Notes under the pieces: generated by a model
The model's input: the letters and a program-made list of their open reading frames with translations, nothing else
Told to the model about the DNA's origin: nothing
The model's database searches: none
Assembly: GCA_031459855.1 (NCBI GenBank)
Contig: JAVKHP010000001.1
Coordinates: forward strand, 2,890,309 to 2,954,308
Source of the DNA: Armatimonadota bacterium
GTDB taxonomy: Bacteria > Sysuimicrobiota > Sysuimicrobiia > Sysuimicrobiales > Humicultoraceae
DNA: 64,000 nucleotides
Reading direction: 5' to 3'
Shown: positions 1 through 64,000 of the stretch, piece by piece
Position numbering within the stretch: position 1 is the stretch's first letter
Layout of the letters: each line of letters begins with the position of its first letter
Made by a program: the position numbers and the translations under genes

Positions 1-939
1 GGGCCTCTCGAATGCTGCCGCGAGGTTGCGCGGCATCCCGTTCTCGCGGACGATCAGGCCTACGAACTTCGGGGGACTGTGGGCCGCGAAGGTGTTCTGC
101 TTACCCGATGGCAAGGTGAGGATGAACGCGCGCAGGAAAGCCTCCACGCCCCGGGCGGCTAGGTCGCGATCCCCCCGCAGGTTCTGGGCCAGGAGTTCCA
201 GGTCCACGTTTGCGTACCGATAGAACGTTGCCGTGTAGTACTCCACGTCCCCCATCATGCCCGCCCCGGTCTCTTCCCGCGGTGCGAGGTCGTCCACTGC
301 GGTATAGAAGTCGAACTCCCGGTCCACCCGGTGTGTGCTGATGGCATGCGCGACCTGACATGCCGCCTCGACGCCCCATTCGGGCCTGTCTGCCAGCATG
401 CGACCGAAGAGCGCGACGTCGACCGCGCGACCACCGTCGAGAATAGCATTAAGGGCGTTCCGCACCGTTTCCGGCGCGCCTTGCCGCGCCGTATTCTTCT
501 TGTCCTTCTTGCTTTGCGGCCCCAGCGTAGCGCTCGCGGTCAGCAGTGCCTCCCAGTGCTCCTTGAGTGCCCTGGCCAGCGTATCAATCTCCCTATTCCC
601 CAGGAAGAGTAGGTACTGCGTACGGTAGGTCGCTTCGTCGGCAACCAAGCCGATGGCACGCAGCGCTGCAGCGGCCACGCGTCTCACCTGCTCCGGAGGA
701 CGATCTTGGAACCGTGTCACCAACTCGTCGACCAACAGCCGCGTCCGCACCGCACGATCCTCTGGACTCAACAGCTCCCGGTTGGAGAAGTACTGGCGGA
801 CCGCCCGTTTCTGCGCCTGGCTGCTGATTCGCGCTCGACGGAAGCCGCCAAACAAGGTGTCTTTCGGGCTTCCCGTGTCGTCGCGGTTCAGGTTGGCCGG
901 AGGGACCGGCTGAAGGATGTGAACTTCCACCAGGTTCAT
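1..939 (-). CDS. cas7e: CRISPR-associated protein Cas7e (Cse4/CasC), 3' end cut by window edge
   Basis: Backbone subunit of the type I-E Cascade complex; several copies coat the crRNA. The frame is open for all 313 codons from ATG 939 to base 1 without a stop. Its N-terminus has the family signature: VEVHILQPVPPANLNRDD, then TGSPKDTLFGGFRRARISSQ and QKRAVR. Further in are YYTATFYRYANVDLELL and LPSGKQNTFAAHSPP, both typical of Cas7e. Family members are roughly 340-390 residues, so only the C-terminal end is missing. The ATG overlaps the cse2 stop (ATGA), so translation is probably coupled. Cas5e, Cas6e, Cas1 and Cas2 would be expected further left, outside the window. Confidence 0.93.
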   Translation of the reverse strand, partial: MNLVEVHILQPVPPANLNRDDTGSPKDTLFGGFRRARISSQAQKRAVRQYFSNRELLSPEDRAVRTRLLVDELVTRFQDRPPEQVRRVAAAALRAIGLVADEATYRTQYLLFLGNREIDTLARALKEHWEALLTASATLGPQSKKDKKNTARQGAPETVRNALNAILDGGRAVDVALFGRMLADRPEWGVEAACQVAHAISTHRVDREFDFYTAVDDLAPREETGAGMMGDVEYYTATFYRYANVDLELLAQNLRGDRDLAARGVEAFLRAFILTLPSGKQNTFAAHSPPKFVGLIVRENGMPRNLAAAFERP

Positions 940-1460
940 GATTGCACCTCCACCTGGGTCTCTTCTGATTCTGCCGGCGCTATCTCCGCGGACCGGTAGA
1001 ACTCCCGAGCCCACCGGCGCTGGACCCGTCGGTCCGGACTGAACCATCCCAGGAGGTCTTCAAGTAGACGCTGGTAGTTCACGCCTTTACGCTTTGACTT
1101 GAGATAAGCTACGACCCGTCGCAGCCGATCAGGCAACTGGTCGGAATCGGCGTCCAGCAATGCAAGAAACCGTCCCTCCAGGCTTGGGGGGCGATCTTCC
1201 TCCTGCCAGACCTGGGAGACTGCTTCGGCGAGGCTAGGCTTCTCGCCGTCGGGGTGAAGAGCGTACAGCCCGGCAACAAGGTAATAGGCCTGCCAGCGCC
1301 ACCCGTCCTCGTCCTGCACGAACGGCTCTACATAGCGGTAAGCGCGCGCGTCCCCCCACTCGCCCGGATTGAAAGCCAGGATACGTCGGAGGGCGGCCAT
1401 GGCGCCTCGGTCCTTCCGAAGATCTTCCAGGTACGCCACAAAGCGCTCGGACTTCTTCAC
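936..1460 (-). CDS. casB: CRISPR-associated protein Cse2 (CasB, Cas11e)
   Basis: Small subunit of the type I-E Cascade complex; two copies form the belly that stabilises the R-loop. The protein is 174 residues, in the usual range for Cse2. It has the N-terminal pattern FVAYLEDLRKDRGAMAALRR and the central PFV...YYLVAGLYALHP stretch common in the family, and the late LLGWFSPDRRVQRRWAREFY segment fits its helical C-terminus. Position between cse1 and cas7e agrees with canonical order cas3-cse1-cse2-cas7-cas5-cas6-cas1-cas2. Start and stop both share bases with the neighbours (ATGA overlaps). Confidence 0.92.
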   Translation of the reverse strand: MKKSERFVAYLEDLRKDRGAMAALRRILAFNPGEWGDARAYRYVEPFVQDEDGWRWQAYYLVAGLYALHPDGEKPSLAEAVSQVWQEEDRPPSLEGRFLALLDADSDQLPDRLRRVVAYLKSKRKGVNYQRLLEDLLGWFSPDRRVQRRWAREFYRSAEIAPAESEETQVEVQS

Positions 1461-2938
1461 AGGAGAAGCCTCCTCAGCTCAGTTTGCAGCCATCGCTCTG
1501 CCTCGGAAATCGCCCGTAGGTGGCGTGCCCCAGCCCCAATAGCGCGCACCGTCAGGCCCCAGGCTTGATGCACGGCCTCCGAAACCGCGTCCTTCCACCT
1601 CTGGAGGGCAACCCTCGCGCCGTCCAGCGTAAGCTGCCGTAGGAAGCGGGGAAACTCCACCTCCAACTCAGACCAATACGTGCTCTGGAGGGGCAGGCTA
1701 CGCGTGACCTCGAAAACCTCCCCCGGGGCGGCTAGGCCAGCGGCTAGGATACGGCCCGTCCTGCCGAGCACATTTCCAATCTCCGCAGCCAGCTTGAGGG
1801 CCTCCTGGATGCGCGCCGCCTCGTCGGGTTCCAGGGCACGGGCCGAGAGTGGATAGGCCTCGCGGCGGACGTCCTCGACCTTGGCCTGCCTCGTGATCTG
1901 CCCTACCACGGTCAGGGGGAAGAGCAGCGCCGCCCTATCCGTCTGCCGGAGGAACCGTCGGGCATGATCGACGGTGGCAGGTTGCCGCCAGGTGGCGTGA
2001 GCGGGCAGGATCGCCTCGAAGTCCCGCCAGAAAGCCCGCTCAACCGACAGTGTGTAGGGTTGGAGACCGTTGTCGGAACGCCGGTACGCGCACATCGGGT
2101 CCAGGTCCGGGCCAGGCTCGTGAATCACACCCGGACCATAGCCCATGAATCTCACGGTACCGTCCACCTCTGGCAAGAGGCGTACAGCCCGAGAAAGCCA
2201 GGTGTACGTCCTTGTACGCCCCGAAAGAATTTTGCGAGCCAGGCCCCCCGCAACGTCAGCCGTGCGGTACGGATCCCGCTCCCAGATGGGCTCGTCGCCT
2301 TCGGGCTCGTAGGGAACCAAGTTCAGGAGGAGCGTTTCGAATAGCGTTGTGCCTTGTGGGATGAACAGGGCCGCACCCGCAACAGGGGCGGCCGGCCCCG
2401 AAGTTACACCGAGGCGTTTTATCAGCCCTCCGGGCGCAAAAGCTTGGTGTACAAGCAGGGCGACCACGGCTTCCACGGGGGAGGCTGAGGGAGGGTGTTC
2501 GTCGAAGGTGTGGTCGAAGAGCGTGGGGTTGTTCCCGCTCGCCAGCTCCGGAAGCAGCTTGGTCCACGGGGATGGTTCGTGGTCGGGCAGGTCTGGCACC
2601 TGGTAGAACGGTGTAGTTGCTGAGAAGAGGTCGAACCGGCCCGCCCACCGCTGAAAGTAGGAGTCGAGGGCGTCCCGCGGAAAGCGGCCAACCTTGTGGA
2701 GGTCCAGGATGGCATCGGGCGCAGCGGGGCCGCTGAGGGCCCGGTGAAGTACCGCAAGCAGGAGCCGGTGAAGCGCGGCCTCAGCCAGAGGACTCGCAGG
2801 GCCGATGCGCTCGAGCTCGTGTGCACGTAAGAGCGCTTCGCGGATCCCTACATGCCCCCGGCCTCCAGCGTATGTGACCGGGATCCACTCCTGGTTGAGC
2901 AGGTCGAAGGACGGCACACATCCCACCTGCCCGCTCAA
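1457..2938 (-). CDS. casA: CRISPR-associated protein Cse1 (CasA, Cas8e)
   Basis: Large subunit of type I-E Cascade, which recognises the PAM and recruits Cas3. The 493-residue length is typical (about 500). The N-terminus SFDLLNQEWIPV is the family hallmark, followed by a GIREALLRAHEL stretch. The C-terminal region is helical (WKDAVSEAVHQAWGLTVRAI), as expected for the four-helix bundle. The gene begins 18 bases after cas3 ends and its stop overlaps cse2. I see no truncation. The PAM preference cannot be deduced without an array. Confidence 0.94.
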   Translation of the reverse strand: MSGQVGCVPSFDLLNQEWIPVTYAGGRGHVGIREALLRAHELERIGPASPLAEAALHRLLLAVLHRALSGPAAPDAILDLHKVGRFPRDALDSYFQRWAGRFDLFSATTPFYQVPDLPDHEPSPWTKLLPELASGNNPTLFDHTFDEHPPSASPVEAVVALLVHQAFAPGGLIKRLGVTSGPAAPVAGAALFIPQGTTLFETLLLNLVPYEPEGDEPIWERDPYRTADVAGGLARKILSGRTRTYTWLSRAVRLLPEVDGTVRFMGYGPGVIHEPGPDLDPMCAYRRSDNGLQPYTLSVERAFWRDFEAILPAHATWRQPATVDHARRFLRQTDRAALLFPLTVVGQITRQAKVEDVRREAYPLSARALEPDEAARIQEALKLAAEIGNVLGRTGRILAAGLAAPGEVFEVTRSLPLQSTYWSELEVEFPRFLRQLTLDGARVALQRWKDAVSEAVHQAWGLTVRAIGAGARHLRAISEAERWLQTELRRLLL

Positions 2939-2956
2939 ACGTTCGACGCGTTCAGT

Positions 2957-5647
2957 TTAGCACGAGTCACCAGCGCTTTCGTAGACCACTCCCAGCTCCG
3001 GGTCCAGCCGCAGAACCAGGGAGCCCACGGCCGCCTGGCCATTTTGCAGCGCCAAGGGCCTTAGGTTACGCAACAGAGGGTGGCTCTGCCAAGCCGGGGG
3101 GATCTGCAGGGCGCGAAGAGCACGGTAGACCCGCCAGCCGCTCAGCCGCACCGATCTCATAAAGATCCGCTCGGCCCACGCGTCCGTCGGAGTGCGCTCC
3201 AAGTCCAGGAAGTCGCCGTCGGGATTGAGCGCGAACCGGTCCCCCACTCGGTGAAGCAGGACGACCCCTACAGAGGGCTCTCCGTAGCGTGTTAGGGGGA
3301 ACTGGGTGTCTTGTTCCTCTTCGTCCTCCAGCTTCATCGCTCCCAAGCGATCCTGGGGGGTTCCGAGCAGGGACATACCGTCCCGGACCGCTAACCCATG
3401 AGCCCATTGTCTTTGTTTCTCGATCTCTCGCTTGAAGTCCCTGCGGGCCAGTTCCATCTCTGACGCCACCTGGGTTGGGCAGTCCAAAGGGCCATCGCCG
3501 TAGACCAGCTCCACCAGGCGCTCGATCTCCGTGGGCAGCGCCAACGAGGATCTCCCTTTCAGCAGTACCCAGGTGCGCAACAACAGGTAGCGTGAGTACA
3601 CCCGGTCCCAGCTTTCCAAGTCTGGAGAAGCCTCTGCCAGTCCGGCCACGTAGAGCCGAGGCACCTGGTGCGGCTCGGGGCGGCGCCGCTCCCCGGCCTT
3701 CACAGGATCGAACCGGTGCAGCCGGCCCGCCCGCTGTAGGACCAGATCCACGGGAGCCAGGTCGGTGAGCATTGCGTCGAAGTCAAGGTCCAGACTTTGC
3801 TCCACCACCTGGGTTGCGATCAGGATCGCCCTACGGGGCCTGGACAGCTGCCGGTACCCCTCCCTGCCGAAGAGCCGGAGAACCAGCGCCTCCCGCGCCT
3901 GCCGCTCCTCGGACGGATACCGGGCGTGGAAGAGGTACACTTCAAGGCTTCCGACGCGCTTGCCCACGGGTACGTTCCCCGCCCAGATGGGTTCTCCATG
4001 GCCCACAAACTCGTAGGCGCGCTGCGCTCGATCCACCGTGTTGACGACGCACGCTACGCAGCCGCCCATCCCCGCAAGCCGCTCGGCCGCGGAGACCACA
4101 CAGTCGATTCCTTTGGGGATTCCGCGAACCTCCACTGTCCGCTCCCAGTCGCTGGCGGGGATCGCTACGGCCCTGGCCACTTCGCGGGGCCGGGCCACCA
4201 GAATGCGAGGATACGGCGCCTCCACTTCCGGAACTTCAGCTCCGTATGCCCGAACCAGGGCCGCCCGCCGGTCCCTAGGCAGGGTGGCGCTCATGAGGAT
4301 GACGGACGACGCCTGGCGCCCGAGCCAACCCAAGAGAGTTTCGATCAGGGAGGAGGTGTACGTGTCGTACGCGTGGACCTCGTCCAGAACCACCGTACGG
4401 TTGCCCAGGCCGAAGAGCCGGACGAAGTGGTGCCGGACCTTGAGCACACCCAGGAGCGCTTGGTCCACGGTCCCCACCCCGTACTCGGACAGCATGGCGC
4501 GCTTTTTGTGGGTGAACCACTCCGCGGCGTAGATTCCCTCTTCCGGCGCCTCGGCGACGCGTTCAGGGCGCAGCGCTTGGTACTCCCGACTCAAGAGCGC
4601 GGTGCCGTGCTGCAGTTGGAGATCCAGGGGGCGCCCACCGAAGCACCGAAGGAATTCCAGCACCCGTGGGAACATCCCGTTGCCCGTCGCCATGGTAGGC
4701 AGCGCCACGTACATGCCGCGGTGCCCCGATGCTCTCTGAAGGAGAAGGTGCGCATAAAAGGCCGCTTCTGTCTTGCCCGAGCCCATGGGCGCCTCCACCA
4801 CGATGAGCGCGGGGCCAGAAACGCCAGTAAGCGCATCTATCACGGCTTGTTGTACAGAGTTCGGGCGAAAGCCAAAGAGAGATTCGAAGGAGACGGTACC
4901 CTGAGTGAGAGGGGTTCTAGATGTCCAACCGATGTCGTCCAGGGCTAACCGGGCCAGCGACCGGGATTGCTTGAGATAGGCCCGCAAATCCGATAGGTCC
5001 CTGCCGTAGGGGAAGTGTGTGGGGCTGGAAGCGATCCAGTCGCTGAGACTGGTGAGAGCCATGAGGGCAAGCGCGGCCTCTTCCGGGAAAAAGGAGAGTG
5101 CTGCGGGAACTTCCGCGTCCAATGCCGTGAAGAGATCGCCAAGCAATGCGTTGCGGGCGTCTTCCCAGTCGTGATCGCCGACAACCTGGGGGTCCTGCAC
5201 TTGCGCGATGTGTTCCTCCTCCGGGACGAATCCGTGGTGGGCACCGATGGCTCGCCCGACAGCTTCACTTACCCGGTTGTCTACGCCGCAACGTCGGAGC
5301 CAGGTGGCTAGCAATGCAAGACTTAGGGCCCCATGCGGGACATCCGGGCTTTCCCGAGGGAACCTGAGCCCGCCTTTAGCTACCCGTTCTCGACCCGCAG
5401 CCCACTTGGACTGAAACGTAGGTGTAGCCTTCCCTAGATCGTGGCTCGCTGCGAGCGCCGCGGTGAACGTCACCGCGTTTCCCTCATCCAAACCGAGAGC
5501 CCGCGCAAGCCGCCAGCGGGTGGTTGGTGGCTCCCGTTGCAGCACCTCCAGGACTACCCCTGCGACATCCAACATATGGCCGATTAGAGAATGAGGGGGA
5601 TCGCCGCTCTTGGCCCACAACAAGTAGTGATAACGACCCGTTACCAT
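2957..5647 (-). CDS. cas3: CRISPR-associated helicase/nuclease Cas3 (type I-E)
   Basis: Single-strand DNA nuclease and 3'-5' helicase recruited by Cascade to degrade targets. The 896-residue protein has an N-terminal HD domain (PPHSLIGHMLDVAG near residue 20, HDLGK near 70). Then follows an SF2 helicase: Walker A APMGSGKTEAAF, DEVHAYD (DExH box), SATLP (motif III), and VVEQSLDLDFDAMLTDLAP with QRAGRLHR (motifs V-VI). All catalytic motifs are intact, so the enzyme should be active. There is no good ribosome site directly before the ATG. Instead a small open frame with a strong ribosome site ends across this start (see 5641-5760). Upstream sequence has no other cas gene. Confidence 0.95.
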   Translation of the reverse strand: MVTGRYHYLLWAKSGDPPHSLIGHMLDVAGVVLEVLQREPPTTRWRLARALGLDEGNAVTFTAALAASHDLGKATPTFQSKWAAGRERVAKGGLRFPRESPDVPHGALSLALLATWLRRCGVDNRVSEAVGRAIGAHHGFVPEEEHIAQVQDPQVVGDHDWEDARNALLGDLFTALDAEVPAALSFFPEEAALALMALTSLSDWIASSPTHFPYGRDLSDLRAYLKQSRSLARLALDDIGWTSRTPLTQGTVSFESLFGFRPNSVQQAVIDALTGVSGPALIVVEAPMGSGKTEAAFYAHLLLQRASGHRGMYVALPTMATGNGMFPRVLEFLRCFGGRPLDLQLQHGTALLSREYQALRPERVAEAPEEGIYAAEWFTHKKRAMLSEYGVGTVDQALLGVLKVRHHFVRLFGLGNRTVVLDEVHAYDTYTSSLIETLLGWLGRQASSVILMSATLPRDRRAALVRAYGAEVPEVEAPYPRILVARPREVARAVAIPASDWERTVEVRGIPKGIDCVVSAAERLAGMGGCVACVVNTVDRAQRAYEFVGHGEPIWAGNVPVGKRVGSLEVYLFHARYPSEERQAREALVLRLFGREGYRQLSRPRRAILIATQVVEQSLDLDFDAMLTDLAPVDLVLQRAGRLHRFDPVKAGERRRPEPHQVPRLYVAGLAEASPDLESWDRVYSRYLLLRTWVLLKGRSSLALPTEIERLVELVYGDGPLDCPTQVASEMELARRDFKREIEKQRQWAHGLAVRDGMSLLGTPQDRLGAMKLEDEEEQDTQFPLTRYGEPSVGVVLLHRVGDRFALNPDGDFLDLERTPTDAWAERIFMRSVRLSGWRVYRALRALQIPPAWQSHPLLRNLRPLALQNGQAAVGSLVLRLDPELGVVYESAGDSC

Positions 5648-5760
5648 CTACCCCAGTGTAAGCAGGCATAGGCAGGAACACCTGCTCGGGACACTAAAGC
5701 AATATGGCCGACCGCAGCTTGCACTCCTACCGAATACCCCCAAACCTCGGTTGGATCCAA
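5641..5760 (-). CDS. possible 39-residue leader peptide overlapping the cas3 start
   Basis: A TTG codon at 5760 is preceded at ideal distance (7 bases) by a perfect Shine-Dalgarno AAGGAGG (complement of 5768-5774). The frame runs 39 codons and stops (TAA 5643-5641) just past the cas3 ATG, so the two overlap by a few bases. I do not recognise the peptide; it begins LDPTEVWGYSVGV and ends CLHWGRW. Since cas3 itself lacks a clear ribosome site, translation of cas3 could be coupled to this frame. It could equally be the remnant tail of an older gene. Confidence 0.3.
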   Translation of the reverse strand: MDPTEVWGYSVGVQAAVGHIALVSRAGVPAYACLHWGRW

Positions 5761-6156
5761 GCTGAAACCTCCTTAGGAGCCGACAATCTTATTGGTCAAT
5801 CCGAGCTCTTAGACTCGTCGCTAGACCTCTCCTTCCAGTTCGTCTGTCTCCCGTAAGCACAGACGTAACCCGGGTACTTGGTAGCCGCTCCGTACGAGCC
5901 ACCACCGGCCCTCGCGCACCACGCAGGCTGCCGCGCCGCTCACGCCGATGGCCTCCATGCCGAGCACGCAGCAGACCGCCTCCGCGCTCAGTTCCCTGAC
6001 GAGCCTGCGCGGCGCGGCCGTCCCGGGGAGCAGGGCGGTCGCCCCCGAGTTTGGCTGTAGTCTGGGCCGTATTCGGGTTGTCCGGCAGGCGAAGACAGGC
6101 ACAGAAGCACGGGCTGAAACCCGCTCACACGCGCGCCGTACCCGCGCCCGCCCCCC
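5761..6156. other. island-end intergenic stretch, no confident gene
   Basis: This stretch lies between the cas operon and the integrase remnant. It holds the likely promoter region of the cas operon: on the minus strand, TTGACC occurs upstream of the AAGGAGG ribosome site, but no convincing -10 pairs with it. A minus-strand frame 5821-5958 (45 codons, ATG 5958, or a GTG three codons earlier with GGAGG about 10 bases before it) encodes an unrecognised peptide ending LRETDELEGEV. I do not regard it as proven. No CRISPR repeats are seen here. Confidence 0.4.
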
Positions 6157-7002
6157 GTGGACCGTGCGCCGCCCGCAGGGGGCTCCAGGCCCCCGCGCGT
6201 CGGGGGGAAGGGGAGTGCCATGCGCTGCCCTCCCCGGGTACCGTCGCTCGGGGCTCCTGGCGGCGGGGGTTGGGGGGGACCCCAAACACACCGGCCGCGG
6301 GACCCCCGGGTGCGCTGCCTGGAACCCGAGGACTTCAAGCGCGCCCTGGCCGCGCTGGAAGATCAGCCCAAGGTCCTCCACGCCGTGCTGTTCGCCGCCC
6401 TGACGGGCCTCCGCTGGGGCGAGCAGGTCGCCCTCCGCATCGAGGAGGACGTGGATTTCCGCCGCAACCGGCTGCGCATCAGCCGGGCCCTGTACCGCCG
6501 CACAGCACAGACCCCCAAGACCCCAGCAAGCGTCGGCGACGTGGAGATGTGCCCGACCGTGCGGCGGCTGCTCCAGGCGGTACCCTGGCGCGAGGGCTAC
6601 GTCTTCTCCCCCGACGGGCGGACCCCCATCGGGGACGGGTCGTGGATCAAGCGCCAGTGGCGGAAGGCCCAGATCCGGGCTGGCATTCGCAGGCCCATTT
6701 CGTGGCACGACCTGCGGCACCAGTTCGTCAGCCTCCTCATCGCCAGCGGCCGCCACCCCAAGTACATCGCCAAGCAGGCCCGGCACGCCTCAGCGGGGTT
6801 CACCCTGGACCGCTACGGCGAGCTGTTCGAGACCATCCCGATCACCTCGGTCGAGTGGTGGGATGACCTGCTCTGGCCCCAGGGCTGCCCGTACGTCCCG
6901 TGGACACAATTTGGACACACCGACGACGCGGTGGGGGCGGAAACCCGCGTCCTGTCTGCATCAGCGCTGGTGGAGGCGGCGGGAATCGAACCCGCGTCCT
7001 GA
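6157..7002 (+). pseudogene. tyrosine recombinase/phage integrase, N-terminally truncated, ending inside ssrA
   Basis: The convincing homology begins near GTG 6310 (VRCLEPEDFKRALAALE); ATG 6157 merely opens the frame and the first ~50 residues look non-native (Gly/Pro/Arg-rich). The catalytic domain is complete: TGLRWGE (Arg I), a Lys in the TPKTPAS hairpin, HDLRHQF (His and Arg II), RHASAGFTLDRYGE (His III and the nucleophile Tyr). The N-terminal DNA core-binding domain is missing, so the enzyme is probably inactive or a fragment. The last residues (VEAAGIEPAS) are encoded by the reversed 3' end of ssrA. That is the mark of an integrase that inserted its element at tmRNA and adopted the attachment site as its own C-terminus. 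Confidence 0.8.
6968..7000. other. putative attachment site (att) at the 3' end of ssrA
   Basis: These bases are both the T-arm, acceptor strand and CCA end of tmRNA (minus strand) and the terminal codons of the integrase frame (plus strand). tmRNA 3' ends are classical integration targets, and an integrase reading into the site from the adjoining element is typical. The partner site would be a second copy of this ~30-base sequence at the far side of the island, left of the window; there is none within view. Confidence 0.6.
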
Positions 7003-7316
7003 GTGAATGAGGGCCAGGCGTCTACGAGCGTAGTCTGCGTTCTGGCTCTCGCGGCCGCCGGCTCCCGCAGACCGGATCCGCCGGCCGCCAGCCCGTTGTG
7101 ATTCCCGACACGCGCCCCGGGCCAGGGCCCGTGCCGGTAGCCGGCTGGTGGCGCCTCACCCGGGCCGCCGGCGGTCCCGGGGAGACGTCGTCGCTACTTA
7201 AGCGGCGAGAGCGTACTGATGGTTGGCGTTTATCGCCATGCCAGTTGATTAACGAGGACCTGGCACCTCGGCTCGCAGCCTCGCTTCTTCCCACCCAGTC
7301 GAGACCGTTCGCCCCC
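6968..7316 (-). ncRNA. ssrA: transfer-messenger RNA (tmRNA), ssrA
   Basis: Rescues stalled ribosomes together with SmpB. The 5' end GGGGGCG (7316 downward) pairs over 7 positions (one G-U) with CGCCTCC at the 3' end, followed by A and CCA (6970-6968). The T-arm GCGGG-TTCGATT-CCCGC is perfect. The 5' GGTCTCGACTGGGT segment matches the conserved tmRNA start. In the middle, ATAAAC is followed by codons for the proteolysis tag ANHQYALAA and TAA, close to the common ANxxxYALAA tags. The length of 349 bases is normal. The one-piece CCA-encoding form is intact in spite of the integrase at its 3' end. smpB lies about 4.4 kb away. Confidence 0.96.
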
Positions 7317-7341
7317 AACGTCGGTCCTACGACCATCTCCA

Positions 7342-7347
7342 AGTATA
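7342..7347 (-). promoter_or_regulatory. -10 element of the ssrA promoter
   Basis: On the minus strand TATACT lies 25 bases before the mature tmRNA 5' end, placing transcription start near 7335 and leaving a short 5' leader for RNase P to remove. The -35 region is GC-rich and only weakly matches consensus (GGTTCC at 16 bases' spacing). Confidence 0.55.
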
Positions 7348-7575
7348 CCACAGGGGGAGCCCCGGAACCCCGGCCCACACCGCACCCATCATGCCATCAC
7401 ACCATCACAGGGCCCTGGCAGCGTGCACGTACCGCAGGCCCCACTCAGGCAGGGCGGGTGCGCAGCACGCAAAACGGACGAGCGGGACGTCGCCAGGACC
7501 ACGGGACCCAGTCGCGCCCTCCGGGTGCCCACGCGGCGCAGGATGTGCCACGGTGGGGAGAGAAGCTGCGCTGAC

Positions 7576-8880
7576 ATGACGCAGGGACCGCCGCCACCAT
7601 CTGCCGGCCGGCGACGTTCCCATGAGGACACCGGGGGCCACGGCAACACGGCACACCGGCCGCCCGCGCCGCCCAGCGGGGAACCCGCCCTCGGTGGACG
7701 CGCCCTCCAGCGCGCCCTCCAGGAAGTCGCCGCGCTGTTCCTGCGCCTGGGCGCCACCGCGTTCGGCGGCCCGGCCGCCCACATCGCCATGATGCGCGAC
7801 GAGGTGGTGCGGCGCCGCCGGTGGCTGTCCGACCAGGAGTTCCTCGACCTGCTGGGGGCGACGAACCTGATCCCCGGGCCCAACTCGACGGAGATGGCGA
7901 TCCACCTGGGCTACCGCCGGGCAGGCTGGCCGGGGCTGATCGTCGGCGGCGCGGCGTTCATCGCGCCGGCGATGCTGATCGTCATGGCGCTGGCCGCAGT
8001 CTACGTCCGGTACGGGGCCACGCCGCAGGCGACCTGGCTGTTGTATGGCGTCAAGCCGGTGATCATCGCCATCGTCGTGCAGGCCATCGCGGGCCTCGCG
8101 CGGACGGCGGTGCGGGAGCCGCTGCTGGCAGGAGCGGGCGCGGCGGCCCTTGCGCTCTACTTCGTCGGGATCGACGAGATCGCGTTGCTGGTCCTTGTGG
8201 GCCTGGCCGTGATGCTCTGGAGGAACGTCGGTCGCAGCGCGGTCCGCAGGCTGGTCTTGGGGATGGTGGCCGGGCTGGCGGTGCTGGCGGTCGGGGCGGC
8301 CGCCCTGGCGCCGACGGCGCTGGCTGCGGCGTCAGGGGCCGCGTCGTCGGTGCCGTTTACGGTCGGGCGTCTCGTCCTGGTGTTCCTCAAGATCGGCTCG
8401 GTCCTCTACGGCAGCGGGTACGTGCTCCTGGCCTTCCTGCGCGCGGACTTCGTCGAGCGGCTGGGCTGGCTGACCGACCAGCAGGTGCTGGAAGCGATCG
8501 CCGTGGGGCAGGTCACGCCGGGGCCCGTCTTCACCACGGCGACGTTCGTCGGCTACGTGCTGGGAGGCGTACCGGCCGCGGTCGCGGCCACGGTGGCGAT
8601 CTTCCTCCCGGGCTTTGTGTTCGTCGCCGCCAGCCATCCCCTCATTCCCCGGCTGCGGCGCTCGCCCTGGGCCGGCGCGCTGCTGGACGGCGTGAACGTG
8701 GCGTCGCTGGCCCTGATGGCGGGCGTGGCATGGACTTTGGGGCGTGCTGCGATCACCGACGGCCTGACCGTTGCGCTTTCGGCCGCGTCGCTCGTGCTGC
8801 TGGGGCGCTCCCGCGTCAACGCGGCGTGGCTGGTTGCGGGAGGTGCGGCAGTAGGAGTTCTGAGCGGGCTTGGCAGGTAG
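7576..8880 (+). CDS. chrA: chromate transporter ChrA, two-domain form
   Basis: Membrane efflux protein of the CHR family; long forms export chromate by proton exchange. The sequence contains two CHR halves. The first has RLGATAFGGPAAHIAMMRDE, LLGATNLIPGPNSTEMAIHLGY; the second FLKIGSVLYGSGYVLLAFLR and AIAVGQVTPGPVFTTATFVGY. These are the duplicated signature motifs, with many hydrophobic helices between them. ATG 7576 gives 434 residues with a hydrophilic N-terminal tail of about 45 residues; an upstream in-frame ATG at 7423 would add a segment of low plausibility. It stands alone on the plus strand and converges on tsaC. Confidence 0.88.
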   Translation: MTQGPPPPSAGRRRSHEDTGGHGNTAHRPPAPPSGEPALGGRALQRALQEVAALFLRLGATAFGGPAAHIAMMRDEVVRRRRWLSDQEFLDLLGATNLIPGPNSTEMAIHLGYRRAGWPGLIVGGAAFIAPAMLIVMALAAVYVRYGATPQATWLLYGVKPVIIAIVVQAIAGLARTAVREPLLAGAGAAALALYFVGIDEIALLVLVGLAVMLWRNVGRSAVRRLVLGMVAGLAVLAVGAAALAPTALAAASGAASSVPFTVGRLVLVFLKIGSVLYGSGYVLLAFLRADFVERLGWLTDQQVLEAIAVGQVTPGPVFTTATFVGYVLGGVPAAVAATVAIFLPGFVFVAASHPLIPRLRRSPWAGALLDGVNVASLALMAGVAWTLGRAAITDGLTVALSAASLVLLGRSRVNAAWLVAGGAAVGVLSGLGR

Positions 8881-8978
8881 GTGCGATGAGGTGTACCGGC
8901 CTGCGCGCACGGTGCAACGCGGGTCACGGCGACCAGCGCGGGGACCCCGAGCGTCCCGCGACGCGTGCGGCAACGGAG

Positions 8979-10010
8979 TTACCCTGCGCTCCCCGCTGCC
9001 CGGCGCAGGCGGTCCATCACCGCCCGCCCCAGCCCGCGCTCCTCGATCGCTTCGACCACGATGGCGTCGAGGCCGGCCTCGTCCAGCTCGCGCAGCTGCG
9101 CGAAGAGCCTGGCGGCCACGACGGCGGGATCGGCGCGCGGCCCCATCACGCGCACGACGGCGCCGGACGGGACGGCCGCCGCGTGTTCCTCGGTGACCAT
9201 GACACCGACGCGCAGCCCGCGGTTCCACAGGTCGCGCACCGCCTCGGCCACCGCGTCCCCGAGCCGGTCGGGCGACGCGTCCACCAGCACGACGCGCGTA
9301 CGAGGCGCGTAGTGCCGGTAGCGCGTGCCCGGCGCGCGCGCGAGCACCGGGGCGCCCGGCGGTGGCAGCGCCACCGGCCCGAGGAGATCGCGCAGGGTCT
9401 CGACGGCCACGCCGCCCGGCCGCAGCACCGACGGCGGCGAGGTCGTCAGGTCGAGCACCGTGGACTCCACGCCGACGGGTGTCGGGCCCCCGTCCAGCAC
9501 GAGCTCGATCGCCTCGCCCAGGTCGGCCAGCACGTGCTGGGCCGTGGTGGGGCTGGGCCGGCCCGACCGGTTCGCGCTGGGCGCCGCGATGGGACAGCCG
9601 GCGGCGCGGATCAGGGCCAGCGCCACAGGGTGGGCGGGCATGCGCACGGCCACGGTCCCAAGGCCCCCGCGCGTCACCAGCGGCACCTGGGGCGCGGCCG
9701 GCAGCACCAGGGCGAGCGGCCCCGGCCACAATCGCGCCATCAGCAGGCGCGCCGCATCGGGGAGCGCGGCCGCCAGCCCCTCCACCTCGGCGGGATCGGC
9801 CACGTGCACGATCAGGGGGTTGTCGGCAGGCCGCCCCTTGGCGGCGAAGATCCGCTGCACCGCCTCGGGGTTCAGGGCATCGGCGCCCAGGCCGTAGACG
9901 GTCTCGGTGGGGAACGCCACCAGGCCGCCGGTGACGATCACCTCGGCGGCTTCGGCGATCGCGCCGGGGTCGGGTGCAGCGGGATCGACCGGCAGCAGCC
10001 GTGCCGGCAT
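8979..10010 (-). CDS. tsaC: L-threonylcarbamoyladenylate synthase (Sua5/YwlC type)
   Basis: Makes threonylcarbamoyl-AMP from threonine, bicarbonate and ATP for t6A modification of ANN-decoding tRNAs. It is 343 residues. The YrdC domain shows GGLVAFPTETVYGLGADA, KGRPADNPLIVHV, PSANRSGRPSPT and LDGGPTPVGVESTVLDL. After the linker PGTRYRHYAP comes the extra C-terminal Sua5 domain ending in EAIEERGLGRAVMDRLRRAA. The two-domain form suggests Sua5 rather than short TsaC. ATG 10010 is the start, 5 bases after the purK stop, so it forms the last gene of a purE-purK-tsaC unit. Confidence 0.93.
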   Translation of the reverse strand: MPARLLPVDPAAPDPGAIAEAAEVIVTGGLVAFPTETVYGLGADALNPEAVQRIFAAKGRPADNPLIVHVADPAEVEGLAAALPDAARLLMARLWPGPLALVLPAAPQVPLVTRGGLGTVAVRMPAHPVALALIRAAGCPIAAPSANRSGRPSPTTAQHVLADLGEAIELVLDGGPTPVGVESTVLDLTTSPPSVLRPGGVAVETLRDLLGPVALPPPGAPVLARAPGTRYRHYAPRTRVVLVDASPDRLGDAVAEAVRDLWNRGLRVGVMVTEEHAAAVPSGAVVRVMGPRADPAVVAARLFAQLRELDEAGLDAIVVEAIEERGLGRAVMDRLRRAAGSAG

Positions 10011-10015
10011 GGGTG

Positions 10016-11203
10016 CTACGCCGGGGCCCAGCGCAGTGCCGCCGCGGCGGCGCGCGCGCGCTCCAGGGCGTCGGCGGCGGAGGTCCCCAGCGCGGTGACG
10101 TGCCCCAGCTTGCGCCGCGGCCAGGACTCGGCTTTGCCGTAGAGGTGCAGGCTGACCAACGGATCGGCCAGGGCGTCCTCGACCCCGGTCAGGCGCACAC
10201 GCCCGCGGTGCTCGCCCAGCAGGTTGACCATGGCGGCCGGCCGCAGCAGGTCGGGCGCCCCCAGCGGCAGACCACACACGGCGCGCACGTGCTGGGCGAA
10301 CTGCGAGGTCGCGCACGCCTCGATGGTGTAGTGGCCCGAGTTGTGGGGCCGCGGCGCGAGCTCGTTGACCAGCACCTCGCCGCGTTCGAGCAGGAACAGC
10401 TCGACGGCCAGCACCCCGACCAGGTCCAGTGCGCTGGCGATCGACTCGGCCAGCCCCCGCGCGCGCGCGGCGACCGCCTCGGGCACGTCGGCGGGCACGC
10501 TCACCTCGTGGAGGATGCCGTCGCGGTGCACGGTGCGCGCCACGGGATACGTCACGACGGCACCGTCGGCATCCCGCGCCACGAGGACCGCCAGCTCGGC
10601 AACGAAGGGCACGACCCGTTCGACGACCAGCGGGCCCCGGGCGAACCCGAGCGCACCGGCTGCGCGCAGATCGTCCGGCTGCGCGATGCGCACCTGGCCG
10701 CGACCGTCGTAGCCCGCGTAGGGGATCTTCACCAGGCACGGCAGCCCCAGGGCGCCGATCGCCTCCTCGAGGGCAGCGGGCGACGCGGCCTCCCGCCAGG
10801 GCGCCACAGGGAACCCGTGGCGCGTCAGGAACGCCTTCTCGCGGCTGCGGTCCTGGCAGACGGCGAGCGTCGTCACGTCGGGCCGCACCGGACAACGCGC
10901 GGCGACGGCGCGCGCGGCGTCGAGTCCGACGTGCTCGACCTCGAACGTCACGACGTCGGCGCGCGCGGCGAGCGCCGCGTGCGCGTCGAGGTCGTCGAAC
11001 GTGGCCACGAGGTGGTCGTCGGCGACCGCCGCAGCCGGCGCGTCGGGCGCGGGATCGAGCACCACCACGCGGTAGCCCATGCGGCGCGCATCCAGCGCCA
11101 GCATGCGCCCGAGCTGGCCACCGCCGACGATACCGAGCGTCGCCCCCGGGCCCAGGACGCCCTTCGCGGTCCGCGCGGCATCGTGCGCAGGGGCGCGGGT
11201 CAT
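10016..11203 (-). CDS. purK: N5-carboxyaminoimidazole ribonucleotide synthase PurK
   Basis: ATP-dependent carboxylation of aminoimidazole ribonucleotide in purine biosynthesis; its product is the substrate of PurE. The 395-residue ATP-grasp protein starts with a [16 protein letters not shown] nucleotide-binding loop. It has [12 protein letters not shown] in the ATP-grasp core and [18 protein letters not shown] near residue 280, the family signature. The start ATG 11203 overlaps the purE stop. The N-terminal 15 residues precede the conserved core but the overlap supports this start. Confidence 0.94.
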
Positions 11204-11697
11204 GCCCGGTCGGCCTCCCGGACCGCCTGCGCCTGTGCCCGGGCGTGCTCGCGCAGCCGTTCGCGCACCGTCGCGTCGCTGACGCCGAGGATGCGCGCGG
11301 CGAGCAGGGCGGCGTTGACGGCACCGGCCCGCCCGATGGCCACCGTGGCCACCGGGACGCCCCCGGGCATCTGCACGATGGAGAGCAGCGAGTCCAGGCC
11401 CTTGAGGTGCTCCGAGGGCACGGGGACCCCGATCACCGGCAGCACGGTCTTGGCAGCCGTCATACCGGGCAGGTGCGCCGCCCCGCCGGCGCCGGCGATG
11501 ATGACCTTGAGCCCGCGTGCCTCGGCGGTCTGCGCGTACTCGAACATCCAGTCCGGGGTGCGGTGGGCGGAGACGATGCGCATCTCGTACGGGATCCCCA
11601 GCGCGGCGAGCACCTCCGCGGCGGCCTCCATCACCGGCCGGTCGGAGACACTGCCCATGATGATACCCACCTGGGGCGCGCCGGCCGGTGCGCTCAT
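11200..11697 (-). CDS. purE: N5-carboxyaminoimidazole ribonucleotide mutase PurE (class I)
   Basis: Converts N5-CAIR to CAIR. The 165-residue protein has [33 protein letters not shown] (catalytic His) and [17 protein letters not shown], the class I signature. A pair with PurK, as here, indicates the bacterial two-step route. The gene lies between smpB and purK with ATGA overlaps at both ends. Confidence 0.95.
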
Positions 11698-12170
11698 CGC
11701 GTCGCCCCGGCCGAGCGCCGCAGCGCCCGCTCGGCTTCGCGGCGGGCCTCGCGCGCGGCGACGGCCTCACGGCGGTCGTGGAGCTTCTTGCCGCGGGCGA
11801 CAGCCAGCTCCACCTTGGCCAGGCCGCGGCGGAAGTACAGGCGCAACGGCACCAGCGTGTAGCCGCGTTCGGCGACCTTCGCGCGCAGGCGCGCGATCTC
11901 CCGACGGTGCAGCAGGAGCTTGCGCGGCCGCCGCGGCTCGTGGTTGAAGATGTTGCCGGCCTCGTAGGGAGGAATGTGCAGGTGGTGCAGCCAGACCTCT
12001 CCCTCCTGTACCCGCGCGAACGCCTCCTGCAAGGACACGCGCCCGGCGCGCAGCGACTTCACCTCGGTGCCCGTGAGCACCAGCCCGGCCTCCAGGGTCT
12101 CCTCGATGTGGTAGTCGTGACGGGCCCGCCGGTTGGTGGCGATCACCTGCTCGTCGCGCGGTTCAGGCAT
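11694..12170 (-). CDS. smpB: SsrA-binding protein SmpB
   Basis: Binds the tRNA-like domain of tmRNA and brings it to stalled ribosomes. The 158-residue length is standard. Motifs include [38 protein letters not shown] and [15 protein letters not shown]; the basic tail ([21 protein letters not shown]) is the part that reaches into the mRNA channel. Its RNA partner ssrA is in the same window at 6968-7316. The gene overlaps the thioesterase stop upstream by 8 bases. Confidence 0.96.
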
Positions 12171-12558
12171 CGTGGGACACCCGCATCAGGGTGGCTTCGG
12201 CCTCGGCGACCACCGTCCCGTCGGCGGCCAACAACACCGCCCGGCCCTGGCGTACGCTGCCGCGGCGGCCCGTCTCCTCGGCCTCGACGCGCAGCGGCTG
12301 ACCCGGCCGGGCCGGCCGGCGGTAGCGCACCTGCAGCCGCGCGGTGACCGTCGGGTCGCCCTCGGTGTAGCCCAGGGCGGCCATGGCGTCGTCCAGCACC
12401 GCGGCCAGGATACCGCCGTGGACCACGCCTGCGAACCCCACGTGCAGATCGCCCGGCGTGAACTCCCCCACGACCCGGGCGCCGGCTCGTGCGAACCGGA
12501 CGCGCAGCCCGATGGGGTTGGCCGACCCGCAGACGAAGCACCGCGACGCATCCCGCAT
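12163..12558 (-). CDS. PaaI-family hotdog-fold thioesterase
   Basis: Likely acyl-CoA thioesterase. The 131-residue protein has a [13 protein letters not shown]-terminal motif common in this branch, and [14 protein letters not shown], where the Asp/His region forms the active site of 4HBT enzymes. The substrate is unknown. ATG 12558 is used; a GTG three codons upstream is an alternative, and neither has a clear ribosome site. Its end overlaps smpB, but there is no functional link that I can see. Confidence 0.75.
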
Positions 12559-12656
12559 GGCGTCCACAGCATACCAGGCCGGCGCTGACGGCTGCCACCC
12601 ATCGCGCCGCTGGCACCGCCGGCCCGCCGGTGGGCTGCGGCATCGGAGCCGACACC

Positions 12657-13529
12657 CTACAGCGGCCGTTCGAGGTAGAGGAACGCGCGCTCGAGGCCAA
12701 AGCCCAACCGCCGGAGGAATGCCCCGGCCACAGGGTCCAGCGCCCAGGCGGTCGCGTACGGCACGACCCCGCGCGCTGCCAGGGCGCTCAGCACCGAGGC
12801 GGCCAGCGCGCGCCCCACGCCCCGGCGCCGGTGCGTCTCGCGGACACCCACGGTCCACGCGGCGCGTCCTGCACCGACGTCGACCGCAGCAACGCCCACC
12901 ACCATCCCGTCGCGCTCGGCCACGAAGGCGCGGCCCTCGCGCGCTGCCAGGGCTCTGTCGACGGTGGCGGCCTGCGCGCGGTCGTCGAAGAGCTCGGCGC
13001 ACAGCCGCACCACGCGCTGTCGATCCTCAGGGGATGCCCGGCGCACCTGGTAGCCAGCGGGTGGGGCGACCGCCGGCCGCCGGGGGCCCCGGTAGCGGTA
13101 GACCAGCAGGGCGTTGGCGAAGCCCGCCTGGAGGGCCTGGGCTACGGCAAGGCCGACCGCGTTGTCCTCGGCGGCCCGCAGCAGCACCGTGTCCTGGCGC
13201 CCTGCTTGGAACCGGGCGACGAGAAGCGCGGCCAGCCGCGCCACCAGGCGCTCGCGGCGGGATGGCGGCATCTCGGCGAAGGTGGGCGCCAGCAACTCCT
13301 CGGCCAGCCACTGCCCGCGGGTGCGGCCGACGATGAGCAGGCCGGCCGGCTGTCGGTCGACTTCGACGACGCACACGTCCTTCTCCGCGTGGACGAACCA
13401 GACGTCCTGGGGGGCGGGCGGACCGTCGCGATCGAACGTGGGCAGGTAGCCGCTGGGGTACGCGACCTCGAGGAACGCGGCCAGCGCGGTGGCGTCGGCG
13501 GCGGTGGCAGGGCGCAGGGCCACGAGCAC
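12657..13529 (-). CDS. two-domain GNAT acetyltransferase
   Basis: The 290-residue protein appears to be two fused GNAT units. The C-terminal one is clear: DGMVVGVAAVDVG, then TVGVRETHRRRGVGRALAASVL (acetyl-CoA pyrophosphate loop R-R-x-G-x-G/A) and LRRLGFGLERAFLYLER. The N-terminal half starts LRPATAADATALAAFL, which is also GNAT-like, but I see no good pyrophosphate loop, so it may be a degenerate copy. The substrate cannot be predicted. It ends 6 bases before rsfS begins, reading on the same strand. Confidence 0.72.
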   Translation of the reverse strand: MLVALRPATAADATALAAFLEVAYPSGYLPTFDRDGPPAPQDVWFVHAEKDVCVVEVDRQPAGLLIVGRTRGQWLAEELLAPTFAEMPPSRRERLVARLAALLVARFQAGRQDTVLLRAAEDNAVGLAVAQALQAGFANALLVYRYRGPRRPAVAPPAGYQVRRASPEDRQRVVRLCAELFDDRAQAATVDRALAAREGRAFVAERDGMVVGVAAVDVGAGRAAWTVGVRETHRRRGVGRALAASVLSALAARGVVPYATAWALDPVAGAFLRRLGFGLERAFLYLERPL

Positions 13530-13535
13530 GGCCGG

Positions 13536-13907
13536 CTACTCCTTCCAGGGTACCTCGGGCGCGTCGCCCCACAGGCGCTCGAGGCGGTAGAAGGCGCGCG
13601 TCTCGGGCCCGAACACGTGGACGACCACGTCCCCGTAGTCGAGCAACACCCACTGCGACTCCTCATCGCCTTCGCGCATGGGCAGGCCCGGGACGTCCAG
13701 CGCCTCGACGATGGCGTCCACGATGGCCCGCAGCTGCACCCGGCTGGTGCCGGTGCAGATCACGAAGTAGTCCGTCACCAGCGTCTGCCCGCGCAGGTCG
13801 AGGATGACGATGTCCTCGGCGCGCTTGGCGTCGGCCGCCGCCGCCGCGCGGCGAGCCCGGGTGAGCGCCTGGTCTCCCTGGGGGCGACGGGCAGCCCGCC
13901 TAGCCAC
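13536..13907 (-). CDS. rsfS: ribosomal silencing factor RsfS
   Basis: Binds L14 on the large ribosomal subunit and blocks subunit joining in starvation. 123 residues; the core shows DIVILDLRGQTLVTDYFVICTGTS, MREGDEESQWVLLDYGDVVVHVF and FYRLERLWGDAPEV, all family hallmarks. The N-terminal 30 residues are a basic extension. It follows nadD with an 8-base overlap, the usual nadD-rsfS pairing of Gram-positive-type bacteria. Confidence 0.94.
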   Translation of the reverse strand: MARRAARRPQGDQALTRARRAAAAADAKRAEDIVILDLRGQTLVTDYFVICTGTSRVQLRAIVDAIVEALDVPGLPMREGDEESQWVLLDYGDVVVHVFGPETRAFYRLERLWGDAPEVPWKE

Positions 13908-14541
13908 CAGCCGGGCTCCGGGGGATGGTGGGGCGCACGTACAGCTGGCGCTTGCGGATGTAGGCCTCGACGGCCTCGGGGACCAGGTAGGCGATCGGCC
14001 GTCCCTCCCGCACCCGGGCCCGGATGTCCGTGGACGAGATCGCCAGGGCGGGGATCTCCATCACCAGCACGTTGTCCAGCGTGCGGCCGGTGTTGTTGCT
14101 GCGCCGCAGGGTCTCCAGGTCGAGCGAGTAGCCGGGCCGGGTGGCGGCGATGAACCGGCACATTCCCAGCAGCTCCTCCGACTGCGCCCACTCACCCCGG
14201 AGGATCTGCAGGATGGCGTCGGCGCCCGTGATGTAGTAGATGTCGGCGTCGGGGTAGCGGGCCGCCAGCCCGCGGATCGTGTCGATGGTGTACGAGGCGC
14301 CGGGGCGGTCGATCTCGATCCGCGACGCGCTGAACGCCGGGTTCGAGACCGTCGCCAGGAAGGTCATCAGGTAGCGGTCCTCGGGATCGGTGACGTCGCG
14401 GGGGTCCTTGTGCGGCGGGTGCCGGTTGGGGACGAAGAGCACCTGATCGAGGCCGAACTGCACACGCGCTTCTTCGGCGGTCACCAGGTGCCCGTAGTGA
14501 ATCGGGTCGAAGGTGCCGCCCATGACGCCGAGTTTGCTCAC
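13900..14541 (-). CDS. nadD: nicotinate-nucleotide adenylyltransferase NadD
   Basis: Forms nicotinate adenine dinucleotide in NAD synthesis. 213 residues with GVMGGTFDPIHYGHLV (adenylyltransferase T/HxGH loop), VPNRHPPHK and PALAISSTDIRARVREGRP (the ISSTxIR motif), ending with YLVPEAVEAYIRKRQLY. Complete and typical. It is followed by rsfS; obgE ends 39 bases away on its upstream side. Confidence 0.96.
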   Translation of the reverse strand: MSKLGVMGGTFDPIHYGHLVTAEEARVQFGLDQVLFVPNRHPPHKDPRDVTDPEDRYLMTFLATVSNPAFSASRIEIDRPGASYTIDTIRGLAARYPDADIYYITGADAILQILRGEWAQSEELLGMCRFIAATRPGYSLDLETLRRSNNTGRTLDNVLVMEIPALAISSTDIRARVREGRPIAYLVPEAVEAYIRKRQLYVRPTIPRSPAGG

Positions 14542-14580
14542 GCCGACCGGTCACACCTCCCCGCACGTCGCAGGCGCGCT

Positions 14581-15621
<1,041 letters not shown>

Positions 15622-15632
15622 TCACAAGCAAA

Positions 15633-15658
15633 CGGCCCGGGCCGCACGGCCCGGGCCG
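15633..15658 (-). terminator. hairpin between rpmA and obgE, probable terminator/attenuator
   Basis: An 11-bp perfect GC-only stem (CGGCCCGGGCC with its complement; loop of 4 bases) is followed on the minus strand by TTTGCTTGT, a short U-rich tract. It sits 22 bases after the rpmA stop and 26 before the obgE start, so it could reduce read-through from the ribosomal protein genes into obgE. Confidence 0.6.
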
Positions 15659-15679
15659 GACGGATCCCCCACACGCGCG

Positions 15680-15940
15680 TCAGGCCGGGACAGGGTAGAC
15701 GCTGACCTGTCGCCCGTCGCGGCCGCGGCGCTCGAACGCCACCACCCCGTCGACCAGCGCGAACAGCGTGTCGTCGCGCCCGCGGCCGACGTTGGCGCCC
15801 GGCCAGACCTTCGTGCCGCGCTGCCGGACCAGCACATGCCCGGCCCGCACCAGCTGGCCCGCGAACCGCTTGACCCCCAGACGCTTACTGTGGGAGTCGC
15901 GGCCGTTACGACTGCTGCCGGCACCCTTCTTCGATGCCAT
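15680..15940 (-). CDS. rpmA: 50S ribosomal protein L27
   Basis: 86 residues, with the conserved N-terminus [40 protein letters not shown] and [22 protein letters not shown]27 reaches the peptidyl-transferase centre. There is no N-terminal extension of the kind cleaved by Prp protease in Firmicutes: the protein begins directly with MASKKGAGS. This is a difference from typical Firmicutes. Located 61 bases after rplU. Confidence 0.97.
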
Positions 15941-16001
15941 GGTGCTCCCTCCGTCCCGCCGTCAACGTGCGCGAGGTGGCGCGCCCTCCACCCCGGGCGG
16001 G

Positions 16002-16310
16002 CTACCCCGCGATCTTCTCGATGCGCACCTCCGTGAACGCCTGCCGGTGGCCGATCGTCCGCCGGTAGTGCGACTTGGCCTTGAACTTCACCACCGTGAT
16101 CTTGGGCCCGCGCCCCTGCCGCACGACCCGGGCCTCGACCCGCGCACCGGCCACCACAGGCGTCCCGACGCGCACGGGCGGGCCGCCGATCAGCAGCACG
16201 CGGTCGAAGGTGACCATGGCGCCGGGCGCCGCGTCCAACCGCTCGACCCGCACCACGTCCCCTTCGCGCACGGTCAGCTGCTTGCCCCCTGTCTCGATGA
16301 CCGCGTACAC
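16002..16310 (-). CDS. rplU: 50S ribosomal protein L21
   Basis: 102 residues, starting MYAVIETGGKQLTVREGDVV, with VLLIGGPPVRVGTPVV and KITVVKFKAKSHYRRTIGHR, all standard L21. The order rplU-rpmA-obgE is nearly universal; the small ysxB/prp gene often found between L21 and L27 in Firmicutes is absent. A long-stem hairpin (16343-16389) sits in the leader. Confidence 0.97.
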   Translation of the reverse strand: MYAVIETGGKQLTVREGDVVRVERLDAAPGAMVTFDRVLLIGGPPVRVGTPVVAGARVEARVVRQGRGPKITVVKFKAKSHYRRTIGHRQAFTEVRIEKIAG

Positions 16311-16342
16311 CTCGCACCTCCCGCGCCCACGCGCGCCGACAC

Positions 16343-16389
16343 GCGGTCAGGCCCACTACCCCGCCAGGGACGGGAGCGGGCCTGACCGC
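16343..16389 (-). promoter_or_regulatory. inverted repeat in the rplU leader (possible L21 leader or rng terminator)
   Basis: GCGGTCAGGCCC (16343-16354) and GGGCCTGACCGC (16378-16389) form a perfect 12-bp stem with a 23-base loop, placed 33 bases upstream of rplU and 43 downstream of rng. No U-tract follows on the minus strand, so an RNA regulatory structure for L21/L27 is as likely as a terminator for rng. Ribosomal protein leaders are known upstream of rplU in Firmicutes; I did not match their consensus. Confidence 0.5.
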
Positions 16390-16432
16390 CGTCATGGTAG
16401 CACGGGCGATCGCCGCCCGCAACCCGCGCTTC

Positions 16433-18118
16433 CTAGGAGCCGTTCCGCCCCAGGAACCGCCGCAGCACGCGGGCCACGAGCCCGTCCCGCCGGGGCGCGT
16501 GCTCTGCCGGGGTCGGCGCGGGTCCGGCGGCGCTGGCTGCGGCCAGCGCGCGCTCGTAGGCCGGGTCGCGCTCGGCCAGCGAGAGCACCTCGCCCGGCTC
16601 GCGGTCCATCCAGAACTGCATCCGCCGTGCGGCAGCCCCGGCCTCCAGGTCCTCGAGCCGGTCGCCCTCCAGCACGTTGAGGCGCTCGATGTGCAGCCCC
16701 TCGCGGCCCTTGACGCGCAGGCGGCGGCCGTGGGCTTCCTCCAGGGCCCGCAGCCAGCCCGCACCGTCGCGGAACAGCGCGCCGGCGACCTGGGGGTGGA
16801 CCTCCACCAGGATCGCGGAGGCCGTACTGGTGCGGGCGAGCCGGCGCAGTTCGCGGCGGACCCGCATCGCCATCGTGTCGGGCGAGAGCACCCGGCCCCG
16901 GCCCTCGCAGTAGGGGCAGGGCATACGCATGATCTCCTCCAGGTCCTGGTAGACGCGCTTGCGGGTGATCTCCACCAGGCCCAGGGCGGTGAGGTCGATG
17001 ACGTGCAGCTTGGCCCGGTCGCGCTGCGCGGCCGCCTGCAGGGCGTCGAGCACCTTCTGGCGGTGCTCTTCCTTCTCCATGTCGATGAAGTCGACCAGGA
17101 TGATGCCGCCGATGTCGCGCAGCGCGATCTGGCGGACGATCTCGTCGACCGCCTCGAGGTTCGTCTTCAGGATGGTGCTGGCCAGGTCGGTCTTGCCCAC
17201 GTACTTGCCCGTGTTCACGTCGATGACCGTCAGGGCCTCGGTGCGGTCGAAGACGATGGTGCCGCCGGACTTCAACCAGACCCGCCGTCGTAGCGCCCGG
17301 TCGATCTCCCGCTCGATGCCGAACTTCTCGAACACCCCCTCGGGCTCACGGTAGAGGACCAGCCGGTCCTTCAGGTGCGGGGCGAAGGAGCCCAGGAGGT
17401 CGGCGATGCGCGCGTACTCCTCGGCCGAGTCGACCACGAAGCGGTCGACCTCGTCGGTGAACAGGTCGCGCACGACCCGCCGGATGAGCCGCAGATCCTG
17501 GTAGATCAGGGCGGGCGCACGCTGCGTCCGTGCCCGCTCCAGCACCCGCTGCCACAGCTGCTGGAGGAACGCCACGTCGTCGGCCAGCATCTTCTCGGTG
17601 GCTCCCTCGGCGGCGGTGCGCACGATCACGCCCATGCCCTCGGGCCGCACGCGCTCGGCGAGCTGGCGCAGGCGCTTGCGCTCGGCCTCGCTGGTGATGC
17701 GCCGGCTGACGCCGACGTAGTTGACGGTGGGCATGAGCACCAGGTAGTGGGCGGGCAGGGCGAGGTACGTCGTCACCCGCGCGCCCTTGCTCCCCATGGG
17801 CTCCTTGGTCACCTGGACCAGGAGCTCCTGGCCCGGCCGCAGCCGCTCGGTGATCACCCCTTTGCCCAGCGGCGCCTCGAGCTCTTCCCCGTCGAGCCGC
17901 TGCGCGCGGATGTCGTCGACGTGCAGGAAGGCGTTGCGCTCGAGCCCGATGTCGATGAAGGCGGCCTCCATGCCGGGTAGGACGTTGGTCACCCTGCCCT
18001 TGTAGATGTTGCCGGCCACGGGCTCCGACCGTTCGATGAACAGGTTGACCAGCACGCCGTCCTCCAGGACGGCCACACGCACCTCGGCGTCCTCGATGTT
18101 GGCGATGATCTCCTTCAT
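16433..18118 (-). CDS. rng: ribonuclease G (Rne/Rng family)
   Basis: Endoribonuclease for 5' end maturation of 16S rRNA and mRNA decay. 561 residues from ATG 18118, preceded by GAGGAG. Starts KEIIANIEDAEVRVAVLEDG, then an S1-like domain (NIYKGRVTNVLPGMEAAFIDIG). Catalytic Asp residues lie in VIDVNTGKYVGK and IGGIILVDFIDM; the zinc-link motif is CPYCEGRGRV. There is no long scaffold C-terminus as in RNase E. The C-terminal Rne/Rng thioredoxin-fold-like end is present. Position beside rplU-rpmA is common. Confidence 0.94.
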   Translation of the reverse strand: MKEIIANIEDAEVRVAVLEDGVLVNLFIERSEPVAGNIYKGRVTNVLPGMEAAFIDIGLERNAFLHVDDIRAQRLDGEELEAPLGKGVITERLRPGQELLVQVTKEPMGSKGARVTTYLALPAHYLVLMPTVNYVGVSRRITSEAERKRLRQLAERVRPEGMGVIVRTAAEGATEKMLADDVAFLQQLWQRVLERARTQRAPALIYQDLRLIRRVVRDLFTDEVDRFVVDSAEEYARIADLLGSFAPHLKDRLVLYREPEGVFEKFGIEREIDRALRRRVWLKSGGTIVFDRTEALTVIDVNTGKYVGKTDLASTILKTNLEAVDEIVRQIALRDIGGIILVDFIDMEKEEHRQKVLDALQAAAQRDRAKLHVIDLTALGLVEITRKRVYQDLEEIMRMPCPYCEGRGRVLSPDTMAMRVRRELRRLARTSTASAILVEVHPQVAGALFRDGAGWLRALEEAHGRRLRVKGREGLHIERLNVLEGDRLEDLEAGAAARRMQFWMDREPGEVLSLAERDPAYERALAAASAAGPAPTPAEHAPRRDGLVARVLRRFLGRNGS

Positions 18119-18168
18119 GCTCGACTCCTCACGGTCCCCGCCGGCAGCCTCCTGCCTGCCGGCGATCG

Positions 18169-19263
18169 TCATCCGCGCGCACCCCATGCCCGGGCCCGAA
18201 TGCCCAGCAGCAGCCCCGTGGCGGCGAGCGTCGCGAGCAGCGAGGTGCCCCCGTAGCTGAGCAGCGGCAACGGGATCCCCGTGACCGGCAGCAGCCCCAC
18301 CGTCATCCCGATGTTCACCACCACGTGAAAGCCCATCATGGCCCCGATGCCCGTCGCCATCAGCCCGCCCAGCCGGTCGCGCGCCCCGGCGGCGATGGCG
18401 AGCGCCCGCCAGATCCACACCCCGTAGAGCCCCAGCAGCACCGTGGCCCCGACGAACCCCAGCTCCTCGCCGACGACGGTGAAGATGAAGTCGGTGTGCT
18501 GCTCGGGGATGAAGCGCAGCACGTTCTGCGTGCCGGCGAACAGCCCCTTACCGAAGAGCTGGCCCGATCCCACCGCGATCTTGGCCTGAATGATCGCGTA
18601 CCCGGCCCCGAGCGGGTCAGCGTACGGGTCGAGGAACGCCAGCAGCCGACGGCGCTGGTAGTCGTGCAACGCGCCCCAGAGCAGGGGCAGCAGCGCGGCG
18701 CCCCCGGCGGCGGCCGCGGCCAGATCGACGGGGCGCGCGCCAGCCACGTAGAGCATCGCGGCCAGGATGGCGAGCAGCACCAGGGCGGTACCCAGGTCGG
18801 GCTGGCGCACGATCAGCAGCGCGGGGACCGCCACGTGGACCGCATAGGGCACGAGCGCCCGCAGGCGCGGGAGGGTGCGCGCGGCGTCCAGGTGGCGGGC
18901 CAGCGTGACGATCACCACGAGCTTCGCCAGCTCCGACGGCTGGACGCTGCCGACCGGCCCCAGGGCGATCCAGCGCTGCGCGCCCAGGCGGCTGTCGCCC
19001 ACCACGAGCACCGCCCCCAGCGCCAGCAGGGCCCCTGCGTACAGCAGGGGGGCCGCAGCCGCCAGCCGCCGGTAGTCGAGCCGCGCGGCCACCAGCAGCG
19101 CCACCGTCCCCACCGCCAGGTGCAGCGCCCGGCCCCGCACGAGCGCCGCCGCGCCCGGCGCGCCGTGCGTGGCCGACACGAGGACCACCACGCCGTAGGC
19201 CGCAAGCAGCACCGTCGCGGCGACCAGCGGCCAGTCGACGTCGCGCGTCCATGCCGCCCTCAC
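18169..19263 (-). CDS. rodA: rod-shape peptidoglycan polymerase RodA (SEDS family)
   Basis: Membrane glycosyltransferase of the elongasome, partner of PBP2. 364 residues starting at GTG 19263, whose GTGA overlaps the mrdA stop. About ten membrane helices. SEDS motifs include LGAQRWIALGPVGSVQPSELAKL, LIVRQPDLGTALVLLAI, AVGSGQLFGKGLFAGTQ, FIPEQHTDFIFTVVGEELGF and GLLPVTGIPLPLLSYGGTS. The catalytic Asp is in RQPDLGTA. The adjacent mrdA and mreDCB identify it as RodA rather than FtsW. Confidence 0.95.
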   Translation of the reverse strand: MRAAWTRDVDWPLVAATVLLAAYGVVVLVSATHGAPGAAALVRGRALHLAVGTVALLVAARLDYRRLAAAAPLLYAGALLALGAVLVVGDSRLGAQRWIALGPVGSVQPSELAKLVVIVTLARHLDAARTLPRLRALVPYAVHVAVPALLIVRQPDLGTALVLLAILAAMLYVAGARPVDLAAAAAGGAALLPLLWGALHDYQRRRLLAFLDPYADPLGAGYAIIQAKIAVGSGQLFGKGLFAGTQNVLRFIPEQHTDFIFTVVGEELGFVGATVLLGLYGVWIWRALAIAAGARDRLGGLMATGIGAMMGFHVVVNIGMTVGLLPVTGIPLPLLSYGGTSLLATLAATGLLLGIRARAWGARG

Positions 19264-21023
19264 GGCCGCGAGACCTCCCCCGTGGCCGCCAGGAGCGTCG
19301 GGGCTGCCGCAGCGAAGACGGCACGGGCGATGGGCGCGGCGGCGGCACCGCCGCGGCGGCCGTGCTCGACAAAGACCACCACCACCAGCGCCGGGCGATC
19401 GGCGGGCGCATATCCGGCAAACCACGCGTGGGGCAGGCCGCGGGGGTTCTCGGCGCTCCCGGTCTTGCCGGCGATCGCCAGACCGGGCACGGCCGCCGCC
19501 GCGCCCGTCCCGCCGTCCACGACCGCGCGCAACCCCTCGCGCAGCGTGCGCACCGCTGCCGCAGGCAGCGCGAGGCGCCCATCGATCCGCGGCGCGGGCT
19601 CGGCCAGCACCCGCCCGTCGGGGGCCACGATACGGCGCACCAGCCGCGGGCGCACCAGCACGCCGTCCGTGGCGACCGCCGCCATCATGCGCGCCACCTG
19701 GAGGGGCGTCACGAGCACCCACCCCTGGCCGATGCTCATGTTCAAGGTGTCGCCCGGATACCAGGGCTCCTTCCACACGCGCTGCTTCCACGCGGCGTTG
19801 GGCACCAGACCCGCGGCCTCGGCGGGCAGGTCGATGCCGGTCGGCTGGCCCAGGCCCAGCATGGTGGCGTACCGGTACAGCCGCGCCTCCCCGACGGCCT
19901 GGCCGAGCGTCCAGAACATCACGTTGCACGACACGGCGGTGCCGCGGATGAAGTTGACCGTGCCGTAGGCGGCCAGGTCGCGGAAGACCCACCGTCCCAG
20001 CCGCAGCGCGCCGGTGCAGTGGAAGACGGTGTCGCGCGTGGCCAGCCCCTCGGCCAGCGCGGCGAGCCCGGTGACGACCTTGAACACGGACCCTGGCTCG
20101 TAGGTGCCCTCGGTCGCCCGGTTCAGCAGCGGCAGCGCGCGGTCGGCAATCAGCCGGCGCCAGTTGGCCGCACTGATGCCCCCGGCGAACAGCGCCGGCG
20201 CGTAGGCCGGGTGACTGGCCAGGGCCAGCACGTCGCCGGTGCGCGGGTCCATGGCGACGACGGCGCCCGCCTGCGTCCCCAGCGCCTGTTCTGCCACCGC
20301 CTGGAGGTCGGCGTCGATGGCCAGGACCAGCGACTGCCCGGGCCGCGCCGCCTCGCGACCGAGCACGCGCACCGGCCGGCCCGCTGCGTCGACCTCCACC
20401 CGCAACCGGCCCGCGTGCCCGCGCAGCACGGCGTCGTACGTGCGCTCGATGCCGGTCTTGCCGATGAGGTCACCGGGGCGGTAGCCCGGACGGGTGCGCA
20501 GCTCTTCCTCGGTGATCTCCCCGAGGTACCCGACGAGGTGAGCGGCGTGCGTGCCCAGCGGGTAGTGGCGCACCGGCTCGGCCTGCACCACGACCCCGGG
20601 CAGGTCCAGGCGTTGCTCTTCGATCGTGATGACCGCGGCCTTGTCGGCGTCGCGCCGCAGCGGCACGGGCTCGAACGGCCGCTGCCGGCCGGCGGCGATG
20701 CGCGCTGTGATCTCCTGGGGCTCCAGCCCGACCAGCGGCGCGAGCCGCTCGGCCAGGCGCGCCGGCTCCCTGACCTCCATGGGGAGCACGCTGATGGTGA
20801 AGGCCGCCCGGCTCGTCACCAGCGGACGGCCCTTGCGGTCGTAGAGGACGCCGCGGGGCGCCGGTACCACGTAGTCGCGCAGCCGGTTCTGCTCCGACAG
20901 GCGAAGGTAGGCCGGCCCCTGAACGGCCTGCATCACCCACAGGCGCCCTTCAATGAGCAGCAGCAGCGCCAGGACCACGATGGTCAGACGCGCGGCACGC
21001 TGGCTCCACAGCGGCGGCGTCAT
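19260..21023 (-). CDS. mrdA: penicillin-binding protein 2 (class B transpeptidase)
   Basis: Cross-links peptidoglycan in lateral wall growth with RodA. 587 residues: an N-terminal membrane anchor, the pedestal segment (LRDYVVPAPRGVLYDRKG, GDLIGKTGIERTYD), and the transpeptidase with GSVFKVV (SxxK), SCN (SxN) and AGKTGSAEN (KTG). The middle base of the usual STFK is Val. ATG 21023 overlaps the mreD stop. Full length and presumably active. Confidence 0.94.
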   Translation of the reverse strand: MTPPLWSQRAARLTIVVLALLLLIEGRLWVMQAVQGPAYLRLSEQNRLRDYVVPAPRGVLYDRKGRPLVTSRAAFTISVLPMEVREPARLAERLAPLVGLEPQEITARIAAGRQRPFEPVPLRRDADKAAVITIEEQRLDLPGVVVQAEPVRHYPLGTHAAHLVGYLGEITEEELRTRPGYRPGDLIGKTGIERTYDAVLRGHAGRLRVEVDAAGRPVRVLGREAARPGQSLVLAIDADLQAVAEQALGTQAGAVVAMDPRTGDVLALASHPAYAPALFAGGISAANWRRLIADRALPLLNRATEGTYEPGSVFKVVTGLAALAEGLATRDTVFHCTGALRLGRWVFRDLAAYGTVNFIRGTAVSCNVMFWTLGQAVGEARLYRYATMLGLGQPTGIDLPAEAAGLVPNAAWKQRVWKEPWYPGDTLNMSIGQGWVLVTPLQVARMMAAVATDGVLVRPRLVRRIVAPDGRVLAEPAPRIDGRLALPAAAVRTLREGLRAVVDGGTGAAAAVPGLAIAGKTGSAENPRGLPHAWFAGYAPADRPALVVVVFVEHGRRGGAAAAPIARAVFAAAAPTLLAATGEVSRP

Positions 21024-21541
21024 CGCACTCCCCGAAACGGCAGCGCGCGGAGCGGGTAGCGGCGCCGACCAACGCGCTCGGCCCACTGCAGCACCGCATC
21101 CGCCGGCCGCACGAGCAGCGCGTTCGCTGCGGCGCCGGCGGACAGCTGCCAGGCGAGCTGCGACCACGGCAGCGGTCCGAGGCCGGCCGCCAGGACGACG
21201 CCAGCCCCCACGACCGTGCCCAGCACGGTCGCCCCACCGGCGGTCACCAGCAGCCCGGTCGGGTGGTCGACGTCGAGACCGGCCATCACGGACCCGGCGG
21301 CTGCCCCCACGACCAGGTAGACCACCACGTAGACGCCCAGCGGCCCGCCGGCCACCAGATCCCGCAGGTAGCCGGCCGCCGCGCCCACCACCGCCCCCTG
21401 CGCGACGCCGCGACGCACGCCCAGCGCGACGACCAACACCAGCAGCAGGTCCGGGGACGCGGGCAGCGGGAGTCGCGACAGCCACGCGCCATCGACCACG
21501 GTGGCCAGCGCCAGCAACCCGCCGAGCAGCAGCACCCGCAT
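21020..21541 (-). CDS. mreD: rod shape-determining protein MreD
   Basis: Small integral membrane protein of the Mre complex. 173 residues with four to five hydrophobic helices; SPDLLLVLVVALGVRRGVAQG and AAGYLRDLVAGGPLGVYVVVYLVVG resemble the conserved MreD core (loop with RDL and G..G). Identification rests largely on topology and position between mreC and mrdA. ATG 21541 lies 5 bases after mreC ends. Confidence 0.85.
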   Translation of the reverse strand: MRVLLLGGLLALATVVDGAWLSRLPLPASPDLLLVLVVALGVRRGVAQGAVVGAAAGYLRDLVAGGPLGVYVVVYLVVGAAAGSVMAGLDVDHPTGLLVTAGGATVLGTVVGAGVVLAAGLGPLPWSQLAWQLSAGAAANALLVRPADAVLQWAERVGRRRYPLRALPFRGVR

Positions 21542-21546
21542 GCCCG

Positions 21547-22407
21547 CTACCGGTCGGGACCGCCCTCGACCAGGATGAGCACTTCCTCCACGTGATCCAG
21601 ACGCACCGCCGGTTGGATCAGCGCCTCCTGGTACAGCGCCGCCTGCTCCCTGACCACGGAGACCACGGTACCCACCGGAATCCCGCGCGGGTACAGCCCG
21701 CCCTGTCCCGACGTCACGACGGTCTCGCCGAGCGGAATCTCCCGCTCGCGGGACACGTACTTGAGCCGAAGCAGCCCGTGCCCCTGGCCCTCCACCACCC
21801 CGGCCTCCCGCGACTGCTGCAGGATGACGCCCACGGCGCTGCGCGGGTCCGAGATGAGCAGCACCTGCGCGGTGCCGGACGTCACGGTCAGCACCCGGCC
21901 GACCAGGCCCTCGGCCGCCACCACCGGGTCGTTGCGACGCACGCCGTCCCGCGCGCCGCGGTCCACGAGCAGCACGGCGAACCACGCCCGGCTGTCACGG
22001 CCGATCACCCGCGCGCCCAACGCCCGTCCGGGCAGCTGCTGCCGAAACGCCAGCAGGCGCTCGAGCCGCCGCGTCGCCTGGGCCTGCTCGCGCAAGCGGC
22101 CCACCTCGCCGGAGAGCCGTTCGACCTCCTCCCGCAAGCGCGTGTTCTCTGCCCGCAGGCGGCCGATCTCCGTGTAGAGGCGCCAGAACCGCGCCACCGC
22201 GTCGGCCCCTCGGGCGAACACGCCCTGCACGGGCGCCAGCACGCCGAGCACGAGCGTGCCCAGGGGCCCGACGACGCGGCGGTCGGGCCGGCGGACCTGC
22301 GAGGTGAGCAGCACGATCGCCCCCAGCAGCAGCACGCCCACGACGAGCCAGCGCCGCCGCACGTCGTGCGCGCGCGTCAGGGTCGTGCGGTGCACCGTGG
22401 ACGCCAT
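21547..22407 (-). CDS. mreC: rod shape-determining protein MreC
   Basis: Periplasmic/extracellular scaffold that activates PBP2. ATG 22407 is chosen because GGAGGGG lies 3 bases before it; a GTG at 22431 would add eight residues. 286 residues: one N-terminal membrane helix, a coiled coil (ARFWRLYTEIGRLRAENTRL and following), then the beta-barrel domain with GARVIGRDSRAWFAVLLVDRG, GVRRNDPVVAAEGLVGRV and GLYPRGIPVGTVVSV. The order mreB-mreC-mreD is canonical. Confidence 0.93.
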   Translation of the reverse strand: MASTVHRTTLTRAHDVRRRWLVVGVLLLGAIVLLTSQVRRPDRRVVGPLGTLVLGVLAPVQGVFARGADAVARFWRLYTEIGRLRAENTRLREEVERLSGEVGRLREQAQATRRLERLLAFRQQLPGRALGARVIGRDSRAWFAVLLVDRGARDGVRRNDPVVAAEGLVGRVLTVTSGTAQVLLISDPRSAVGVILQQSREAGVVEGQGHGLLRLKYVSREREIPLGETVVTSGQGGLYPRGIPVGTVVSVVREQAALYQEALIQPAVRLDHVEEVLILVEGGPDR

Positions 22408-22441
22408 GCGCCCCTCCGCCGCACTCCTCACCTGTCGTGGC

Positions 22442-23497
<1,056 letters not shown>

Positions 23498-23535
23498 TCA
23501 CGCCGGCTCCATGCCGGCGCTGCGGCCCCTCAACC

Positions 23536-24243
23536 TCACCGTACCCAACTCGTGTCCGCCAGCACACCGCGCTCGCGCAGGCTGACGAAACGGCCGTCGC
23601 CGATGATGACGTGGTCGAGCACCGCGATCCCCACCACCTGGCCTGCCCGCTGCAGCCGGACCGTGATGCGCAGGTCGTCGTCGCTGGGCTCGGGCTCGCC
23701 CGACGGGTGGTTGTGAACCAGGATCACCGCGGCGGCGCTGCGGCGGATGGCCTCTTTGAAGACCTCGCGCGGGTGGATGGGGGCCGCGTCCAGGCCCCCG
23801 ATCGCCACGGCGGCCACCTCCAGCACCTCGTGGCGGGTGTTCAGGAGCACCGCCTTGAAGTGCTCGCGATCCAGGTGTCGCATCTGCGGGCCGACCAGCG
23901 CCGCCACGTCGCGCGGCGTCCGGATCACCGGACGGCGCGCCGGGGGCATGGTGTGGACCCGGCGGCCCAACTCGAACGCGGCCACGAGCGCGCACGCGCG
24001 AGAGGGCCCGATCCCGCACTGCCGGGCGAGCTCCTCGGGCCTGGCCTGGCTCAGCGCCTCCAGCGACCCGAAGGTCCTCAGCAGGCCCGCCGCCAGCGTC
24101 GCGGCGCTCGCCCTGCGCGTGCCGGTGCCCAGCAGCACCGCCAGCAGCTCCGTTGAGGAGAGGCTGGCGGGGCCGGCCGCGAGCAACCGCTCACGCGGTC
24201 GCTCCTCCGGCGGCAACCCCTTGACGGATCCCCCACGGTCCAC
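23536..24243 (-). CDS. radC: RadC/YsxA family JAB1-domain protein
   Basis: Conserved protein of unclear role, named for a DNA repair phenotype that has since been doubted. 235 residues. An N-terminal helix-hairpin-helix part begins GLPPEERPRERLLAAGPASLSS; then comes the JAB1/MPN-like metalloprotease motif VILVHNHPSGEPEPSDDD. GTG 24243 places the start ten residues before the conserved GLPPEERPRERLL; a TTG codon just before it is possible. It stands between maf and mreB, the order seen in Bacillus and relatives. Confidence 0.92.
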   Translation of the reverse strand: MDRGGSVKGLPPEERPRERLLAAGPASLSSTELLAVLLGTGTRRASAATLAAGLLRTFGSLEALSQARPEELARQCGIGPSRACALVAAFELGRRVHTMPPARRPVIRTPRDVAALVGPQMRHLDREHFKAVLLNTRHEVLEVAAVAIGGLDAAPIHPREVFKEAIRRSAAAVILVHNHPSGEPEPSDDDLRITVRLQRAGQVVGIAVLDHVIIGDGRFVSLRERGVLADTSWVR

Positions 24244-24316
24244 GGGCGCGCTCCGGGCGCAACGGCTGGGGATGCGCAGGCAGTGCCGGTACCGGACCGG
24301 GGGGCGCAGGGCAGCG

Positions 24317-24964
24317 CTACAGGGGCGGCACGCCCGCCGCCTCCAGCAGGCGTCCCAGCAGCGCCAGCGGGAGCCCGACGACGCCGAAGTAGTCTCCCTC
24401 GACCCGCTCCACGAACAGTGCCGCCCGGCCCTGGATGCCGTACGCTCCTGCTTTATCCATCGGTTCGCCGGTGGCGACGTAGCGGTGGATCTCGTCGCGC
24501 CGCAGCGGCCGGAAGACCACCCTGGTGGTCGAGGCGTCGACCAGCCAGACGCCGCGACGGGCATGCGCCACGGCCACCGCGGTGGTCACCTCGTGCGCCC
24601 GCCCGGAGAGACGGGACAGCATCGCGGCGGCGTCGTCCGGCGACGTCGGCTTGCCGAGCACCACGCCGTCGACGGCCACCATCGTGTCGGCGGCAACCAC
24701 CACCGCATCCGGGTGCGCCGCGGCTGCCAGGCGCGCCTTGTCTTCCGCCCGCCGCTGCGCCTGCGCCCGGACGGCGCCGCGCGTCCATCGTCCACCGCCA
24801 CCGTCCGGTCCCTCGGCGCTCACGCCCCAGAGCTCGGCCTCGGCCGCGCCTGTCCACACCCGAAAGGCCAGTCCGATCTGTCGGAGCAGCTCGGCCCGCC
24901 GCGGCGAGGCCGAAGCCAGCACCACCGGCGGCGACCCGGCTTGCGGCTGCGCACAACCGTCCAC
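24317..24964 (-). CDS. maf: Maf-like nucleoside triphosphate pyrophosphatase
   Basis: House-cleaning pyrophosphatase acting on noncanonical or dTTP/UTP-type nucleotides. Motifs: VVLASASPRRAELL, AEDKARL, VVVAADTMVAVDGVVLGKP and DKAGAYGIQGRAALFVERVEGDYFGVVGLPL, all hallmarks. GTG 24964 is chosen because a promoter (24974-25002) lies directly before it; that makes the mRNA nearly leaderless. An upstream ATG at 25015 would lie inside or above the promoter. It is followed by radC and the mre operon. Confidence 0.92.
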   Translation of the reverse strand: MDGCAQPQAGSPPVVLASASPRRAELLRQIGLAFRVWTGAAEAELWGVSAEGPDGGGGRWTRGAVRAQAQRRAEDKARLAAAAHPDAVVVAADTMVAVDGVVLGKPTSPDDAAAMLSRLSGRAHEVTTAVAVAHARRGVWLVDASTTRVVFRPLRRDEIHRYVATGEPMDKAGAYGIQGRAALFVERVEGDYFGVVGLPLALLGRLLEAAGVPPL

Positions 24965-24973
24965 GCCAGCGTC

Positions 24974-25002
24974 AGTATACCGCCGGCACCGTACACCGAC
25001 AA
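24974..25002 (-). promoter_or_regulatory. sigma-70-type promoter upstream of maf-radC-mre genes
   Basis: On the minus strand, TTGTCG (25002-24997), exactly 17 bases, then TATACT (24979-24974). Expected start about 24967, only three or so bases before the GTG of maf. The same TTGTCG -35 hexamer recurs in the promoter at 53247. It probably drives maf, radC and perhaps mreBCD-mrdA-rodA. Confidence 0.6.
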
Positions 25003-25081
25003 CAACGCTGCGCACCAGGCGGGAGATCCATACCCGCCACCGCCGGTCACAGGCCCAGGCGTCCCTGGCCGGCTCGAGCGC

Positions 25082-25342
25082 CTACAGCAGGCGGTAGATC
25101 CACACCGCGACGACGACCCCCACCACCATGGCCAAGTTCAACCGGAGGACGCCGCCAAACGTCACCTGCACCACGCGGACGTTCACCGTGACCGGCGGGT
25201 CGATGCCCACCCGGACCTCCCGGGCCAGGAAACCCAGCACCGGGTATCCCGCCACGGCCTCGGCGATGACGCTGCCCAGCAGACCACCGAGGAGCAGGAT
25301 CACGGTGAGCACCCACCAGGGGTTGCGGACGCGTCGGGCCAC
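25082..25342 (-). CDS. DUF4321 small membrane protein
   Basis: 86 residues with two hydrophobic helices (VLTVILLLGGLLGSVIAEAV and NLAMVVGVVVAVWIYRLL) flanking a segment IDPPVTVNVRVVQVTFGGVLRLN. This matches the DUF4321 layout, in which the middle reads LDPxTLDLxxxxLTFGxxxxxN. The family is found in Firmicutes-like bacteria, often near mre/maf or tat genes. The function is unknown. Confidence 0.8.
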   Translation of the reverse strand: MARRVRNPWWVLTVILLLGGLLGSVIAEAVAGYPVLGFLAREVRVGIDPPVTVNVRVVQVTFGGVLRLNLAMVVGVVVAVWIYRLL

Positions 25343-25385
25343 CCATCACCTCCGCCGGGCGGTCGGCACGCCCGGGAGCAGGAGC

Positions 25386-26126
25386 TCAGTCGACCAGCGC
25401 CTGCGCCGCCGGCACCCCGCGGGGTGCCACGAGCCGTGCCAGCCAGATGCTGACCTCGTAGAGCAGGTAGGTGGGCGCGGCCATGAGCAGTTGCGAGACC
25501 ACGTCGGTCCCGGGGGTGAGGACCGCCGAGGCGACGACGATCGCCAGCAGGGCGTACCGCCGCCCGGCGGCGAGCGCCCCCGGGCTCACCAGGCCGAACC
25601 GCGCCAGGAACACGATGACCACGGGCAGCTGGAACACCACGCCGAACGCCACGATGAACGCCATCATGAAGGACAGCGCAGGCCCGATCGTCAACAGGGG
25701 CTGCAGGGTGGCCGTCTGGTAGCTGAGCAGCACCCGGGCGGCCACCGGCATGATCACGAACAGCCCGAACGCGGCGCCCAGCACGAAGAGCACCAGCGAC
25801 GGCGGCAGCAGGCTCAGCACGACCTTCCGCTCGCTGTGGGTGAGCCCCACGGCCACGAACATCCAGAGCTGGTAGAGGATGACCGGCAGCCCGAGGAAGA
25901 CGCCGATGAGAAGGGCGATCTTCAGGCGGATGACCAGCGCCTCCGGCGGCGCCGTGAAGTAGACCTGGTGGACCTGAAGCTGCCGCAGCAGGAAGTCGAG
26001 CACGTCGTCCACAAACACCCAGCCCAGCGCGGTGCCGCCGCCCAGGGCCGCAAAAGCCTTGAGGAGCCGCGAGCGCAGCTCCTCCAGGTGCTCGACAATG
26101 GTCATCGGTCGGTCTTCCATGACCAT
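25386..26126 (-). CDS. tatC: Sec-independent translocase TatC
   Basis: Receptor for twin-arginine signal peptides. 246 residues, six membrane helices, with MTIVEHLEELRSRLLKAF at the N-terminus, the conserved HLEELR, YFTAPPEALVIRLKIALLIG and GVVFQLPVVIVFLARFGLV. The annotated ATG may be seven codons too early: the MTIVEHLEELR Met (26105) is the usual start. The Rieske protein at 38337-38999 in this window carries a twin-arginine signal and is a likely client. Forms a unit with tatA upstream. Confidence 0.95.
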   Translation of the reverse strand: MVMEDRPMTIVEHLEELRSRLLKAFAALGGGTALGWVFVDDVLDFLLRQLQVHQVYFTAPPEALVIRLKIALLIGVFLGLPVILYQLWMFVAVGLTHSERKVVLSLLPPSLVLFVLGAAFGLFVIMPVAARVLLSYQTATLQPLLTIGPALSFMMAFIVAFGVVFQLPVVIVFLARFGLVSPGALAAGRRYALLAIVVASAVLTPGTDVVSQLLMAAPTYLLYEVSIWLARLVAPRGVPAAQALVD

Positions 26127-26177
26127 GGACGCGCGCGGCCGCAGCCGCCCGCCCGACCGCCTCGCTGGCGCCGGGGC

Positions 26178-26381
26178 TCACACACCGGGCTTGGTCGGTT
26201 GCGACTCCTTCTCGTCGTCCTCGCTCAGCGCCTTGCGGAACTCCTTGATGGTCTTGCCCGCCGCCGCGCCCAGCCCGGCCAGGCGGCTGGCGCCGAACAG
26301 CAGCAGCAGGATCAGGAGGATCACCAGCAGTTCCATGGGGCCGACGTTGCCGATCACTGCGGGCGCCACGTGTGGGTTCAT
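26178..26381 (-). CDS. tatA: Sec-independent translocase TatA
   Basis: Pore-forming component of the Tat export system. 67 residues with the typical sequence [25 protein letters not shown] followed by [18 protein letters not shown] and an acidic tail. GGAGGGAG lies 7 bases before ATG 26381. It is followed by tatC after 51 bases. No tatB is seen, as is usual for Gram-positive-like systems. Confidence 0.94.
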
Positions 26382-26402
26382 CGTCGTCTCCCTCCGGTGC
26401 CC

Positions 26403-26408
26403 ATTATA
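26403..26408 (-). promoter_or_regulatory. -10 element of the tatA promoter
   Basis: TATAAT, a perfect consensus -10 on the minus strand, 21 bases before the tatA ATG and overlapping the stop codon of the preceding gene. The -35 region is poor. Expected 5' UTR of about 15 bases containing the ribosome site. Confidence 0.6.
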
Positions 26409-26634
26409 GACCCCGCGCGCTGCCGCGGCCACCGCCCCGCCGCAGGCCACGCAGCGTCCGCAGGAACTGCGCCAGACGTCCCACCAGGTCCAGGACACGA
26501 TCGGGGCGCAGACGCCCGGGCAGCCGGCGCGCGCGGCGCCGCAGCGTCGCGACGCCGTCTTCGATGCGGGCGTGCAGGACCGCGATCTCCGCCGCGATCT
26601 CGGCGGGCGACCGCTCGTCGCGCCCCGTCGTCAC
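26404..26634 (-). CDS. small DUF3618-like protein
   Basis: 76 residues from GTG 26634, whose GTGA overlaps the stop of the upstream membrane protein. The N-terminal part [27 protein letters not shown] resembles the DUF3618 pattern (RSPEEIExEIERTRxELxxTvdaL); the rest is basic. Such proteins commonly accompany holin-X/DUF1469 membrane proteins, which is exactly the neighbour here. The role is unknown, possibly envelope related. Confidence 0.6.
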
Positions 26635-27026
26635 GACTCCCGGTGGAAGAGGCCGCGCAGCCACCGCAGCTCCCCGCCGACCTGGGCGGCCCAGGCCGCC
26701 CGCCGCCGGCGCAGGCGTCGCACGCCCAGCGCGGCCAGGCCGGCGCTGGTGGCAGCCACGAGGACCAGCACCCCCAGCACCGCGAGCCAGGCGGGCAGCC
26801 ACAAGGCCAGCACCAGGATCAGCACGACGACCGCCAGGACGGGCACGAGCACGGCCAGCACCAGTGCGGCGCCCGCCAGGAGGCCCGCGACAGCGAGATC
26901 GCGGCCGGTGGCGCGCACCTGCACCCGGAGCAGGTCCCGATAGGCCCGCAGCAGCCGCGCGGCGTCTGCGACGAGGCGGCGGAGCACCTCGACGGTGGGC
27001 TCGTGGGGATCCCGCGCAGCGGCCAT
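26631..27026 (-). CDS. holin-X/DUF1469-type membrane protein
   Basis: 131 residues: an N-terminal helix EVLRRLVADAARLLRAYRDLLR, then two long hydrophobic helices (residues about 45-100) with a short turn at ALWLPAWLAV, and a basic C-terminus. This is the layout of the putative actinobacterial holin-X / DUF1469 family, usually coupled with a DUF3618 gene. It is not a phage holin by evidence; its cellular role is unknown. Confidence 0.6.
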   Translation of the reverse strand: MAAARDPHEPTVEVLRRLVADAARLLRAYRDLLRVQVRATGRDLAVAGLLAGAALVLAVLVPVLAVVVLILVLALWLPAWLAVLGVLVLVAATSAGLAALGVRRLRRRRAAWAAQVGGELRWLRGLFHRES

Positions 27027-27075
27027 CGCGCTAGTCTTTCGGGTGCGCCGGGAGTTCTCCTCCGGCGCGTCGACA

Positions 27076-27110
27076 GCCCGGGGGGACGGCGTGCAGCCGT
27101 CCCCCCGGGC
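27076..27110 (-). terminator. strong hairpin after the cupredoxin gene
   Basis: A perfect 15-bp inverted repeat, GCCCGGGGGGACGGC / complement, with a 5-base loop (GTGCA), between the cupredoxin stop (27135) and the next start (27026). No U-run follows on the minus strand, so intrinsic termination may be weak, but its stability suggests an end point or mRNA 3' protection. Confidence 0.65.
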
Positions 27111-27134
27111 CCGCTGCGGCGCGTGGACGCCGCG

Positions 27135-27548
27135 CTACTGCACGACCTTCAGGTCGCCGACCATCTCGGTGTGGTAGGTGCACTGCATCTTGTACGTCCC
27201 CGGCTGGTCGATCTTGACCTTGAACCGGCTCTCCTGCCCGGCGTTGACGGCCACGTCGGAGGTGATGTCGCCGCCGGGGACGCCCTGGATGACCAGGTTG
27301 TGCACCGTGGCGCCCTGGTTCGGGACCACGAACTCGTACTCGGCGCCAGCCTTGATCTCCACGGTCGCCGGCTCGTAGAGGTTGTCCTTCATGACGATGG
27401 TGATCGTCCCGCCCGCGGTGGGCGCAGCCGCCGTGGGCGCACCCGCGGTGGGCGCCGGCTGGGCCGGCTGCTGCGGCGCGCGACCGCCGCAGCCTGCCGC
27501 TACGACCGCGAGCACGAGGATCCCCATCCATGTCACTGCAGTGCGCAT
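27135..27548 (-). CDS. cupredoxin-domain lipoprotein (blue copper protein)
   Basis: 137 residues from ATG 27548, with AAAGGAG 8 bases before it. Lipoprotein signal WMGILVLAVVAAGC, then a Pro/Ala/Thr-rich linker and a cupredoxin fold. Type 1 copper ligands are visible: His in ATVHNLV and Cys-His-Met in KMQCTYHTEMVG. Probably an extracellular-face electron carrier or a copper-binding protein. A second, similar lipoprotein lies at 34424-34792 next to the bc-type genes. Monocistronic by context: hairpin after, divergent sequence gap before. Confidence 0.85.
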   Translation of the reverse strand: MRTAVTWMGILVLAVVAAGCGGRAPQQPAQPAPTAGAPTAAAPTAGGTITIVMKDNLYEPATVEIKAGAEYEFVVPNQGATVHNLVIQGVPGGDITSDVAVNAGQESRFKVKIDQPGTYKMQCTYHTEMVGDLKVVQ

Positions 27549-27791
27549 GCGTTCCGCTCCTTTCGGTGGAATGTCGACCGGCGCGGTGTGGTGTCCGTGC
27601 GGCCACGTGCTAGGGTACTGCGTTCCCCCCGGCGGGGCAAGGGGTGAGACACCCGGGCGCGGTCGTGACCTGCGACGCGCCGCGACACGCCCGCCGTGGA
27701 CCGCACAGGCGCCCTGCGCATCCCGGACCGCCGTGTGCGCATCGCCCCGACGCACCAGCGGCGGCCGGATCGGCCCCGCGGGCCGGGGTGG

Positions 27792-29015
27792 TCAGCCGGT
27801 GGGCTCCAGGAGCACCTTCACGGCACGCTGCCCGCGCTTGTCGAGGGCGGTGGCCAGCGCCCGCCCCACGTGCCGCAGGGGGAACCGATGGGTCACGAGC
27901 GGTCGCAGGTCCACGCGCCCCGTGGCCAGCAGCTCCATGGCGAGCTCGATGGCCCGCACGGTGCGTCCCCCTGTGTGTTCCGTTGCGTAGAACGACGTTC
28001 CCACCACGCGCACCTCCCGCAGGTACAGCGGCGTCCAGTCCACGCCCCGCGGGGTGAAGGCGATGCCCACGCACACCACCGTGCCGCCGGCGCGGGTCAG
28101 GCGCAGGGCGTCGTCGAGGGCGCGGCTCGTGCCCGCGCACTCCAGCGTGACGTCGGCCCCGTCGGTGACCAGGGGGCGTCCGAGCAGTGGCTGCAGCAGC
28201 CGCGCGCCCACGAGCCCGGCCACCTCGTCGTAGAGCGCGCGCCCCCGGGACGTCAGCACCTGGTGCGCACCCAGCCGTGCGGCCAGCGCGGCCTGGTGGG
28301 GGTAGCGGGCCACCGCGACGATCCGCACCGCAGGCCGCAGCGCCCGCAGCGCGCCCACGGTCGCCAGCCCCATGGCGCCCGCGCCGATCACCAGCACCGT
28401 CCCGGCGTGCTCGGGCACGTGGCGGAGCACGGCGTGGACGGCGCACGCCAGCGGCTCGGCGAACACCGCCTGCTCGTCGGGCAGCGCGTCGGGCACCGGC
28501 ACGAGCTGCGAGCGGTGGGCCACCATCAGCTCACCCCACGCGCCGCCCACGTCCCGGCAGAATCCCTGGCCGAACCCGGGCGGCAGCCGCCCGTCGGCGA
28601 ACCGTGTGCAGAGGTTGTAGTCGCCGCGACGGCACGCCGGACACGGTGCGTCGAAGCCCCGCGGCAGGCACGGCAACAGCGGCTCCACCACGACACGCTG
28701 TCCCGGGGCCACGCCGGCCGCTGGCCCCGCGGTCGCCACCTCGCCGACGTTCTCGTGACCGACCACGCACGGGAACGACGCGTAGACGGAGGCCGAGGGG
28801 CTAGCGTCCTGGTGGACGAGGTGCAGGTCGGAGCCGCAGATGCCTGCCAGGCGCACGCGCACCGCCACCCAGTCGGGCCCGGGGGGGACGGGTGCGGGGA
28901 TGTCGACCAGACGCACCGGGCTCAGGCGCACGAGGGCGGCGGGCGGCAGCCAGCGGCCCACGGCGCGGACGGCGAGGAACCGCGGGATGCTGAGGGACGC
29001 GACGACCGCCCTCAT
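27792..29015 (-). CDS. zinc-dependent alcohol dehydrogenase family protein
   Basis: 407-residue MDR-type oxidoreductase. The catalytic zinc site is GICGSDLHLVHQD and GHENVGEVA; the structural zinc cysteines are in PCPACRRGDYNLC. The Rossmann motif is VLVIGAGAMGLATVGALRA. A substrate cannot be assigned from sequence; the ~25-residue N-terminal extension (MRAVVASLSIPRFLAVRAVG) before the usual domain start is uncommon. It ends 243 bases from the cupredoxin gene and starts 12 bases after folD ends, so it may belong to the folate-gene unit. Confidence 0.82.
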   Translation of the reverse strand: MRAVVASLSIPRFLAVRAVGRWLPPAALVRLSPVRLVDIPAPVPPGPDWVAVRVRLAGICGSDLHLVHQDASPSASVYASFPCVVGHENVGEVATAGPAAGVAPGQRVVVEPLLPCLPRGFDAPCPACRRGDYNLCTRFADGRLPPGFGQGFCRDVGGAWGELMVAHRSQLVPVPDALPDEQAVFAEPLACAVHAVLRHVPEHAGTVLVIGAGAMGLATVGALRALRPAVRIVAVARYPHQAALAARLGAHQVLTSRGRALYDEVAGLVGARLLQPLLGRPLVTDGADVTLECAGTSRALDDALRLTRAGGTVVCVGIAFTPRGVDWTPLYLREVRVVGTSFYATEHTGGRTVRAIELAMELLATGRVDLRPLVTHRFPLRHVGRALATALDKRGQRAVKVLLEPTG

Positions 29016-29027
29016 GCGAGGCCCGTA

Positions 29028-29966
29028 TCACGCGCCGGCCAGGCGCGCTGCCGCGTCCACCACGTTGCGCATGAGCACGACGTTGGTCACGGCGCCCACC
29101 CCGCCGGGCACCGGCGTGATGGCCGCAGCCACGCGGCTGACCTCGGCGAAGGCCACGTCGCCGACCGTCTCACGCCGGGGTCGCCCACGCTCGTCCAGCA
29201 CCGGCCGACCGTCGGCATCGGTCACCGGCCGCACGTTGATGCCCACGTCGACGACCACGGCACCGGGCCGCACCATGGGCCCGCGGATGAACTCGGCCCG
29301 GCCCGCCGCGACGATCAGGATCTCGGCGCGGCGCGTGTGCTCTTCCAGACGGCCCGCGCGGGACGTGAAGGAATGGACGGTGGTCGGCGTCGCGTGCCGT
29401 TCCAGCGCCAGGAAGTAGGCCGGACGGCCCACGCTCGGGCTGCGCCCCACGATCACCAGGTCCTTGCCGGCGAAGGCCGTGCGGGGGTCGAGCCCGCGCC
29501 GCGCGAAGTACCGGTCCAGCAGCACGAAGCACGCCAGCGGGGTGGCGGGCACGACCGCCGGCTGCCCCAGGGCCAGGCGCCCGGCGTTGAGCGGGTGCAG
29601 GCCGTCGACGTCCTTGGCGGGATCCAGCGCCAGGAACACCTCGGCTTCGGGCAGCGCCGGCGGCAGCGGCCGCAGGGGCAGGACGCCGTGCACCGTCGGG
29701 TCGGCCGCCAGCGCCCGCAGCCAGGCGCGGACGTCGTCCAGGGACACCTCGGCGGGCAGGGTGACGTCGCGATAGGCGATGCCGACCTCCGCGGCGACCC
29801 GCTCGACCTGGCGACGGTAGACCCGTGCGCCGGGGTCGTCGCCCACCTGCACCGTGACGAGCCCGGGCACCACGCCGCGCGCCCGCAGCGCAGCCACCTG
29901 CGCCCGGAGCTCGGCCTTGAGGTCCTCGGCGATCGCGACGCCGTCGATGATCTCGGCGGTGCTCAT
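29028..29966 (-). CDS. folD: FolD-like methylenetetrahydrofolate dehydrogenase lacking cyclohydrolase residues
   Basis: 312 residues of the FolD family: IIDGVAIAEDLK, KDVDGLHPLNAGRL, VIVGRSPSVGRP, VVDVGINVRPV and ITPVPGGVGAVTNVVL. The catalytic centre is altered. Where Escherichia coli FolD has YVASK with the essential Lys54, this protein has YRRQV, so Lys is Val. The GILVQLPLP Gln98 is replaced (GVLPLRPLP), and TPxG becomes TPLA. Loss of Lys is known to abolish cyclohydrolase but not necessarily dehydrogenase. The overlapping upstream gene is an FchA-type cyclohydrolase, which could supply the missing step. Confidence 0.85.
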   Translation of the reverse strand: MSTAEIIDGVAIAEDLKAELRAQVAALRARGVVPGLVTVQVGDDPGARVYRRQVERVAAEVGIAYRDVTLPAEVSLDDVRAWLRALAADPTVHGVLPLRPLPPALPEAEVFLALDPAKDVDGLHPLNAGRLALGQPAVVPATPLACFVLLDRYFARRGLDPRTAFAGKDLVIVGRSPSVGRPAYFLALERHATPTTVHSFTSRAGRLEEHTRRAEILIVAAGRAEFIRGPMVRPGAVVVDVGINVRPVTDADGRPVLDERGRPRRETVGDVAFAEVSRVAAAITPVPGGVGAVTNVVLMRNVVDAAARLAGA

Positions 29967-30583
29967 CCGATCCGCGCGTACGCCTCCTGCACCACCTGGG
30001 CGCGCGTGGCTGCCAGCGCGCCCAGCCGGGCCGCGACCTCGCCCCAGAGCCCGTCGTCGGCGTCACCGACCCCTGCCAGGTTGACGCGCACGTTGAGCGC
30101 CGCCGCGGCAGCCGCGGCCTCGGCCAGCACCGCCGCCGCCGCAGCATCGCTGAGCACCTGGGGGTTGCCCCGCGCGGCCGCTGTCTGCGACAGCGCTGCG
30201 ACCTGGGCGCACAGCGCCACGACCTCGGCGGGCACCCGTGCGGCCTCGCGCAACGCCACCCGGGTCGCCTCGCGGCGCGCCGTGCGCTGGGCGTCGGTCT
30301 CGCGCGGCATGCGGTAGGCGTCCATCACGCGGCGGAAGGCCTCGGCGTCACGGTCGATGGCCGCCAGGAGCCGCGCGCGCAGCGCTGCGGCCTCGTCGCG
30401 GACCCGACGCATCTCGTCCTCGACCGCGGCGAACTTCTCCTTGCCCACGGTCAGGTTGGCGACCATCCCAACCAGCGCCGCCGCGAGCGCACCCGCCAGC
30501 GCCGCGGCTGCGCCGCCGCCCGGCTCGGGGGCGCTGGACGCCAGCCGCTCGAGGAACTGCTCGATGGACAACTCCGGATACAT
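29963..30583 (-). CDS. fchA: FchA/FTCD-C family methenyltetrahydrofolate cyclohydrolase
   Basis: 206-residue helical protein of the cyclodeaminase/cyclohydrolase family: SSAPEPGGGAAAALAGALAAAL, MVANLTVGKEKFAAVEDE, then a long helical tail with NLAGVGDADDG. This family includes stand-alone methenyl-THF cyclohydrolases and formiminoTHF cyclodeaminases; no formiminotransferase or histidine-degradation gene is near. Its stop overlaps the folD ATG (ATGA), which supports a joint one-carbon function. GGAGG precedes ATG 30583. Confidence 0.82.
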   Translation of the reverse strand: MYPELSIEQFLERLASSAPEPGGGAAAALAGALAAALVGMVANLTVGKEKFAAVEDEMRRVRDEAAALRARLLAAIDRDAEAFRRVMDAYRMPRETDAQRTARREATRVALREAARVPAEVVALCAQVAALSQTAAARGNPQVLSDAAAAAVLAEAAAAAAALNVRVNLAGVGDADDGLWGEVAARLGALAATRAQVVQEAYARIG

Positions 30584-30734
30584 GTGCCCTCCTCACCGCC
30601 GGCTGCCCGTGTTGCCCGGGGCGCACCCGACAACGGACATCGTGGCCTGGCGCCGCCGGCACAGGCTCCCGGCGGCGACGCCCGCTGATCCCGCCCCGCG
30701 CCACGCTGCGCGACGCCCGCCTGCGGACGCCTTG

Positions 30735-30754
30735 CCGGCGCCATGAGGCGCCGG
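30735..30754 (-). terminator. hairpin after folC
   Basis: CCGGCGCC-ATGA-GGCGCCGG, a perfect 8-bp stem with a 4-base loop, 33 bases after the folC stop. A second, 9-bp GC stem (30651-30677) lies between it and fchA. Neither has a U-tract. Confidence 0.4.
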
Positions 30755-30786
30755 TACGCCGTGCGTGCGCCGCGCATGCCCCCGGG

Positions 30787-32139
30787 TCAGTCGCCCGGCA
30801 CCCCCGCGGTCACCTGCAGCGCCGGCCGTCCCAGCCCCACGAGATGCTCGCGCACGGGCCCGGCTACGTGGAACGATCCCGCGACGCACACGACGTCCTG
30901 GGGCCCGGCCGCAGCGATGGCGGCGCCGGTCGCGGCTACCGGATCCTCCACCACGCGCACGTCCGCCACCTGCGGCCGGAAGGCCGCGGCCACGACCTCG
31001 GGCGACAGCGCCCGGGGATCGTCGGCACGCACCGCCCACACGGTGGCCGTGCGCGGCGCGACGACCCGGGCGATGCCAGCGAGGTCTTTGCTGCCCAGCA
31101 GTCCGATCACCAGGTGGACGCGGCGCCCGGGGAACACGTCGTCGAGGACCCGCCGCAGCGCGCGGAACGAGACGACGTTGTGCGCGACGTCGACGATGAC
31201 GACCGGTTCGTCGCGCACCACCTCGACCCGGGCCGGCCATTGCAGCCCAACCAGGCCCGCGCGCACCGCCGCCTCGTCGACGGCGAGGCCCTCGTCCACC
31301 AGGGCCTCGGCGGCGGCCACCGCGCAGGCGGCGTTGAGGGCCTGGTGACGGCCCAGCAACGGCACGCGCAGGGCCGCGTAGCGGCCACGCCGACCCCAGA
31401 CGTCCACGACGGTGCCGTCGCGCCCCACGTGCCGTGTGCGGTAGCGCACGTCGCGTCCCACGCGCACCAGCCGCGCGCCCAGCCGCGCCGCCCTGGCCTC
31501 AAGCACGCGGGCCGCCGCCGGCGCCTGCGGCACGGTCACCACGGCACGCCCTGGCCGCATGATGCCCGCGTCCTCGGCGGCGATCTGCGCCAGCCGGGTG
31601 CCGACGATCTCGGTGTGGTCGTAGTCGATGGTGGTGATCACCGCCAGGCGCGGGTCGAGCACGTTGGTGGCGTCCAGCCGGCCGCCGATCCCGACCTCGA
31701 TCACGCCCAGGTCGACGCGGGCCTGCGCGAAAGCCAGGAACGCCATGGCGGCGGCGGCCTCGAAGTACGACGGGGGCCAGCCCGGGCCACCAACCCCGGC
31801 CTCCACCGCCGCGCGCACGCGCGCCGCCAGCGCCGCGACCGCCTTCGGCGGCAGCCACCGGCCGTCTACCTGGAAGCGCTCGCACAGGTCGACCAGATGG
31901 GGCTTGGTGTACAGACCCACCCGCCAGCCCGCCGCAGTGGCCATGGCCGCGAGCATCGCCGCCGTGGAGCCCTTGCCCTTCGTGCCGGCAACCAGCACCG
32001 CCGGGAAGCCCCGCTCCGGGTGCCCCAGCAGGGCGCACAGCGCGCGCATGCGATCCAGCTTCACCGCCCCGGTGGGCTGGCCGGGCGGCCGGTGCGTGAG
32101 CAGCCCGTAGAGGAAGGCGAGGGCCTCGGCGTACGTCAT
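30787..32139 (-). CDS. folC: folylpolyglutamate synthase / dihydrofolate synthase FolC
   Basis: Mur-ligase-type enzyme adding glutamate to dihydropteroate and folates. 450 residues: N-terminal AEALAFLYGLL, ATP-binding VAGTKGKGSTAAMLAAM, YTKPHLVDLCERFQVDG, FEAAAAMAFLAFAQARVDLGVIEVGIGGRLDATN, TTIDYDHTEIVG, and C-terminal VIVDVAHNVVSFRAL. The usual DGAHNP reads DVAHNV, a mild change. It is placed with folD and fchA, making a folate group of genes. Confidence 0.93.
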   Translation of the reverse strand: MTYAEALAFLYGLLTHRPPGQPTGAVKLDRMRALCALLGHPERGFPAVLVAGTKGKGSTAAMLAAMATAAGWRVGLYTKPHLVDLCERFQVDGRWLPPKAVAALAARVRAAVEAGVGGPGWPPSYFEAAAAMAFLAFAQARVDLGVIEVGIGGRLDATNVLDPRLAVITTIDYDHTEIVGTRLAQIAAEDAGIMRPGRAVVTVPQAPAAARVLEARAARLGARLVRVGRDVRYRTRHVGRDGTVVDVWGRRGRYAALRVPLLGRHQALNAACAVAAAEALVDEGLAVDEAAVRAGLVGLQWPARVEVVRDEPVVIVDVAHNVVSFRALRRVLDDVFPGRRVHLVIGLLGSKDLAGIARVVAPRTATVWAVRADDPRALSPEVVAAAFRPQVADVRVVEDPVAATGAAIAAAGPQDVVCVAGSFHVAGPVREHLVGLGRPALQVTAGVPGD

Positions 32140-32182
32140 CGGGTGATCCCGCGCGGGCGGCCCGGTGGGCCGCCCTGCGCTC

Positions 32183-33262
32183 TCACGTCATGGGCACGCG
32201 CGTGAGCAGCCGCCCTTCGATCCGCGCGAGGATGTCGGGGATGCTGGGGCCGGTGATGGTGAGACCGTGGTTGCGCAAGCCCACCACCGCCCGGGTGGGG
32301 TCGGGGCTCTGGGCCACCAGCTCGGCCACCGCGCACGCCAGCTCGTAGGTGCCGCACGGGTACTGGATCTGGGTCGAGCGCACACCCTCCATCCAGGCGT
32401 GGACGTGGATGATGGCGCCCACGCCCGGATGGGCCGTGTAGATCATCCAGTGCTCGATGGCGTCCACCGAGACCCGGCGCGGCTCGACGTGGGGCGGGAC
32501 GCTCAGCAGCATCACGTTGCGCGAGGGCTCGTAGCCTTTGACCATGAGGATGTCGCGGCCGATGGTCTTCAGGTTGCCCTTGTTCACGCCGCTCGCGCTC
32601 ATCCAGAACCGGCGGGCGTCCTTGCGCACGCTGAGGTTGCCGTAGGAGAGCCCGCCGATGCCGAACAGGCGCTTGACGTGGGCCAGGTCGCGCGGGGGCA
32701 GCAGCTCCTCGATGGGAAACGCCGCGGGCAGCAACTTGAGCTCGTCCAGGCGCCGCCCCGCCTCGGCCAGCTGTCGGGTCAGCTCGTCGCCGTCCCACAG
32801 CTCGGGCTCCAGGTCGGGGTGGAACTCGTTGTTGATCACCAGCTGTGCCGAGGCCAGCGGGTACAGCCGCTCGAAGACCCGCGCGAAGAACGTCTCGTCG
32901 TCGGCGTCGTCGATGAGGAAGTAGCCCTGCTCGAGGGTGACCACCAGCGCGCGGGCACGGCCGGAGCCGTCGGGCACCAGGTAGATCACCATGTTGCCCA
33001 GGGTCCGCACCAGCAGCGGGTAGATCGCCGGCAGGACCTCGCCCTGGGGCTGCGGCCCCTCCACGATGGACACCACGAAGACGGCCTGCGCCTTGCGCCG
33101 GAAGGGCCGCGGTGCCTCGCGGGCGGCGAAGTGCAGGACGACGCGCGGCGATCGATCGGGCGTGGTCTCCTCCAACCCGCGAGCGCGCATCACGCGCTCG
33201 AGCCCGTCCGCGAACCACTGCTGCACGGGCGTGCGCGGGGTGCCAGAACGCGCAAAGGTCAT
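32183..33262 (-). CDS. class II aldolase/adducin-domain protein with N-terminal extension
   Basis: 359 residues; ATG 33262 has GGAGG 8 bases before it. The C-terminal ~170 residues are a class II aldolase domain: GGLSYGNLSVR, MSASGVNKG, AIIHVHAWMEG (the zinc HxH) and LRNHGLTITG (third zinc His). The ~185-residue N-terminal region (NMVIYLVPDGSGRARALVVTLE onward) is not part of that family and I do not recognise it. The catalytic aldolase Glu is not evident, so the reaction is unknown. It follows the prenyl synthase on the same strand after 187 bases. Confidence 0.7.
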   Translation of the reverse strand: MTFARSGTPRTPVQQWFADGLERVMRARGLEETTPDRSPRVVLHFAAREAPRPFRRKAQAVFVVSIVEGPQPQGEVLPAIYPLLVRTLGNMVIYLVPDGSGRARALVVTLEQGYFLIDDADDETFFARVFERLYPLASAQLVINNEFHPDLEPELWDGDELTRQLAEAGRRLDELKLLPAAFPIEELLPPRDLAHVKRLFGIGGLSYGNLSVRKDARRFWMSASGVNKGNLKTIGRDILMVKGYEPSRNVMLLSVPPHVEPRRVSVDAIEHWMIYTAHPGVGAIIHVHAWMEGVRSTQIQYPCGTYELACAVAELVAQSPDPTRAVVGLRNHGLTITGPSIPDILARIEGRLLTRVPMT

Positions 33263-33449
33263 CAGACGTTCCTCCGTGGTGTCAGTGCCATCGAGAGGCC
33301 GACCCCGCTCCCTACTGTAGCGCACCGCGCCCGGCAGCGGGGGCGGTCACCGCCCGCGGACACCACCCGCCGGGCGCGCCTGCCGTCGGGCCCGGCTGCG
33401 CGGCGCCGGCGCGACGTCTCCGACCGTTTCCGGGGTGCGCTCGGGGAAC

Positions 33450-34427
33450 TCATCGCGCCCGCACCAGCACGAACGCTGTCAGCGCCTCCAGGCTGGCCCG
33501 TGCGGGGCCAGGCGGCAGCGGCTGCAGGGCCGCCACGGCCCGGTCCGCGTACGTGCGCGCAACCTCCAGCGCCTGCCGGACGCCGTCGTAGCGGTGGACG
33601 AGCGCCTGGAGGTCGGCAAGCCCGCCGGCCTCCCCGCGCACCAGCGCCCGGAGACGGTCGCGGTCACCGGGGGGCGCCGCGCGCAGCGCGGCGATCACGG
33701 GGAGCGTCGTCTTCCCCGTGTCGATGTCGCTCCCGATGGGCTTCCCCATAGCCTGCGGGTCGCCCACCAGGTCCAGCGCGTCGTCGGTGATCTGGAAGCA
33801 CATCCCCCAGGCCAGGCCGAACGCCTCCAGCGCGTCGGCGACCGCGGGCCCGGCGCCGGCCACCAGCGCGCCTGCCCGGCAGGCCGCGGCGACCAGGCGT
33901 GCGGTCTTGCCCTCGATGATGCGGAAGTAGATGGCGTCGTCCTCGTAGGGCTCGCCCCCCACCTTGGTCGCCAGGATCTCCGCCTCGCTCATCGCCACCG
34001 CCGCCCGCGCGATCGTGGGCGCCACCTGCGGGTGCCGCATCCGGCTCACCAGGTCGAAGGCGGTGGCGAACAGGTAGTCGCCCAGCAGCACCGCCAGCTG
34101 GTTGCCCCACAGCACGTTGACGGTGGAGACGCCGCGGCGCAGGTCGGCGGCGTCGATGACGTCGTCGTGGATCAGCGAGGCGATGTGGATCAGCTCGACC
34201 GTGCCGGCCAGCCACAGGCGTTGCTCGTCGGCGCCGCCCGCCGCCGCGGCCGACAGCAGCGCCAGCGCCGGCCGGACCAGCTTCCCCCGCGCGGCCAGCA
34301 CGTGCGCGACCAGCTCGCCCACGAACGGGTCGTCGCTGCGCAGCTCACGGTGCAGCAGCTCGTACAGCCTCTCGAGGTCGTCGGCGACGGGCCGATAGAT
34401 CTCCTGCAGGTCGAGCGCCACGCTCAT
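33450..34427 (-). CDS. polyprenyl (all-trans) diphosphate synthase
   Basis: 325-residue IspA/HepT-like prenyltransferase. First Asp-rich motif ASLIHDDVIDAADLRRG, then GKLVRPALALL, EGKTARLVAAA, ITDDALDLVGD (second Asp-rich) and GKPIGSDIDTGKTTLPVI. The DDVID (DDxxD) motif with bulky flanks suggests medium or long chains such as the menaquinone or ubiquinone tail. The gene overlaps the cupredoxin stop, immediately downstream of the bc-type cluster, so it may make the quinone side chain used by that complex. Confidence 0.88.
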   Translation of the reverse strand: MSVALDLQEIYRPVADDLERLYELLHRELRSDDPFVGELVAHVLAARGKLVRPALALLSAAAAGGADEQRLWLAGTVELIHIASLIHDDVIDAADLRRGVSTVNVLWGNQLAVLLGDYLFATAFDLVSRMRHPQVAPTIARAAVAMSEAEILATKVGGEPYEDDAIYFRIIEGKTARLVAAACRAGALVAGAGPAVADALEAFGLAWGMCFQITDDALDLVGDPQAMGKPIGSDIDTGKTTLPVIAALRAAPPGDRDRLRALVRGEAGGLADLQALVHRYDGVRQALEVARTYADRAVAALQPLPPGPARASLEALTAFVLVRAR

Positions 34428-34792
34428 CGCGCCACCCGGATGGTCAGCGTCATGCCGGCCTCGCGGTGGCCGGGGATGCTGCAGTAGGCCACGTAGGTCC
34501 CCGGCTCGAGCTCGAACGCGACCGTCGCCTCCCCGCCGGGCGGCACACCCTCGATCTGGGCTCCGCGCACGCCGTCGACGACCAGGTTGTGCTCCACCAG
34601 CCCCTCGTTCTTGAGGCGCACCGCGATGCGTCCGGCCGCCACCGCCAGCGACGCGGGCGCAAACGCCCACTCGCGGGCCACCACGTCCACGACCGCCGGC
34701 GGCAGCGCTGGCGCGGCGCGCCGCACCCCGCACCCTGTCGCGACCAGCGCCACGACGGCAACCGCCACGACGCCAGGGAGTCCGGACCGCAC
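34424..34792 (-). CDS. cupredoxin-domain lipoprotein next to the bc-type cluster
   Basis: 122 residues, lipoprotein signal VAVAVVALVATGC, then a cupredoxin domain. Copper ligands: His in VEHNLVVDG and Cys-His-Met in AYCSIPGHREAGM. It is similar in plan to the protein at 27135-27548, but sits in the electron-transfer block, between the 34-residue membrane peptide and the prenyl synthase (ATGA overlap). A plausible high-potential electron acceptor for the Rieske branch, or part of a copper enzyme assembly. Confidence 0.84.
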   Translation of the reverse strand: MRSGLPGVVAVAVVALVATGCGVRRAAPALPPAVVDVVAREWAFAPASLAVAAGRIAVRLKNEGLVEHNLVVDGVRGAQIEGVPPGGEATVAFELEPGTYVAYCSIPGHREAGMTLTIRVAR

Positions 34793-34817
34793 AGACCGCC
34801 GCCGCGCCCCGAGGGGC

Positions 34818-34922
34818 TCAGGCTTCGGCGATGAGGCCGAACGAGGCCACGAACGCCAGCAGCAGGAAGAAGAACACGTAGAAGAGCAGGTACGCCAGCC
34901 AGACCCGCAGCGGGCGCTTCAT
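34818..34922 (-). CDS. 34-residue single-helix membrane peptide
   Basis: ATG 34922 overlaps the stop of the MvhD-like gene (ATGA) and the frame encodes 34 residues: a basic start MKRPLRVWL, then one aromatic-rich hydrophobic helix (LLFYVFFFLLLAFVASFG) and an acidic end. The tight overlap and clean membrane helix suggest a real small subunit of the adjoining membrane complex. No family recognised. Confidence 0.6.
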   Translation of the reverse strand: MKRPLRVWLAYLLFYVFFFLLLAFVASFGLIAEA

Positions 34923-35407
34923 GCCCCTCCCTCCTCCGCGGGCGCGCGCGCGGCCGCCGGACGTCGCGCCGGTCCCCCTGCGGCGGCGCCCGCGCCCAGC
35001 GCCTGCAGGCGCTCGACCATGGCTGCGACGTCGGCCAGGAACGCCTCGCGGTCGTGCAGCCCGTGGGCCAGCATCTGCAGGCGCTCGGCCGGCACCTTCC
35101 GCCGCGCCAGCCGCCGCTGCAGCTGGTCGATGCGCTCGCGCATCAGGTAGTTCCCTTCGCGGTTCAGGCAGTCCCCGTAGGGACACCCGACCACGAAGAC
35201 GCCGTCGGCGCCCGCCTTGAGGGCGTCTTCCAGCCAGCCCGGGCGGATGAACCCCGAGCACGGGATGCGGATGAGCACCACCGACGGATACGCCAGCAAC
35301 CGGCCGGCCCCATCGACCAGGTCGGCGGTCGCCACCGCCCAGTCGCACACGAAGCCCACGATCTTGGGCGCCGCGCCGCCGCGGACGGTCGCCGCCTGCG
35401 TGCTCAT
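34919..35407 (-). CDS. MvhD/FlpD-like iron-sulfur protein
   Basis: 162 residues. The N-terminal ~130 match the MvhD family (PF02662), the small [2Fe-2S] electron-transfer subunit of hydrogenase/heterodisulfide reductase complexes: IVGFVCDWAVATADL, VLIRIPCSGFIRPGWLEDAL, GADGVFVVGCPYGDCLNREGNY. In classical members the first motif has two cysteines (CxWC); here the second is Ala, leaving four Cys in all. The ATG overlaps the cytochrome b-ferredoxin stop (ATGA), so it is very likely a partner of the fused ferredoxin domain. The C-terminal 30 residues are Ala/Pro-rich. Confidence 0.82.
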   Translation of the reverse strand: MSTQAATVRGGAAPKIVGFVCDWAVATADLVDGAGRLLAYPSVVLIRIPCSGFIRPGWLEDALKAGADGVFVVGCPYGDCLNREGNYLMRERIDQLQRRLARRKVPAERLQMLAHGLHDREAFLADVAAMVERLQALGAGAAAGGPARRPAAARAPAEEGGA

Positions 35408-36579
35408 GCCCGCACCGCCTCCGCCACCGCCACCGCCTCCTGCACGCGGCGCGTCACGTCGGCCTCCAGCAGGCTCGGCAGCTCCAGGGCCTCGAAGGGG
35501 CATGCGCCGATGCAGATGCCGCACTCGACGCACCGCGAGTCGATCACCACCGCCAGCAGCTTCCGGCTGGCCGCCGCCCGCGACAGCCCGGGATGGGGCG
35601 AGGGCACCATCACGATGGCGTTGTACGGACAGTCGTAGTAGCACAGCTCGCAGCCCGTGCAGTTGCCGTCGATCACCTGCGCGACGCCCGCGTGCCGTAC
35701 CCCCATCTCCTGCGGGGCCTCGCGCCCCAGGTACGGGATCACGAATCCCGCGCCCAGGGTGACCGCCACCAGCGCCACCACCAGGCCGGGCGGGAGCAGG
35801 CCCGCCAGCCAGAACGGCAGCAGGAAGAAGACGTCCAGCGGCATCGCCTCGGGCCGGGTCCCGGGCTGCGCGGGCGCGCCGCTGACCGCCGGGATCACCG
35901 CGGCGAGCAGGGTCACCAGCCCCAGGCTGACCAGCACCCAGGTGGCGGGCGGCCACACCTTGGGGTGCCGCAGGCGCACGTAGTGCCACCACAGCAGCAC
36001 GTAGAGCAACGACGCCGGGCCCACGTGCAGCAGCAGGATGCGGGGCAGCGTGCCCTCCGACAGCCCGCGACCGCCCAGCAGCAGACTGGCCAGCCAGTCG
36101 CCCACCGCCGGGATGGCCCGCAGCATGTCGTCGAACAGCCCCAGCACCGCCAGGGCCCGCTCGTCCCACACCAGGATGTACCCGGTGGCGCCCACGAACC
36201 CGCCGAAGATCAACAGGAACATGCCCGAGATCCACGGGGAGTCGCGCGAGAACAGGTACCGGTCGGTGAACCAGTTGCGGAACAGGTGCAGCAGGGCCGC
36301 CACGATGAAGGCGTCGGCCGCGTACCGGTGGATGCCCCGGATCAGCCCGCCGTAGGGGACCTGCTCGGTGAGGTAGGCCACCGAGGGGTGGGCGCCGGTC
36401 AGGCTCGGCACGTAGTAGAAGAAGATGAAGATGCCCGAGAGGACCAGGATGAACAGGAACAGGTTGGCGAGCCCGCCCGTGTAGTAGAGCGGGTTCCAGT
36501 CCGACGGGTAGACGCGGTTGATGGCCACGTCCAGCCGGAGGGTGAAGCGTTGGAGGGCGGTCAGGGCTTTCCGGTACAC
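35404..36579 (-). CDS. cytochrome b fused to a 2x[4Fe-4S] ferredoxin domain
   Basis: 391 residues. Residues 1-210 form a cytochrome b core with all four heme ligands: HRYAADAFIVAALLH (first pair, 14 apart) and HVGPASLLYVLLWWH (second pair, 14 apart). Two or three further helices follow, with PLDVFFLLPFW at the position of the Qo PEWY motif. Residues ~300-391 are a bacterial ferredoxin domain: CTGCELCYYDCPYNAI and CVECGICIGACPFEAL, two complete 4Fe-4S sites, presumably on the cytoplasmic side. The fusion is rare and, with MvhD next, suggests a low-potential electron path. Confidence 0.88.
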   Translation of the reverse strand: MYRKALTALQRFTLRLDVAINRVYPSDWNPLYYTGGLANLFLFILVLSGIFIFFYYVPSLTGAHPSVAYLTEQVPYGGLIRGIHRYAADAFIVAALLHLFRNWFTDRYLFSRDSPWISGMFLLIFGGFVGATGYILVWDERALAVLGLFDDMLRAIPAVGDWLASLLLGGRGLSEGTLPRILLLHVGPASLLYVLLWWHYVRLRHPKVWPPATWVLVSLGLVTLLAAVIPAVSGAPAQPGTRPEAMPLDVFFLLPFWLAGLLPPGLVVALVAVTLGAGFVIPYLGREAPQEMGVRHAGVAQVIDGNCTGCELCYYDCPYNAIVMVPSPHPGLSRAAASRKLLAVVIDSRCVECGICIGACPFEALELPSLLEADVTRRVQEAVAVAEAVRA

Positions 36580-36589
36580 AGTGGCCCCC

Positions 36590-36856
36590 TTACGGCACGG
36601 GCTTGACCCAGCGCCCGCGCAGGTCGTCTTCCGCCTCGGCGCGCCGCGGCCCGATCGTCCCCAGCTTGCGCAGCAGCAGCAGGATCAGCCCGTAGACGAC
36701 GAAGAGCACGCCCAACGCGGCCCCGCCCAGCTGCCAGAACACCCGACGGTCGGGGCTGCCCATGGCCTCGCCGAGCACGATCAGGATCGCGCACGCCACG
36801 CCGATGGCGGCGAGGCCGACGATCCCCGTGGCGTACCTGCGGTGCTCCTCGGTCAC
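36590..36856 (-). CDS. 88-residue two-helix membrane protein in the bc-type cluster
   Basis: Two hydrophobic helices (GIVGLAAIGVACAILIVLGE and LGGAALGVLFVVYGLILLLLRKLG), then a charged tail with RRAEAEDDLRGRW. The ATG overlaps the stop of the 93-residue gene upstream; it ends 10 bases before the cytochrome b-ferredoxin gene. Likely an accessory subunit of the complex. No known family recognised. Confidence 0.65.
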   Translation of the reverse strand: MTEEHRRYATGIVGLAAIGVACAILIVLGEAMGSPDRRVFWQLGGAALGVLFVVYGLILLLLRKLGTIGPRRAEAEDDLRGRWVKPVP

Positions 36857-37134
36857 GATACGTCAGCTCCTCCCGACGGGCGGCCCGCCCGGCGGTCCAG
36901 CCACCGGTCGAACAGCGGCATGGGCCGCCGGGTGCGTCCCGCCGCCCGGTCGGCGGCGTAGATGACGAACGCCAGGTAGCCCAAACTGATCCAGAAGGCG
37001 GCCATCCAGGCCAGCGCCGCCCCGGGCCCGTAGAGCCGGTGCCCCTCGAGCGCCGCCCGCACGCCCTGCCACAGGCGTGAGAAGCTCTCCACCGCCACGG
37101 CGAACGCCACCACCGACCCCAGCAGCCGGCCCAC
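36853..37134 (-). CDS. 93-residue membrane protein in the bc-type cluster
   Basis: GTG 37134 lies 5 bases after the cytochrome b stop. One or two hydrophobic helices (VGRLLGSVVAFAVAVESFSRL and AALAWMAAFWISLGYLAFVIYAADRA), basic C-terminus. It overlaps the 88-residue gene by ATGA. A probable small subunit; homologues unknown to me. The frame is supported by tight spacing on both sides. Confidence 0.6.
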   Translation of the reverse strand: MGRLLGSVVAFAVAVESFSRLWQGVRAALEGHRLYGPGAALAWMAAFWISLGYLAFVIYAADRAAGRTRRPMPLFDRWLDRRAGRPSGGADVS

Positions 37135-37139
37135 GGCCC

Positions 37140-38306
37140 CTAGTGCGCCGCCGCGCGCGCGGGCGCCGGCGGCGCCGCCTGCGCCTGGGCTGCGGCGCGC
37201 GCCTGCCGCCGCCGGTAGCGGATCTCCCAGACGAAGGCCAGGGAGAGCACGACGGTGGTGACGAGCAGCACCAGCGGCGGCTCGCGCTCGATCACGGCGA
37301 TGTTGAACAGGATGAGCGCTGTGAAGACCAGGAAGTAGATCAGGGCCAGCAGCCCCACGACGAAGAAGAACGGGCGCTCCAGGGGCCGCCGGCCCTTGCT
37401 GCGGTCGAGGAACGGTACCAGCATGCCGAAGCCAATGAGCAGGCCCGGGCCCAGCCCGGCCCACAGCGGCGGCGTGTACTTCACGTACTGGTAGAGCGCC
37501 AGGAAGTACCAGTCGGAGAGGATCGGCAGGGGCGTCCGGTTCGGGTCGGCGCGGCGGCCCAGCTCCGCGGGCAGCGCCCACGAGATGTACACCAGCATGG
37601 CCGAGAACACCAGGATGGGGAAGAGCGACATGTTCAGGCGCTGACGCCGCGTGCGGTAGTAGAAGACCTCGATGACGATGAGCAGCACCAGCGAGATGCC
37701 GAAGTGCAGGGCGTAGAAGCGCGTCAGGGTGGCGGCGCCGATGGCCGGCCCGCCCAGGAACAGGTAGGCGATCATGGAGCCGAGGTTGAACCGCTCGCCG
37801 ATGACCGGGATCTTGGCGGTGAGCTCGTCGAAGTACACCGGCACCGTGAGCACCGTCTTGGCCGCCCAGAACGCCCGCTGGTTCCAGATGAGCAGGTAGC
37901 CGGTGATCCCCGAGATCATGGCCAGGACCAACCCGGCGAACCCCCACATCCAGCTCAGCTCGCCGGGGCGCTTGTACTCCCCCAGGAAGTACATGCGGTA
38001 GATGCGCAGGATGATGCAGAGGATCACGCCGTCGGCCGCGTACTTGTGCACGCCGCGGATCAGCCATCCCAGCGGCACCGCGTGCTGGATGTGCAGGATG
38101 GAGTTGTACGCGCCCTCGGGGGTGGGCTCGTACCAGAACATGAGCAGGATCCCGCTGACCACCGTAACGAGCCAGAAGTAGTAGAGCATCGGCCCCAGCA
38201 GGTAGAAGGGGTTGGCCTGCCGGGTGACCAGCGTCTCGTCGAACAGGTCCAGCCGGCTGCGACGGTCCCGGTACCACTCACGCAGGTTGTCCCAGACCCT
38301 GGCCAT
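37140..38306 (-). CDS. cytochrome b of bc-type complex lacking heme bH ligands
   Basis: 388 residues with both b6-like and subunit IV-like parts: WLIRGVHKYAADGVILCIILRIYRMY, GELSWMWGFAGLVLAMISGITGYLLIWNQ, TLTRFYALHFGISLVLL, and SDWYFLALYQYVKY at the Qo (PEWY) site. The first His of each helix (bL heme pair) is present, in GVHKY and YALHF. The second of each pair is gone: where cytochrome b6 has ILHVFR this has ILRIYR, and the helix D position is Tyr or Phe (EVFYYR). So only heme bL can be bound in the normal way. It follows the Rieske gene by 30 bases. Confidence 0.92.
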   Translation of the reverse strand: MARVWDNLREWYRDRRSRLDLFDETLVTRQANPFYLLGPMLYYFWLVTVVSGILLMFWYEPTPEGAYNSILHIQHAVPLGWLIRGVHKYAADGVILCIILRIYRMYFLGEYKRPGELSWMWGFAGLVLAMISGITGYLLIWNQRAFWAAKTVLTVPVYFDELTAKIPVIGERFNLGSMIAYLFLGGPAIGAATLTRFYALHFGISLVLLIVIEVFYYRTRRQRLNMSLFPILVFSAMLVYISWALPAELGRRADPNRTPLPILSDWYFLALYQYVKYTPPLWAGLGPGLLIGFGMLVPFLDRSKGRRPLERPFFFVVGLLALIYFLVFTALILFNIAVIEREPPLVLLVTTVVLSLAFVWEIRYRRRQARAAAQAQAAPPAPARAAAH

Positions 38307-38336
38307 CGGTCCTCGTCACGGTGGTGCGGATTGAGG

Positions 38337-38999
38337 CTACGCGATCCCGCCCGGCTCGACGCGCCGCACCAGCACCCGGTCGCCTTCGATGGTGTAGAAG
38401 AACGTGCGCGGCGGCCGCGGGGCCGGGCCGGAGAGCACCCGGCCCGGCATCTCGGGGTCGGCCGGGTCGTAGATGCTGAGGTGGCACGGGCAGCCCATGA
38501 GCGCGTGCTGGCGCTCCCTGGGCGGCACGTAGCCGCCGTAGCCGGCGGTGATCTCGCGCCAGTCCTGCACGAAGTTGTAGATGCAGCCCAGGTGCGGGCA
38601 GATCCGCGAGAACACGATGATCTCGCTCTCGGTGAACTGCGGCGTCTCACCCGTGGCGCGCACCCAGTCCCACGGCATGCGGATCTTGGCCGGCAGGCGG
38701 ATCGCCACGCCGGGGACCGAGGCGCTGCGGAACCCCTCGGGCGTGTACTGGGGGTACTTCTGAGTGTAGACGAAGTACTTGAAGTCCCAGGGCTTCTGCA
38801 ACTCGGCCAGGGTGGCCGCCACGACCGGCTCGCCGGCCGGCGGGTCGTGCCTGGTGGGCTGCAGCACGTCGAAGGGGTCCACGTTGGGCTTGAGGAACCG
38901 CAGCAGCGGCGAGGCGAACGCCACGAGCCCCGCTGCCAGCGGCAGGGACGCCGCGGCGCGCAGGAAGCGCCGACGATCCATGGCACGGTCGTGCGCCAT
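38337..38999 (-). CDS. Rieske [2Fe-2S] protein of the bc-type complex
   Basis: The cluster motifs CPHLGC and CPCHLSIYD (two Cys, two His) are intact. A twin-arginine leader (DRRRFLRAAASLPLAAGLVAF) shows Tat export and membrane anchoring; TatA and TatC are encoded at 25386-26381. ATG 38999 gives 220 residues; 39026 and 38981 are alternative starts. The stretch between about residues 40 and 110 (PTRHDPPAGEPV...KIRMPWDWVRATGE) is longer than in classical Rieske proteins. The gene heads the Rieske-cytochrome b unit. Confidence 0.92.
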   Translation of the reverse strand: MAHDRAMDRRRFLRAAASLPLAAGLVAFASPLLRFLKPNVDPFDVLQPTRHDPPAGEPVVAATLAELQKPWDFKYFVYTQKYPQYTPEGFRSASVPGVAIRLPAKIRMPWDWVRATGETPQFTESEIIVFSRICPHLGCIYNFVQDWREITAGYGGYVPPRERQHALMGCPCHLSIYDPADPEMPGRVLSGPAPRPPRTFFYTIEGDRVLVRRVEPGGIA

Positions 39000-39077
39000 C
39001 AGCAGGTCACCGTCTCCAGCATACACAGCCGCCGTCCAGCCCGGGAAGTGGGATGGCGGCCGGACCCGCCGCGGGCC

Positions 39078-40001
39078 TCACGGCTGCTGTCCGCGCGGCG
39101 GTGCGTACTCGTACATGAACGTCCGCACGTAGTCCACCAGCGCCCAGATCTCGTCCTCCTCCAGCCGGCCCCGGTACCCGGGCATCAGGCCGCGCCCGTC
39201 GGCGATCCGCTGGAAGAGCTCGGTGGGCTTGCGGGCCGCCAGGAAGTTGGCGTCGGTGAAGATCCCGGCGCCGACCCCTTCGCGCCAGCCCCACACCCGC
39301 GCCGCCATCTCCTCGGACAGCCGGCCACCGCGCCCGTCCCCGGCGGGACCGTGGCAGTCGGCGCAGGTGGCGGTGCGGCCCCCGCCGATCTCCAGCGCCC
39401 GCGTCTGGTAGATCTCGCGGCCGCGCGCGATCGCCTGCGGCGTGGTGGAGAACGTCCAGGCGTAGAAGAGCACGTCCCAGATCTGCTCGTCGGTGAGGGT
39501 CGCCGGCCCCTTGTTGGCCCCGTAGGCCGGTTTCCGCCCGAAGGCCGGCATGGCCGTGTGGGGCCTGCCGAGCTTGATCGTCTCGAAGAGCACCCACGGG
39601 GCGTTCAGGCGCATGGCGATCTGGTTGTGGAAGTTGGCGGGCCGGGACGGGATCTTCTCACCGCGAATCTGGATGCCCCACAGCGCGAAGAAGTCGGTGA
39701 GCGGGTTCTTGTGCGGCGAGGTGAGGCCGGCGGCCGCAGGCCCGTCGCCAAACCCCTCGTCTCCGTGGCAGACGGCGCAGACGCGCTCGAAGGTGGCCCG
39801 CCCGCGCGCGGCCGACGGCTTGAACGCCGGCTTGCCCTCCACCAGCGGCCGCAGCACCGGCTGCTGCCCCAAGCCAGCACCGACCGTCGCCGCCTCGCCG
39901 CGTACGCGCACGGTGGGCTGGCATCCGGCAGCGACCACGGCGACGGCGACGATCGCGGGGAGCACGCGCAGCGCGGTCGTCAGCGAGCGAACAGGTGTCA
40001 T
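39078..40001 (-). CDS. di-heme cytochrome c lipoprotein
   Basis: About 307 residues from ATG 40001 (an ATG at 40025 is possible). Lipoprotein signal VLPAIVAVAVVAAGC. Two heme sites: ERVCAVCHGDEGFGDGP with Met ligand candidate in TAMPAFGRK, and TCADCHGPAGDGRGG with GLMPGYRG. The C-terminal VDYVRTFMYEYAPP closes the second domain. Located between the ccm genes and the Rieske gene, it is the probable electron acceptor or c-subunit of the complex, matured by CcmABCDEF. Confidence 0.9.
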   Translation of the reverse strand: MTPVRSLTTALRVLPAIVAVAVVAAGCQPTVRVRGEAATVGAGLGQQPVLRPLVEGKPAFKPSAARGRATFERVCAVCHGDEGFGDGPAAAGLTSPHKNPLTDFFALWGIQIRGEKIPSRPANFHNQIAMRLNAPWVLFETIKLGRPHTAMPAFGRKPAYGANKGPATLTDEQIWDVLFYAWTFSTTPQAIARGREIYQTRALEIGGGRTATCADCHGPAGDGRGGRLSEEMAARVWGWREGVGAGIFTDANFLAARKPTELFQRIADGRGLMPGYRGRLEEDEIWALVDYVRTFMYEYAPPRGQQP

Positions 40002-40076
40002 CGTCAACGGCAGGAACGATTCCACGCCCCCGGGGCAACTCCTCCCCGGCGCGCGAGGACGTCCGGGCGCCTGTCG

Positions 40077-41120
40077 TCAGGTCTGCCGCCGTAACGCCCA
40101 CGTCAGGCCCACCAGGAGCACGCCCGCCAGCGCCGCCGCCGCTGCAGGCGCGGGCCATCGCCGCAGCGGCGGCACGCCCACCACGCGCAACGCGAGGTCG
40201 CCCGGGGGCACCGCCCTGGCCCAGGCCCGCGTGTACCGGCCACCATCCATGTCGACGTCGGGTGCCGGCCGGAACTGCGGCGAGCGCACCTCGGCCGGGG
40301 CGGTGACGAACACCACTGCCCGATCGACCGGCAGCCGCACCCGGCGATCCAGGGACACCGTGCCGGCGCCCGCCACCGCGTAGCTGAACGACAGCTGGTG
40401 AGCGCCCGGGCGCACGACGAGTCGGTCCCGGATCTCGCCGGATGCGGTGCGCGGCCGGTCGAAGCCGGCATGATACGCGACGTACCGGGCCGTCGGCGGC
40501 AGGGGCACGGCGACGTCGCCCAGGAACGTACGGGTGGTGGCGTTGCGCAGGTGCACCACCTCCGAGACCCGCACGTAGCCGGCGTGCACCTCGACCGCCA
40601 CCCCAAGCAACGCCACGCGCAGCGGCACGTCGGGCGCCGCGTCGTACACCGTGAGGGCCACGTGGACCGGACCACCGGCCACGACCGCGTGGACCGCGTA
40701 CGGTACTCCCTGATGGTTTGCCTGGATCAGGTAGCGGCCGTCGGGCAGCCCGCGAAACGCGAAGCGGCCGGCGGCGTCGGTGCGCGCGTCGGACGTGGGC
40801 TGAGCCCCCGTGCTGCCGATGGACACCAGGGTGACTTCCTGCCCGGCGGCCGGCCGGCCGCTCGTGCCGTTGCGCACGATCCCGGTGACCGCCCCGGCGC
40901 CGCCATCGACCGCGGACGACGTCGCGAGCACGGTCCCACGCACCGTCGCCGGCCAGACCGGCCCGGTCCAGACCGCGAGTATCATCCCGACCGCAGCGAT
41001 CGCCGTGGCCGCGGCGCGCGCCGGCTGCGACGGCCGCCACCTGGACCTGTGTGCGCGCCCCGGCGCCGCGGGCGCACCGGTCTCGCATGCCTGGCGGACC
41101 CACGGTCGGGCGCCTGTCAC
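40077..41120 (-). CDS. membrane-anchored protein with carboxypeptidase-regulatory-like domain
   Basis: 347 residues from GTG 41120, overlapping the previous stop. An N-terminal helix (ATAIAAVGMILAVWTG) acts as signal or anchor. Then a CarboxypepD_reg-like beta domain: GAVTGIVRNGTSGRPAAGQEVTLVSIG and RFAFRGLPDGRYLIQANHQG. Further beta-rich sequence (FLGDVAVPLPPTARYV...) and a C-terminal helix (AAAAALAGVLLVGLTWALRR) follow. Function is unknown; its place between ccmF and the cytochrome c gene suggests a role in cytochrome assembly or the complex's outer part. Confidence 0.65.
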   Translation of the reverse strand: MTGARPWVRQACETGAPAAPGRAHRSRWRPSQPARAAATAIAAVGMILAVWTGPVWPATVRGTVLATSSAVDGGAGAVTGIVRNGTSGRPAAGQEVTLVSIGSTGAQPTSDARTDAAGRFAFRGLPDGRYLIQANHQGVPYAVHAVVAGGPVHVALTVYDAAPDVPLRVALLGVAVEVHAGYVRVSEVVHLRNATTRTFLGDVAVPLPPTARYVAYHAGFDRPRTASGEIRDRLVVRPGAHQLSFSYAVAGAGTVSLDRRVRLPVDRAVVFVTAPAEVRSPQFRPAPDVDMDGGRYTRAWARAVPPGDLALRVVGVPPLRRWPAPAAAAALAGVLLVGLTWALRRQT

Positions 41121-41401
41121 GGTACGGCCTCCTCGCGCCGCGACGCCCCGTCCAGCTGCCGCAGCCGTGCGCCGTCCTCCTCCAGCGCCGCGGGCGGCGC
41201 GAGGTCGTCGGCATCGCTCGACGTGACGGGCCGGTCGAGCTCGCGCTCGGCGAGGGCGCGCAGCGTGGGCGCGTCGGCCTGGCCGGCGCGCGCGTCGTCG
41301 ACTGCCCGCGTCCTGCGGCGCGCAACGGGCGCCAGGAGGTACCACGCGAGCGCTGCGGCCACCAGGAACACGAGCGCGTCGGGCAGGCCGATGCCGCTCA
41401 C
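41117..41401 (-). CDS. 94-residue CcmI-like/cytochrome c biogenesis-associated protein
   Basis: GTG 41401 overlaps the ccmF stop (GTGA). One N-terminal membrane helix (DALVFLVAAALAWYLLAPVARR), then a hydrophilic tail including LRALAERELDRPVTSSDADDL. A short membrane protein after ccmF is often CcmI or CcmH related, but I see no CxxC motif or TPR domain, so this is only a positional guess. Confidence 0.5.
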   Translation of the reverse strand: MSGIGLPDALVFLVAAALAWYLLAPVARRRTRAVDDARAGQADAPTLRALAERELDRPVTSSDADDLAPPAALEEDGARLRQLDGASRREEAVP

Positions 41402-43389
41402 GGCGCCCCTACCGCGGGCGATGGGGCCGGCTCGCCCACCGGGAGCACGCGCGCCTGCCGGCGCCGCTCTGGCAGCGCCGCCAGCAGCGCGCCGGCGGCC
41501 AGCACCGCCCCGCCGGCCCACAGCCACGATACCAGCGGGTGGATCAGCACCCGCAGCGTGGCCCGACCGTCCGGCGTCCAGTCGGCCAGGATCGCGTAGA
41601 GATCCTCGCGCGGCGAGGACCTGATCGCCACCTCGTGCATCGGCTGCTCCTGCGCCCGGTAGAACAGCCGGCGGGGACGCAGGACGCCCAGGTCCCGGGC
41701 GCCCCGCCACACCCGCACCTCCGCTTCCACCACGTCGATCCCAGGGCGCTGCGCGCCAGCCAGCCCCCGAAACTCGAAGAGATATGCACCGAGCTGAAAC
41801 CGTTCGCCGGGAGCCACCGTGGCCTGTTGCTGCGTGGCGAAGGCGCTGCTGCCCGCGATGCCCGCCAGCATGAGCACGACGCCGAGGTGGGCAGCGTAGC
41901 CGCCGTACCGACGGCGGTTGTGCCAGAGCAGCTGCCCCAGCGCGGTGAGCACAGGCTCGCCGCGGGCGGCACGTACCCGCACGCCGCGGACGAGCTCCAG
42001 CCCGATCGTCGCCAGGACGAACAGCGCCAGGACGAAGACCCCCAGCGCCACCGGGGCCCGGACGCCCGCCGCGGCGAGGATCCCGCCGCCGGCGGCGGCG
42101 ACGGCCGCCGGCCAGGCGAAGGTCCGCACCAGCTGTTCACGGGAGGCGCGTCGCCAGGGCAGGAGCGGCCCGATGGCCATGAGCAGCAGCAGGGCCAGCG
42201 CGATGGGCGTCAGCACGCGGTTGAAGTACGGTGGGCCCACCGTACTCCGCACGCCCTCCAGGGCTTCCGTCACGGCCGGGAAGACCGTGCCCACGAAGAC
42301 CACGGCGGTCGCGGCCACCAGCAGCAGGTTGTTGGCCAGGAAGGCCGTCTCGCGGCTGAGCACGGCCTCGATGGTCGCCGGGCGGCGCAGCTGATCCCAC
42401 CGCCAGGCCAGCAGGCCGAAGCCGGCCAGCAGGACCACCGCCAGGAAGCCCAGGAACGCGGGGCCGACGGCCGACAGCGCGAACGCGTGCACCGACGCGA
42501 TCACGCCGCTGCGCACCAGGAACGTGCCAAACAGCGTCAACGCGAAGGCCAGGATGACCAGCGCGACGTTCCACGTGGCCAGCAGCCCGCGCCGCTCCTG
42601 CACCTGGATCGAGTGGAGGAACGCCGTGGCCACCAGCCACGGCATGAGCGCCGCGTTCTCCACCGGATCCCATGCCCAGTAGCCGCCCCAGCCCAGCACC
42701 ACGTACGACCACTTGGCGCCAAACAGCAGCCCCAGCGAGAGGAAGATCCAGCCCACCAGCACCCAGCGGCGCGCCAGCACCACCCACGTGTCGTCCAGAC
42801 GGCCGGTGACCAGCGCGGCGACCACGATGGCGAACGGCACGGTCATGCCCACGAACCCCAGGTAGAGCGTCGGGGGGTGCGCGGCCATCCACGGGTTGCG
42901 CAACAGCGGGTTCAGCCCCTGCCCGTCGGGCGGCGGGGGCACCAGGCGCGCGAACGGGTCGCTGGCCCACGCCAGCATCCCCGAGAAGAACAGCGCCACG
43001 GCCAGGAGCACCACGGTCGCCGGCGCTTGCAGCGCCGGATGCGCGCGCAGCGCGCGCACGCCGGCCACCAGGTAGCCGGCCAGCACGAGGGCCCACAGCA
43101 GGAGGGCACCGTCGTGGCCGCCCCAGAACGCGGTGATCGTGTAGAACAGCGGCTGGGTCGACTCGCTGGCCACCGCGACGAACCGCACCGAGAAGTCACG
43201 CTGCACGAGCGCCGTCCACAGGGCTGCCGCGGCCAGCGCCACGAGCAGCGCCCACGCCACCGCCGCGCGGCGCCCGGCTTCCAGCAGCCCCTCGTGCCGC
43301 CGCCGGATGCCCAGGACGGTGACGAGGATGCCGTAGGCCGCGGTGACCACAGCGGCCAGCACGGCGAACCGGCCGATCTCACCCGCCAC
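41398..43389 (-). CDS. ccmF: cytochrome c heme lyase subunit CcmF
   Basis: 663 residues with some 14 membrane helices. The heme-handling WWD domain is GWGGYWAWDPVENAALMPWL, with flanking His (HPPTLYLGFVGM, TAFLHSIQVQERRG), and the C-terminal periplasmic loop lies before the last helix (HPLVSWLWAGGAVLAAGAL). GTG 43389 overlaps the small upstream gene by 11 bases. Together with ccmABCDE it forms system I maturation; ccmG and ccmH are not in the window. Confidence 0.95.
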   Translation of the reverse strand: MAGEIGRFAVLAAVVTAAYGILVTVLGIRRRHEGLLEAGRRAAVAWALLVALAAAALWTALVQRDFSVRFVAVASESTQPLFYTITAFWGGHDGALLLWALVLAGYLVAGVRALRAHPALQAPATVVLLAVALFFSGMLAWASDPFARLVPPPPDGQGLNPLLRNPWMAAHPPTLYLGFVGMTVPFAIVVAALVTGRLDDTWVVLARRWVLVGWIFLSLGLLFGAKWSYVVLGWGGYWAWDPVENAALMPWLVATAFLHSIQVQERRGLLATWNVALVILAFALTLFGTFLVRSGVIASVHAFALSAVGPAFLGFLAVVLLAGFGLLAWRWDQLRRPATIEAVLSRETAFLANNLLLVAATAVVFVGTVFPAVTEALEGVRSTVGPPYFNRVLTPIALALLLLMAIGPLLPWRRASREQLVRTFAWPAAVAAAGGGILAAAGVRAPVALGVFVLALFVLATIGLELVRGVRVRAARGEPVLTALGQLLWHNRRRYGGYAAHLGVVLMLAGIAGSSAFATQQQATVAPGERFQLGAYLFEFRGLAGAQRPGIDVVEAEVRVWRGARDLGVLRPRRLFYRAQEQPMHEVAIRSSPREDLYAILADWTPDGRATLRVLIHPLVSWLWAGGAVLAAGALLAALPERRRQARVLPVGEPAPSPAVGAP

Positions 43390-43531
43390 GTCCGCTCCAC
43401 CCTGCTCCCGAACGCCCGCGCGATGCCAGGGCGTGGTCGAGGCGCTCCAGTTCACCGACCAGTCGCCAGAGCGCGATGCCCACGACGAGCCAGCCAACCC
43501 CCAACAGCAGTACGAGGCTCACCGCGCTCAC
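43379..43531 (-). CDS. 50-residue single-helix protein between ccmE and ccmF
   Basis: GTG 43531, one membrane helix (SLVLLLGVGWLVVGIALWRL) followed by a charged helix (VGELERLDHALASR). Its end overlaps ccmF by 11 bases, supporting translation. It resembles CcmD in layout, yet a better CcmD lies at 44074-44235. No family recognised. Confidence 0.5.
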   Translation of the reverse strand: MSAVSLVLLLGVGWLVVGIALWRLVGELERLDHALASRGRSGAGWSGRGG

Positions 43532-43678
43532 GAGCGCTCTCTGGCCCCCCGCGCGTCCTGCGGCGTGCTCTCGATGCGGGCACGCGCGCGCTGTCCGCCG
43601 GGTGCACACCATCGCCTGCTGCCGCGCACCGGCCGTGACCCGCTGACCCCCGATGGCGCGTGCCGTCCGGCCATCGCC

Positions 43679-44077
43679 CTAGCGCTCCGGGTACCGCTCC
43701 CTGTACTCGGTCGGGTGCGTCGAGATCACCTGCGTCGCCTGGAAGATCCGCCCCTCGACCAGACGCCCTTCGACGAGCACCTGCCGGCCCTCGGCGAACA
43801 GGTCCGGGAGCACCCCGGCAAAGGTCACGCGGTAGGCGGTGGTGCCATCGGTCAGCGTGAACTGGACCTGCCCCGCGCTCCTGGCCACGGATCCCGGCTG
43901 CACGGTCCCGGCCAGCCGCACCCGCGCCCGGTGGAGGTCGGGACGGCCGGCGAACTCACCGGGCGTCAGGTAGTACACGGTGGCCGAGCGCACCCCCTGG
44001 TAGGCAGCCAGGGCCAGCGCGGCCACGACCAGCGCTCCGGCGACCGCGAGTTTCCGCCTGGGACTCATGGGGATCAC
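43679..44077 (-). CDS. ccmE: periplasmic heme chaperone CcmE
   Basis: 132 residues; GTG 44077 overlaps the ccmD stop (GTGA). N-terminal anchor RRKLAVAGALVVAALALAAYQG, then an OB-fold domain: VYYLTPGEFAG, RVRLAGTVQPGSV, VTFAGVLPDLFAEGRQVLVEGRL. The heme-binding element appears as ISTHPTEYRERYPE, with the His-xxx-Tyr spacing of the classical HDENY. It receives heme from CcmC and passes it to CcmF. Confidence 0.92.
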   Translation of the reverse strand: MIPMSPRRKLAVAGALVVAALALAAYQGVRSATVYYLTPGEFAGRPDLHRARVRLAGTVQPGSVARSAGQVQFTLTDGTTAYRVTFAGVLPDLFAEGRQVLVEGRLVEGRIFQATQVISTHPTEYRERYPER

Positions 44078-44235
44078 CGCTCGCGTGCGTCGCGGAGCAC
44101 CGGCACGCCCTCGTTGGCTGACGGACGCGACGCGTCGACCAGTTCACGCACGAGGCGCTGCCGGGCGAACAGCGTCAGCACGTAGCAGCCCACCCCGACG
44201 ACCACCGCCAGGTAGGCCAGCACCACGAAGATCAT
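44074..44235 (-). CDS. ccmD: CcmD-like heme exporter protein
   Basis: A 53-residue frame from ATG 44235. One membrane helix near the start (MIFVVLAYLAVVVGVGCYVL), then a basic stretch TLFARQRLVRELVDASR and a hydrophilic tail. The layout and position between ccmC and ccmE are those of CcmD, which helps release holo-CcmE from the ABC exporter. It overlaps ccmE by GTGA. Confidence 0.72.
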   Translation of the reverse strand: MIFVVLAYLAVVVGVGCYVLTLFARQRLVRELVDASRPSANEGVPVLRDARER

Positions 44236-44380
44236 CCGCGGCCTCCCGGCGCCGGCACGCCGCGCACCGCCGCGCTGCCCACCGGCGGTTGTGGCCTCTG
44301 CAGCGCCAGCATCCTGCCGACGCCCGGCGCTCCCCGGGGCGACCCTGTCGTCGCGGCTGCCACCACGGGCTCCTCCCCCA

Positions 44381-45040
44381 TCACCCTGCGGACTCCAGGG
44401 CCTCGACGGCGGCCGCCAGCGCCCGCTCCTGCCGGACCCGCACGCGCAGCAGCGCCGCCGCCAGCACGAGGAAGGCCACGGTGTTGGCCACGAGCGGCGC
44501 CAGCATGCTCGCAGGCAGCGCTGGCCCCTCGGGACGGAACACGGTGGCCTGGGGATGGAGCGTGCGCAGCCAGACCACCGACCAGTGGATGAGCGGCACG
44601 TCCAGCAGCCCCACGATGCCGAGCACGGCGGCGGCCCGCGCGCCGCGCTCGCCCGGCGCCCACGCCCGCAGCGCCAGGTAGCCGACGTAGACGAACCAGA
44701 GGACGAGCGTGGTCGTCAGGCGCGCGTCCCACGTCCACCACACCCCCCACACCGGTCGGCCCCACAGCGCGCCCGTCACCAACGTCAGCGTGATGAACAG
44801 CACGGCGAGTTCCGCGGCCGCCAGGGCCAGCCGGTCCCAGGCGGGGTCGCGCCGACGCAGGAAGAGGCCGCTGGCCAGCCCCACCACGCCCAGGGCCAGG
44901 TAGGCGACGAGCACGCTGGGCACGTGCACGTACATGATGCGCTGCGGAACACCCTGGATCGCTTCCTCGGGCGCCAGCAGGAGCGCCGAGGCCGCGCCCA
45001 CCAGGACCAGTGCCACGCCGAGGGTCAGCAGCAGCCGCAC
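44381..45040 (-). CDS. ccmC: heme exporter protein CcmC
   Basis: 219 residues from GTG 45040, with GGGAG seven bases before. Six membrane helices; the WWD domain is PVWGVWWTWDARLTTTLVLW, with the two His ligands in RIMYVHVPSVLVAY and DVPLIHWSVVWLRTLHP. It attaches heme to CcmE. It follows ccmB by 28 bases. Confidence 0.94.
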   Translation of the reverse strand: MRLLLTLGVALVLVGAASALLLAPEEAIQGVPQRIMYVHVPSVLVAYLALGVVGLASGLFLRRRDPAWDRLALAAAELAVLFITLTLVTGALWGRPVWGVWWTWDARLTTTLVLWFVYVGYLALRAWAPGERGARAAAVLGIVGLLDVPLIHWSVVWLRTLHPQATVFRPEGPALPASMLAPLVANTVAFLVLAAALLRVRVRQERALAAAVEALESAG

Positions 45041-45068
45041 ACGCGCGCTCCCGGCTGGACGGGCACGG

Positions 45069-45716
45069 TCATTCCTCGACGAGGTGATCGAACAACAGCA
45101 CGCTGGCTGCGCCAACGAGCATAGCAAAGGCCCCCAGCACCTGCAATTGCGGTGCCACCGCCGCCAGCGGCGCGCCCTCGAGGAGCTCCGCCGTCGCCGC
45201 GGTGGCGGCCGCAAGCACCGGCACGGCCACGGGCAGCAGCAACACCGGCAGCAGCGCCTCGCGCACCCGGGCCAGCGTCACCAGCCCGCCGAACAGCGCG
45301 CCCGCCGCGGCCAGCCCGGCGCCGCCTGTGACCAGCACCGGCGCCAGCCGCCACGCGTGCCGCCCCACCGCCTCGCTGGAGAGCACGGCGAACGCCGGCA
45401 CCGACACCACCTGCACCACCGTGAGCGCGGCCCAGCTGGCGAGAGCCTTGGCCAGCACCACGACGCCGGCGTCCACCGGCGCCAGGCGCAGGGCCAGCAG
45501 CTGATCCCGCTCCACCGCGAACAGGCGCGCAAAACCCAGCGCGGCGGCAAACGTGTACGTCACCCACATGGCTGCGGCCGCCGCCCGCGGCGCGCTCCCC
45601 AGCCCGGACAGCACCACCACCAGCAGCAACGCCAGCAGGGCCATGGCCCCGGTGAGCTCGCGCGTCCGCCACTCCACGCGCAGGTCCTTCGCCACGAGCA
45701 GCCAGAGCTCTCTCAC
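45069..45716 (-). CDS. ccmB: heme exporter permease CcmB
   Basis: 215 residues from GTG 45716, whose GTGA overlaps the ccmA stop. Six helices. The N-terminus VAKDLRVEWRTRELTGAMALLAL is the CcmB signature, followed by AAAAMWVTYTFAAALGFARLFAVERD. ABC transporter permease paired with CcmA. Confidence 0.92.
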   Translation of the reverse strand: MRELWLLVAKDLRVEWRTRELTGAMALLALLLVVVLSGLGSAPRAAAAAMWVTYTFAAALGFARLFAVERDQLLALRLAPVDAGVVVLAKALASWAALTVVQVVSVPAFAVLSSEAVGRHAWRLAPVLVTGGAGLAAAGALFGGLVTLARVREALLPVLLLPVAVPVLAAATAATAELLEGAPLAAVAPQLQVLGAFAMLVGAASVLLFDHLVEE

Positions 45717-46420
45717 GCCAGCGCCTCCCGGAACCACGCCGCGAGCGCGGCGTCGTCCAGTGCCGCCGCGGGCTCGACCACCGCCACCCGGCCTCCCCGC
45801 AGCACCGCCGCCCGGTCGGCCAGGGCGCGCGCCTGCGCGGGATCGTGGGTGGCGAAGATCACCGTGCGGCTCGCGCCGATCGCGCGCAGCGTCGCCGCCA
45901 GGCGCGCCGCCGCCTCCAGGTCGAGGCCGGTGAACGGCTCGTCCAGCAGCAACAGCACCGGATCGTGCAGCAGCGCCCGCGCCAGGTCCACCTGCTGGCG
46001 CTGTCCGCGGGAGAGCACGCGGGCCCGCCGCGTGCGCAGGGCACCCAGGCCCAACGCCTCCAGCACCTCGGCCGCCCGCGCCGACGGCAGCCCGTAGAGC
46101 CCCGCGAAGAAGCGCAGGTTCTCTTCCACGGTGAGGCCATCGTAGAGGAGCGACTCGTGCGGGACCAGCGCGAGCCGCCGCCGCACGCTGGCCGCGGGCG
46201 CGTCCGGGTCCCCGAACCAGACGACCGTGCCGCGGGTGGGCCGCAGCACCGATGCGAGGATGCGCAGCAGGGTGGACTTGCCCGCGCCGTTGGCGCCCAG
46301 CACCGCCACCGTCTCGCCGGTCCGCACGCGCAGGTCCACCCCGCGCAGGACGGGGCGGTGGTCGAACGCCCTGGCCACGCCTGCGGCCTCCACCGCGTAG
46401 GCCGGGCCGTGCGCCCTCAC
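45713..46420 (-). CDS. ccmA: heme exporter ATP-binding protein CcmA
   Basis: 235-residue ABC ATPase: Walker [17 protein letters not shown], signature VLSRGQRQQVDLARALLHDP, Walker B LLLLDEPFTGLD, H-loop FATHDP. Starts at GTG 46420, 7 bases after the BshC-like gene. Energises CcmBC release of CcmE. Its identity as CcmA is set by context, since ccmBCDEF follow. Confidence 0.93.
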   Translation of the reverse strand: MRAHGPAYAVEAAGVARAFDHRPVLRGVDLRVRTGETVAVLGANGAGKSTLLRILASVLRPTRGTVVWFGDPDAPAASVRRRLALVPHESLLYDGLTVEENLRFFAGLYGLPSARAAEVLEALGLGALRTRRARVLSRGQRQQVDLARALLHDPVLLLLDEPFTGLDLEAAARLAATLRAIGASRTVIFATHDPAQARALADRAAVLRGGRVAVVEPAAALDDAALAAWFREALA

Positions 46421-46427
46421 ACGCGCC

Positions 46428-48032
46428 TCAGCCGCGGGTGGGGCCGGCGGCGTCGGTCTCCAGCAGGTCCACCAGGCGTTCCACGGCCTCCACGGGGAAG
46501 AGCACGAACGGGTAGGTCCGCGCCGTGGTGACCTCCGCATCCCGGGCGAGACGGTCGAGCCGCCGCAGCGCGTCCTGCACGGCGGCCACGCGGTCGGCCA
46601 CCTGCACCTGCAGGATCGTGTTGATCTCGCGGATGCGCGCCGTGGCCTGCCGCCGCTCGCGCCGTGTGCGTGCCTCGCCACGGTCCAGCCGACGGATCAG
46701 CGCCCACTTCTCCTCCACCAACGCGCGGTGCGGCCCGTCGTGCGCGGGGAGGAAGCGGTCGGGGTTGTGCCGCAGGTCGAGCAGCAGCCGGTGCAACCTG
46801 CGCCGCTCGTCGGCCGCCTGCCCGGCGTCGGCGAACGGCAACCAGAGCGTGGCGGTCACCGTCGCGTACGGCGGGGGCGCGATGCCGAAGAAGGCGCGCG
46901 CGATCGCGTCGGTGGCCCGGTCGTAGCGCCCGCCCCCCAGCCCGTGGACGAACAGATCCGCCACGCCCAGCCGCACGAAGGCGGTGAGCGTCATCGCGCG
47001 GGGCCGGATGGGCAGCGCGGCGAACGCCGCGTCGTCGGGGTCGTCGGGGATCCGGCCGACCGGGACGTCGCCCGCCAGCAGGCGGCCCGTGGCCACCTCC
47101 ACCAGCAGCGGCCGGCGCCGGCCCTCCTGCACGATCCAGAACGGCGTCTCGACCCTGCGGTCGTCGACCAGCAGGTCGGGAAACGGCTGCGCCGTCGTCC
47201 GCACCCCGTAGTGCTCGCGATACGCGGCCAGCTGCGCGTTGTGCACCTGTGCGAAGCGCCGCGCCTCGCGCACGATGGCCCAGCAGAACCGGCGGAAGGC
47301 CCCGGTCCGGTGCAGATGGGACACGGGCAGGTCGACGTAGGGCCGCGGGCCTTCCAGCGTGCGGCGTGCCCAGGTCACCGCACCGGCCAGCCCGCCGCTC
47401 GCTGGCGGCGGCGGGAGCGCCCGCGCCCGCTCCCAGCCGGCCAGCACCTCGGGCGCGTCGAGCGTCCGCACCCGGTCATCGATCTCGGCCAGGAAGGCGC
47501 GCCAGGCGTCCGGCGACGGCGCCGGCATCGCCTCGACCGGGACGTCGGGGTCTGCCCGGGCGAGCACCACCTGGGTGCGCACCAGTCGCCCGTCGGCCAT
47601 CGCGGGCACGTCGGCGGCGACCACCTCGAGCGCGTCGGTGTCCACGACGCAGTGGAGGCCTACCCTGCCGGGGGGGACGAGCCGGCTCATGGCGAGCACC
47701 TTGATCCAGATGCCGGGGTGCACGAACACCGGCTGGTGCCCGGTGGCCAGGAGCAGGTCGGCCTCGGTCGCCGCGTCCGGGGAGCCGGCAGACGCCACCG
47801 CAACGCCCAGGCTGCGCGTGTAGGCCCACGCCAGGGCCAGCGTCTCGGCCCGGGCCTGCCGCCGCCACGCGTGCAGGGCCACCTCCCCGATGGGCACGGT
47901 CGCCGCGGCCAGCCGGTCGCGCGCGTCGCGGGCGAGGGCGAGCCACGCGCGAAACGGCGGTGCGGCCACCGCCGCCGGCGAGGTCGCCGGGATCTCCAGG
48001 TCGAGCGCCGGCCAGGACGCGGAGGTCGCCAT
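46428..48032 (-). CDS. BshC-like protein of uncertain function
   Basis: 534 residues, close to the ~540 of BshC, the last enzyme of bacillithiol synthesis. The motif LLATGHQPVFVHPGIWIK with a following GLHCVVDTDALEV recalls BshC's TGQQ...GPLY...K and its acidic E-D-H-D segment, but with clear differences. The C-terminal part is helical (coiled-coil type: ARIREINTILQVQVADRVAAVQDALRRLDR) and a conserved-looking HGLGGGRYDRATDAIARAFFG comes before it. Directly downstream of a BshB1-like deacetylase (ATGA overlap). It could be a divergent BshC or an unrelated conserved protein. Confidence 0.5.
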   Translation of the reverse strand: MATSASWPALDLEIPATSPAAVAAPPFRAWLALARDARDRLAAATVPIGEVALHAWRRQARAETLALAWAYTRSLGVAVASAGSPDAATEADLLLATGHQPVFVHPGIWIKVLAMSRLVPPGRVGLHCVVDTDALEVVAADVPAMADGRLVRTQVVLARADPDVPVEAMPAPSPDAWRAFLAEIDDRVRTLDAPEVLAGWERARALPPPPASGGLAGAVTWARRTLEGPRPYVDLPVSHLHRTGAFRRFCWAIVREARRFAQVHNAQLAAYREHYGVRTTAQPFPDLLVDDRRVETPFWIVQEGRRRPLLVEVATGRLLAGDVPVGRIPDDPDDAAFAALPIRPRAMTLTAFVRLGVADLFVHGLGGGRYDRATDAIARAFFGIAPPPYATVTATLWLPFADAGQAADERRRLHRLLLDLRHNPDRFLPAHDGPHRALVEEKWALIRRLDRGEARTRRERRQATARIREINTILQVQVADRVAAVQDALRRLDRLARDAEVTTARTYPFVLFPVEAVERLVDLLETDAAGPTRG

Positions 48033-48712
48033 CAGATCAGCCCGTCCCAGCGCGCCACGCCGATCACCTCGCGGCACGCGAAGGGTTCGCCGAACGGGCG
48101 GCCGATGAGCTGGCCGTAGTACGCGCACGCCGTGCGGATGGCGTCCAGGATCCAGCTGGTCCCGCGGGCGTCGTTGAACTGCGAGGCGTAGGCGGCCACG
48201 GCCGCCATCTTCGTGTCCATGTAGGGCGTGATGTCCACCACGAACGCCGGCTGCACGTGCAGCCGGTAGTGGGTGCTGAAGAAATGGTACACCCGGGCCG
48301 GGTAGTGCGGCTCGCCGCGCATGTCGGTCTTGGTCAGCTTCGCCCAGAAACGCGCCGCCTCGCCGATGGCGCATGCGGCCACGTGGTCGGGATGCGCGTC
48401 GACCCAGTAGGGCAGGCACAGCACGTCGGGCCGCACCTCGCGGATCACCTCGGCCAGCGCCCGCCGCGCCTCCAGCGTCGCTTCCAGCGCCCGGTTCGGA
48501 AAGTCCAGCGTGATACGGCGCACGCCCAGCACCCGGGCCGCCTCTGCCGCCTCCTGGGCCCGGCGCTCCGGGGTGCCCATGGGCGTGGGCTCGCCGTTGG
48601 TCAGGTCACAGATCACCACCTCGTGGCCCTGGACCCGGAGCAGGCCGATGGTGCCGCCCATGCCGATCTCCACGTCGTCGGGATGCGGCCCTACGGCGAG
48701 GACACGAGCCAC
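48032..48712 (-). CDS. BshB1-like LmbE/PIG-L family deacetylase
   Basis: 226 residues. Zinc-dependent N-acetylglucosaminyl deacetylase fold: VGPHPDDVEIGMGGTIGLL (the HPDD zinc motif), ICDLTNGEPTPMGTPERRAQEAAEAARVLGV, and YWVDAHPDHVAAC (the third zinc His). The TxGEPTPxGTxxxRxxEAxxAAxxLGV pattern is close to BshB1 of bacillithiol synthesis. GTG 48712 is the start. It overlaps the glycosyltransferase by 22 bases upstream and the BshC-like gene downstream. Confidence 0.82.
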   Translation of the reverse strand: MARVLAVGPHPDDVEIGMGGTIGLLRVQGHEVVICDLTNGEPTPMGTPERRAQEAAEAARVLGVRRITLDFPNRALEATLEARRALAEVIREVRPDVLCLPYWVDAHPDHVAACAIGEAARFWAKLTKTDMRGEPHYPARVYHFFSTHYRLHVQPAFVVDITPYMDTKMAAVAAYASQFNDARGTSWILDAIRTACAYYGQLIGRPFGEPFACREVIGVARWDGLI

Positions 48713-49404
48713 CGGCGCACCTCCTGCTCGAGGACCCTGTGGTAGTACTGCCGGCGCACCTCGACGTCGTCGAGCCCGCCCCAGAACCGGCGGTGCGGGT
48801 TCTTGTAGATCCGCGGCACGGCCAGCTCCACCACGCGCAACCGGTGCGCCGCCGCCTGGATCCACACCTGCAGGGGCAGCCCGTAGGACGGCTCGTCGAG
48901 CTGGAAGAGGCGCAGGGCCGTGGCGCGGTAGGCCTTGAAGCCGCAGAACGCGTCGGTCAACGGGTAGCCGGTGAGCGCCCGCAGCCGCGCGGTCATCTCG
49001 GCGTTGAGCGCCCGCCGGTCCGGCGGTGGCGGGTCGCCGCCCGCCGCGGGGTCCAGGTACCGGCTCCCCGAGACGATGTCCGCGTCGGCCAGCGCCGCGA
49101 GGAACTGCGGGATCTGCCGCGGCTCGTGCTGGGCGTCGCAGTCGATGGTGACCACGGCCTCGTACCGCTGGGCCAGGGCGTAGGCGAACCCGTCGATCAG
49201 CGACTGCCCGTAGCCCTGGTTGCGCGGATGGCGCAGGACGGCCAGGTCGGGATGCGCCCGCAGGATCTCCGGCGACCGGTCGGTGGACCCGTCGTCCACC
49301 ACCAGCACGTCCGCTTGCGGCGCCGCGGCGCGGACCTCCGCCAGTACCTGCGGCAGCGTGGCTTCCTCGTTGTACAGCGGCAGGACGATCAGCGTACGTC
49401 GCAT
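48691..49404 (-). CDS. family 2 glycosyltransferase (DPM1/polyprenyl-phosphate type)
   Basis: 237 residues with LIVLPLYNEEATLPQVLAEV, VLVVDDGSTDRSPEIL, GYGQSLIDGFAYAL, VTIDCDAQHEPRQIPQ (DXD) and VSGSRYLDP, a cytosolic-type GT2 catalytic domain without C-terminal membrane helices. Probably transfers a sugar to polyprenyl phosphate, or is used in the putative thiol cluster. BshA enzymes are GT4, so it is not a standard BshA. It begins the run upstream of the deacetylase. Confidence 0.82.
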   Translation of the reverse strand: MRRTLIVLPLYNEEATLPQVLAEVRAAAPQADVLVVDDGSTDRSPEILRAHPDLAVLRHPRNQGYGQSLIDGFAYALAQRYEAVVTIDCDAQHEPRQIPQFLAALADADIVSGSRYLDPAAGGDPPPPDRRALNAEMTARLRALTGYPLTDAFCGFKAYRATALRLFQLDEPSYGLPLQVWIQAAAHRLRVVELAVPRIYKNPHRRFWGGLDDVEVRRQYYHRVLEQEVRRWLVSSP

Positions 49405-49459
49405 CGCTGCATGTCAACGCCCGACGCGCCAGTGGGATTCCCGAAGACGGCACCCGGAC

Positions 49460-50140
49460 TCAGAGCAGCTTCGAGCCGTTGATCACCAGCTTGAAGTCGC
49501 AGCCCAGGAAGGCGGCGGCGCGCCGGCACATGAGCATCCGCCCCAGGAAGATCTCGAAGTACTCCATCACCTGGGAGATGGCCGTATCGATCGTCAGCTC
49601 CAGCGTCACCGTCTTGCTCTTCTCGTCCACCCGCAGGAAGGAGTGCTGCACGGCGTAGTTGACCCGGTCGTGGATGTCGAAGGTCTGGGGCTCGGGGTTG
49701 CGCACGCGGGTGCGGTGCACGTCGGACTTGTCGGCCAGGATCACCGCCGCGCCCACGGCGCTGATCGGCTCCCCATGGGCCTCCTCGTGGTTGCCGATGG
49801 CGCCCATGACCACGGCCCGCTCGTCGGCGGGCATGCCCAGCCGCTGCAGGATCCGGTCGGCCAGCACGGCGCCCGTGTGCTCGTGGTTCTGCCGGCTGAC
49901 CAGGTTGCCGATGTCGTGGAGGTAGGCGGCAATGGCCGCCAGCTGCACCGTGCGCTCGTCGTGGCCCAGGCGGCGCAAGACGTTGGCCGCGATGTTCGCC
50001 GTGAGGGTGGCGTGGCGGCCACCGTGCTCCGTGTACCCGATGACCCCCAGGGACTCGTTGGCCTTCTGGATGAACGCCTCGACCTCGGGGTCCCGCTTGA
50101 CGTCGTCGAGGGTGGGCCCGGGAGTCGCCGCGCCCATCAC
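49460..50140 (-). CDS. HD-domain phosphohydrolase
   Basis: 226 residues with a complete HD signature: GRHATLTANIAANVL, AYLHDIGNLVSRQNHEHTG, and GAIGNHEEAHGEPIS, each His/Asp placed for a two-metal site. The C-terminal KSKTVTLELTIDTAISQVMEYFEIFL resembles HD-superfamily members in thermophiles with an added beta-helix part. The substrate is unknown. Its ATG overlaps the yajC stop (ATGA). Confidence 0.85.
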   Translation of the reverse strand: MMGAATPGPTLDDVKRDPEVEAFIQKANESLGVIGYTEHGGRHATLTANIAANVLRRLGHDERTVQLAAIAAYLHDIGNLVSRQNHEHTGAVLADRILQRLGMPADERAVVMGAIGNHEEAHGEPISAVGAAVILADKSDVHRTRVRNPEPQTFDIHDRVNYAVQHSFLRVDEKSKTVTLELTIDTAISQVMEYFEIFLGRMLMCRRAAAFLGCDFKLVINGSKLL

Positions 50141-50439
50141 TCCTCGGCCTTCTCGCTGCGCGACCGCACGTAGCTCACCGCGCCGCGGTCCGCCTTCACC
50201 CGCACGTTGGGCGCCAGGTCCAGGGTCAGGACGTCGTCCTTGATGTCGGCGATCGTCGCGTGCAGCCCGCCGATGGTGACCACGCGGTCGCCCCGCTTCA
50301 GGGCGTTCAGCATCTCACGCCGCTTGCGCTGCTGCACCCGCTGCGGCCGGATCATCAGCAGGTAGATCAGCGCGAAGAACAGGACGTAGATGGCGATCAG
50401 CGGGATCTGCGACTGCTGGGTCTGCAACAGTGGCGGCAT
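50137..50439 (-). CDS. yajC: preprotein translocase accessory protein YajC
   Basis: 100 residues: N-terminal helix QIPLIAIYVLFFALIYLLMIRPQ, then RPQRVQQRKRREMLNALKRGDRVVTIGGLHATIADI, the family signature. Follows tgt after a 93-base gap, as in many bacteria, where it is coupled with secDF (not present here). Confidence 0.96.
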   Translation of the reverse strand: MPPLLQTQQSQIPLIAIYVLFFALIYLLMIRPQRVQQRKRREMLNALKRGDRVVTIGGLHATIADIKDDVLTLDLAPNVRVKADRGAVSYVRSRSEKAEE

Positions 50440-50532
50440 CGGTCCTCCTCATGGTCGCAATGGCTGCGTCCGGCGCACAGAGTTTACCCGTCGGGCCGGC
50501 CGTCTCCTGCCCGCCCCGGCGGCTGAGCCCGT

Positions 50533-51638
<1,106 letters not shown>

Positions 51639-51639
<1 letters not shown>

Positions 51640-52919
51640 CACGGGTAGATGCCGCGCACCGCCAGGGCGTCGGCGACGCGCTGGACCGCCCGCTGCAGCG
51701 CGGCCTGCCGCAGGTCCAGGCCGCTGGCGCGGGCGGTCGCGACGACCTGGTGCAGGGCCTGCACCATCAGCCGCTCCAGCCGTCGGTTGATCTCGGCCTC
51801 GTCCCAGAAGAACGCCTGGAGGTCCTGGACCCACTCGAAGTACGAGACGACCACGCCTCCGGCGTTGGCGAGGATGTCGGGCACCACCACGACGCCGTTA
51901 CGGGCCAGCACCGCGTCGGCCTCGGGCGTCGTGGGGCCGTTGGCGCCCTCGACGATCATGCGCGCGCGAACGCGGCCGGCGTTGGCCGCGGTGATCTGCC
52001 CTTCCAGCGCGGCGGGCACCAGGATCGTCACCGGCAGCTCCAGCAACTCGGCGTTGCTGATGGACGCCGCGCCGGGGAAGCCCACCACCGAGCCCGTGGC
52101 CGCCGCGTGCTGTGCCACCGCGGCGATGTCGAGTCCGCGGTCGGCGTAGATGCCGCCCCGGACGTCGCTGACGGCTACCACGCGACAGCCCGCCTCCTGC
52201 AGCAGGCGCGCGGCCACCGATCCAACGTTCCCGAACCCCTGCACCGCGACCGTGGCGCCCTCCCAGGGGAGGCCGAACAGGCGCGCGGCCTCCCGGGCGA
52301 CGAGCATCACCCCGCGGCCGGTGGCCTCCGCGCGCCCCACCGACCCGCCGATGACCACCGGCTTGCCGGTGACCACGGCGGGGATCGAGTGGCCGCGGTG
52401 CATGCTGTAGGTGTCCATGATCCACGCCATCACCTGGGCGTTGGTGCCGACGTCGGGCGCCGGGATGTCGCCGTGGGGATGCATGACGACCGAGATCTCG
52501 GCCGCGTACCGTCGGGTCAGGCGCTCGAGCTCCCCGCGCGACAGGGTGTGCGGGTCGACGACGACGCCGCCCTTCGCTCCGCCGTAGGGCAGGTTCATGA
52601 GCGAGCACTTCCACGTCATCCACATGGCCAGGGCCCGTACCTCGTTGAGGGACACCGCGGGATGGTACCGGATGCCCCCCTTGGTGGGGCCGAGCACCAG
52701 GCTGTGGTGCACGCGGTATCCCACAAAGACCCGCACCGACCCATCGTCCATCTTCACGGGGAAGGTGACCGTCAGCTCCCGCTCCGGCACCATCAGGTAC
52801 TGCTGGATGCCCCGCTTCAGGCCCAGGCGCTGCGCAACCTGCACGAACTGGCGCAGCGCCATCGCCCACGGATCGTCGACAGCCGCTGCGACCGTCACGG
52901 GGTCTGCGTCGATCGGCAC
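51639..52919 (-). CDS. gdhA: glutamate dehydrogenase (Glu/Leu/Phe/Val type)
   Basis: 426 residues: [21 protein letters not shown] (substrate Lys region), [23 protein letters not shown] (catalytic Lys), [19 protein letters not shown], and Rossmann [30 protein letters not shown] and [18 protein letters not shown] complete it. Likely NAD(H)- or dual-specific glutamate oxidation or assimilation. Upstream is a 330-base intergenic stretch with direct repeats. Confidence 0.92.
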
Positions 52920-53246
52920 GAGCGTCCTCCGCTATCGCGAGCGCGCACACGCGTCCGCAGCGCCCAGCGTGCGCCGTCGGTGGTCCGCACGTCGCACATG
53001 CCCGCAGAAACGCAGACCACCGACGTCGCCCTCGGTGACTATTCGACACGGACCTATTCGACACGCCCGCGGCGGTTCCGTGGTGGTCGCCCGGGTGCGC
53101 CGGGACGGCGGCGTGCACCAGCGGGATGCCCCGTCCCATCGTCCTGTGTCTCCCGTGGCTGGCTGCCGGGTGCGGTGCTGGTCGGCCGCCTGGAGGCCCT
53201 GTCCCGTGCCCGGGTTCAGATGGATCCGAAACACCCTGACATCCCG
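52920..53246. other. intergenic region between gdhA and the orphan plus-strand gene
   Basis: A 327-base divergent gap without a convincing gene. It contains two copies of CTATTCGACACG (53039-53050 and 53054-53065), 15 bases apart start to start. It also holds the gdhA promoter region; on the minus strand the repeats read CGTGTCGAATAG, near -35/-10-like GTGTCG and TAGTCA with 17 bases' spacing. The rest is GC-rich with no structure that I recognise. Confidence 0.5.
53039..53065. repeat. 12-base direct repeat, possible operator
   Basis: CTATTCGACACG occurs twice in 27 bases, about 120 bases upstream of the gdhA start and 230 upstream of the orphan gene. Spacing of 15 between starts does not match one DNA turn exactly, but tandem operator sites are often like this. 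A chance repeat is unlikely at 12 identical bases so close together. Confidence 0.4.
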
Positions 53247-53275
53247 TTGTCGGGTACCGGCCTCGTCGCTACAAT
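53247..53275 (+). promoter_or_regulatory. promoter of the orphan plus-strand gene
   Basis: TTGTCG (53247-53252), 17 bases, TACAAT (53270-53275): a near-consensus sigma-70 promoter. Expected start near 53282, giving a 28-base leader with AAGGAGG before ATG 53310. Confidence 0.65.
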
Positions 53276-53309
53276 GGCGACGAACGACCCCATGCCGAAG
53301 GAGGGCCGC

Positions 53310-53807
53310 ATGGCCGAGCAGCCAGCTTCCCCGCAGCAGCCGGCGTCAGGCACCGCACCGTCGCGCGAGGAGAAGATCGCCGCCCTGCGGGCCAAGGTCG
53401 AGGCGATGAAGGCGGCCCGGGCCGCGGCAGCGGGCGGCCAGCCGACCACCGCGGCGGCACCGGCGGCCACCGTCGAGGTCCCCGTCTCCTCGCTGAACCC
53501 CGGAGGCCGGCCCGGCGCCCCGCCCAAGACCGCGACGATCGAGGCCCTCGGCACGGTCAACCACAGCGTCGAGCTGCGGGCCGCGGCTACCGAGGACGAC
53601 AACATCAAGAAGTTGCTCGGCGGACTGGGCGCGTACCAGAACCCCCTGCGGGGCGGCGTCTGGCAGCTCGACTACCGCTACTACGCCGAGGCGTGCCGGC
53701 GCCTGGAAGCCGCGGGCTACACGATCAGCGAGCGCGACTACCTCGGACGGCCGCTCAAGGAGTGGCAGCCCGCCGCGCGCGGGTGGACCCGCGTGCGGCC
53801 GGCCTAG
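53310..53807 (+). CDS. orphan 165-residue protein of unknown function
   Basis: ATG 53310, with AAGGAGG five bases before it and a strong promoter upstream. The N-terminal ~70 residues are Ala/Pro/Gln-rich with a charged helix (REEKIAALRAKVEAMKAARA). The C-terminal ~95 are compact: TATIEALGTVNHSVELRAAAT, ENPLRGG-like YQNPLRGGVWQLDYRYYAEACRRL and GYTISERDYLGRPLKEWQP. I do not recognise the fold. It is the only plus-strand gene between 8880 and 62054, and converges on queA with stops adjacent (53807/53808). Confidence 0.75.
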   Translation: MAEQPASPQQPASGTAPSREEKIAALRAKVEAMKAARAAAAGGQPTTAAAPAATVEVPVSSLNPGGRPGAPPKTATIEALGTVNHSVELRAAATEDDNIKKLLGGLGAYQNPLRGGVWQLDYRYYAEACRRLEAAGYTISERDYLGRPLKEWQPAARGWTRVRPA

Positions 53808-54818
53808 TCAGACGATCAGCATCGCGTCGCCGAACGAGTAGAACCGGTAGCGGGCGCGGATCGCCTCGTCGTACGCGCGGAGGATCACCTCGCGCCCGGC
53901 GAACGCGCACACCAGCATGAGCAGGGTCGTGCGCGGCAGGTGGAAGTTGGTGACGAGGGCCTCCACGGCTCTGAACCGGTGCCCCGGCGCGATGAACAGC
54001 TCGGTCCAGCCCTCACCCGGCCGCACCTGGCCATCGGTGTCGACCGCGGTCTCCAGCGCCCGCACCGTGGACGTGCCCACGGCCACGAGCCGGCCCCGGC
54101 GTCCGTTGATGGCCGAGGCGGCAGCGGGGGACAGCGTGTAGTACTCCGGGTGCATCCGGTGGCTCGCCACGTCGGCGGCGGCGACCCGCTGGAACGTCCC
54201 CAGGCCGATGTGCAGGGTGAGTGCCACCACCGCGATCCCCTGCGCCTGCAGGCTTGCCAGCAGCGCCGGCGTGAAGTGCAGGCCGGCGGTGGGTGCGGCC
54301 ACCGCTCCGTCGGCGCGCGCGTACACCGTCTGGTATTCCTCCGGGGACACCAGCGGCTGGTGGATGTACGGCGGCAGGGGCGGCTCGCCGTACCGCCGCA
54401 TCAGCGCGGCCAGGTCGTCACCGGCGGCCGCGCGCACCAGGCGCCGGCCATCGGGCAGCCGCTCGCCCACGACGACCGGGTGCCCGCCGACGTGCACCAC
54501 CGACCCCGGCGGGAGCCGCCGGCCCGGTCGCACCAGCGCTTCCCACGCGGCGTGGTCTGCAGTGGGACGCAGCAACAGCAACTCCACGGCCCCACCCGTG
54601 GGCCGGTGGCCGCGCAGCCGGGCCGGGAGCACACGGGTGTCGTTGACCACCAGCACGTCGCCCGCACGCAGGTAGTCGCCGATCTCGCAGAACGTCCGGT
54701 GGGCCAGGGCCCCGGTGGCGCGGTCGACGACCAGCAAGCGCGCTGCGTCACGGGGCACCGCCGGGCGTTGCGCGATCAGCTCCGGCGGCAGCGCGTAGTC
54801 GAACTCCTCCAGTCGCAT
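53808..54818 (-). CDS. queA: S-adenosylmethionine:tRNA ribosyltransferase-isomerase QueA
   Basis: Makes epoxyqueuosine from preQ1-tRNA. 336 residues with EEFDYALPPELIAQRPA, VLVVNDTRVLPARLRG, PPYIHQPL, GAVAAPTAGLHFTPALL, ALTLHIGLGTFQRV, HPEYYTLSPAAA and TNFHLPRTTLLMLVCAF, all hallmarks. Complete. It follows spoIID in the minus-strand run; tgt lies 2.2 kb further on. Confidence 0.96.
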   Translation of the reverse strand: MRLEEFDYALPPELIAQRPAVPRDAARLLVVDRATGALAHRTFCEIGDYLRAGDVLVVNDTRVLPARLRGHRPTGGAVELLLLRPTADHAAWEALVRPGRRLPPGSVVHVGGHPVVVGERLPDGRRLVRAAAGDDLAALMRRYGEPPLPPYIHQPLVSPEEYQTVYARADGAVAAPTAGLHFTPALLASLQAQGIAVVALTLHIGLGTFQRVAAADVASHRMHPEYYTLSPAAASAINGRRGRLVAVGTSTVRALETAVDTDGQVRPGEGWTELFIAPGHRFRAVEALVTNFHLPRTTLLMLVCAFAGREVILRAYDEAIRARYRFYSFGDAMLIV

Positions 54819-54841
54819 ACCGCGCGGGCGCTGCGAGACCG

Positions 54842-56128
54842 TCAGGGCACGGTCCCGATGGTCACGCCGGTGTAGTAGTACCGCAGGATGTCCGGGTAGT
54901 CGCGGCCCTGGAGAGCCTGGCCGCGCGCGCCCCACTGGCTCATGCCCACCCCGTGCCCGGCGCCGCGGCCGCTGAACTCCACGACGCCATCACCCGCCGG
55001 CTGCACGGTGAACAGCGTGCTGCGCAGCACGCCAACCCCCAGGAGCGCGCGGAAGTCGACACCGCGCACGTCCGTGGCCCCGGTCGCGGCGTGCAGACGG
55101 ACCAGCAGCGCGCGGCCCGACGGGCTCGTCGCCGCCACCTCGATCCGCTGCAACCCCGCCACCGTCTTGCCCGCGCGCTGGAGCCGCGCTTCGAGGGCGC
55201 CCAGGTCCGCACGCACCGTCCAGCGGGAGGTCGGCGACTCCTGCGCGTACGGATCGGGCACGCCCCGCAGGTAGGGCTGCGCCGTGCCCCACACGTACTC
55301 GCTGCTCTCGGTGGCGCCGCCCGAGTCGCTGTGGTAGGCGGCGAACACCGGGCGTCCCTCGTACAGCATCACCAGGCCGCGCGTCGCGTCCACCGCCGCC
55401 GTCGTGCGCGGGTCCTCAGCCGCCACGCCGCCGTAGACCTGCGAGTCGGTGGTGGCCCGCACGTCGTAGCCCTCGGCGGCGAAGCGCCCCGCCCAGTAGA
55501 GGGCCAGCGACCGGGCGGCGATCGCCTGCGCGCGCAGCGCGGCCGGCGGCCAGCGCGGATCCATCTCGCTGCGAACCACGCCGTACAGGTACTCTTCCAG
55601 GTCGACCTCGTTGATCACGGCCAGCCCGCCCTGGAGGGCGCGGCGCAGCTCCAGCACGCCCCGGTACGGCCGCCCGTTGACCTGCAAGAAGCCGCTGCGG
55701 GGGACCAGCCGCACCGGGGCGGCGTAGACCACCCCGCCCAGGTCGATGCCCTGGGCGACGGCTCGTGTCTGCACGCGGCCGCCTTCTGCCGTCTCGCGCC
55801 GACCGGTGGGCAGCTCAACGATGTCGAACGGCCCCTCGGCGCCGATCGTCGCCGCGTCCACGGCAGGCAGCAACCCCACCCGGACGACCGTGCCGCTGGC
55901 GGGCTGCGCCGCAGCCGGTCCCTCCGCAAGACCACCTGCGCTTGCCGCGACGACCAGCGCCAGGCACATCCAGACGCCGGGAGACGCCCGGCCGGGCACA
56001 GCGATGTTCAGCGCATCGATGATCCGGCGCACCCACACGCCAGGGGACGCGCGACGGCGCGCGGTGGCCCGCCGCGCGCGCGGATGCCCCCACCACCGAC
56101 CAGAGAGACGACGGCGCACAGCCGGCAT
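54842..56128 (-). CDS. spoIID: SpoIID/LytB domain protein
   Basis: Amidase-enhancer or lytic transglycosylase of the SpoIID family. The domain is clear: GVLELRRALQGGLAVINEVDLEEYLYGVV, SEMDPRWPPAALRAQAIAARSLALY, AAYHSDSGGATESSEYVWG and GRGAGHGVGMSQWGARGQAL. The start is uncertain: ATG 56128 adds a 50-residue Arg-rich leader, GTG 56032 or ATG 55969 begins closer to the hydrophobic signal (CLALVVAASAGG). SpoIID in a ruv-queA cluster is the Firmicutes arrangement and also occurs in non-sporulating lineages; no other spore gene is seen. Confidence 0.88.
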   Translation of the reverse strand: MPAVRRRLSGRWWGHPRARRATARRRASPGVWVRRIIDALNIAVPGRASPGVWMCLALVVAASAGGLAEGPAAAQPASGTVVRVGLLPAVDAATIGAEGPFDIVELPTGRRETAEGGRVQTRAVAQGIDLGGVVYAAPVRLVPRSGFLQVNGRPYRGVLELRRALQGGLAVINEVDLEEYLYGVVRSEMDPRWPPAALRAQAIAARSLALYWAGRFAAEGYDVRATTDSQVYGGVAAEDPRTTAAVDATRGLVMLYEGRPVFAAYHSDSGGATESSEYVWGTAQPYLRGVPDPYAQESPTSRWTVRADLGALEARLQRAGKTVAGLQRIEVAATSPSGRALLVRLHAATGATDVRGVDFRALLGVGVLRSTLFTVQPAGDGVVEFSGRGAGHGVGMSQWGARGQALQGRDYPDILRYYYTGVTIGTVP

Positions 56129-56139
56129 GGGCTGAGGCG

Positions 56140-56364
56140 CTACCGGCGGAAGAGCAGGTTGAGCAGCACCGTCAGCAGCACGCTGACCAGGATCATGGTG
56201 CCAATGGGCACGTAGACGGTGAGGTGGGGCCGCTGGATGACGATGTCGCCCGGGACCCTTGGCAGGCGCGGCAGCAGCGTGAACGCCAGCCCGGCCACCA
56301 CCAGTACCACGCCCACGACCACCAGCACGCGGCCCAGCGAGGCGAACGGGGTCAGCTCGTCCAT
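56140..56364 (-). CDS. DUF2905 small membrane protein
   Basis: 74 residues, two helices ([22 protein letters not shown] and [22 protein letters not shown]) around [21 protein letters not shown], the DUF2905 signature (LPGDIVIRRGNFxFYFP). Its start lies inside the ruvB 3' end (13-base overlap). Typical ruvB-DUF2905-spoIID-queA order. Unknown function. Confidence 0.85.
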
Positions 56365-57389
56365 AGGCTCCCCTGCTGGCCCGAGGTCCGCAGGGCCTCG
56401 GGCGGCTCCAGGCCGAGGTGCGCGTACGCTGCCGCGGTGGCGCGGCGGCCACTGGGCGTGCGCACGATCAACCCGGCCTTGAGCAGGAAGGGTTCCACCA
56501 CCTCCTCCAGCGTCTCGACGTCCTCGTGCAGGGAGGCTGCCAGGGCCTCGATCCCGGCGGGCCCACCCTGGTAGGTCTGGATCAGGGTGCGCAGCAGTTC
56601 GCGGTCCAGGGCATCGAGCCCCAGGTGGTCGACGCCCTCGAACTCCAGCGCCTCGCGCGCGACCGCCAGGGTGATGACGCCCCCGGCGCGCACCTGGGCG
56701 AAGTCACGCACGCGCCGCAGCAACCGGTTGGCGATCCGGGGCGTGCCCCGCGACCGCCGGGCGATCTCCACGGCGCCGTCGGGCTCGATCGGCACCTGGA
56801 GGATCTGTGCCGACCGCTGCACGATGCGCGTGAGCTCGTCCACCGCGAAGAAGTCCAGGTGGTGGAGGATCCCAAAGCGCTCGCGCAACGGCGACGAGAG
56901 CAGCCCCGCCCGGGTGGTGGCCCCGATCAGCGTGAACGGCCGCAGCCGGTAGCGCAGCGTGCGGGCGTGCTGGCCGCGGTCGAGCACGAAGTTCACGCAG
57001 AAGTCCTCCATGGCCGGGTAGAGCAGCTCCTCCACGCTGCGGGACAGGCGGTGGATCTCGTCGATGAAGAGCACGTCGCCGGCGTTGAGGTTGGTCAGGA
57101 TGCCCATCAGGTCGCCCCCGCGCTCGAGCGCCGGCCCGCTGGTGGTCACGAGCTCGGCCCCCATCTCGTGGGCGATGACCCCTGCCAGCGTGGTCTTGCC
57201 CAGCCCGGGCGGGCCGTGGAGCAGGACGTGGTCGACCGCCTCGCCCCGGGCCCGGGCCGCCTCGATGCTGATGCGCAGGCCCTCGATGACGCGCTGCTGG
57301 CCGATGCACTCGTCCAGGGTCTGCGGGCGCAGGCTGCGGAGCACCTGCTCCTCCTCGACGCTCTGCGGGTCGAGCCGGTGTCGCGTCAC
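56352..57389 (-). CDS. ruvB: Holliday junction branch migration helicase RuvB
   Basis: 345-residue AAA+ motor: [19 protein letters not shown], Walker [21 protein letters not shown], Walker [24 protein letters not shown], sensor 1 [21 protein letters not shown], and a winged-helix C-terminus with [17 protein letters not shown]. Start overlaps the ruvA stop (ATGA). Confidence 0.97.
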
Positions 57390-58003
57390 GCCGTCGCCTC
57401 CCGCTGGAGCCGGTAGACTTCCTGGAACAGGGCCTCGGCCGAGTCGAGGTGGGGCGCCCGGCGGAGCGCTTCGTTCACCATGCGGCGGGCCTCCGCCAGG
57501 CGGTGCCCGAGCTGGCGCGTCAGCACCTGGACGACCTCCTCCTTGAAGTCGGCCGGCGCCGGCTGCGGCGGGACCTCCTCCCGCAACAGGGCGTACTTCC
57601 CCATTTTCCCGTGCAGCGCCGCCACCACCTTCTCCGCCGTGCGGCTGCCGATGCCGGGCAGCCGCCGCAGGAAGGCCACGTCGCGGCGCTCGATGGCATC
57701 GGCGATCTCGTGCACCGGCCGGACCATGGCGCGCACGGCCTTGGTCGGCCCCAGTCCCTCGACGGTCAGGAAGCGCTCGAAGAACTCCTGCTCGACTTCC
57801 CGCAGGAACCCGACCAGTACGGGCCTGGGCTGGTTGGGCGTGGCCTGGTAGGACACGAAGAGCTCCACCTCGACGTCGTCGCCCGCGGGCAGCTGGGCCT
57901 CCACCACCGGGGGCAGGGCCACCTCGTAGCCCACCCCGCCGGCGTCGACCAGGATCGTCCCGTCGCGCCGGCGGCGCACGCGGCCGCGCAGGTACCCGAT
58001 CAT
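57386..58003 (-). CDS. ruvA: Holliday junction DNA-binding protein RuvA
   Basis: 205 residues: N-terminal OB fold [28 protein letters not shown], tandem helix-hairpin-helix motifs ([33 protein letters not shown]), and the C-terminal domain that contacts RuvB. ruvA begins 4 bases after ruvC ends. Confidence 0.96.
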
Positions 58004-58007
58004 CGGC

Positions 58008-58550
58008 TCATCCGCGGATCGCCCCGAGCCGCAGCAGTCCTGTGTACGCCAGGGCCAGCGCGTCGGCCGCGTGGCCGTTGCGGATCGCGCCCACCCGCAG
58101 CAGGCGGCGCAGTGCGGTCTGCACCTGCGCCTTGCTCGCCCGTCCCGAGCCCGTCACGGCGTACTTGACGGCGGCCGGCGCCAGGGCCACCGTGCGGACT
58201 CCCGCCGCCGCCGCGGCGGCGCAGAGCACGCCACGGACGTGCCCGAGCACGACGGCCGTCCGCGGGAACCGCGCGTGCGCGAAAACGTCCTCGAGCACGA
58301 GGAGCTCGGGGCGCAGGTCGCGCAGCAGCGCCTCGACGTCGCGGTGGAGCTGGAGCAGCCGGGCGCCCAGGTCGCGTCCTGCGGTGGCCAGCACGCCCGT
58401 CTCCACCACCACCGGCTGGCCCGCCTCGGCCCGCAGCGCCGCGTAGCCGGTGGCCCGCAGGCCGGGGTCGCACCCCAGGACGACGCCGCCGTGGGACGAA
58501 AATGGCGCAACGGCGACGAAGGTGCGACGGAGCGGCGGCGCCAGCGTCAT
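58008..58550 (-). CDS. ruvC: Holliday junction resolvase RuvC
   Basis: 180 residues; four acidic catalytic residues are traceable in VVLGCDPGLRATGYA (Asp), LLVLEDVFAHAR (Glu) and NGHAADALALAYT (two Asp/His region), with the conserved KYAVTGSGRASKAQVQ loop. The ~20 N-terminal residues before GGVVLGCDPG may be an over-extension. First gene of ruvCAB. Confidence 0.94.
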   Translation of the reverse strand: MTLAPPLRRTFVAVAPFSSHGGVVLGCDPGLRATGYAALRAEAGQPVVVETGVLATAGRDLGARLLQLHRDVEALLRDLRPELLVLEDVFAHARFPRTAVVLGHVRGVLCAAAAAAGVRTVALAPAAVKYAVTGSGRASKAQVQTALRRLLRVGAIRNGHAADALALAYTGLLRLGAIRG

Positions 58551-58580
58551 CGGGTCCGCAGGGAGGCTACGACACGCCCG

Positions 58581-59321
58581 TCAACCTACCTGCTGCAGGA
58601 TCTCGTCCGGGATGTCGAAGTTGGCGTACACGTGCTGGACGTCGTCCAGGTCCTCCAGCGCCTCCAGCAGGCGCAGTACCGCCTGGGCGTCCTTGCCCTC
58701 CACCCGCACCGTGGTCTTGGGCGTCATGCGGATCTCGGCAGCCGTCACCGCCAGGCCGCGCTCGGCCAGCGCCTGCTTCACGCGGAACGTCTCCTCGGGC
58801 CGGGTGATGATCTCGAACCCCTCGTCGGTGGCGCGCACGTCTTCCCCGCCGACCTCCATGGCGGCCAGCAGCACGTCGTCCTCGGTGAGGCCGTTGCGCG
58901 CGACGACCACGGTGCCGTGCCGCTCGAACATCCACGCCACCGACCCACCCAGGTTGCCGCCGTGGCGGCTGAAGACCGCGCGGACCTCGCCGGCGGTCCG
59001 GTTGCGGTTGTCGGTGAGGGCCTCCACCAGCACCGCCACACCCCCGGGCGCGAAGCCCTCGTAGTAGACGGTCTCGTAGTGGGTCCCGGCCAGCTCGCCG
59101 GCACCACGCTGGATCGCCCGCTGGATGTTGTCGTTGGGCATGCCCGCGTCGCGGGCGCGTTCGATGGCGGCGCGCAACCGCGCGTTGGCCTCGGGGTTGC
59201 TCCCGCCTTCCTTGGCCGCCACGCTGATCTCCCGCGAGATCTTGCTGAACAGCTTGCCGCGCACCAGGTCCATCTTCTGCTTCTTGATGCGGATGTTGTG
59301 CCACTTGGAATGGCCGGACAT
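58581..59321 (-). CDS. yebC: YebC/PmpR family translational/transcriptional regulator
   Basis: 246 residues with MSGHSKWHNIRIKKQKMDLV, KLFSKISREISVAAKEGG, AGMPNDNIQRAIQRG and GEVRAVFSRHGGNLGGSVAWMFER, all typical. Members help ribosomes with polyproline stretches or act as DNA-binding regulators. It precedes ruvC by 30 bases, the standard order. Confidence 0.96.
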   Translation of the reverse strand: MSGHSKWHNIRIKKQKMDLVRGKLFSKISREISVAAKEGGSNPEANARLRAAIERARDAGMPNDNIQRAIQRGAGELAGTHYETVYYEGFAPGGVAVLVEALTDNRNRTAGEVRAVFSRHGGNLGGSVAWMFERHGTVVVARNGLTEDDVLLAAMEVGGEDVRATDEGFEIITRPEETFRVKQALAERGLAVTAAEIRMTPKTTVRVEGKDAQAVLRLLEALEDLDDVQHVYANFDIPDEILQQVG

Positions 59322-59504
59322 GGACTCCCACCTCCGCCGCCGGGATGACCGACAGCCCGTTCCGCTCTCTATGCTACCGCATCCTCCCCGATGGACGCAC
59401 GGCCGGCCCGCGGGCGCACGCCGCTGCCGGTCCGGGCCCGGGACGGCGCCGGGACGCCGCCACGGCCGCGCTGCCGTGGACCCGAATGGCGCGCAGCGCG
59501 CCGC

Positions 59505-61817
59505 TCAGGGAAGGCCGACCAGCACCGAGCGGGACGCGCGCGCGCCGGAGAGGGCCAGGGCCGAGACGGTGACGACGTAGCGCGTGCCGGGGGAACGGAC
59601 GGCGGGCGTGAACTCGTAGCTGAACCGACCGGCGGCGTCGGTCTGCATGGACACTTCCACGAGCTTCTGCAGACCGCCGTCGGTCCGCGCCGCCACCGCG
59701 ATGGTCACCATGGCGCCGGGCGCCGACGTGCCGGCGATGACGAAGGGCGGAGTCAGGGGCTCGCCCTCGCGCGGCTGGAGGACGACCAGCGGCGCGGCCT
59801 CGGCGCCGGGCTGCTCCGGCGGTGGCTCGCTGTGCGACGGCGCGGACGCCCGGGTGAAAACCTCGCGGCGCGGGTGCGGGCACGCCGGGGTGGCCAGCTG
59901 CCACGAACCCGCGCACACCGTCGTCACCACCACGCCCTCGGGCGGCGTCCAGTCGTCGGGCGGATGGGGCTGCGTCGCCGGCTTCATGAACGCCGCCCAG
60001 ATCTCGGCCGGCAGGCCCCCGCCCACGACCCGCCGCATGGGGGTGTTGTCGTCGTTGCCGACCCAGACCGCGGTGGACAGGTAGGGGGTGTACCCGACGA
60101 ACCAGGCGTTGCGGTAGTCGTCGGTCGTGCCGGTCTTGCCCGCCGCGGGACGGCCGATGGCCGCGGCGCGGCCGGTGCCCCGTTCGATGACGCCCTTGAG
60201 GAGGTCGGTCATCACGTACGCCACGTCGGGCTCCAGGGCCAGCTCGCGGCGCGGCCGGTGCTCTTCCAGCACCTTGCCGCGGGCGTCGGTGACCTTCAGG
60301 ATCGCCAGCGGGTGCACCCGCAATCCGCCGTTCGCCAGCGCGGCGAACGCCGCGCTCATCTCCAGGGGCGTGACGTCGGCCGACCCCAGGGCAAGCGAGA
60401 GCACCGGCTCAAGCCGGCTCTCGATCCCCATCTTCCGGGCGGTCTCCACCACCGCGGCGGGTCCCAGTTCGGCGATCATGCGCGCGGCAGGCACGTTGAT
60501 CGACTGCTCCAGCGCCCGGCGCAGCGTCACCGGCCCGGAGAACTTCCCGTCGTAGTTCTTCGGAGTCCACGGCGGGGCACCGGGGATGCGGTAGGTGACG
60601 GGGGCGTCCTCCAGGATGCGAGTGGGGGGGATCCCGCGGGCGATGGCCGTGGTGTACACGAAAACTTTGAACGCCGACCCCGGCTGGCGGCGCGCCTGCC
60701 AGGCGCGGTTGAACTGCGAGCGGGCGAAGTCGGCGCCCCCGATCATGGCGCGGATCGCGCCGGTGCGCGGATCGAGGGCGACCAGGGCTGCCTGCGTGGC
60801 GTTCAGGCGCCGCCGCGCCGCGGCCTCCAGGCCGCGGCGCACGGCCTGCTCGGCCAGGGCCTGGAGGCGGGGATCGAGCGTGGTGTACACCTGCAGTCCG
60901 CCCTTGTAGACCAGGTCCTCGCCGTAGGTCTCCAGCAGCCTGGTGAGGATGAACGAGACGAAGTAGGGCGCGCGGATGCCGACGAGCCCGGCGTTGGACG
61001 CCGGCGCCAGCTGGATCGGCGCGGCGCGCGCCGCGGCGGCCTGCGCCGGGGTGATGTAGCCCAGCTGCACCATGCGCTGCAGCACCAGCGCCTGACGCGC
61101 CCTGGCCAGCGCCAGGTTGCGGTAGGGTGAGTAGACCGACGGCGCACGGATCAGGCCGGCCAGGAGGGCCGCCTCGGCCAGCGTGAGGTCCCGGGCCGAC
61201 TTCCCGAAGTAGACCTGGGCCGCCATCTCCACGCCGTACGCGCCCTGCCCGAAGTAGACCAGGTTGAGGTAGCGTTCCAGGATCTCGTCCTTGGTGAGAC
61301 GCCGTTCGATCTCGACGGCCAGCAGCATCTCGGCGACCTTACGGGAGAAGGCCCGCTCCTGGCTGAGGAAGAGGTTGCGGGCCAGCTGCTGGGTGATGGT
61401 GCTCCCGCCCTCCACCACCTGCCCCTCCCGCAGGTTGCGCCACACCGCCCGGGCGATGCCGCGCGGGTCGACGCCCCGGTGGGCGTAGAACCGCTCGTCC
61501 TCGATGGCGATCACGGCCTGCTGCAGCGTCAGGGGGATCGCGGCCAGCGGCACGATGCGCCGGTTCTCGCGGTACAGGGAGGCGATCAGCTCGCCGTTCT
61601 CGGCGTAGATGCGCGTGGTCTGACTGGGCGGCGCGTAGAGCCGGGAGACGTCGTGGACCTGGCGCCCGACCGCCACCGCCACGCCCAGCGCCACGCCGCC
61701 GCCGACCAGCGCCACGGCGCCGATCAGTGCCAGCACCACGAGCACAGCCGTCCAGGACAGGCGCCAGGCACGGGCGGGACGGCGAGCACGGAGGCGGGAA
61801 CGGCCAGGACGCGGCAT
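59505..61817 (-). CDS. class A penicillin-binding protein (PBP1A type)
   Basis: Bifunctional peptidoglycan glycosyltransferase and transpeptidase, 770 residues. Basic cytoplasmic start, anchor helix, GT51 domain (AIEDERFYAHRGVDPRGIARA, GGSTITQQLARNLFLSQER, EIERRLTKDEILERYLNLVYFGQGAYGVE), transpeptidase with GSAFKVFVY (SxxK), SIN and GKTGTTDDYRNAWFVGY (KTG). The C-terminal ~110 residues form a Pro-rich linker and a Big-type/fibronectin-like domain (PFVIAGTSAPGAMVTIAVAA). Divergent from proB. Confidence 0.95.
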   Translation of the reverse strand: MPRPGRSRLRARRPARAWRLSWTAVLVVLALIGAVALVGGGVALGVAVAVGRQVHDVSRLYAPPSQTTRIYAENGELIASLYRENRRIVPLAAIPLTLQQAVIAIEDERFYAHRGVDPRGIARAVWRNLREGQVVEGGSTITQQLARNLFLSQERAFSRKVAEMLLAVEIERRLTKDEILERYLNLVYFGQGAYGVEMAAQVYFGKSARDLTLAEAALLAGLIRAPSVYSPYRNLALARARQALVLQRMVQLGYITPAQAAAARAAPIQLAPASNAGLVGIRAPYFVSFILTRLLETYGEDLVYKGGLQVYTTLDPRLQALAEQAVRRGLEAAARRRLNATQAALVALDPRTGAIRAMIGGADFARSQFNRAWQARRQPGSAFKVFVYTTAIARGIPPTRILEDAPVTYRIPGAPPWTPKNYDGKFSGPVTLRRALEQSINVPAARMIAELGPAAVVETARKMGIESRLEPVLSLALGSADVTPLEMSAAFAALANGGLRVHPLAILKVTDARGKVLEEHRPRRELALEPDVAYVMTDLLKGVIERGTGRAAAIGRPAAGKTGTTDDYRNAWFVGYTPYLSTAVWVGNDDNTPMRRVVGGGLPAEIWAAFMKPATQPHPPDDWTPPEGVVVTTVCAGSWQLATPACPHPRREVFTRASAPSHSEPPPEQPGAEAAPLVVLQPREGEPLTPPFVIAGTSAPGAMVTIAVAARTDGGLQKLVEVSMQTDAAGRFSYEFTPAVRSPGTRYVVTVSALALSGARASRSVLVGLP

Positions 61818-61888
61818 GCACCACCTGGGCCCCGCCGAACGCGGGGCGACGATTTATTCTAGCATATTTCCCTCTCGTTCCCCCTCTC

Positions 61889-61940
61889 GCCTCCGTCGGA
61901 CCCCCTCGTGCCTCCGTCGGGCCCCTCGTGCCTCCGTCGG
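61889..61940. repeat. three-copy tandem repeat in the divergent PBP1A-proB region
   Basis: The unit GCCTCCGTCGG plus a CCCCTCGT-type tail occurs at 61889, 61910 and 61930, i.e. at 20-21 base intervals (about two helical turns). The preceding CCCTCTCGTT/CCCCCTCTCGCC looks like a decayed further copy. It lies just upstream of the PBP1A gene (minus) and ~60-160 bases before proB (plus). It could be a set of regulator sites or simply a slippage repeat. Confidence 0.6.
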
Positions 61941-61990
61941 GACCGGGGTGACGAGCATGCGGGGCCATCCCGGCCATCCCGAGAGCGCGC

Positions 61991-62019
61991 TTGACCGGCG
62001 CGCGGCGGCGTGTTACGGT
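61991..62019 (+). promoter_or_regulatory. putative promoter of proB
   Basis: TTGACC (61991-61996), 17 bases, TACGGT (62014-62019), then a ~30-base leader with AGAGGAG before ATG 62054. On the other strand TAGAAT (61861-61856) is a possible -10 for PBP1A with a weak -35. Confidence 0.5.
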
Positions 62020-62053
62020 CCTCTCGATTTCCGGCACGTCGTCAGAGGAGTCG

Positions 62054-63181
62054 ATGCCCGAGCCCGCCCGCGCCGCCCTGGAGCCGTCCCGTCGCCCGGT
62101 CGTCGTGAAGGTCGGTACCACCACGCTGTGCGGCGACGGCCTGGGGCCGCGTCCCGACCGGCTGCGAGCCATCACCGACCAGCTGGCCCGCCTGCACCGC
62201 GCCGGGCGCCCGGTGCTCCTCGTCACCTCCGGGGCCATCGCCACCGGCGCAGGGGTGCTGGGCCTGCCCCGGCCGGCGTCCATGCCCGAGCGGCAGGCGC
62301 TGGCCGCGGTGGGCCAGCCTGTGCTGATGCGCGAGTACGCTCGCCACTTCGGGCGCGCCGGCGTCGCCGTCGCCCAGGTGCTGCTCACCGCCGACGACCT
62401 GGCGGTGCGGCGGCGGTACCTCAACGCCCGCAACACGGTGGCGGCGCTGCTGCGGCGGCGCATCGTGCCCATCGTCAACGAGAACGACACCGTGGCCACC
62501 GAGGAGATCCGCATCGGCGACAACGACACGCTGTCGGCGCAGGTGGCGATCCTGGTGGGCGCCGAGCTGCTGTGCATCCTCTCCGACGTGGACGGCCTCT
62601 ACACCGGCGACCCCCGGCGGGATCCAACGGCCCGCCGCATTCCCGAGGTCACGGCCATCACGGCCGAGATCGAACGGCTGGCGCGCCGGACGCCGTCGCC
62701 ACTCGGCACCGGCGGGATGGCCACCAAGCTGACCGCCGCGCGCCTGGCCACCGCTGCGGGGTGCACCGTGGTCGTCGCCGACGGCCGCACGCCGCGGGTG
62801 CTCGAACGCGTGCTGGCCGGCGAGCGGTTGGGGACCTGGTTCCTGCCCGCAGCGCGCGCGGTCGCGGGCCGGAAGCGATGGCTGGTGGCCAGTGCGCGCG
62901 TCCGCGGCCGGCTCGTGGTCGACGAGGGCGCGGCGGCGGCGCTGCGCGAGCGCGGGCGCAGCCTCCTGCCCTCGGGGATCCGCGAAGTCCACGGTACCTT
63001 CAGCGCCGGCGACCTGGTCGCGGTGCTCGATCCCAGCGGACGGGAGATCGCCCGGGGCATCGTGGCGCACGATCGGGCGGTGCTCGAGCAGGTCCGCGGC
63101 CGACGCAGCCACGACGTCGCCCACCTGGTCGGCGGGCGGATCGAGGTCATCCACCGGGACAACCTCGTCCTCTCGGGGTGA
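62054..63181 (+). CDS. proB: glutamate 5-kinase ProB with PUA domain
   Basis: First step of proline synthesis. 375 residues: PVVVKVGTTTLCGDG, LVTSGAIATGAGVLGL, MREYARHFGRAGVAVAQVLLT, PIVNENDTVATEEIRIGDND, LLCILSDVDGLYTGDPR and GTGGMATKLTAARLA, then a C-terminal PUA domain (GRDI-like PSGREIARGIV and LVGGRIEVIHRDNLVL). GGAG-type ribosome site AGAGGAG precedes ATG 62054. proA follows after 156 bases. Confidence 0.95.
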   Translation: MPEPARAALEPSRRPVVVKVGTTTLCGDGLGPRPDRLRAITDQLARLHRAGRPVLLVTSGAIATGAGVLGLPRPASMPERQALAAVGQPVLMREYARHFGRAGVAVAQVLLTADDLAVRRRYLNARNTVAALLRRRIVPIVNENDTVATEEIRIGDNDTLSAQVAILVGAELLCILSDVDGLYTGDPRRDPTARRIPEVTAITAEIERLARRTPSPLGTGGMATKLTAARLATAAGCTVVVADGRTPRVLERVLAGERLGTWFLPAARAVAGRKRWLVASARVRGRLVVDEGAAAALRERGRSLLPSGIREVHGTFSAGDLVAVLDPSGREIARGIVAHDRAVLEQVRGRRSHDVAHLVGGRIEVIHRDNLVLSG

Positions 63182-63337
63182 TGGTCGCCATGCGCGTACC
63201 GATGCCAGCCAGGGTGGCCCCCGGCGGGGGCGTCAGGCGGACCCGCGCACGCGCGGCTCGTCCAGGTCCCCAACGCCCGCGGGGCGCCCACACCGATGGC
63301 GAGCGCCACGCGGGCACCCGGGCGTGGAGGAGCACTC

Positions 63338-64000
63338 GTGGTCGTTGACGTCACCCATGTGGACACCATCGTGGCGCGGGCGCGCGCAGCGGCGACGGCG
63401 ATGCGCGTGCTGCCCCGCGCCGCCAAGGACGCCGCGCTGCTGCGGCTGGCCGACCTGCTGGAAGCCCACGCCGCGCGACTGCTGGACGCCAACGCCGCCG
63501 ACGTGGCCGACGCCATCGCCGCGGGGCAGCGGGCAGCGCTGGTGGACCGGCTGCGCCTGACCCCCGAGCGCATCGCCGCCATGGCCCGCAGCGTCCGGGC
63601 GGTCGCGGCCCTGCCGGATCCGGTGGGCGAGGTCGTCGAGATGCGCGAGCGGCCCAACGGCATGCGCGTGGGCCGCATGCGCACGCCCATCGGCGTCATC
63701 CTCATGATCTACGAGGCGCGCCCCAACGTCACCGTCGACGCGGCCGTCCTGTGCCTCAAGGCCGGCAACGCGGCCATCCTGCGGGGTGGCCGCGAGGCGT
63801 CGCGCTCCAACGCGGTGCTGGGCGACCTGCTGGCTGGCATCGGGCTGCCCGACGGCGCCGTGCAGGTGATCGCCCACTCCGACCACGACGTGGTGACCGC
63901 GCTGCTCCAGGCGGACGGCATCGACCTGTGCATCCCCCGGGGCAGCGAACGGCTGATCCGCACGGTCGTCGCCCACGCCCGCATGCCCGTGCTGAAGCAC
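63338..64000 (+). CDS. proA: gamma-glutamyl phosphate reductase ProA, 3' end beyond window
   Basis: GTG 63338 has GGAGGAG eight bases before it; the frame is open for 221 codons to the window edge (family ~420). Contains RAKDAALLRLADLL-type start, EMRERPNGMRVGRMRTPIGVILMIYEARPNVTVDAAVLCLKAGNA in part, ILRGGREASRSN and IPRGSERLIRTVV, all ProA signatures. The catalytic Cys lies beyond the window. The 156 bases before it hold no gene that I can support. Confidence 0.92.
   Translation, partial: MVVDVTHVDTIVARARAAATAMRVLPRAAKDAALLRLADLLEAHAARLLDANAADVADAIAAGQRAALVDRLRLTPERIAAMARSVRAVAALPDPVGEVVEMRERPNGMRVGRMRTPIGVILMIYEARPNVTVDAAVLCLKAGNAAILRGGREASRSNAVLGDLLAGIGLPDGAVQVIAHSDHDVVTALLQADGIDLCIPRGSERLIRTVVAHARMPVLKH

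Follow-up and report, generated by a model that had tools for sequence, protein, structure and literature searches.

The locus analyzed here raises the question of how a bacterium would use a Rieske protein and two cytochromes b that are encoded together with a ferredoxin domain and an MvhD-like subunit. It lies within a 64,000-nt stretch of the genome, referred to as the window. All parts named by the initial annotation (Rieske protein, diheme cytochrome c, two cytochromes b, ferredoxin domain, MvhD, and cupredoxin) are indeed present on the minus strand (Table 1). The nine genes that it placed in 34818–40001 are adjacent, but this range holds only eight of them, with the cupredoxin gene as the ninth just outside. 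Moreover, its description of the genes as mostly overlapping was overstated, as overlaps of ∼4 bases are found at four junctions (smA/smB, cytb2/mvhD, mvhD/TM peptide, and cupredoxin/synthase), whereas gaps of 5–78 bases separate the genes at the remaining ones. The diheme cytochrome c lipoprotein is likely the electron acceptor of the Rieske protein, and the cupredoxin is likely a periplasmic electron carrier; the polyprenyl diphosphate synthase may make the side chain of the quinone. No cytochrome f or c1 was recognised in the complex, and the genes in 33450–40001 include no FAD/NAD(P) oxidoreductase and no flavin or nucleotide-binding subunit.

Table 1. Genes of the operon and its downstream neighbor, with the evidence for each assignment.
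Feature	Position	Strand	Evidence and remarks
Diheme cytochrome c lipoprotein	39078..40001	-	Translation (lipobox AGC, CAVCH + CADCH); PF13442/PF00034; position conserved
Rieske [2Fe-2S] protein, twin-arginine/TM anchor	38337..38999	-	CPHLGC + CPCHLSIYD; TIGR01416, E 1.3e-10
Cytochrome b1 (cytb1), full-length cytochrome b fold	37140..38306	-	Ligand alignment; Qo motif PILSDWYFLALYQ
smA, small single-TM protein, no family	36853..37134	-	Recognisable in many orthologous loci
smB, small two-TM protein, no family	36590..36856	-	Translation, domain search
Cytochrome b2 (cytb2) with C-terminal ferredoxin domain	35404..36579	-	H84/H98, H185/H199; two 4-Cys sites
MvhD/FlpD [2Fe-2S] protein	34919..35407	-	PF02662, 99.6 bits (cut-off 22.3); C21, C50, C75, C80
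34-aa single-TM peptide	34818..34922	-	Start overlaps mvhD stop
Cupredoxin lipoprotein	34424..34792	-	Domain match; accessory, not detected in some orthologous operons
Polyprenyl diphosphate synthase	33450..34427	-	Conserved downstream gene in phylum; not a subunit

The core operon is conserved in 37 of the 43 genomes of the phylum CSP1-3/Sysuimicrobiota and, in addition, in Melainabacteria. The order Rieske-cytb1-cytb2Fd-mvhD is unbroken in all sufficiently long loci of the phylum as well as in Melainabacteria (35–44% identity), and because it is kept across both groups, the gene cluster is not a chance association. The orthologous loci that we compared carry two different cytb genes per operon, and cytb1 is invariably accompanied by cytb2, both in the phylum and among Melainabacteria, wherever contigs allow. 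The 34-aa TM peptide is conserved across the phylum and is detectable in some Melainabacteria. In Aquificota, Myxococcota, and on one alphaproteobacterial plasmid, cytb2, ferredoxin, and MvhD are fused into a single polypeptide, indicating that the three belong together; among Myxococcota, 30 of 237 genomes have a match to the cytb2Fd profile at E≤1e-50. Conserved synteny and natural fusions both bear out the proposal that ferredoxin and MvhD are part of one complex-forming unit, and comparison across phyla shows hardly any variation at the eight cysteines of the ferredoxin domain and the four of MvhD. Stand-alone cytb2-Fd-MvhD modules also occur; the flanks inspected around them contain neither a Rieske gene nor cytb1.

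Both cytb profiles have solved cytochrome b6 as their best match, against which the ligand register was checked; AF2 models were of moderate confidence (pLDDT 73–74). In cytb1, the bL ligands H87 and H201 are present, whereas the bH positions are occupied by R101 and F215, and every cytb1 ortholog examined has lost both bH ligands and kept those of bL. Its PEWY-type P-side quinol motif, SDWYFLALYQ, is invariant. In cytb2, all four heme ligands are kept within a cytochrome b fold of ∼290 residues, and the PEWY region is degenerate (PLDVFFLLP). The ferredoxin domain of cytb2 carries CxxCxxCxxxC sites at C307–317 and C350–360, which by motif are [4Fe-4S] sites. Heme ci was rejected as a substitute for bH, as there is no conserved cysteine corresponding to the N-terminal Cys of b6f or low-G+C bc complexes. 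The Rieske protein, encoded beside cytochrome b, contains the CxHxGC...CPCH motifs and retains the second-sphere Ser and Tyr, a pair associated with high potential.

Since cytb1 lacks bH, its electrons would have to cross to cytb2, so that the sequences imply an asymmetric cytb1/cytb2 pair; cytb1 and cytb2 might instead each form a homodimer. The initial annotation had the low-potential electron leave through iron-sulfur clusters instead of heme bH. The Rieske-linked cytb1 indeed has no bH ligands, but a replacement of bH by the clusters is not supported: because cytb2 retains both heme ligand pairs, bH would be part of the electron path.

In characterized Hdr systems, a Fd-MvhD tail obtains its electrons from a hydrogenase or dehydrogenase. 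The ferredoxin domain of cytb2 matches the C-terminal ferredoxin domain of HdrA (5odc_A 558–646), MvhD matches 5odc_D, and both together align with region 571–773 of HdrA2 (NF040770). The search for HdrA-like subunits elsewhere in the genome, which the initial annotation had suggested as a check, was negative: this genome (97.7% complete) has no NF040770 match at E≤1e-60, and HdrA is absent from 30 of the 37 genomes carrying the complex. The CCG matches listed for this genome correspond to ORFs of 253, 488, and 668 aa, unlike an HdrABC set. That MvhD is part of a hydrogenase/Hdr complex elsewhere was rejected for this genome, in which the MvhD of the operon is the only PF02662 copy and HdrA is missing. 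Likewise, AprAB, considered because aprAB-like genes adjoin the operon in five Melainabacteria loci, was rejected as a general MvhD partner, as no CSP1-3 genome has AprA above the cut-off.

The complex tracks heme-copper terminal oxidases and not Hdr, an association that depends mainly on one genus. Among the phylum genomes, 36 of the 38 bearing COX1 have the complex; the genus without COX1 (genomes G007–G010), which does have Hdr, has lost the complex. Furthermore, cbb3-type or other COX1-family genes adjoin the operon in Melainabacteria and in one family (f5). A 2019 survey reportedly annotated complex III of some aerobic Melainabacteria as b6f parts. No other cytochrome b complex was found in this genome, and alternative complex III was rejected, as the only two NrfD genes lie 47 kb apart and several complex-bearing genomes have none. 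The presence of MenD, of the classical menaquinone pathway, indicates menaquinone; the futalosine pathway is absent.

We tentatively favor the view that the operon encodes this organism's equivalent of complex III, an asymmetric menaquinol:cytochrome c complex in which two different cytochromes b are combined with a cytosol-facing Fd-MvhD tail of the HdrA2 type; this tail would serve mainly as an inlet. The P-side site of cytb1 would oxidise menaquinol and pass the first electron via the Rieske protein and the diheme cytochrome c/cupredoxin to the heme-copper oxidase, and the second electron would move from cytb1 bL to cytb2 bL and on to cytb2 bH at the cytosolic side, a heterodimer and inter-heme path that we infer. 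The two [4Fe-4S] clusters and the [2Fe-2S] centre of MvhD would form a cytosolic port, into which a soluble dehydrogenase would feed low-potential electrons, and these would join the bH electron in reducing menaquinone at an N-side site of cytb2. We infer the inward direction by analogy to ferredoxin-driven cyclic flow, which presumably runs through the b6f complex.

The main rival, which we consider somewhat unlikely, reverses the port: in a quinol-based bifurcation, the bL/bH electron would exit via the clusters of the ferredoxin domain and via MvhD, and would reduce ferredoxin, NAD(P)+, or a soluble enzyme as low-potential acceptor, with the high-potential branch to oxygen covering the energetic cost. 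Without bH, a cytb1 monomer could not by itself complete a normal Q-cycle, and the menaquinone indicated by MenD together with the retained Ser/Tyr pair of the Rieske protein would also suit an outlet, a point against the inlet. The anammox complexes lend this rival further weight, as their Rieske potentials of +303 and +335 mV would permit heme bP to lie near −475 mV, and these Rieske/cytb complexes have been proposed to reduce NAD(P)+ (PMC12954380). However, most carriers, including this genome, lack HdrA, the operon provides no flavin or nucleotide-binding subunit, and Qo bifurcation could not operate in the stand-alone modules. In addition, electron transfer from the P to the N side opposes the membrane potential, which would probably make ∼−400 mV marginal. 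With HdrA missing and the complex following the oxidases, the direction originally proposed, from quinol to an Hdr-linked low-potential acceptor, is so far unsupported. A further reading is likewise unlikely: in a natural heterodimer of the complex III type, the lack of bH in cytb1 would drive all low-potential electrons across to cytb2 and out via the HdrA-like Fd-MvhD wire, and aerobic menaquinol oxidation would thus directly make a cytosolic low-potential reductant without flavin.

Two other readings were considered. A normal Q-cycle run by the cytb1/cytb2 heterodimer, with the Fd-MvhD tail as a regulatory element or redox sensor without net electron flow, would fit the two hemes and the fold of cytb2, which is large enough for an N-side quinone site, and the co-occurrence with oxidases suits a plain complex III; yet we consider it quite unlikely, because the near-invariant cysteines of the tail and the fusion aligning the wire with the hemes suggest electron transfer. 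Alternatively, two co-encoded complexes might exist, with Rieske and cytb1 forming a menaquinol:cytochrome c reductase and cytb2-Fd-MvhD forming a quinone reductase of its own like the stand-alone fusions, whose existence favors this reading, but the low-potential electron of cytb1 would then have no onward path and the constant pairing of the two cytb genes speaks against it, making this arrangement improbable.

The favored complex III equivalent with a cytosolic inlet resembles cytochrome b6f and bc1 in its Rieske protein, cytochrome b fold, P-side quinol motif, and c-type acceptor. In contrast to these, it has two non-identical cytochromes b, one without bH ligands and one with a ferredoxin domain and an MvhD partner, so that the canonical two His pairs per cytochrome b are found in cytb2 and not in cytb1. 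The electron transfer from one bL heme to the other proposed here would be shared with bc1 heterodimers engineered to carry a bH-ligand knockout; those are laboratory constructs, whereas the asymmetry here would be natural. With HdrABC-MvhAGD and HdrA2 (5odc, NF040770), the complex shares the homologous Fd-MvhD tail, which here sits on a membrane cytochrome b without the HdrA flavin part, HdrB/HdrC, or a hydrogenase. The anammox complexes Kuste4569–4574 and Kustd1480–1485 of Kuenenia stuttgartiensis likewise combine Rieske/cytb with negative-side Fe-S proteins and a proposed diversion of the low-potential Q-cycle electron, but they also contain multiheme c subunits plus an FAD/NAD(P) oxidoreductase, and their models are homodimeric (PMC12954380), whereas our complex has no flavin subunit, a Fd-MvhD tail, and two cytochromes b.

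Literature searches found no published description of this complex, which appears to be an undescribed version of complex III in a little-known bacterial phylum and in relatives of Cyanobacteria. Complex III is usually regarded as a closed homodimer from which low-potential electrons can go back to quinone only. In the present case, the two cytochromes b appear to have split in role during evolution, with an added cytosolic Fe-S port related to methanogen-type electron-transfer modules, and electrons may enter or leave by a route missing from textbook versions. This genome has no other recognisable complex III, and the complex is nearly universal in the phylum and shared with Melainabacteria, the non-photosynthetic relatives of Cyanobacteria, where it is found beside a cbb3-type oxidase. 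Both bL-bL crossing and the exchange of electrons between Rieske/cytb complexes and cytosolic low-potential carriers thereby become testable.

Reading frames and family matches bore out the minus-strand gene list of the initial annotation. In order of transcription, the operon encodes a diheme cytochrome c lipoprotein (cyc), a Rieske protein, a first cytochrome b (cytb1), two small transmembrane (TM) proteins (smA and smB), a second cytochrome b with a C-terminal two-cluster ferredoxin domain (cytb2Fd), the [2Fe-2S] protein MvhD (PF02662) and a 34-aa TM peptide; cupredoxin and then polyprenyl diphosphate synthase genes come next. Nine mostly overlapping genes had been placed at 34818-40001; this span holds eight, the cupredoxin gene being the ninth, and four of the nine junctions overlap, each by about 4 bases. 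One of these overlaps joins the cupredoxin and synthase genes; the latter lies 3' of the operon in most phylum loci, a position that may link the synthesis of quinone side chains to the complex. Upstream of the operon are genes for cytochrome c maturation, and ccmF is similarly placed in several further phylum loci.

Coordinates of the operon cytochromes b, neighboring genes and related loci
Feature	Region	Position	Strand
Polyprenyl diphosphate synthase gene	window	33450-34427	
cytb2Fd	window	35404-36579	-
cytb1	window	37140-38306	-
Protein with carboxypeptidase-regulatory-like beta domain and terminal TM-like segment, between ccm genes and operon	window	40077-41345	-
ccmF and ccmE-, ccmC-, ccmB- and ccmA-like genes	window	41398-46681	-
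aprAB-like genes (Melainabacteria)	L062	11294-13439	opposite to operon
Fusion, 646 aa (Aquificota MAG)	L066	8001-9941	
Fusion, 703 aa (Myxococcales MAG)	L067	95-2206	
Fusion (Defluviimonas plasmid)	L076	11971-13551	
Separate gene, counterpart of the L066 region after MvhD	L076	13548-14066	

The genome harboring the operon (G000) comprises 3.19 Mb and is 97.7% complete; the MAGs closely related to it bear the labels Armatimonadetes or ANGP1, and these names suggest that the group corresponds to CSP1-3/Sysuimicrobiota. Of the other 42 genomes of the phylum, 36 encode a full-length or nearly full-length relative of cytb2Fd, at 59-82% identity. Phylum loci with sufficiently long flanks repeat the arrangement cyc-Rieske-cytb1-(smA-smB)-cytb2Fd-mvhD, and in most of them the genes for the small TM peptide and the prenyl synthase come next. 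An identical gene order is found in Melainabacteria/Caenarcaniphilales (main subunits 35-44% identical); in each of these loci with a sufficiently long flank, the genes immediately upstream encode a cbb3-type oxidase (CcoN, and CcoO with its cytochrome c domains). Some Melainabacteria (L062, and also L055, L056, L060 and L063) carry aprAB-like genes just downstream of the operon, with an AprA match (NF005331) of 800.7 bits against a cut-off of 557. The complex III of aerobic Melainabacteria was annotated as cytochrome b6f parts in a 2019 paper (PMC6349859). A search of 5.39 million open-access papers returned no prior description of the complex, and the terms complex III, cytochrome b and Rieske were not found in the main text of the 2024 Sysuimicrobiota paper.

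In each ligand helix, by the convention for bc1/b6f, heme bL is bound by the first His and bH by the second. Helix B of cytb1 carries the first His (H87) and R at the second position (K or M in some orthologs), and helix D carries H201 and lacks the second His, a register confirmed by alignment to solved cytochrome b6. Since only first-His positions are filled, every cytb1 ortholog in the comparison has retained bL and lost bH, counting cytb1 sequences and leaving out contigs that offer a cytb2 copy only. The quinol motif SDWYFLALYQ is invariant in cytb1, and its AF2 model (pLDDT 73) shows a full cytochrome b fold with bc1 cytochrome b as the best PDB matches. The second cytochrome b, 30% identical to the first, keeps H84, H98, H185 and H199 in all sequences and has a degenerate PEWY region. 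All eight of its ferredoxin cysteines are invariant in a nine-sequence alignment; in a larger set, one cysteine is absent in one MAG sequence.

Among solved structures, the cytb2 ferredoxin domain matches HdrA within its C-terminal ferredoxin domain (5odc_A 558-646), MvhD matches Mvh subunit D (5odc_D), and in NCBIfam the two align with consecutive HdrA2 stretches (571-644 and 638-773), indicating that the tail is an HdrA2-like Fd-MvhD wire joined to cytochrome b. Moreover, cytb2, ferredoxin and MvhD form a single polypeptide in an Aquificota and a Myxococcales MAG, each with an extra C-terminal region, and on a Defluviimonas plasmid (Alphaproteobacteria), there without this region. In the Aquificota fusion model, ∼290 residues match cytochrome b (pLDDT 74). 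Thus, the three parts represent a single functional unit, in agreement with the earlier assignment of ferredoxin and MvhD to a cytochrome b system. The Aquificota region after MvhD is modelled by AF2 as one TM helix followed by a mainly beta domain, and its separately encoded Defluviimonas counterpart matches no Pfam family.

Of the 237 Myxococcota genomes sampled, 30 gave a match at E<=1e-50. In the Myxococcota regions covered (L091-L098 and L100-L102), the fusion adjoins a COX1-like and a SCO gene; where contigs extend far enough, genes for the CuA subunit and a further COX1-like protein, frequently together with one for heme o synthase, are also present; no Rieske or cytb1 genes were found in these flanks. 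The Aquificota fusion is flanked by oxidase-type genes on one side and a nos gene cluster on the other. Stand-alone fusions of all three groups adjoin a heme-copper oxidase/NO-reductase-like operon, with no Rieske gene nearby.

COX1 is present in 38 of the 43 phylum genomes, and 36 of these contain the complex (Fisher p = 6e-4, largely reflecting one evolutionary event); the incomplete genomes G003 (89%) and G018 (85%) carry COX1 without a full match to the complex. The four genomes of one genus (G007-G010) have neither a COX1 match nor the Rieske/cytb complex and harbor HdrA and three MvhD-type matches, a pattern suggestive of a shift to an anaerobic metabolism based on Hdr. In G000, cytb1 and cytb2 are the only cytochromes b of this type, MenD is present, and neither an adjacent NrfD pair nor MqnA/D was found. 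The oxidase link, the lack of another such cytochrome b or an NrfD pair, and MenD make the complex the best candidate for the menaquinol:cytochrome c step. The operon MvhD is the sole PF02662 protein in G000, and 31 of the 43 genomes have exactly one, on the operon contig. HdrA-like proteins occur in 12 of the 43 (NF040770, E<=1e-60); looking for them elsewhere in the genome, as the initial annotation suggested, gave none in G000 at this threshold, and they are absent from 30 of the 37 carriers of the complex.

From the observed components, ligand pattern, linkage and oxidase association, we propose that cytb1 and cytb2 may form a heterodimer; the electron on bL of cytb1 would then cross to cytb2, and a cytosolic port would sit at bH of cytb2. 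The initial annotation had the low-potential electron leaving through iron-sulfur clusters; such an outlet would fit the combination of menaquinone and a Rieske protein with a Ser/Tyr pair, which resembles the anammox complexes, where from Rieske potentials of +303 and +335 mV the authors estimated bP to be as low as -475 mV (PMC12954380). However, the operon lacks a flavin or nucleotide-binding subunit, no HdrA was detected in G000, and the stand-alone fusions do without a nearby Rieske gene. The energetics would also be marginal: textbook values are ∼-80 mV for the average of the menaquinol electron pair and ∼150 mV for the membrane potential, and by this arithmetic, with one electron moved to the N side against that potential, an acceptor at -400 mV would be reachable only if the high-potential electron ended near +390 mV. 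For these reasons we prefer, with modest confidence, a port through which electrons would enter the complex from the cytosol via Fd-MvhD. In characterised Hdr systems the Fd-MvhD tail takes electrons from a hydrogenase or dehydrogenase, a direction that by analogy would favor such entry here.
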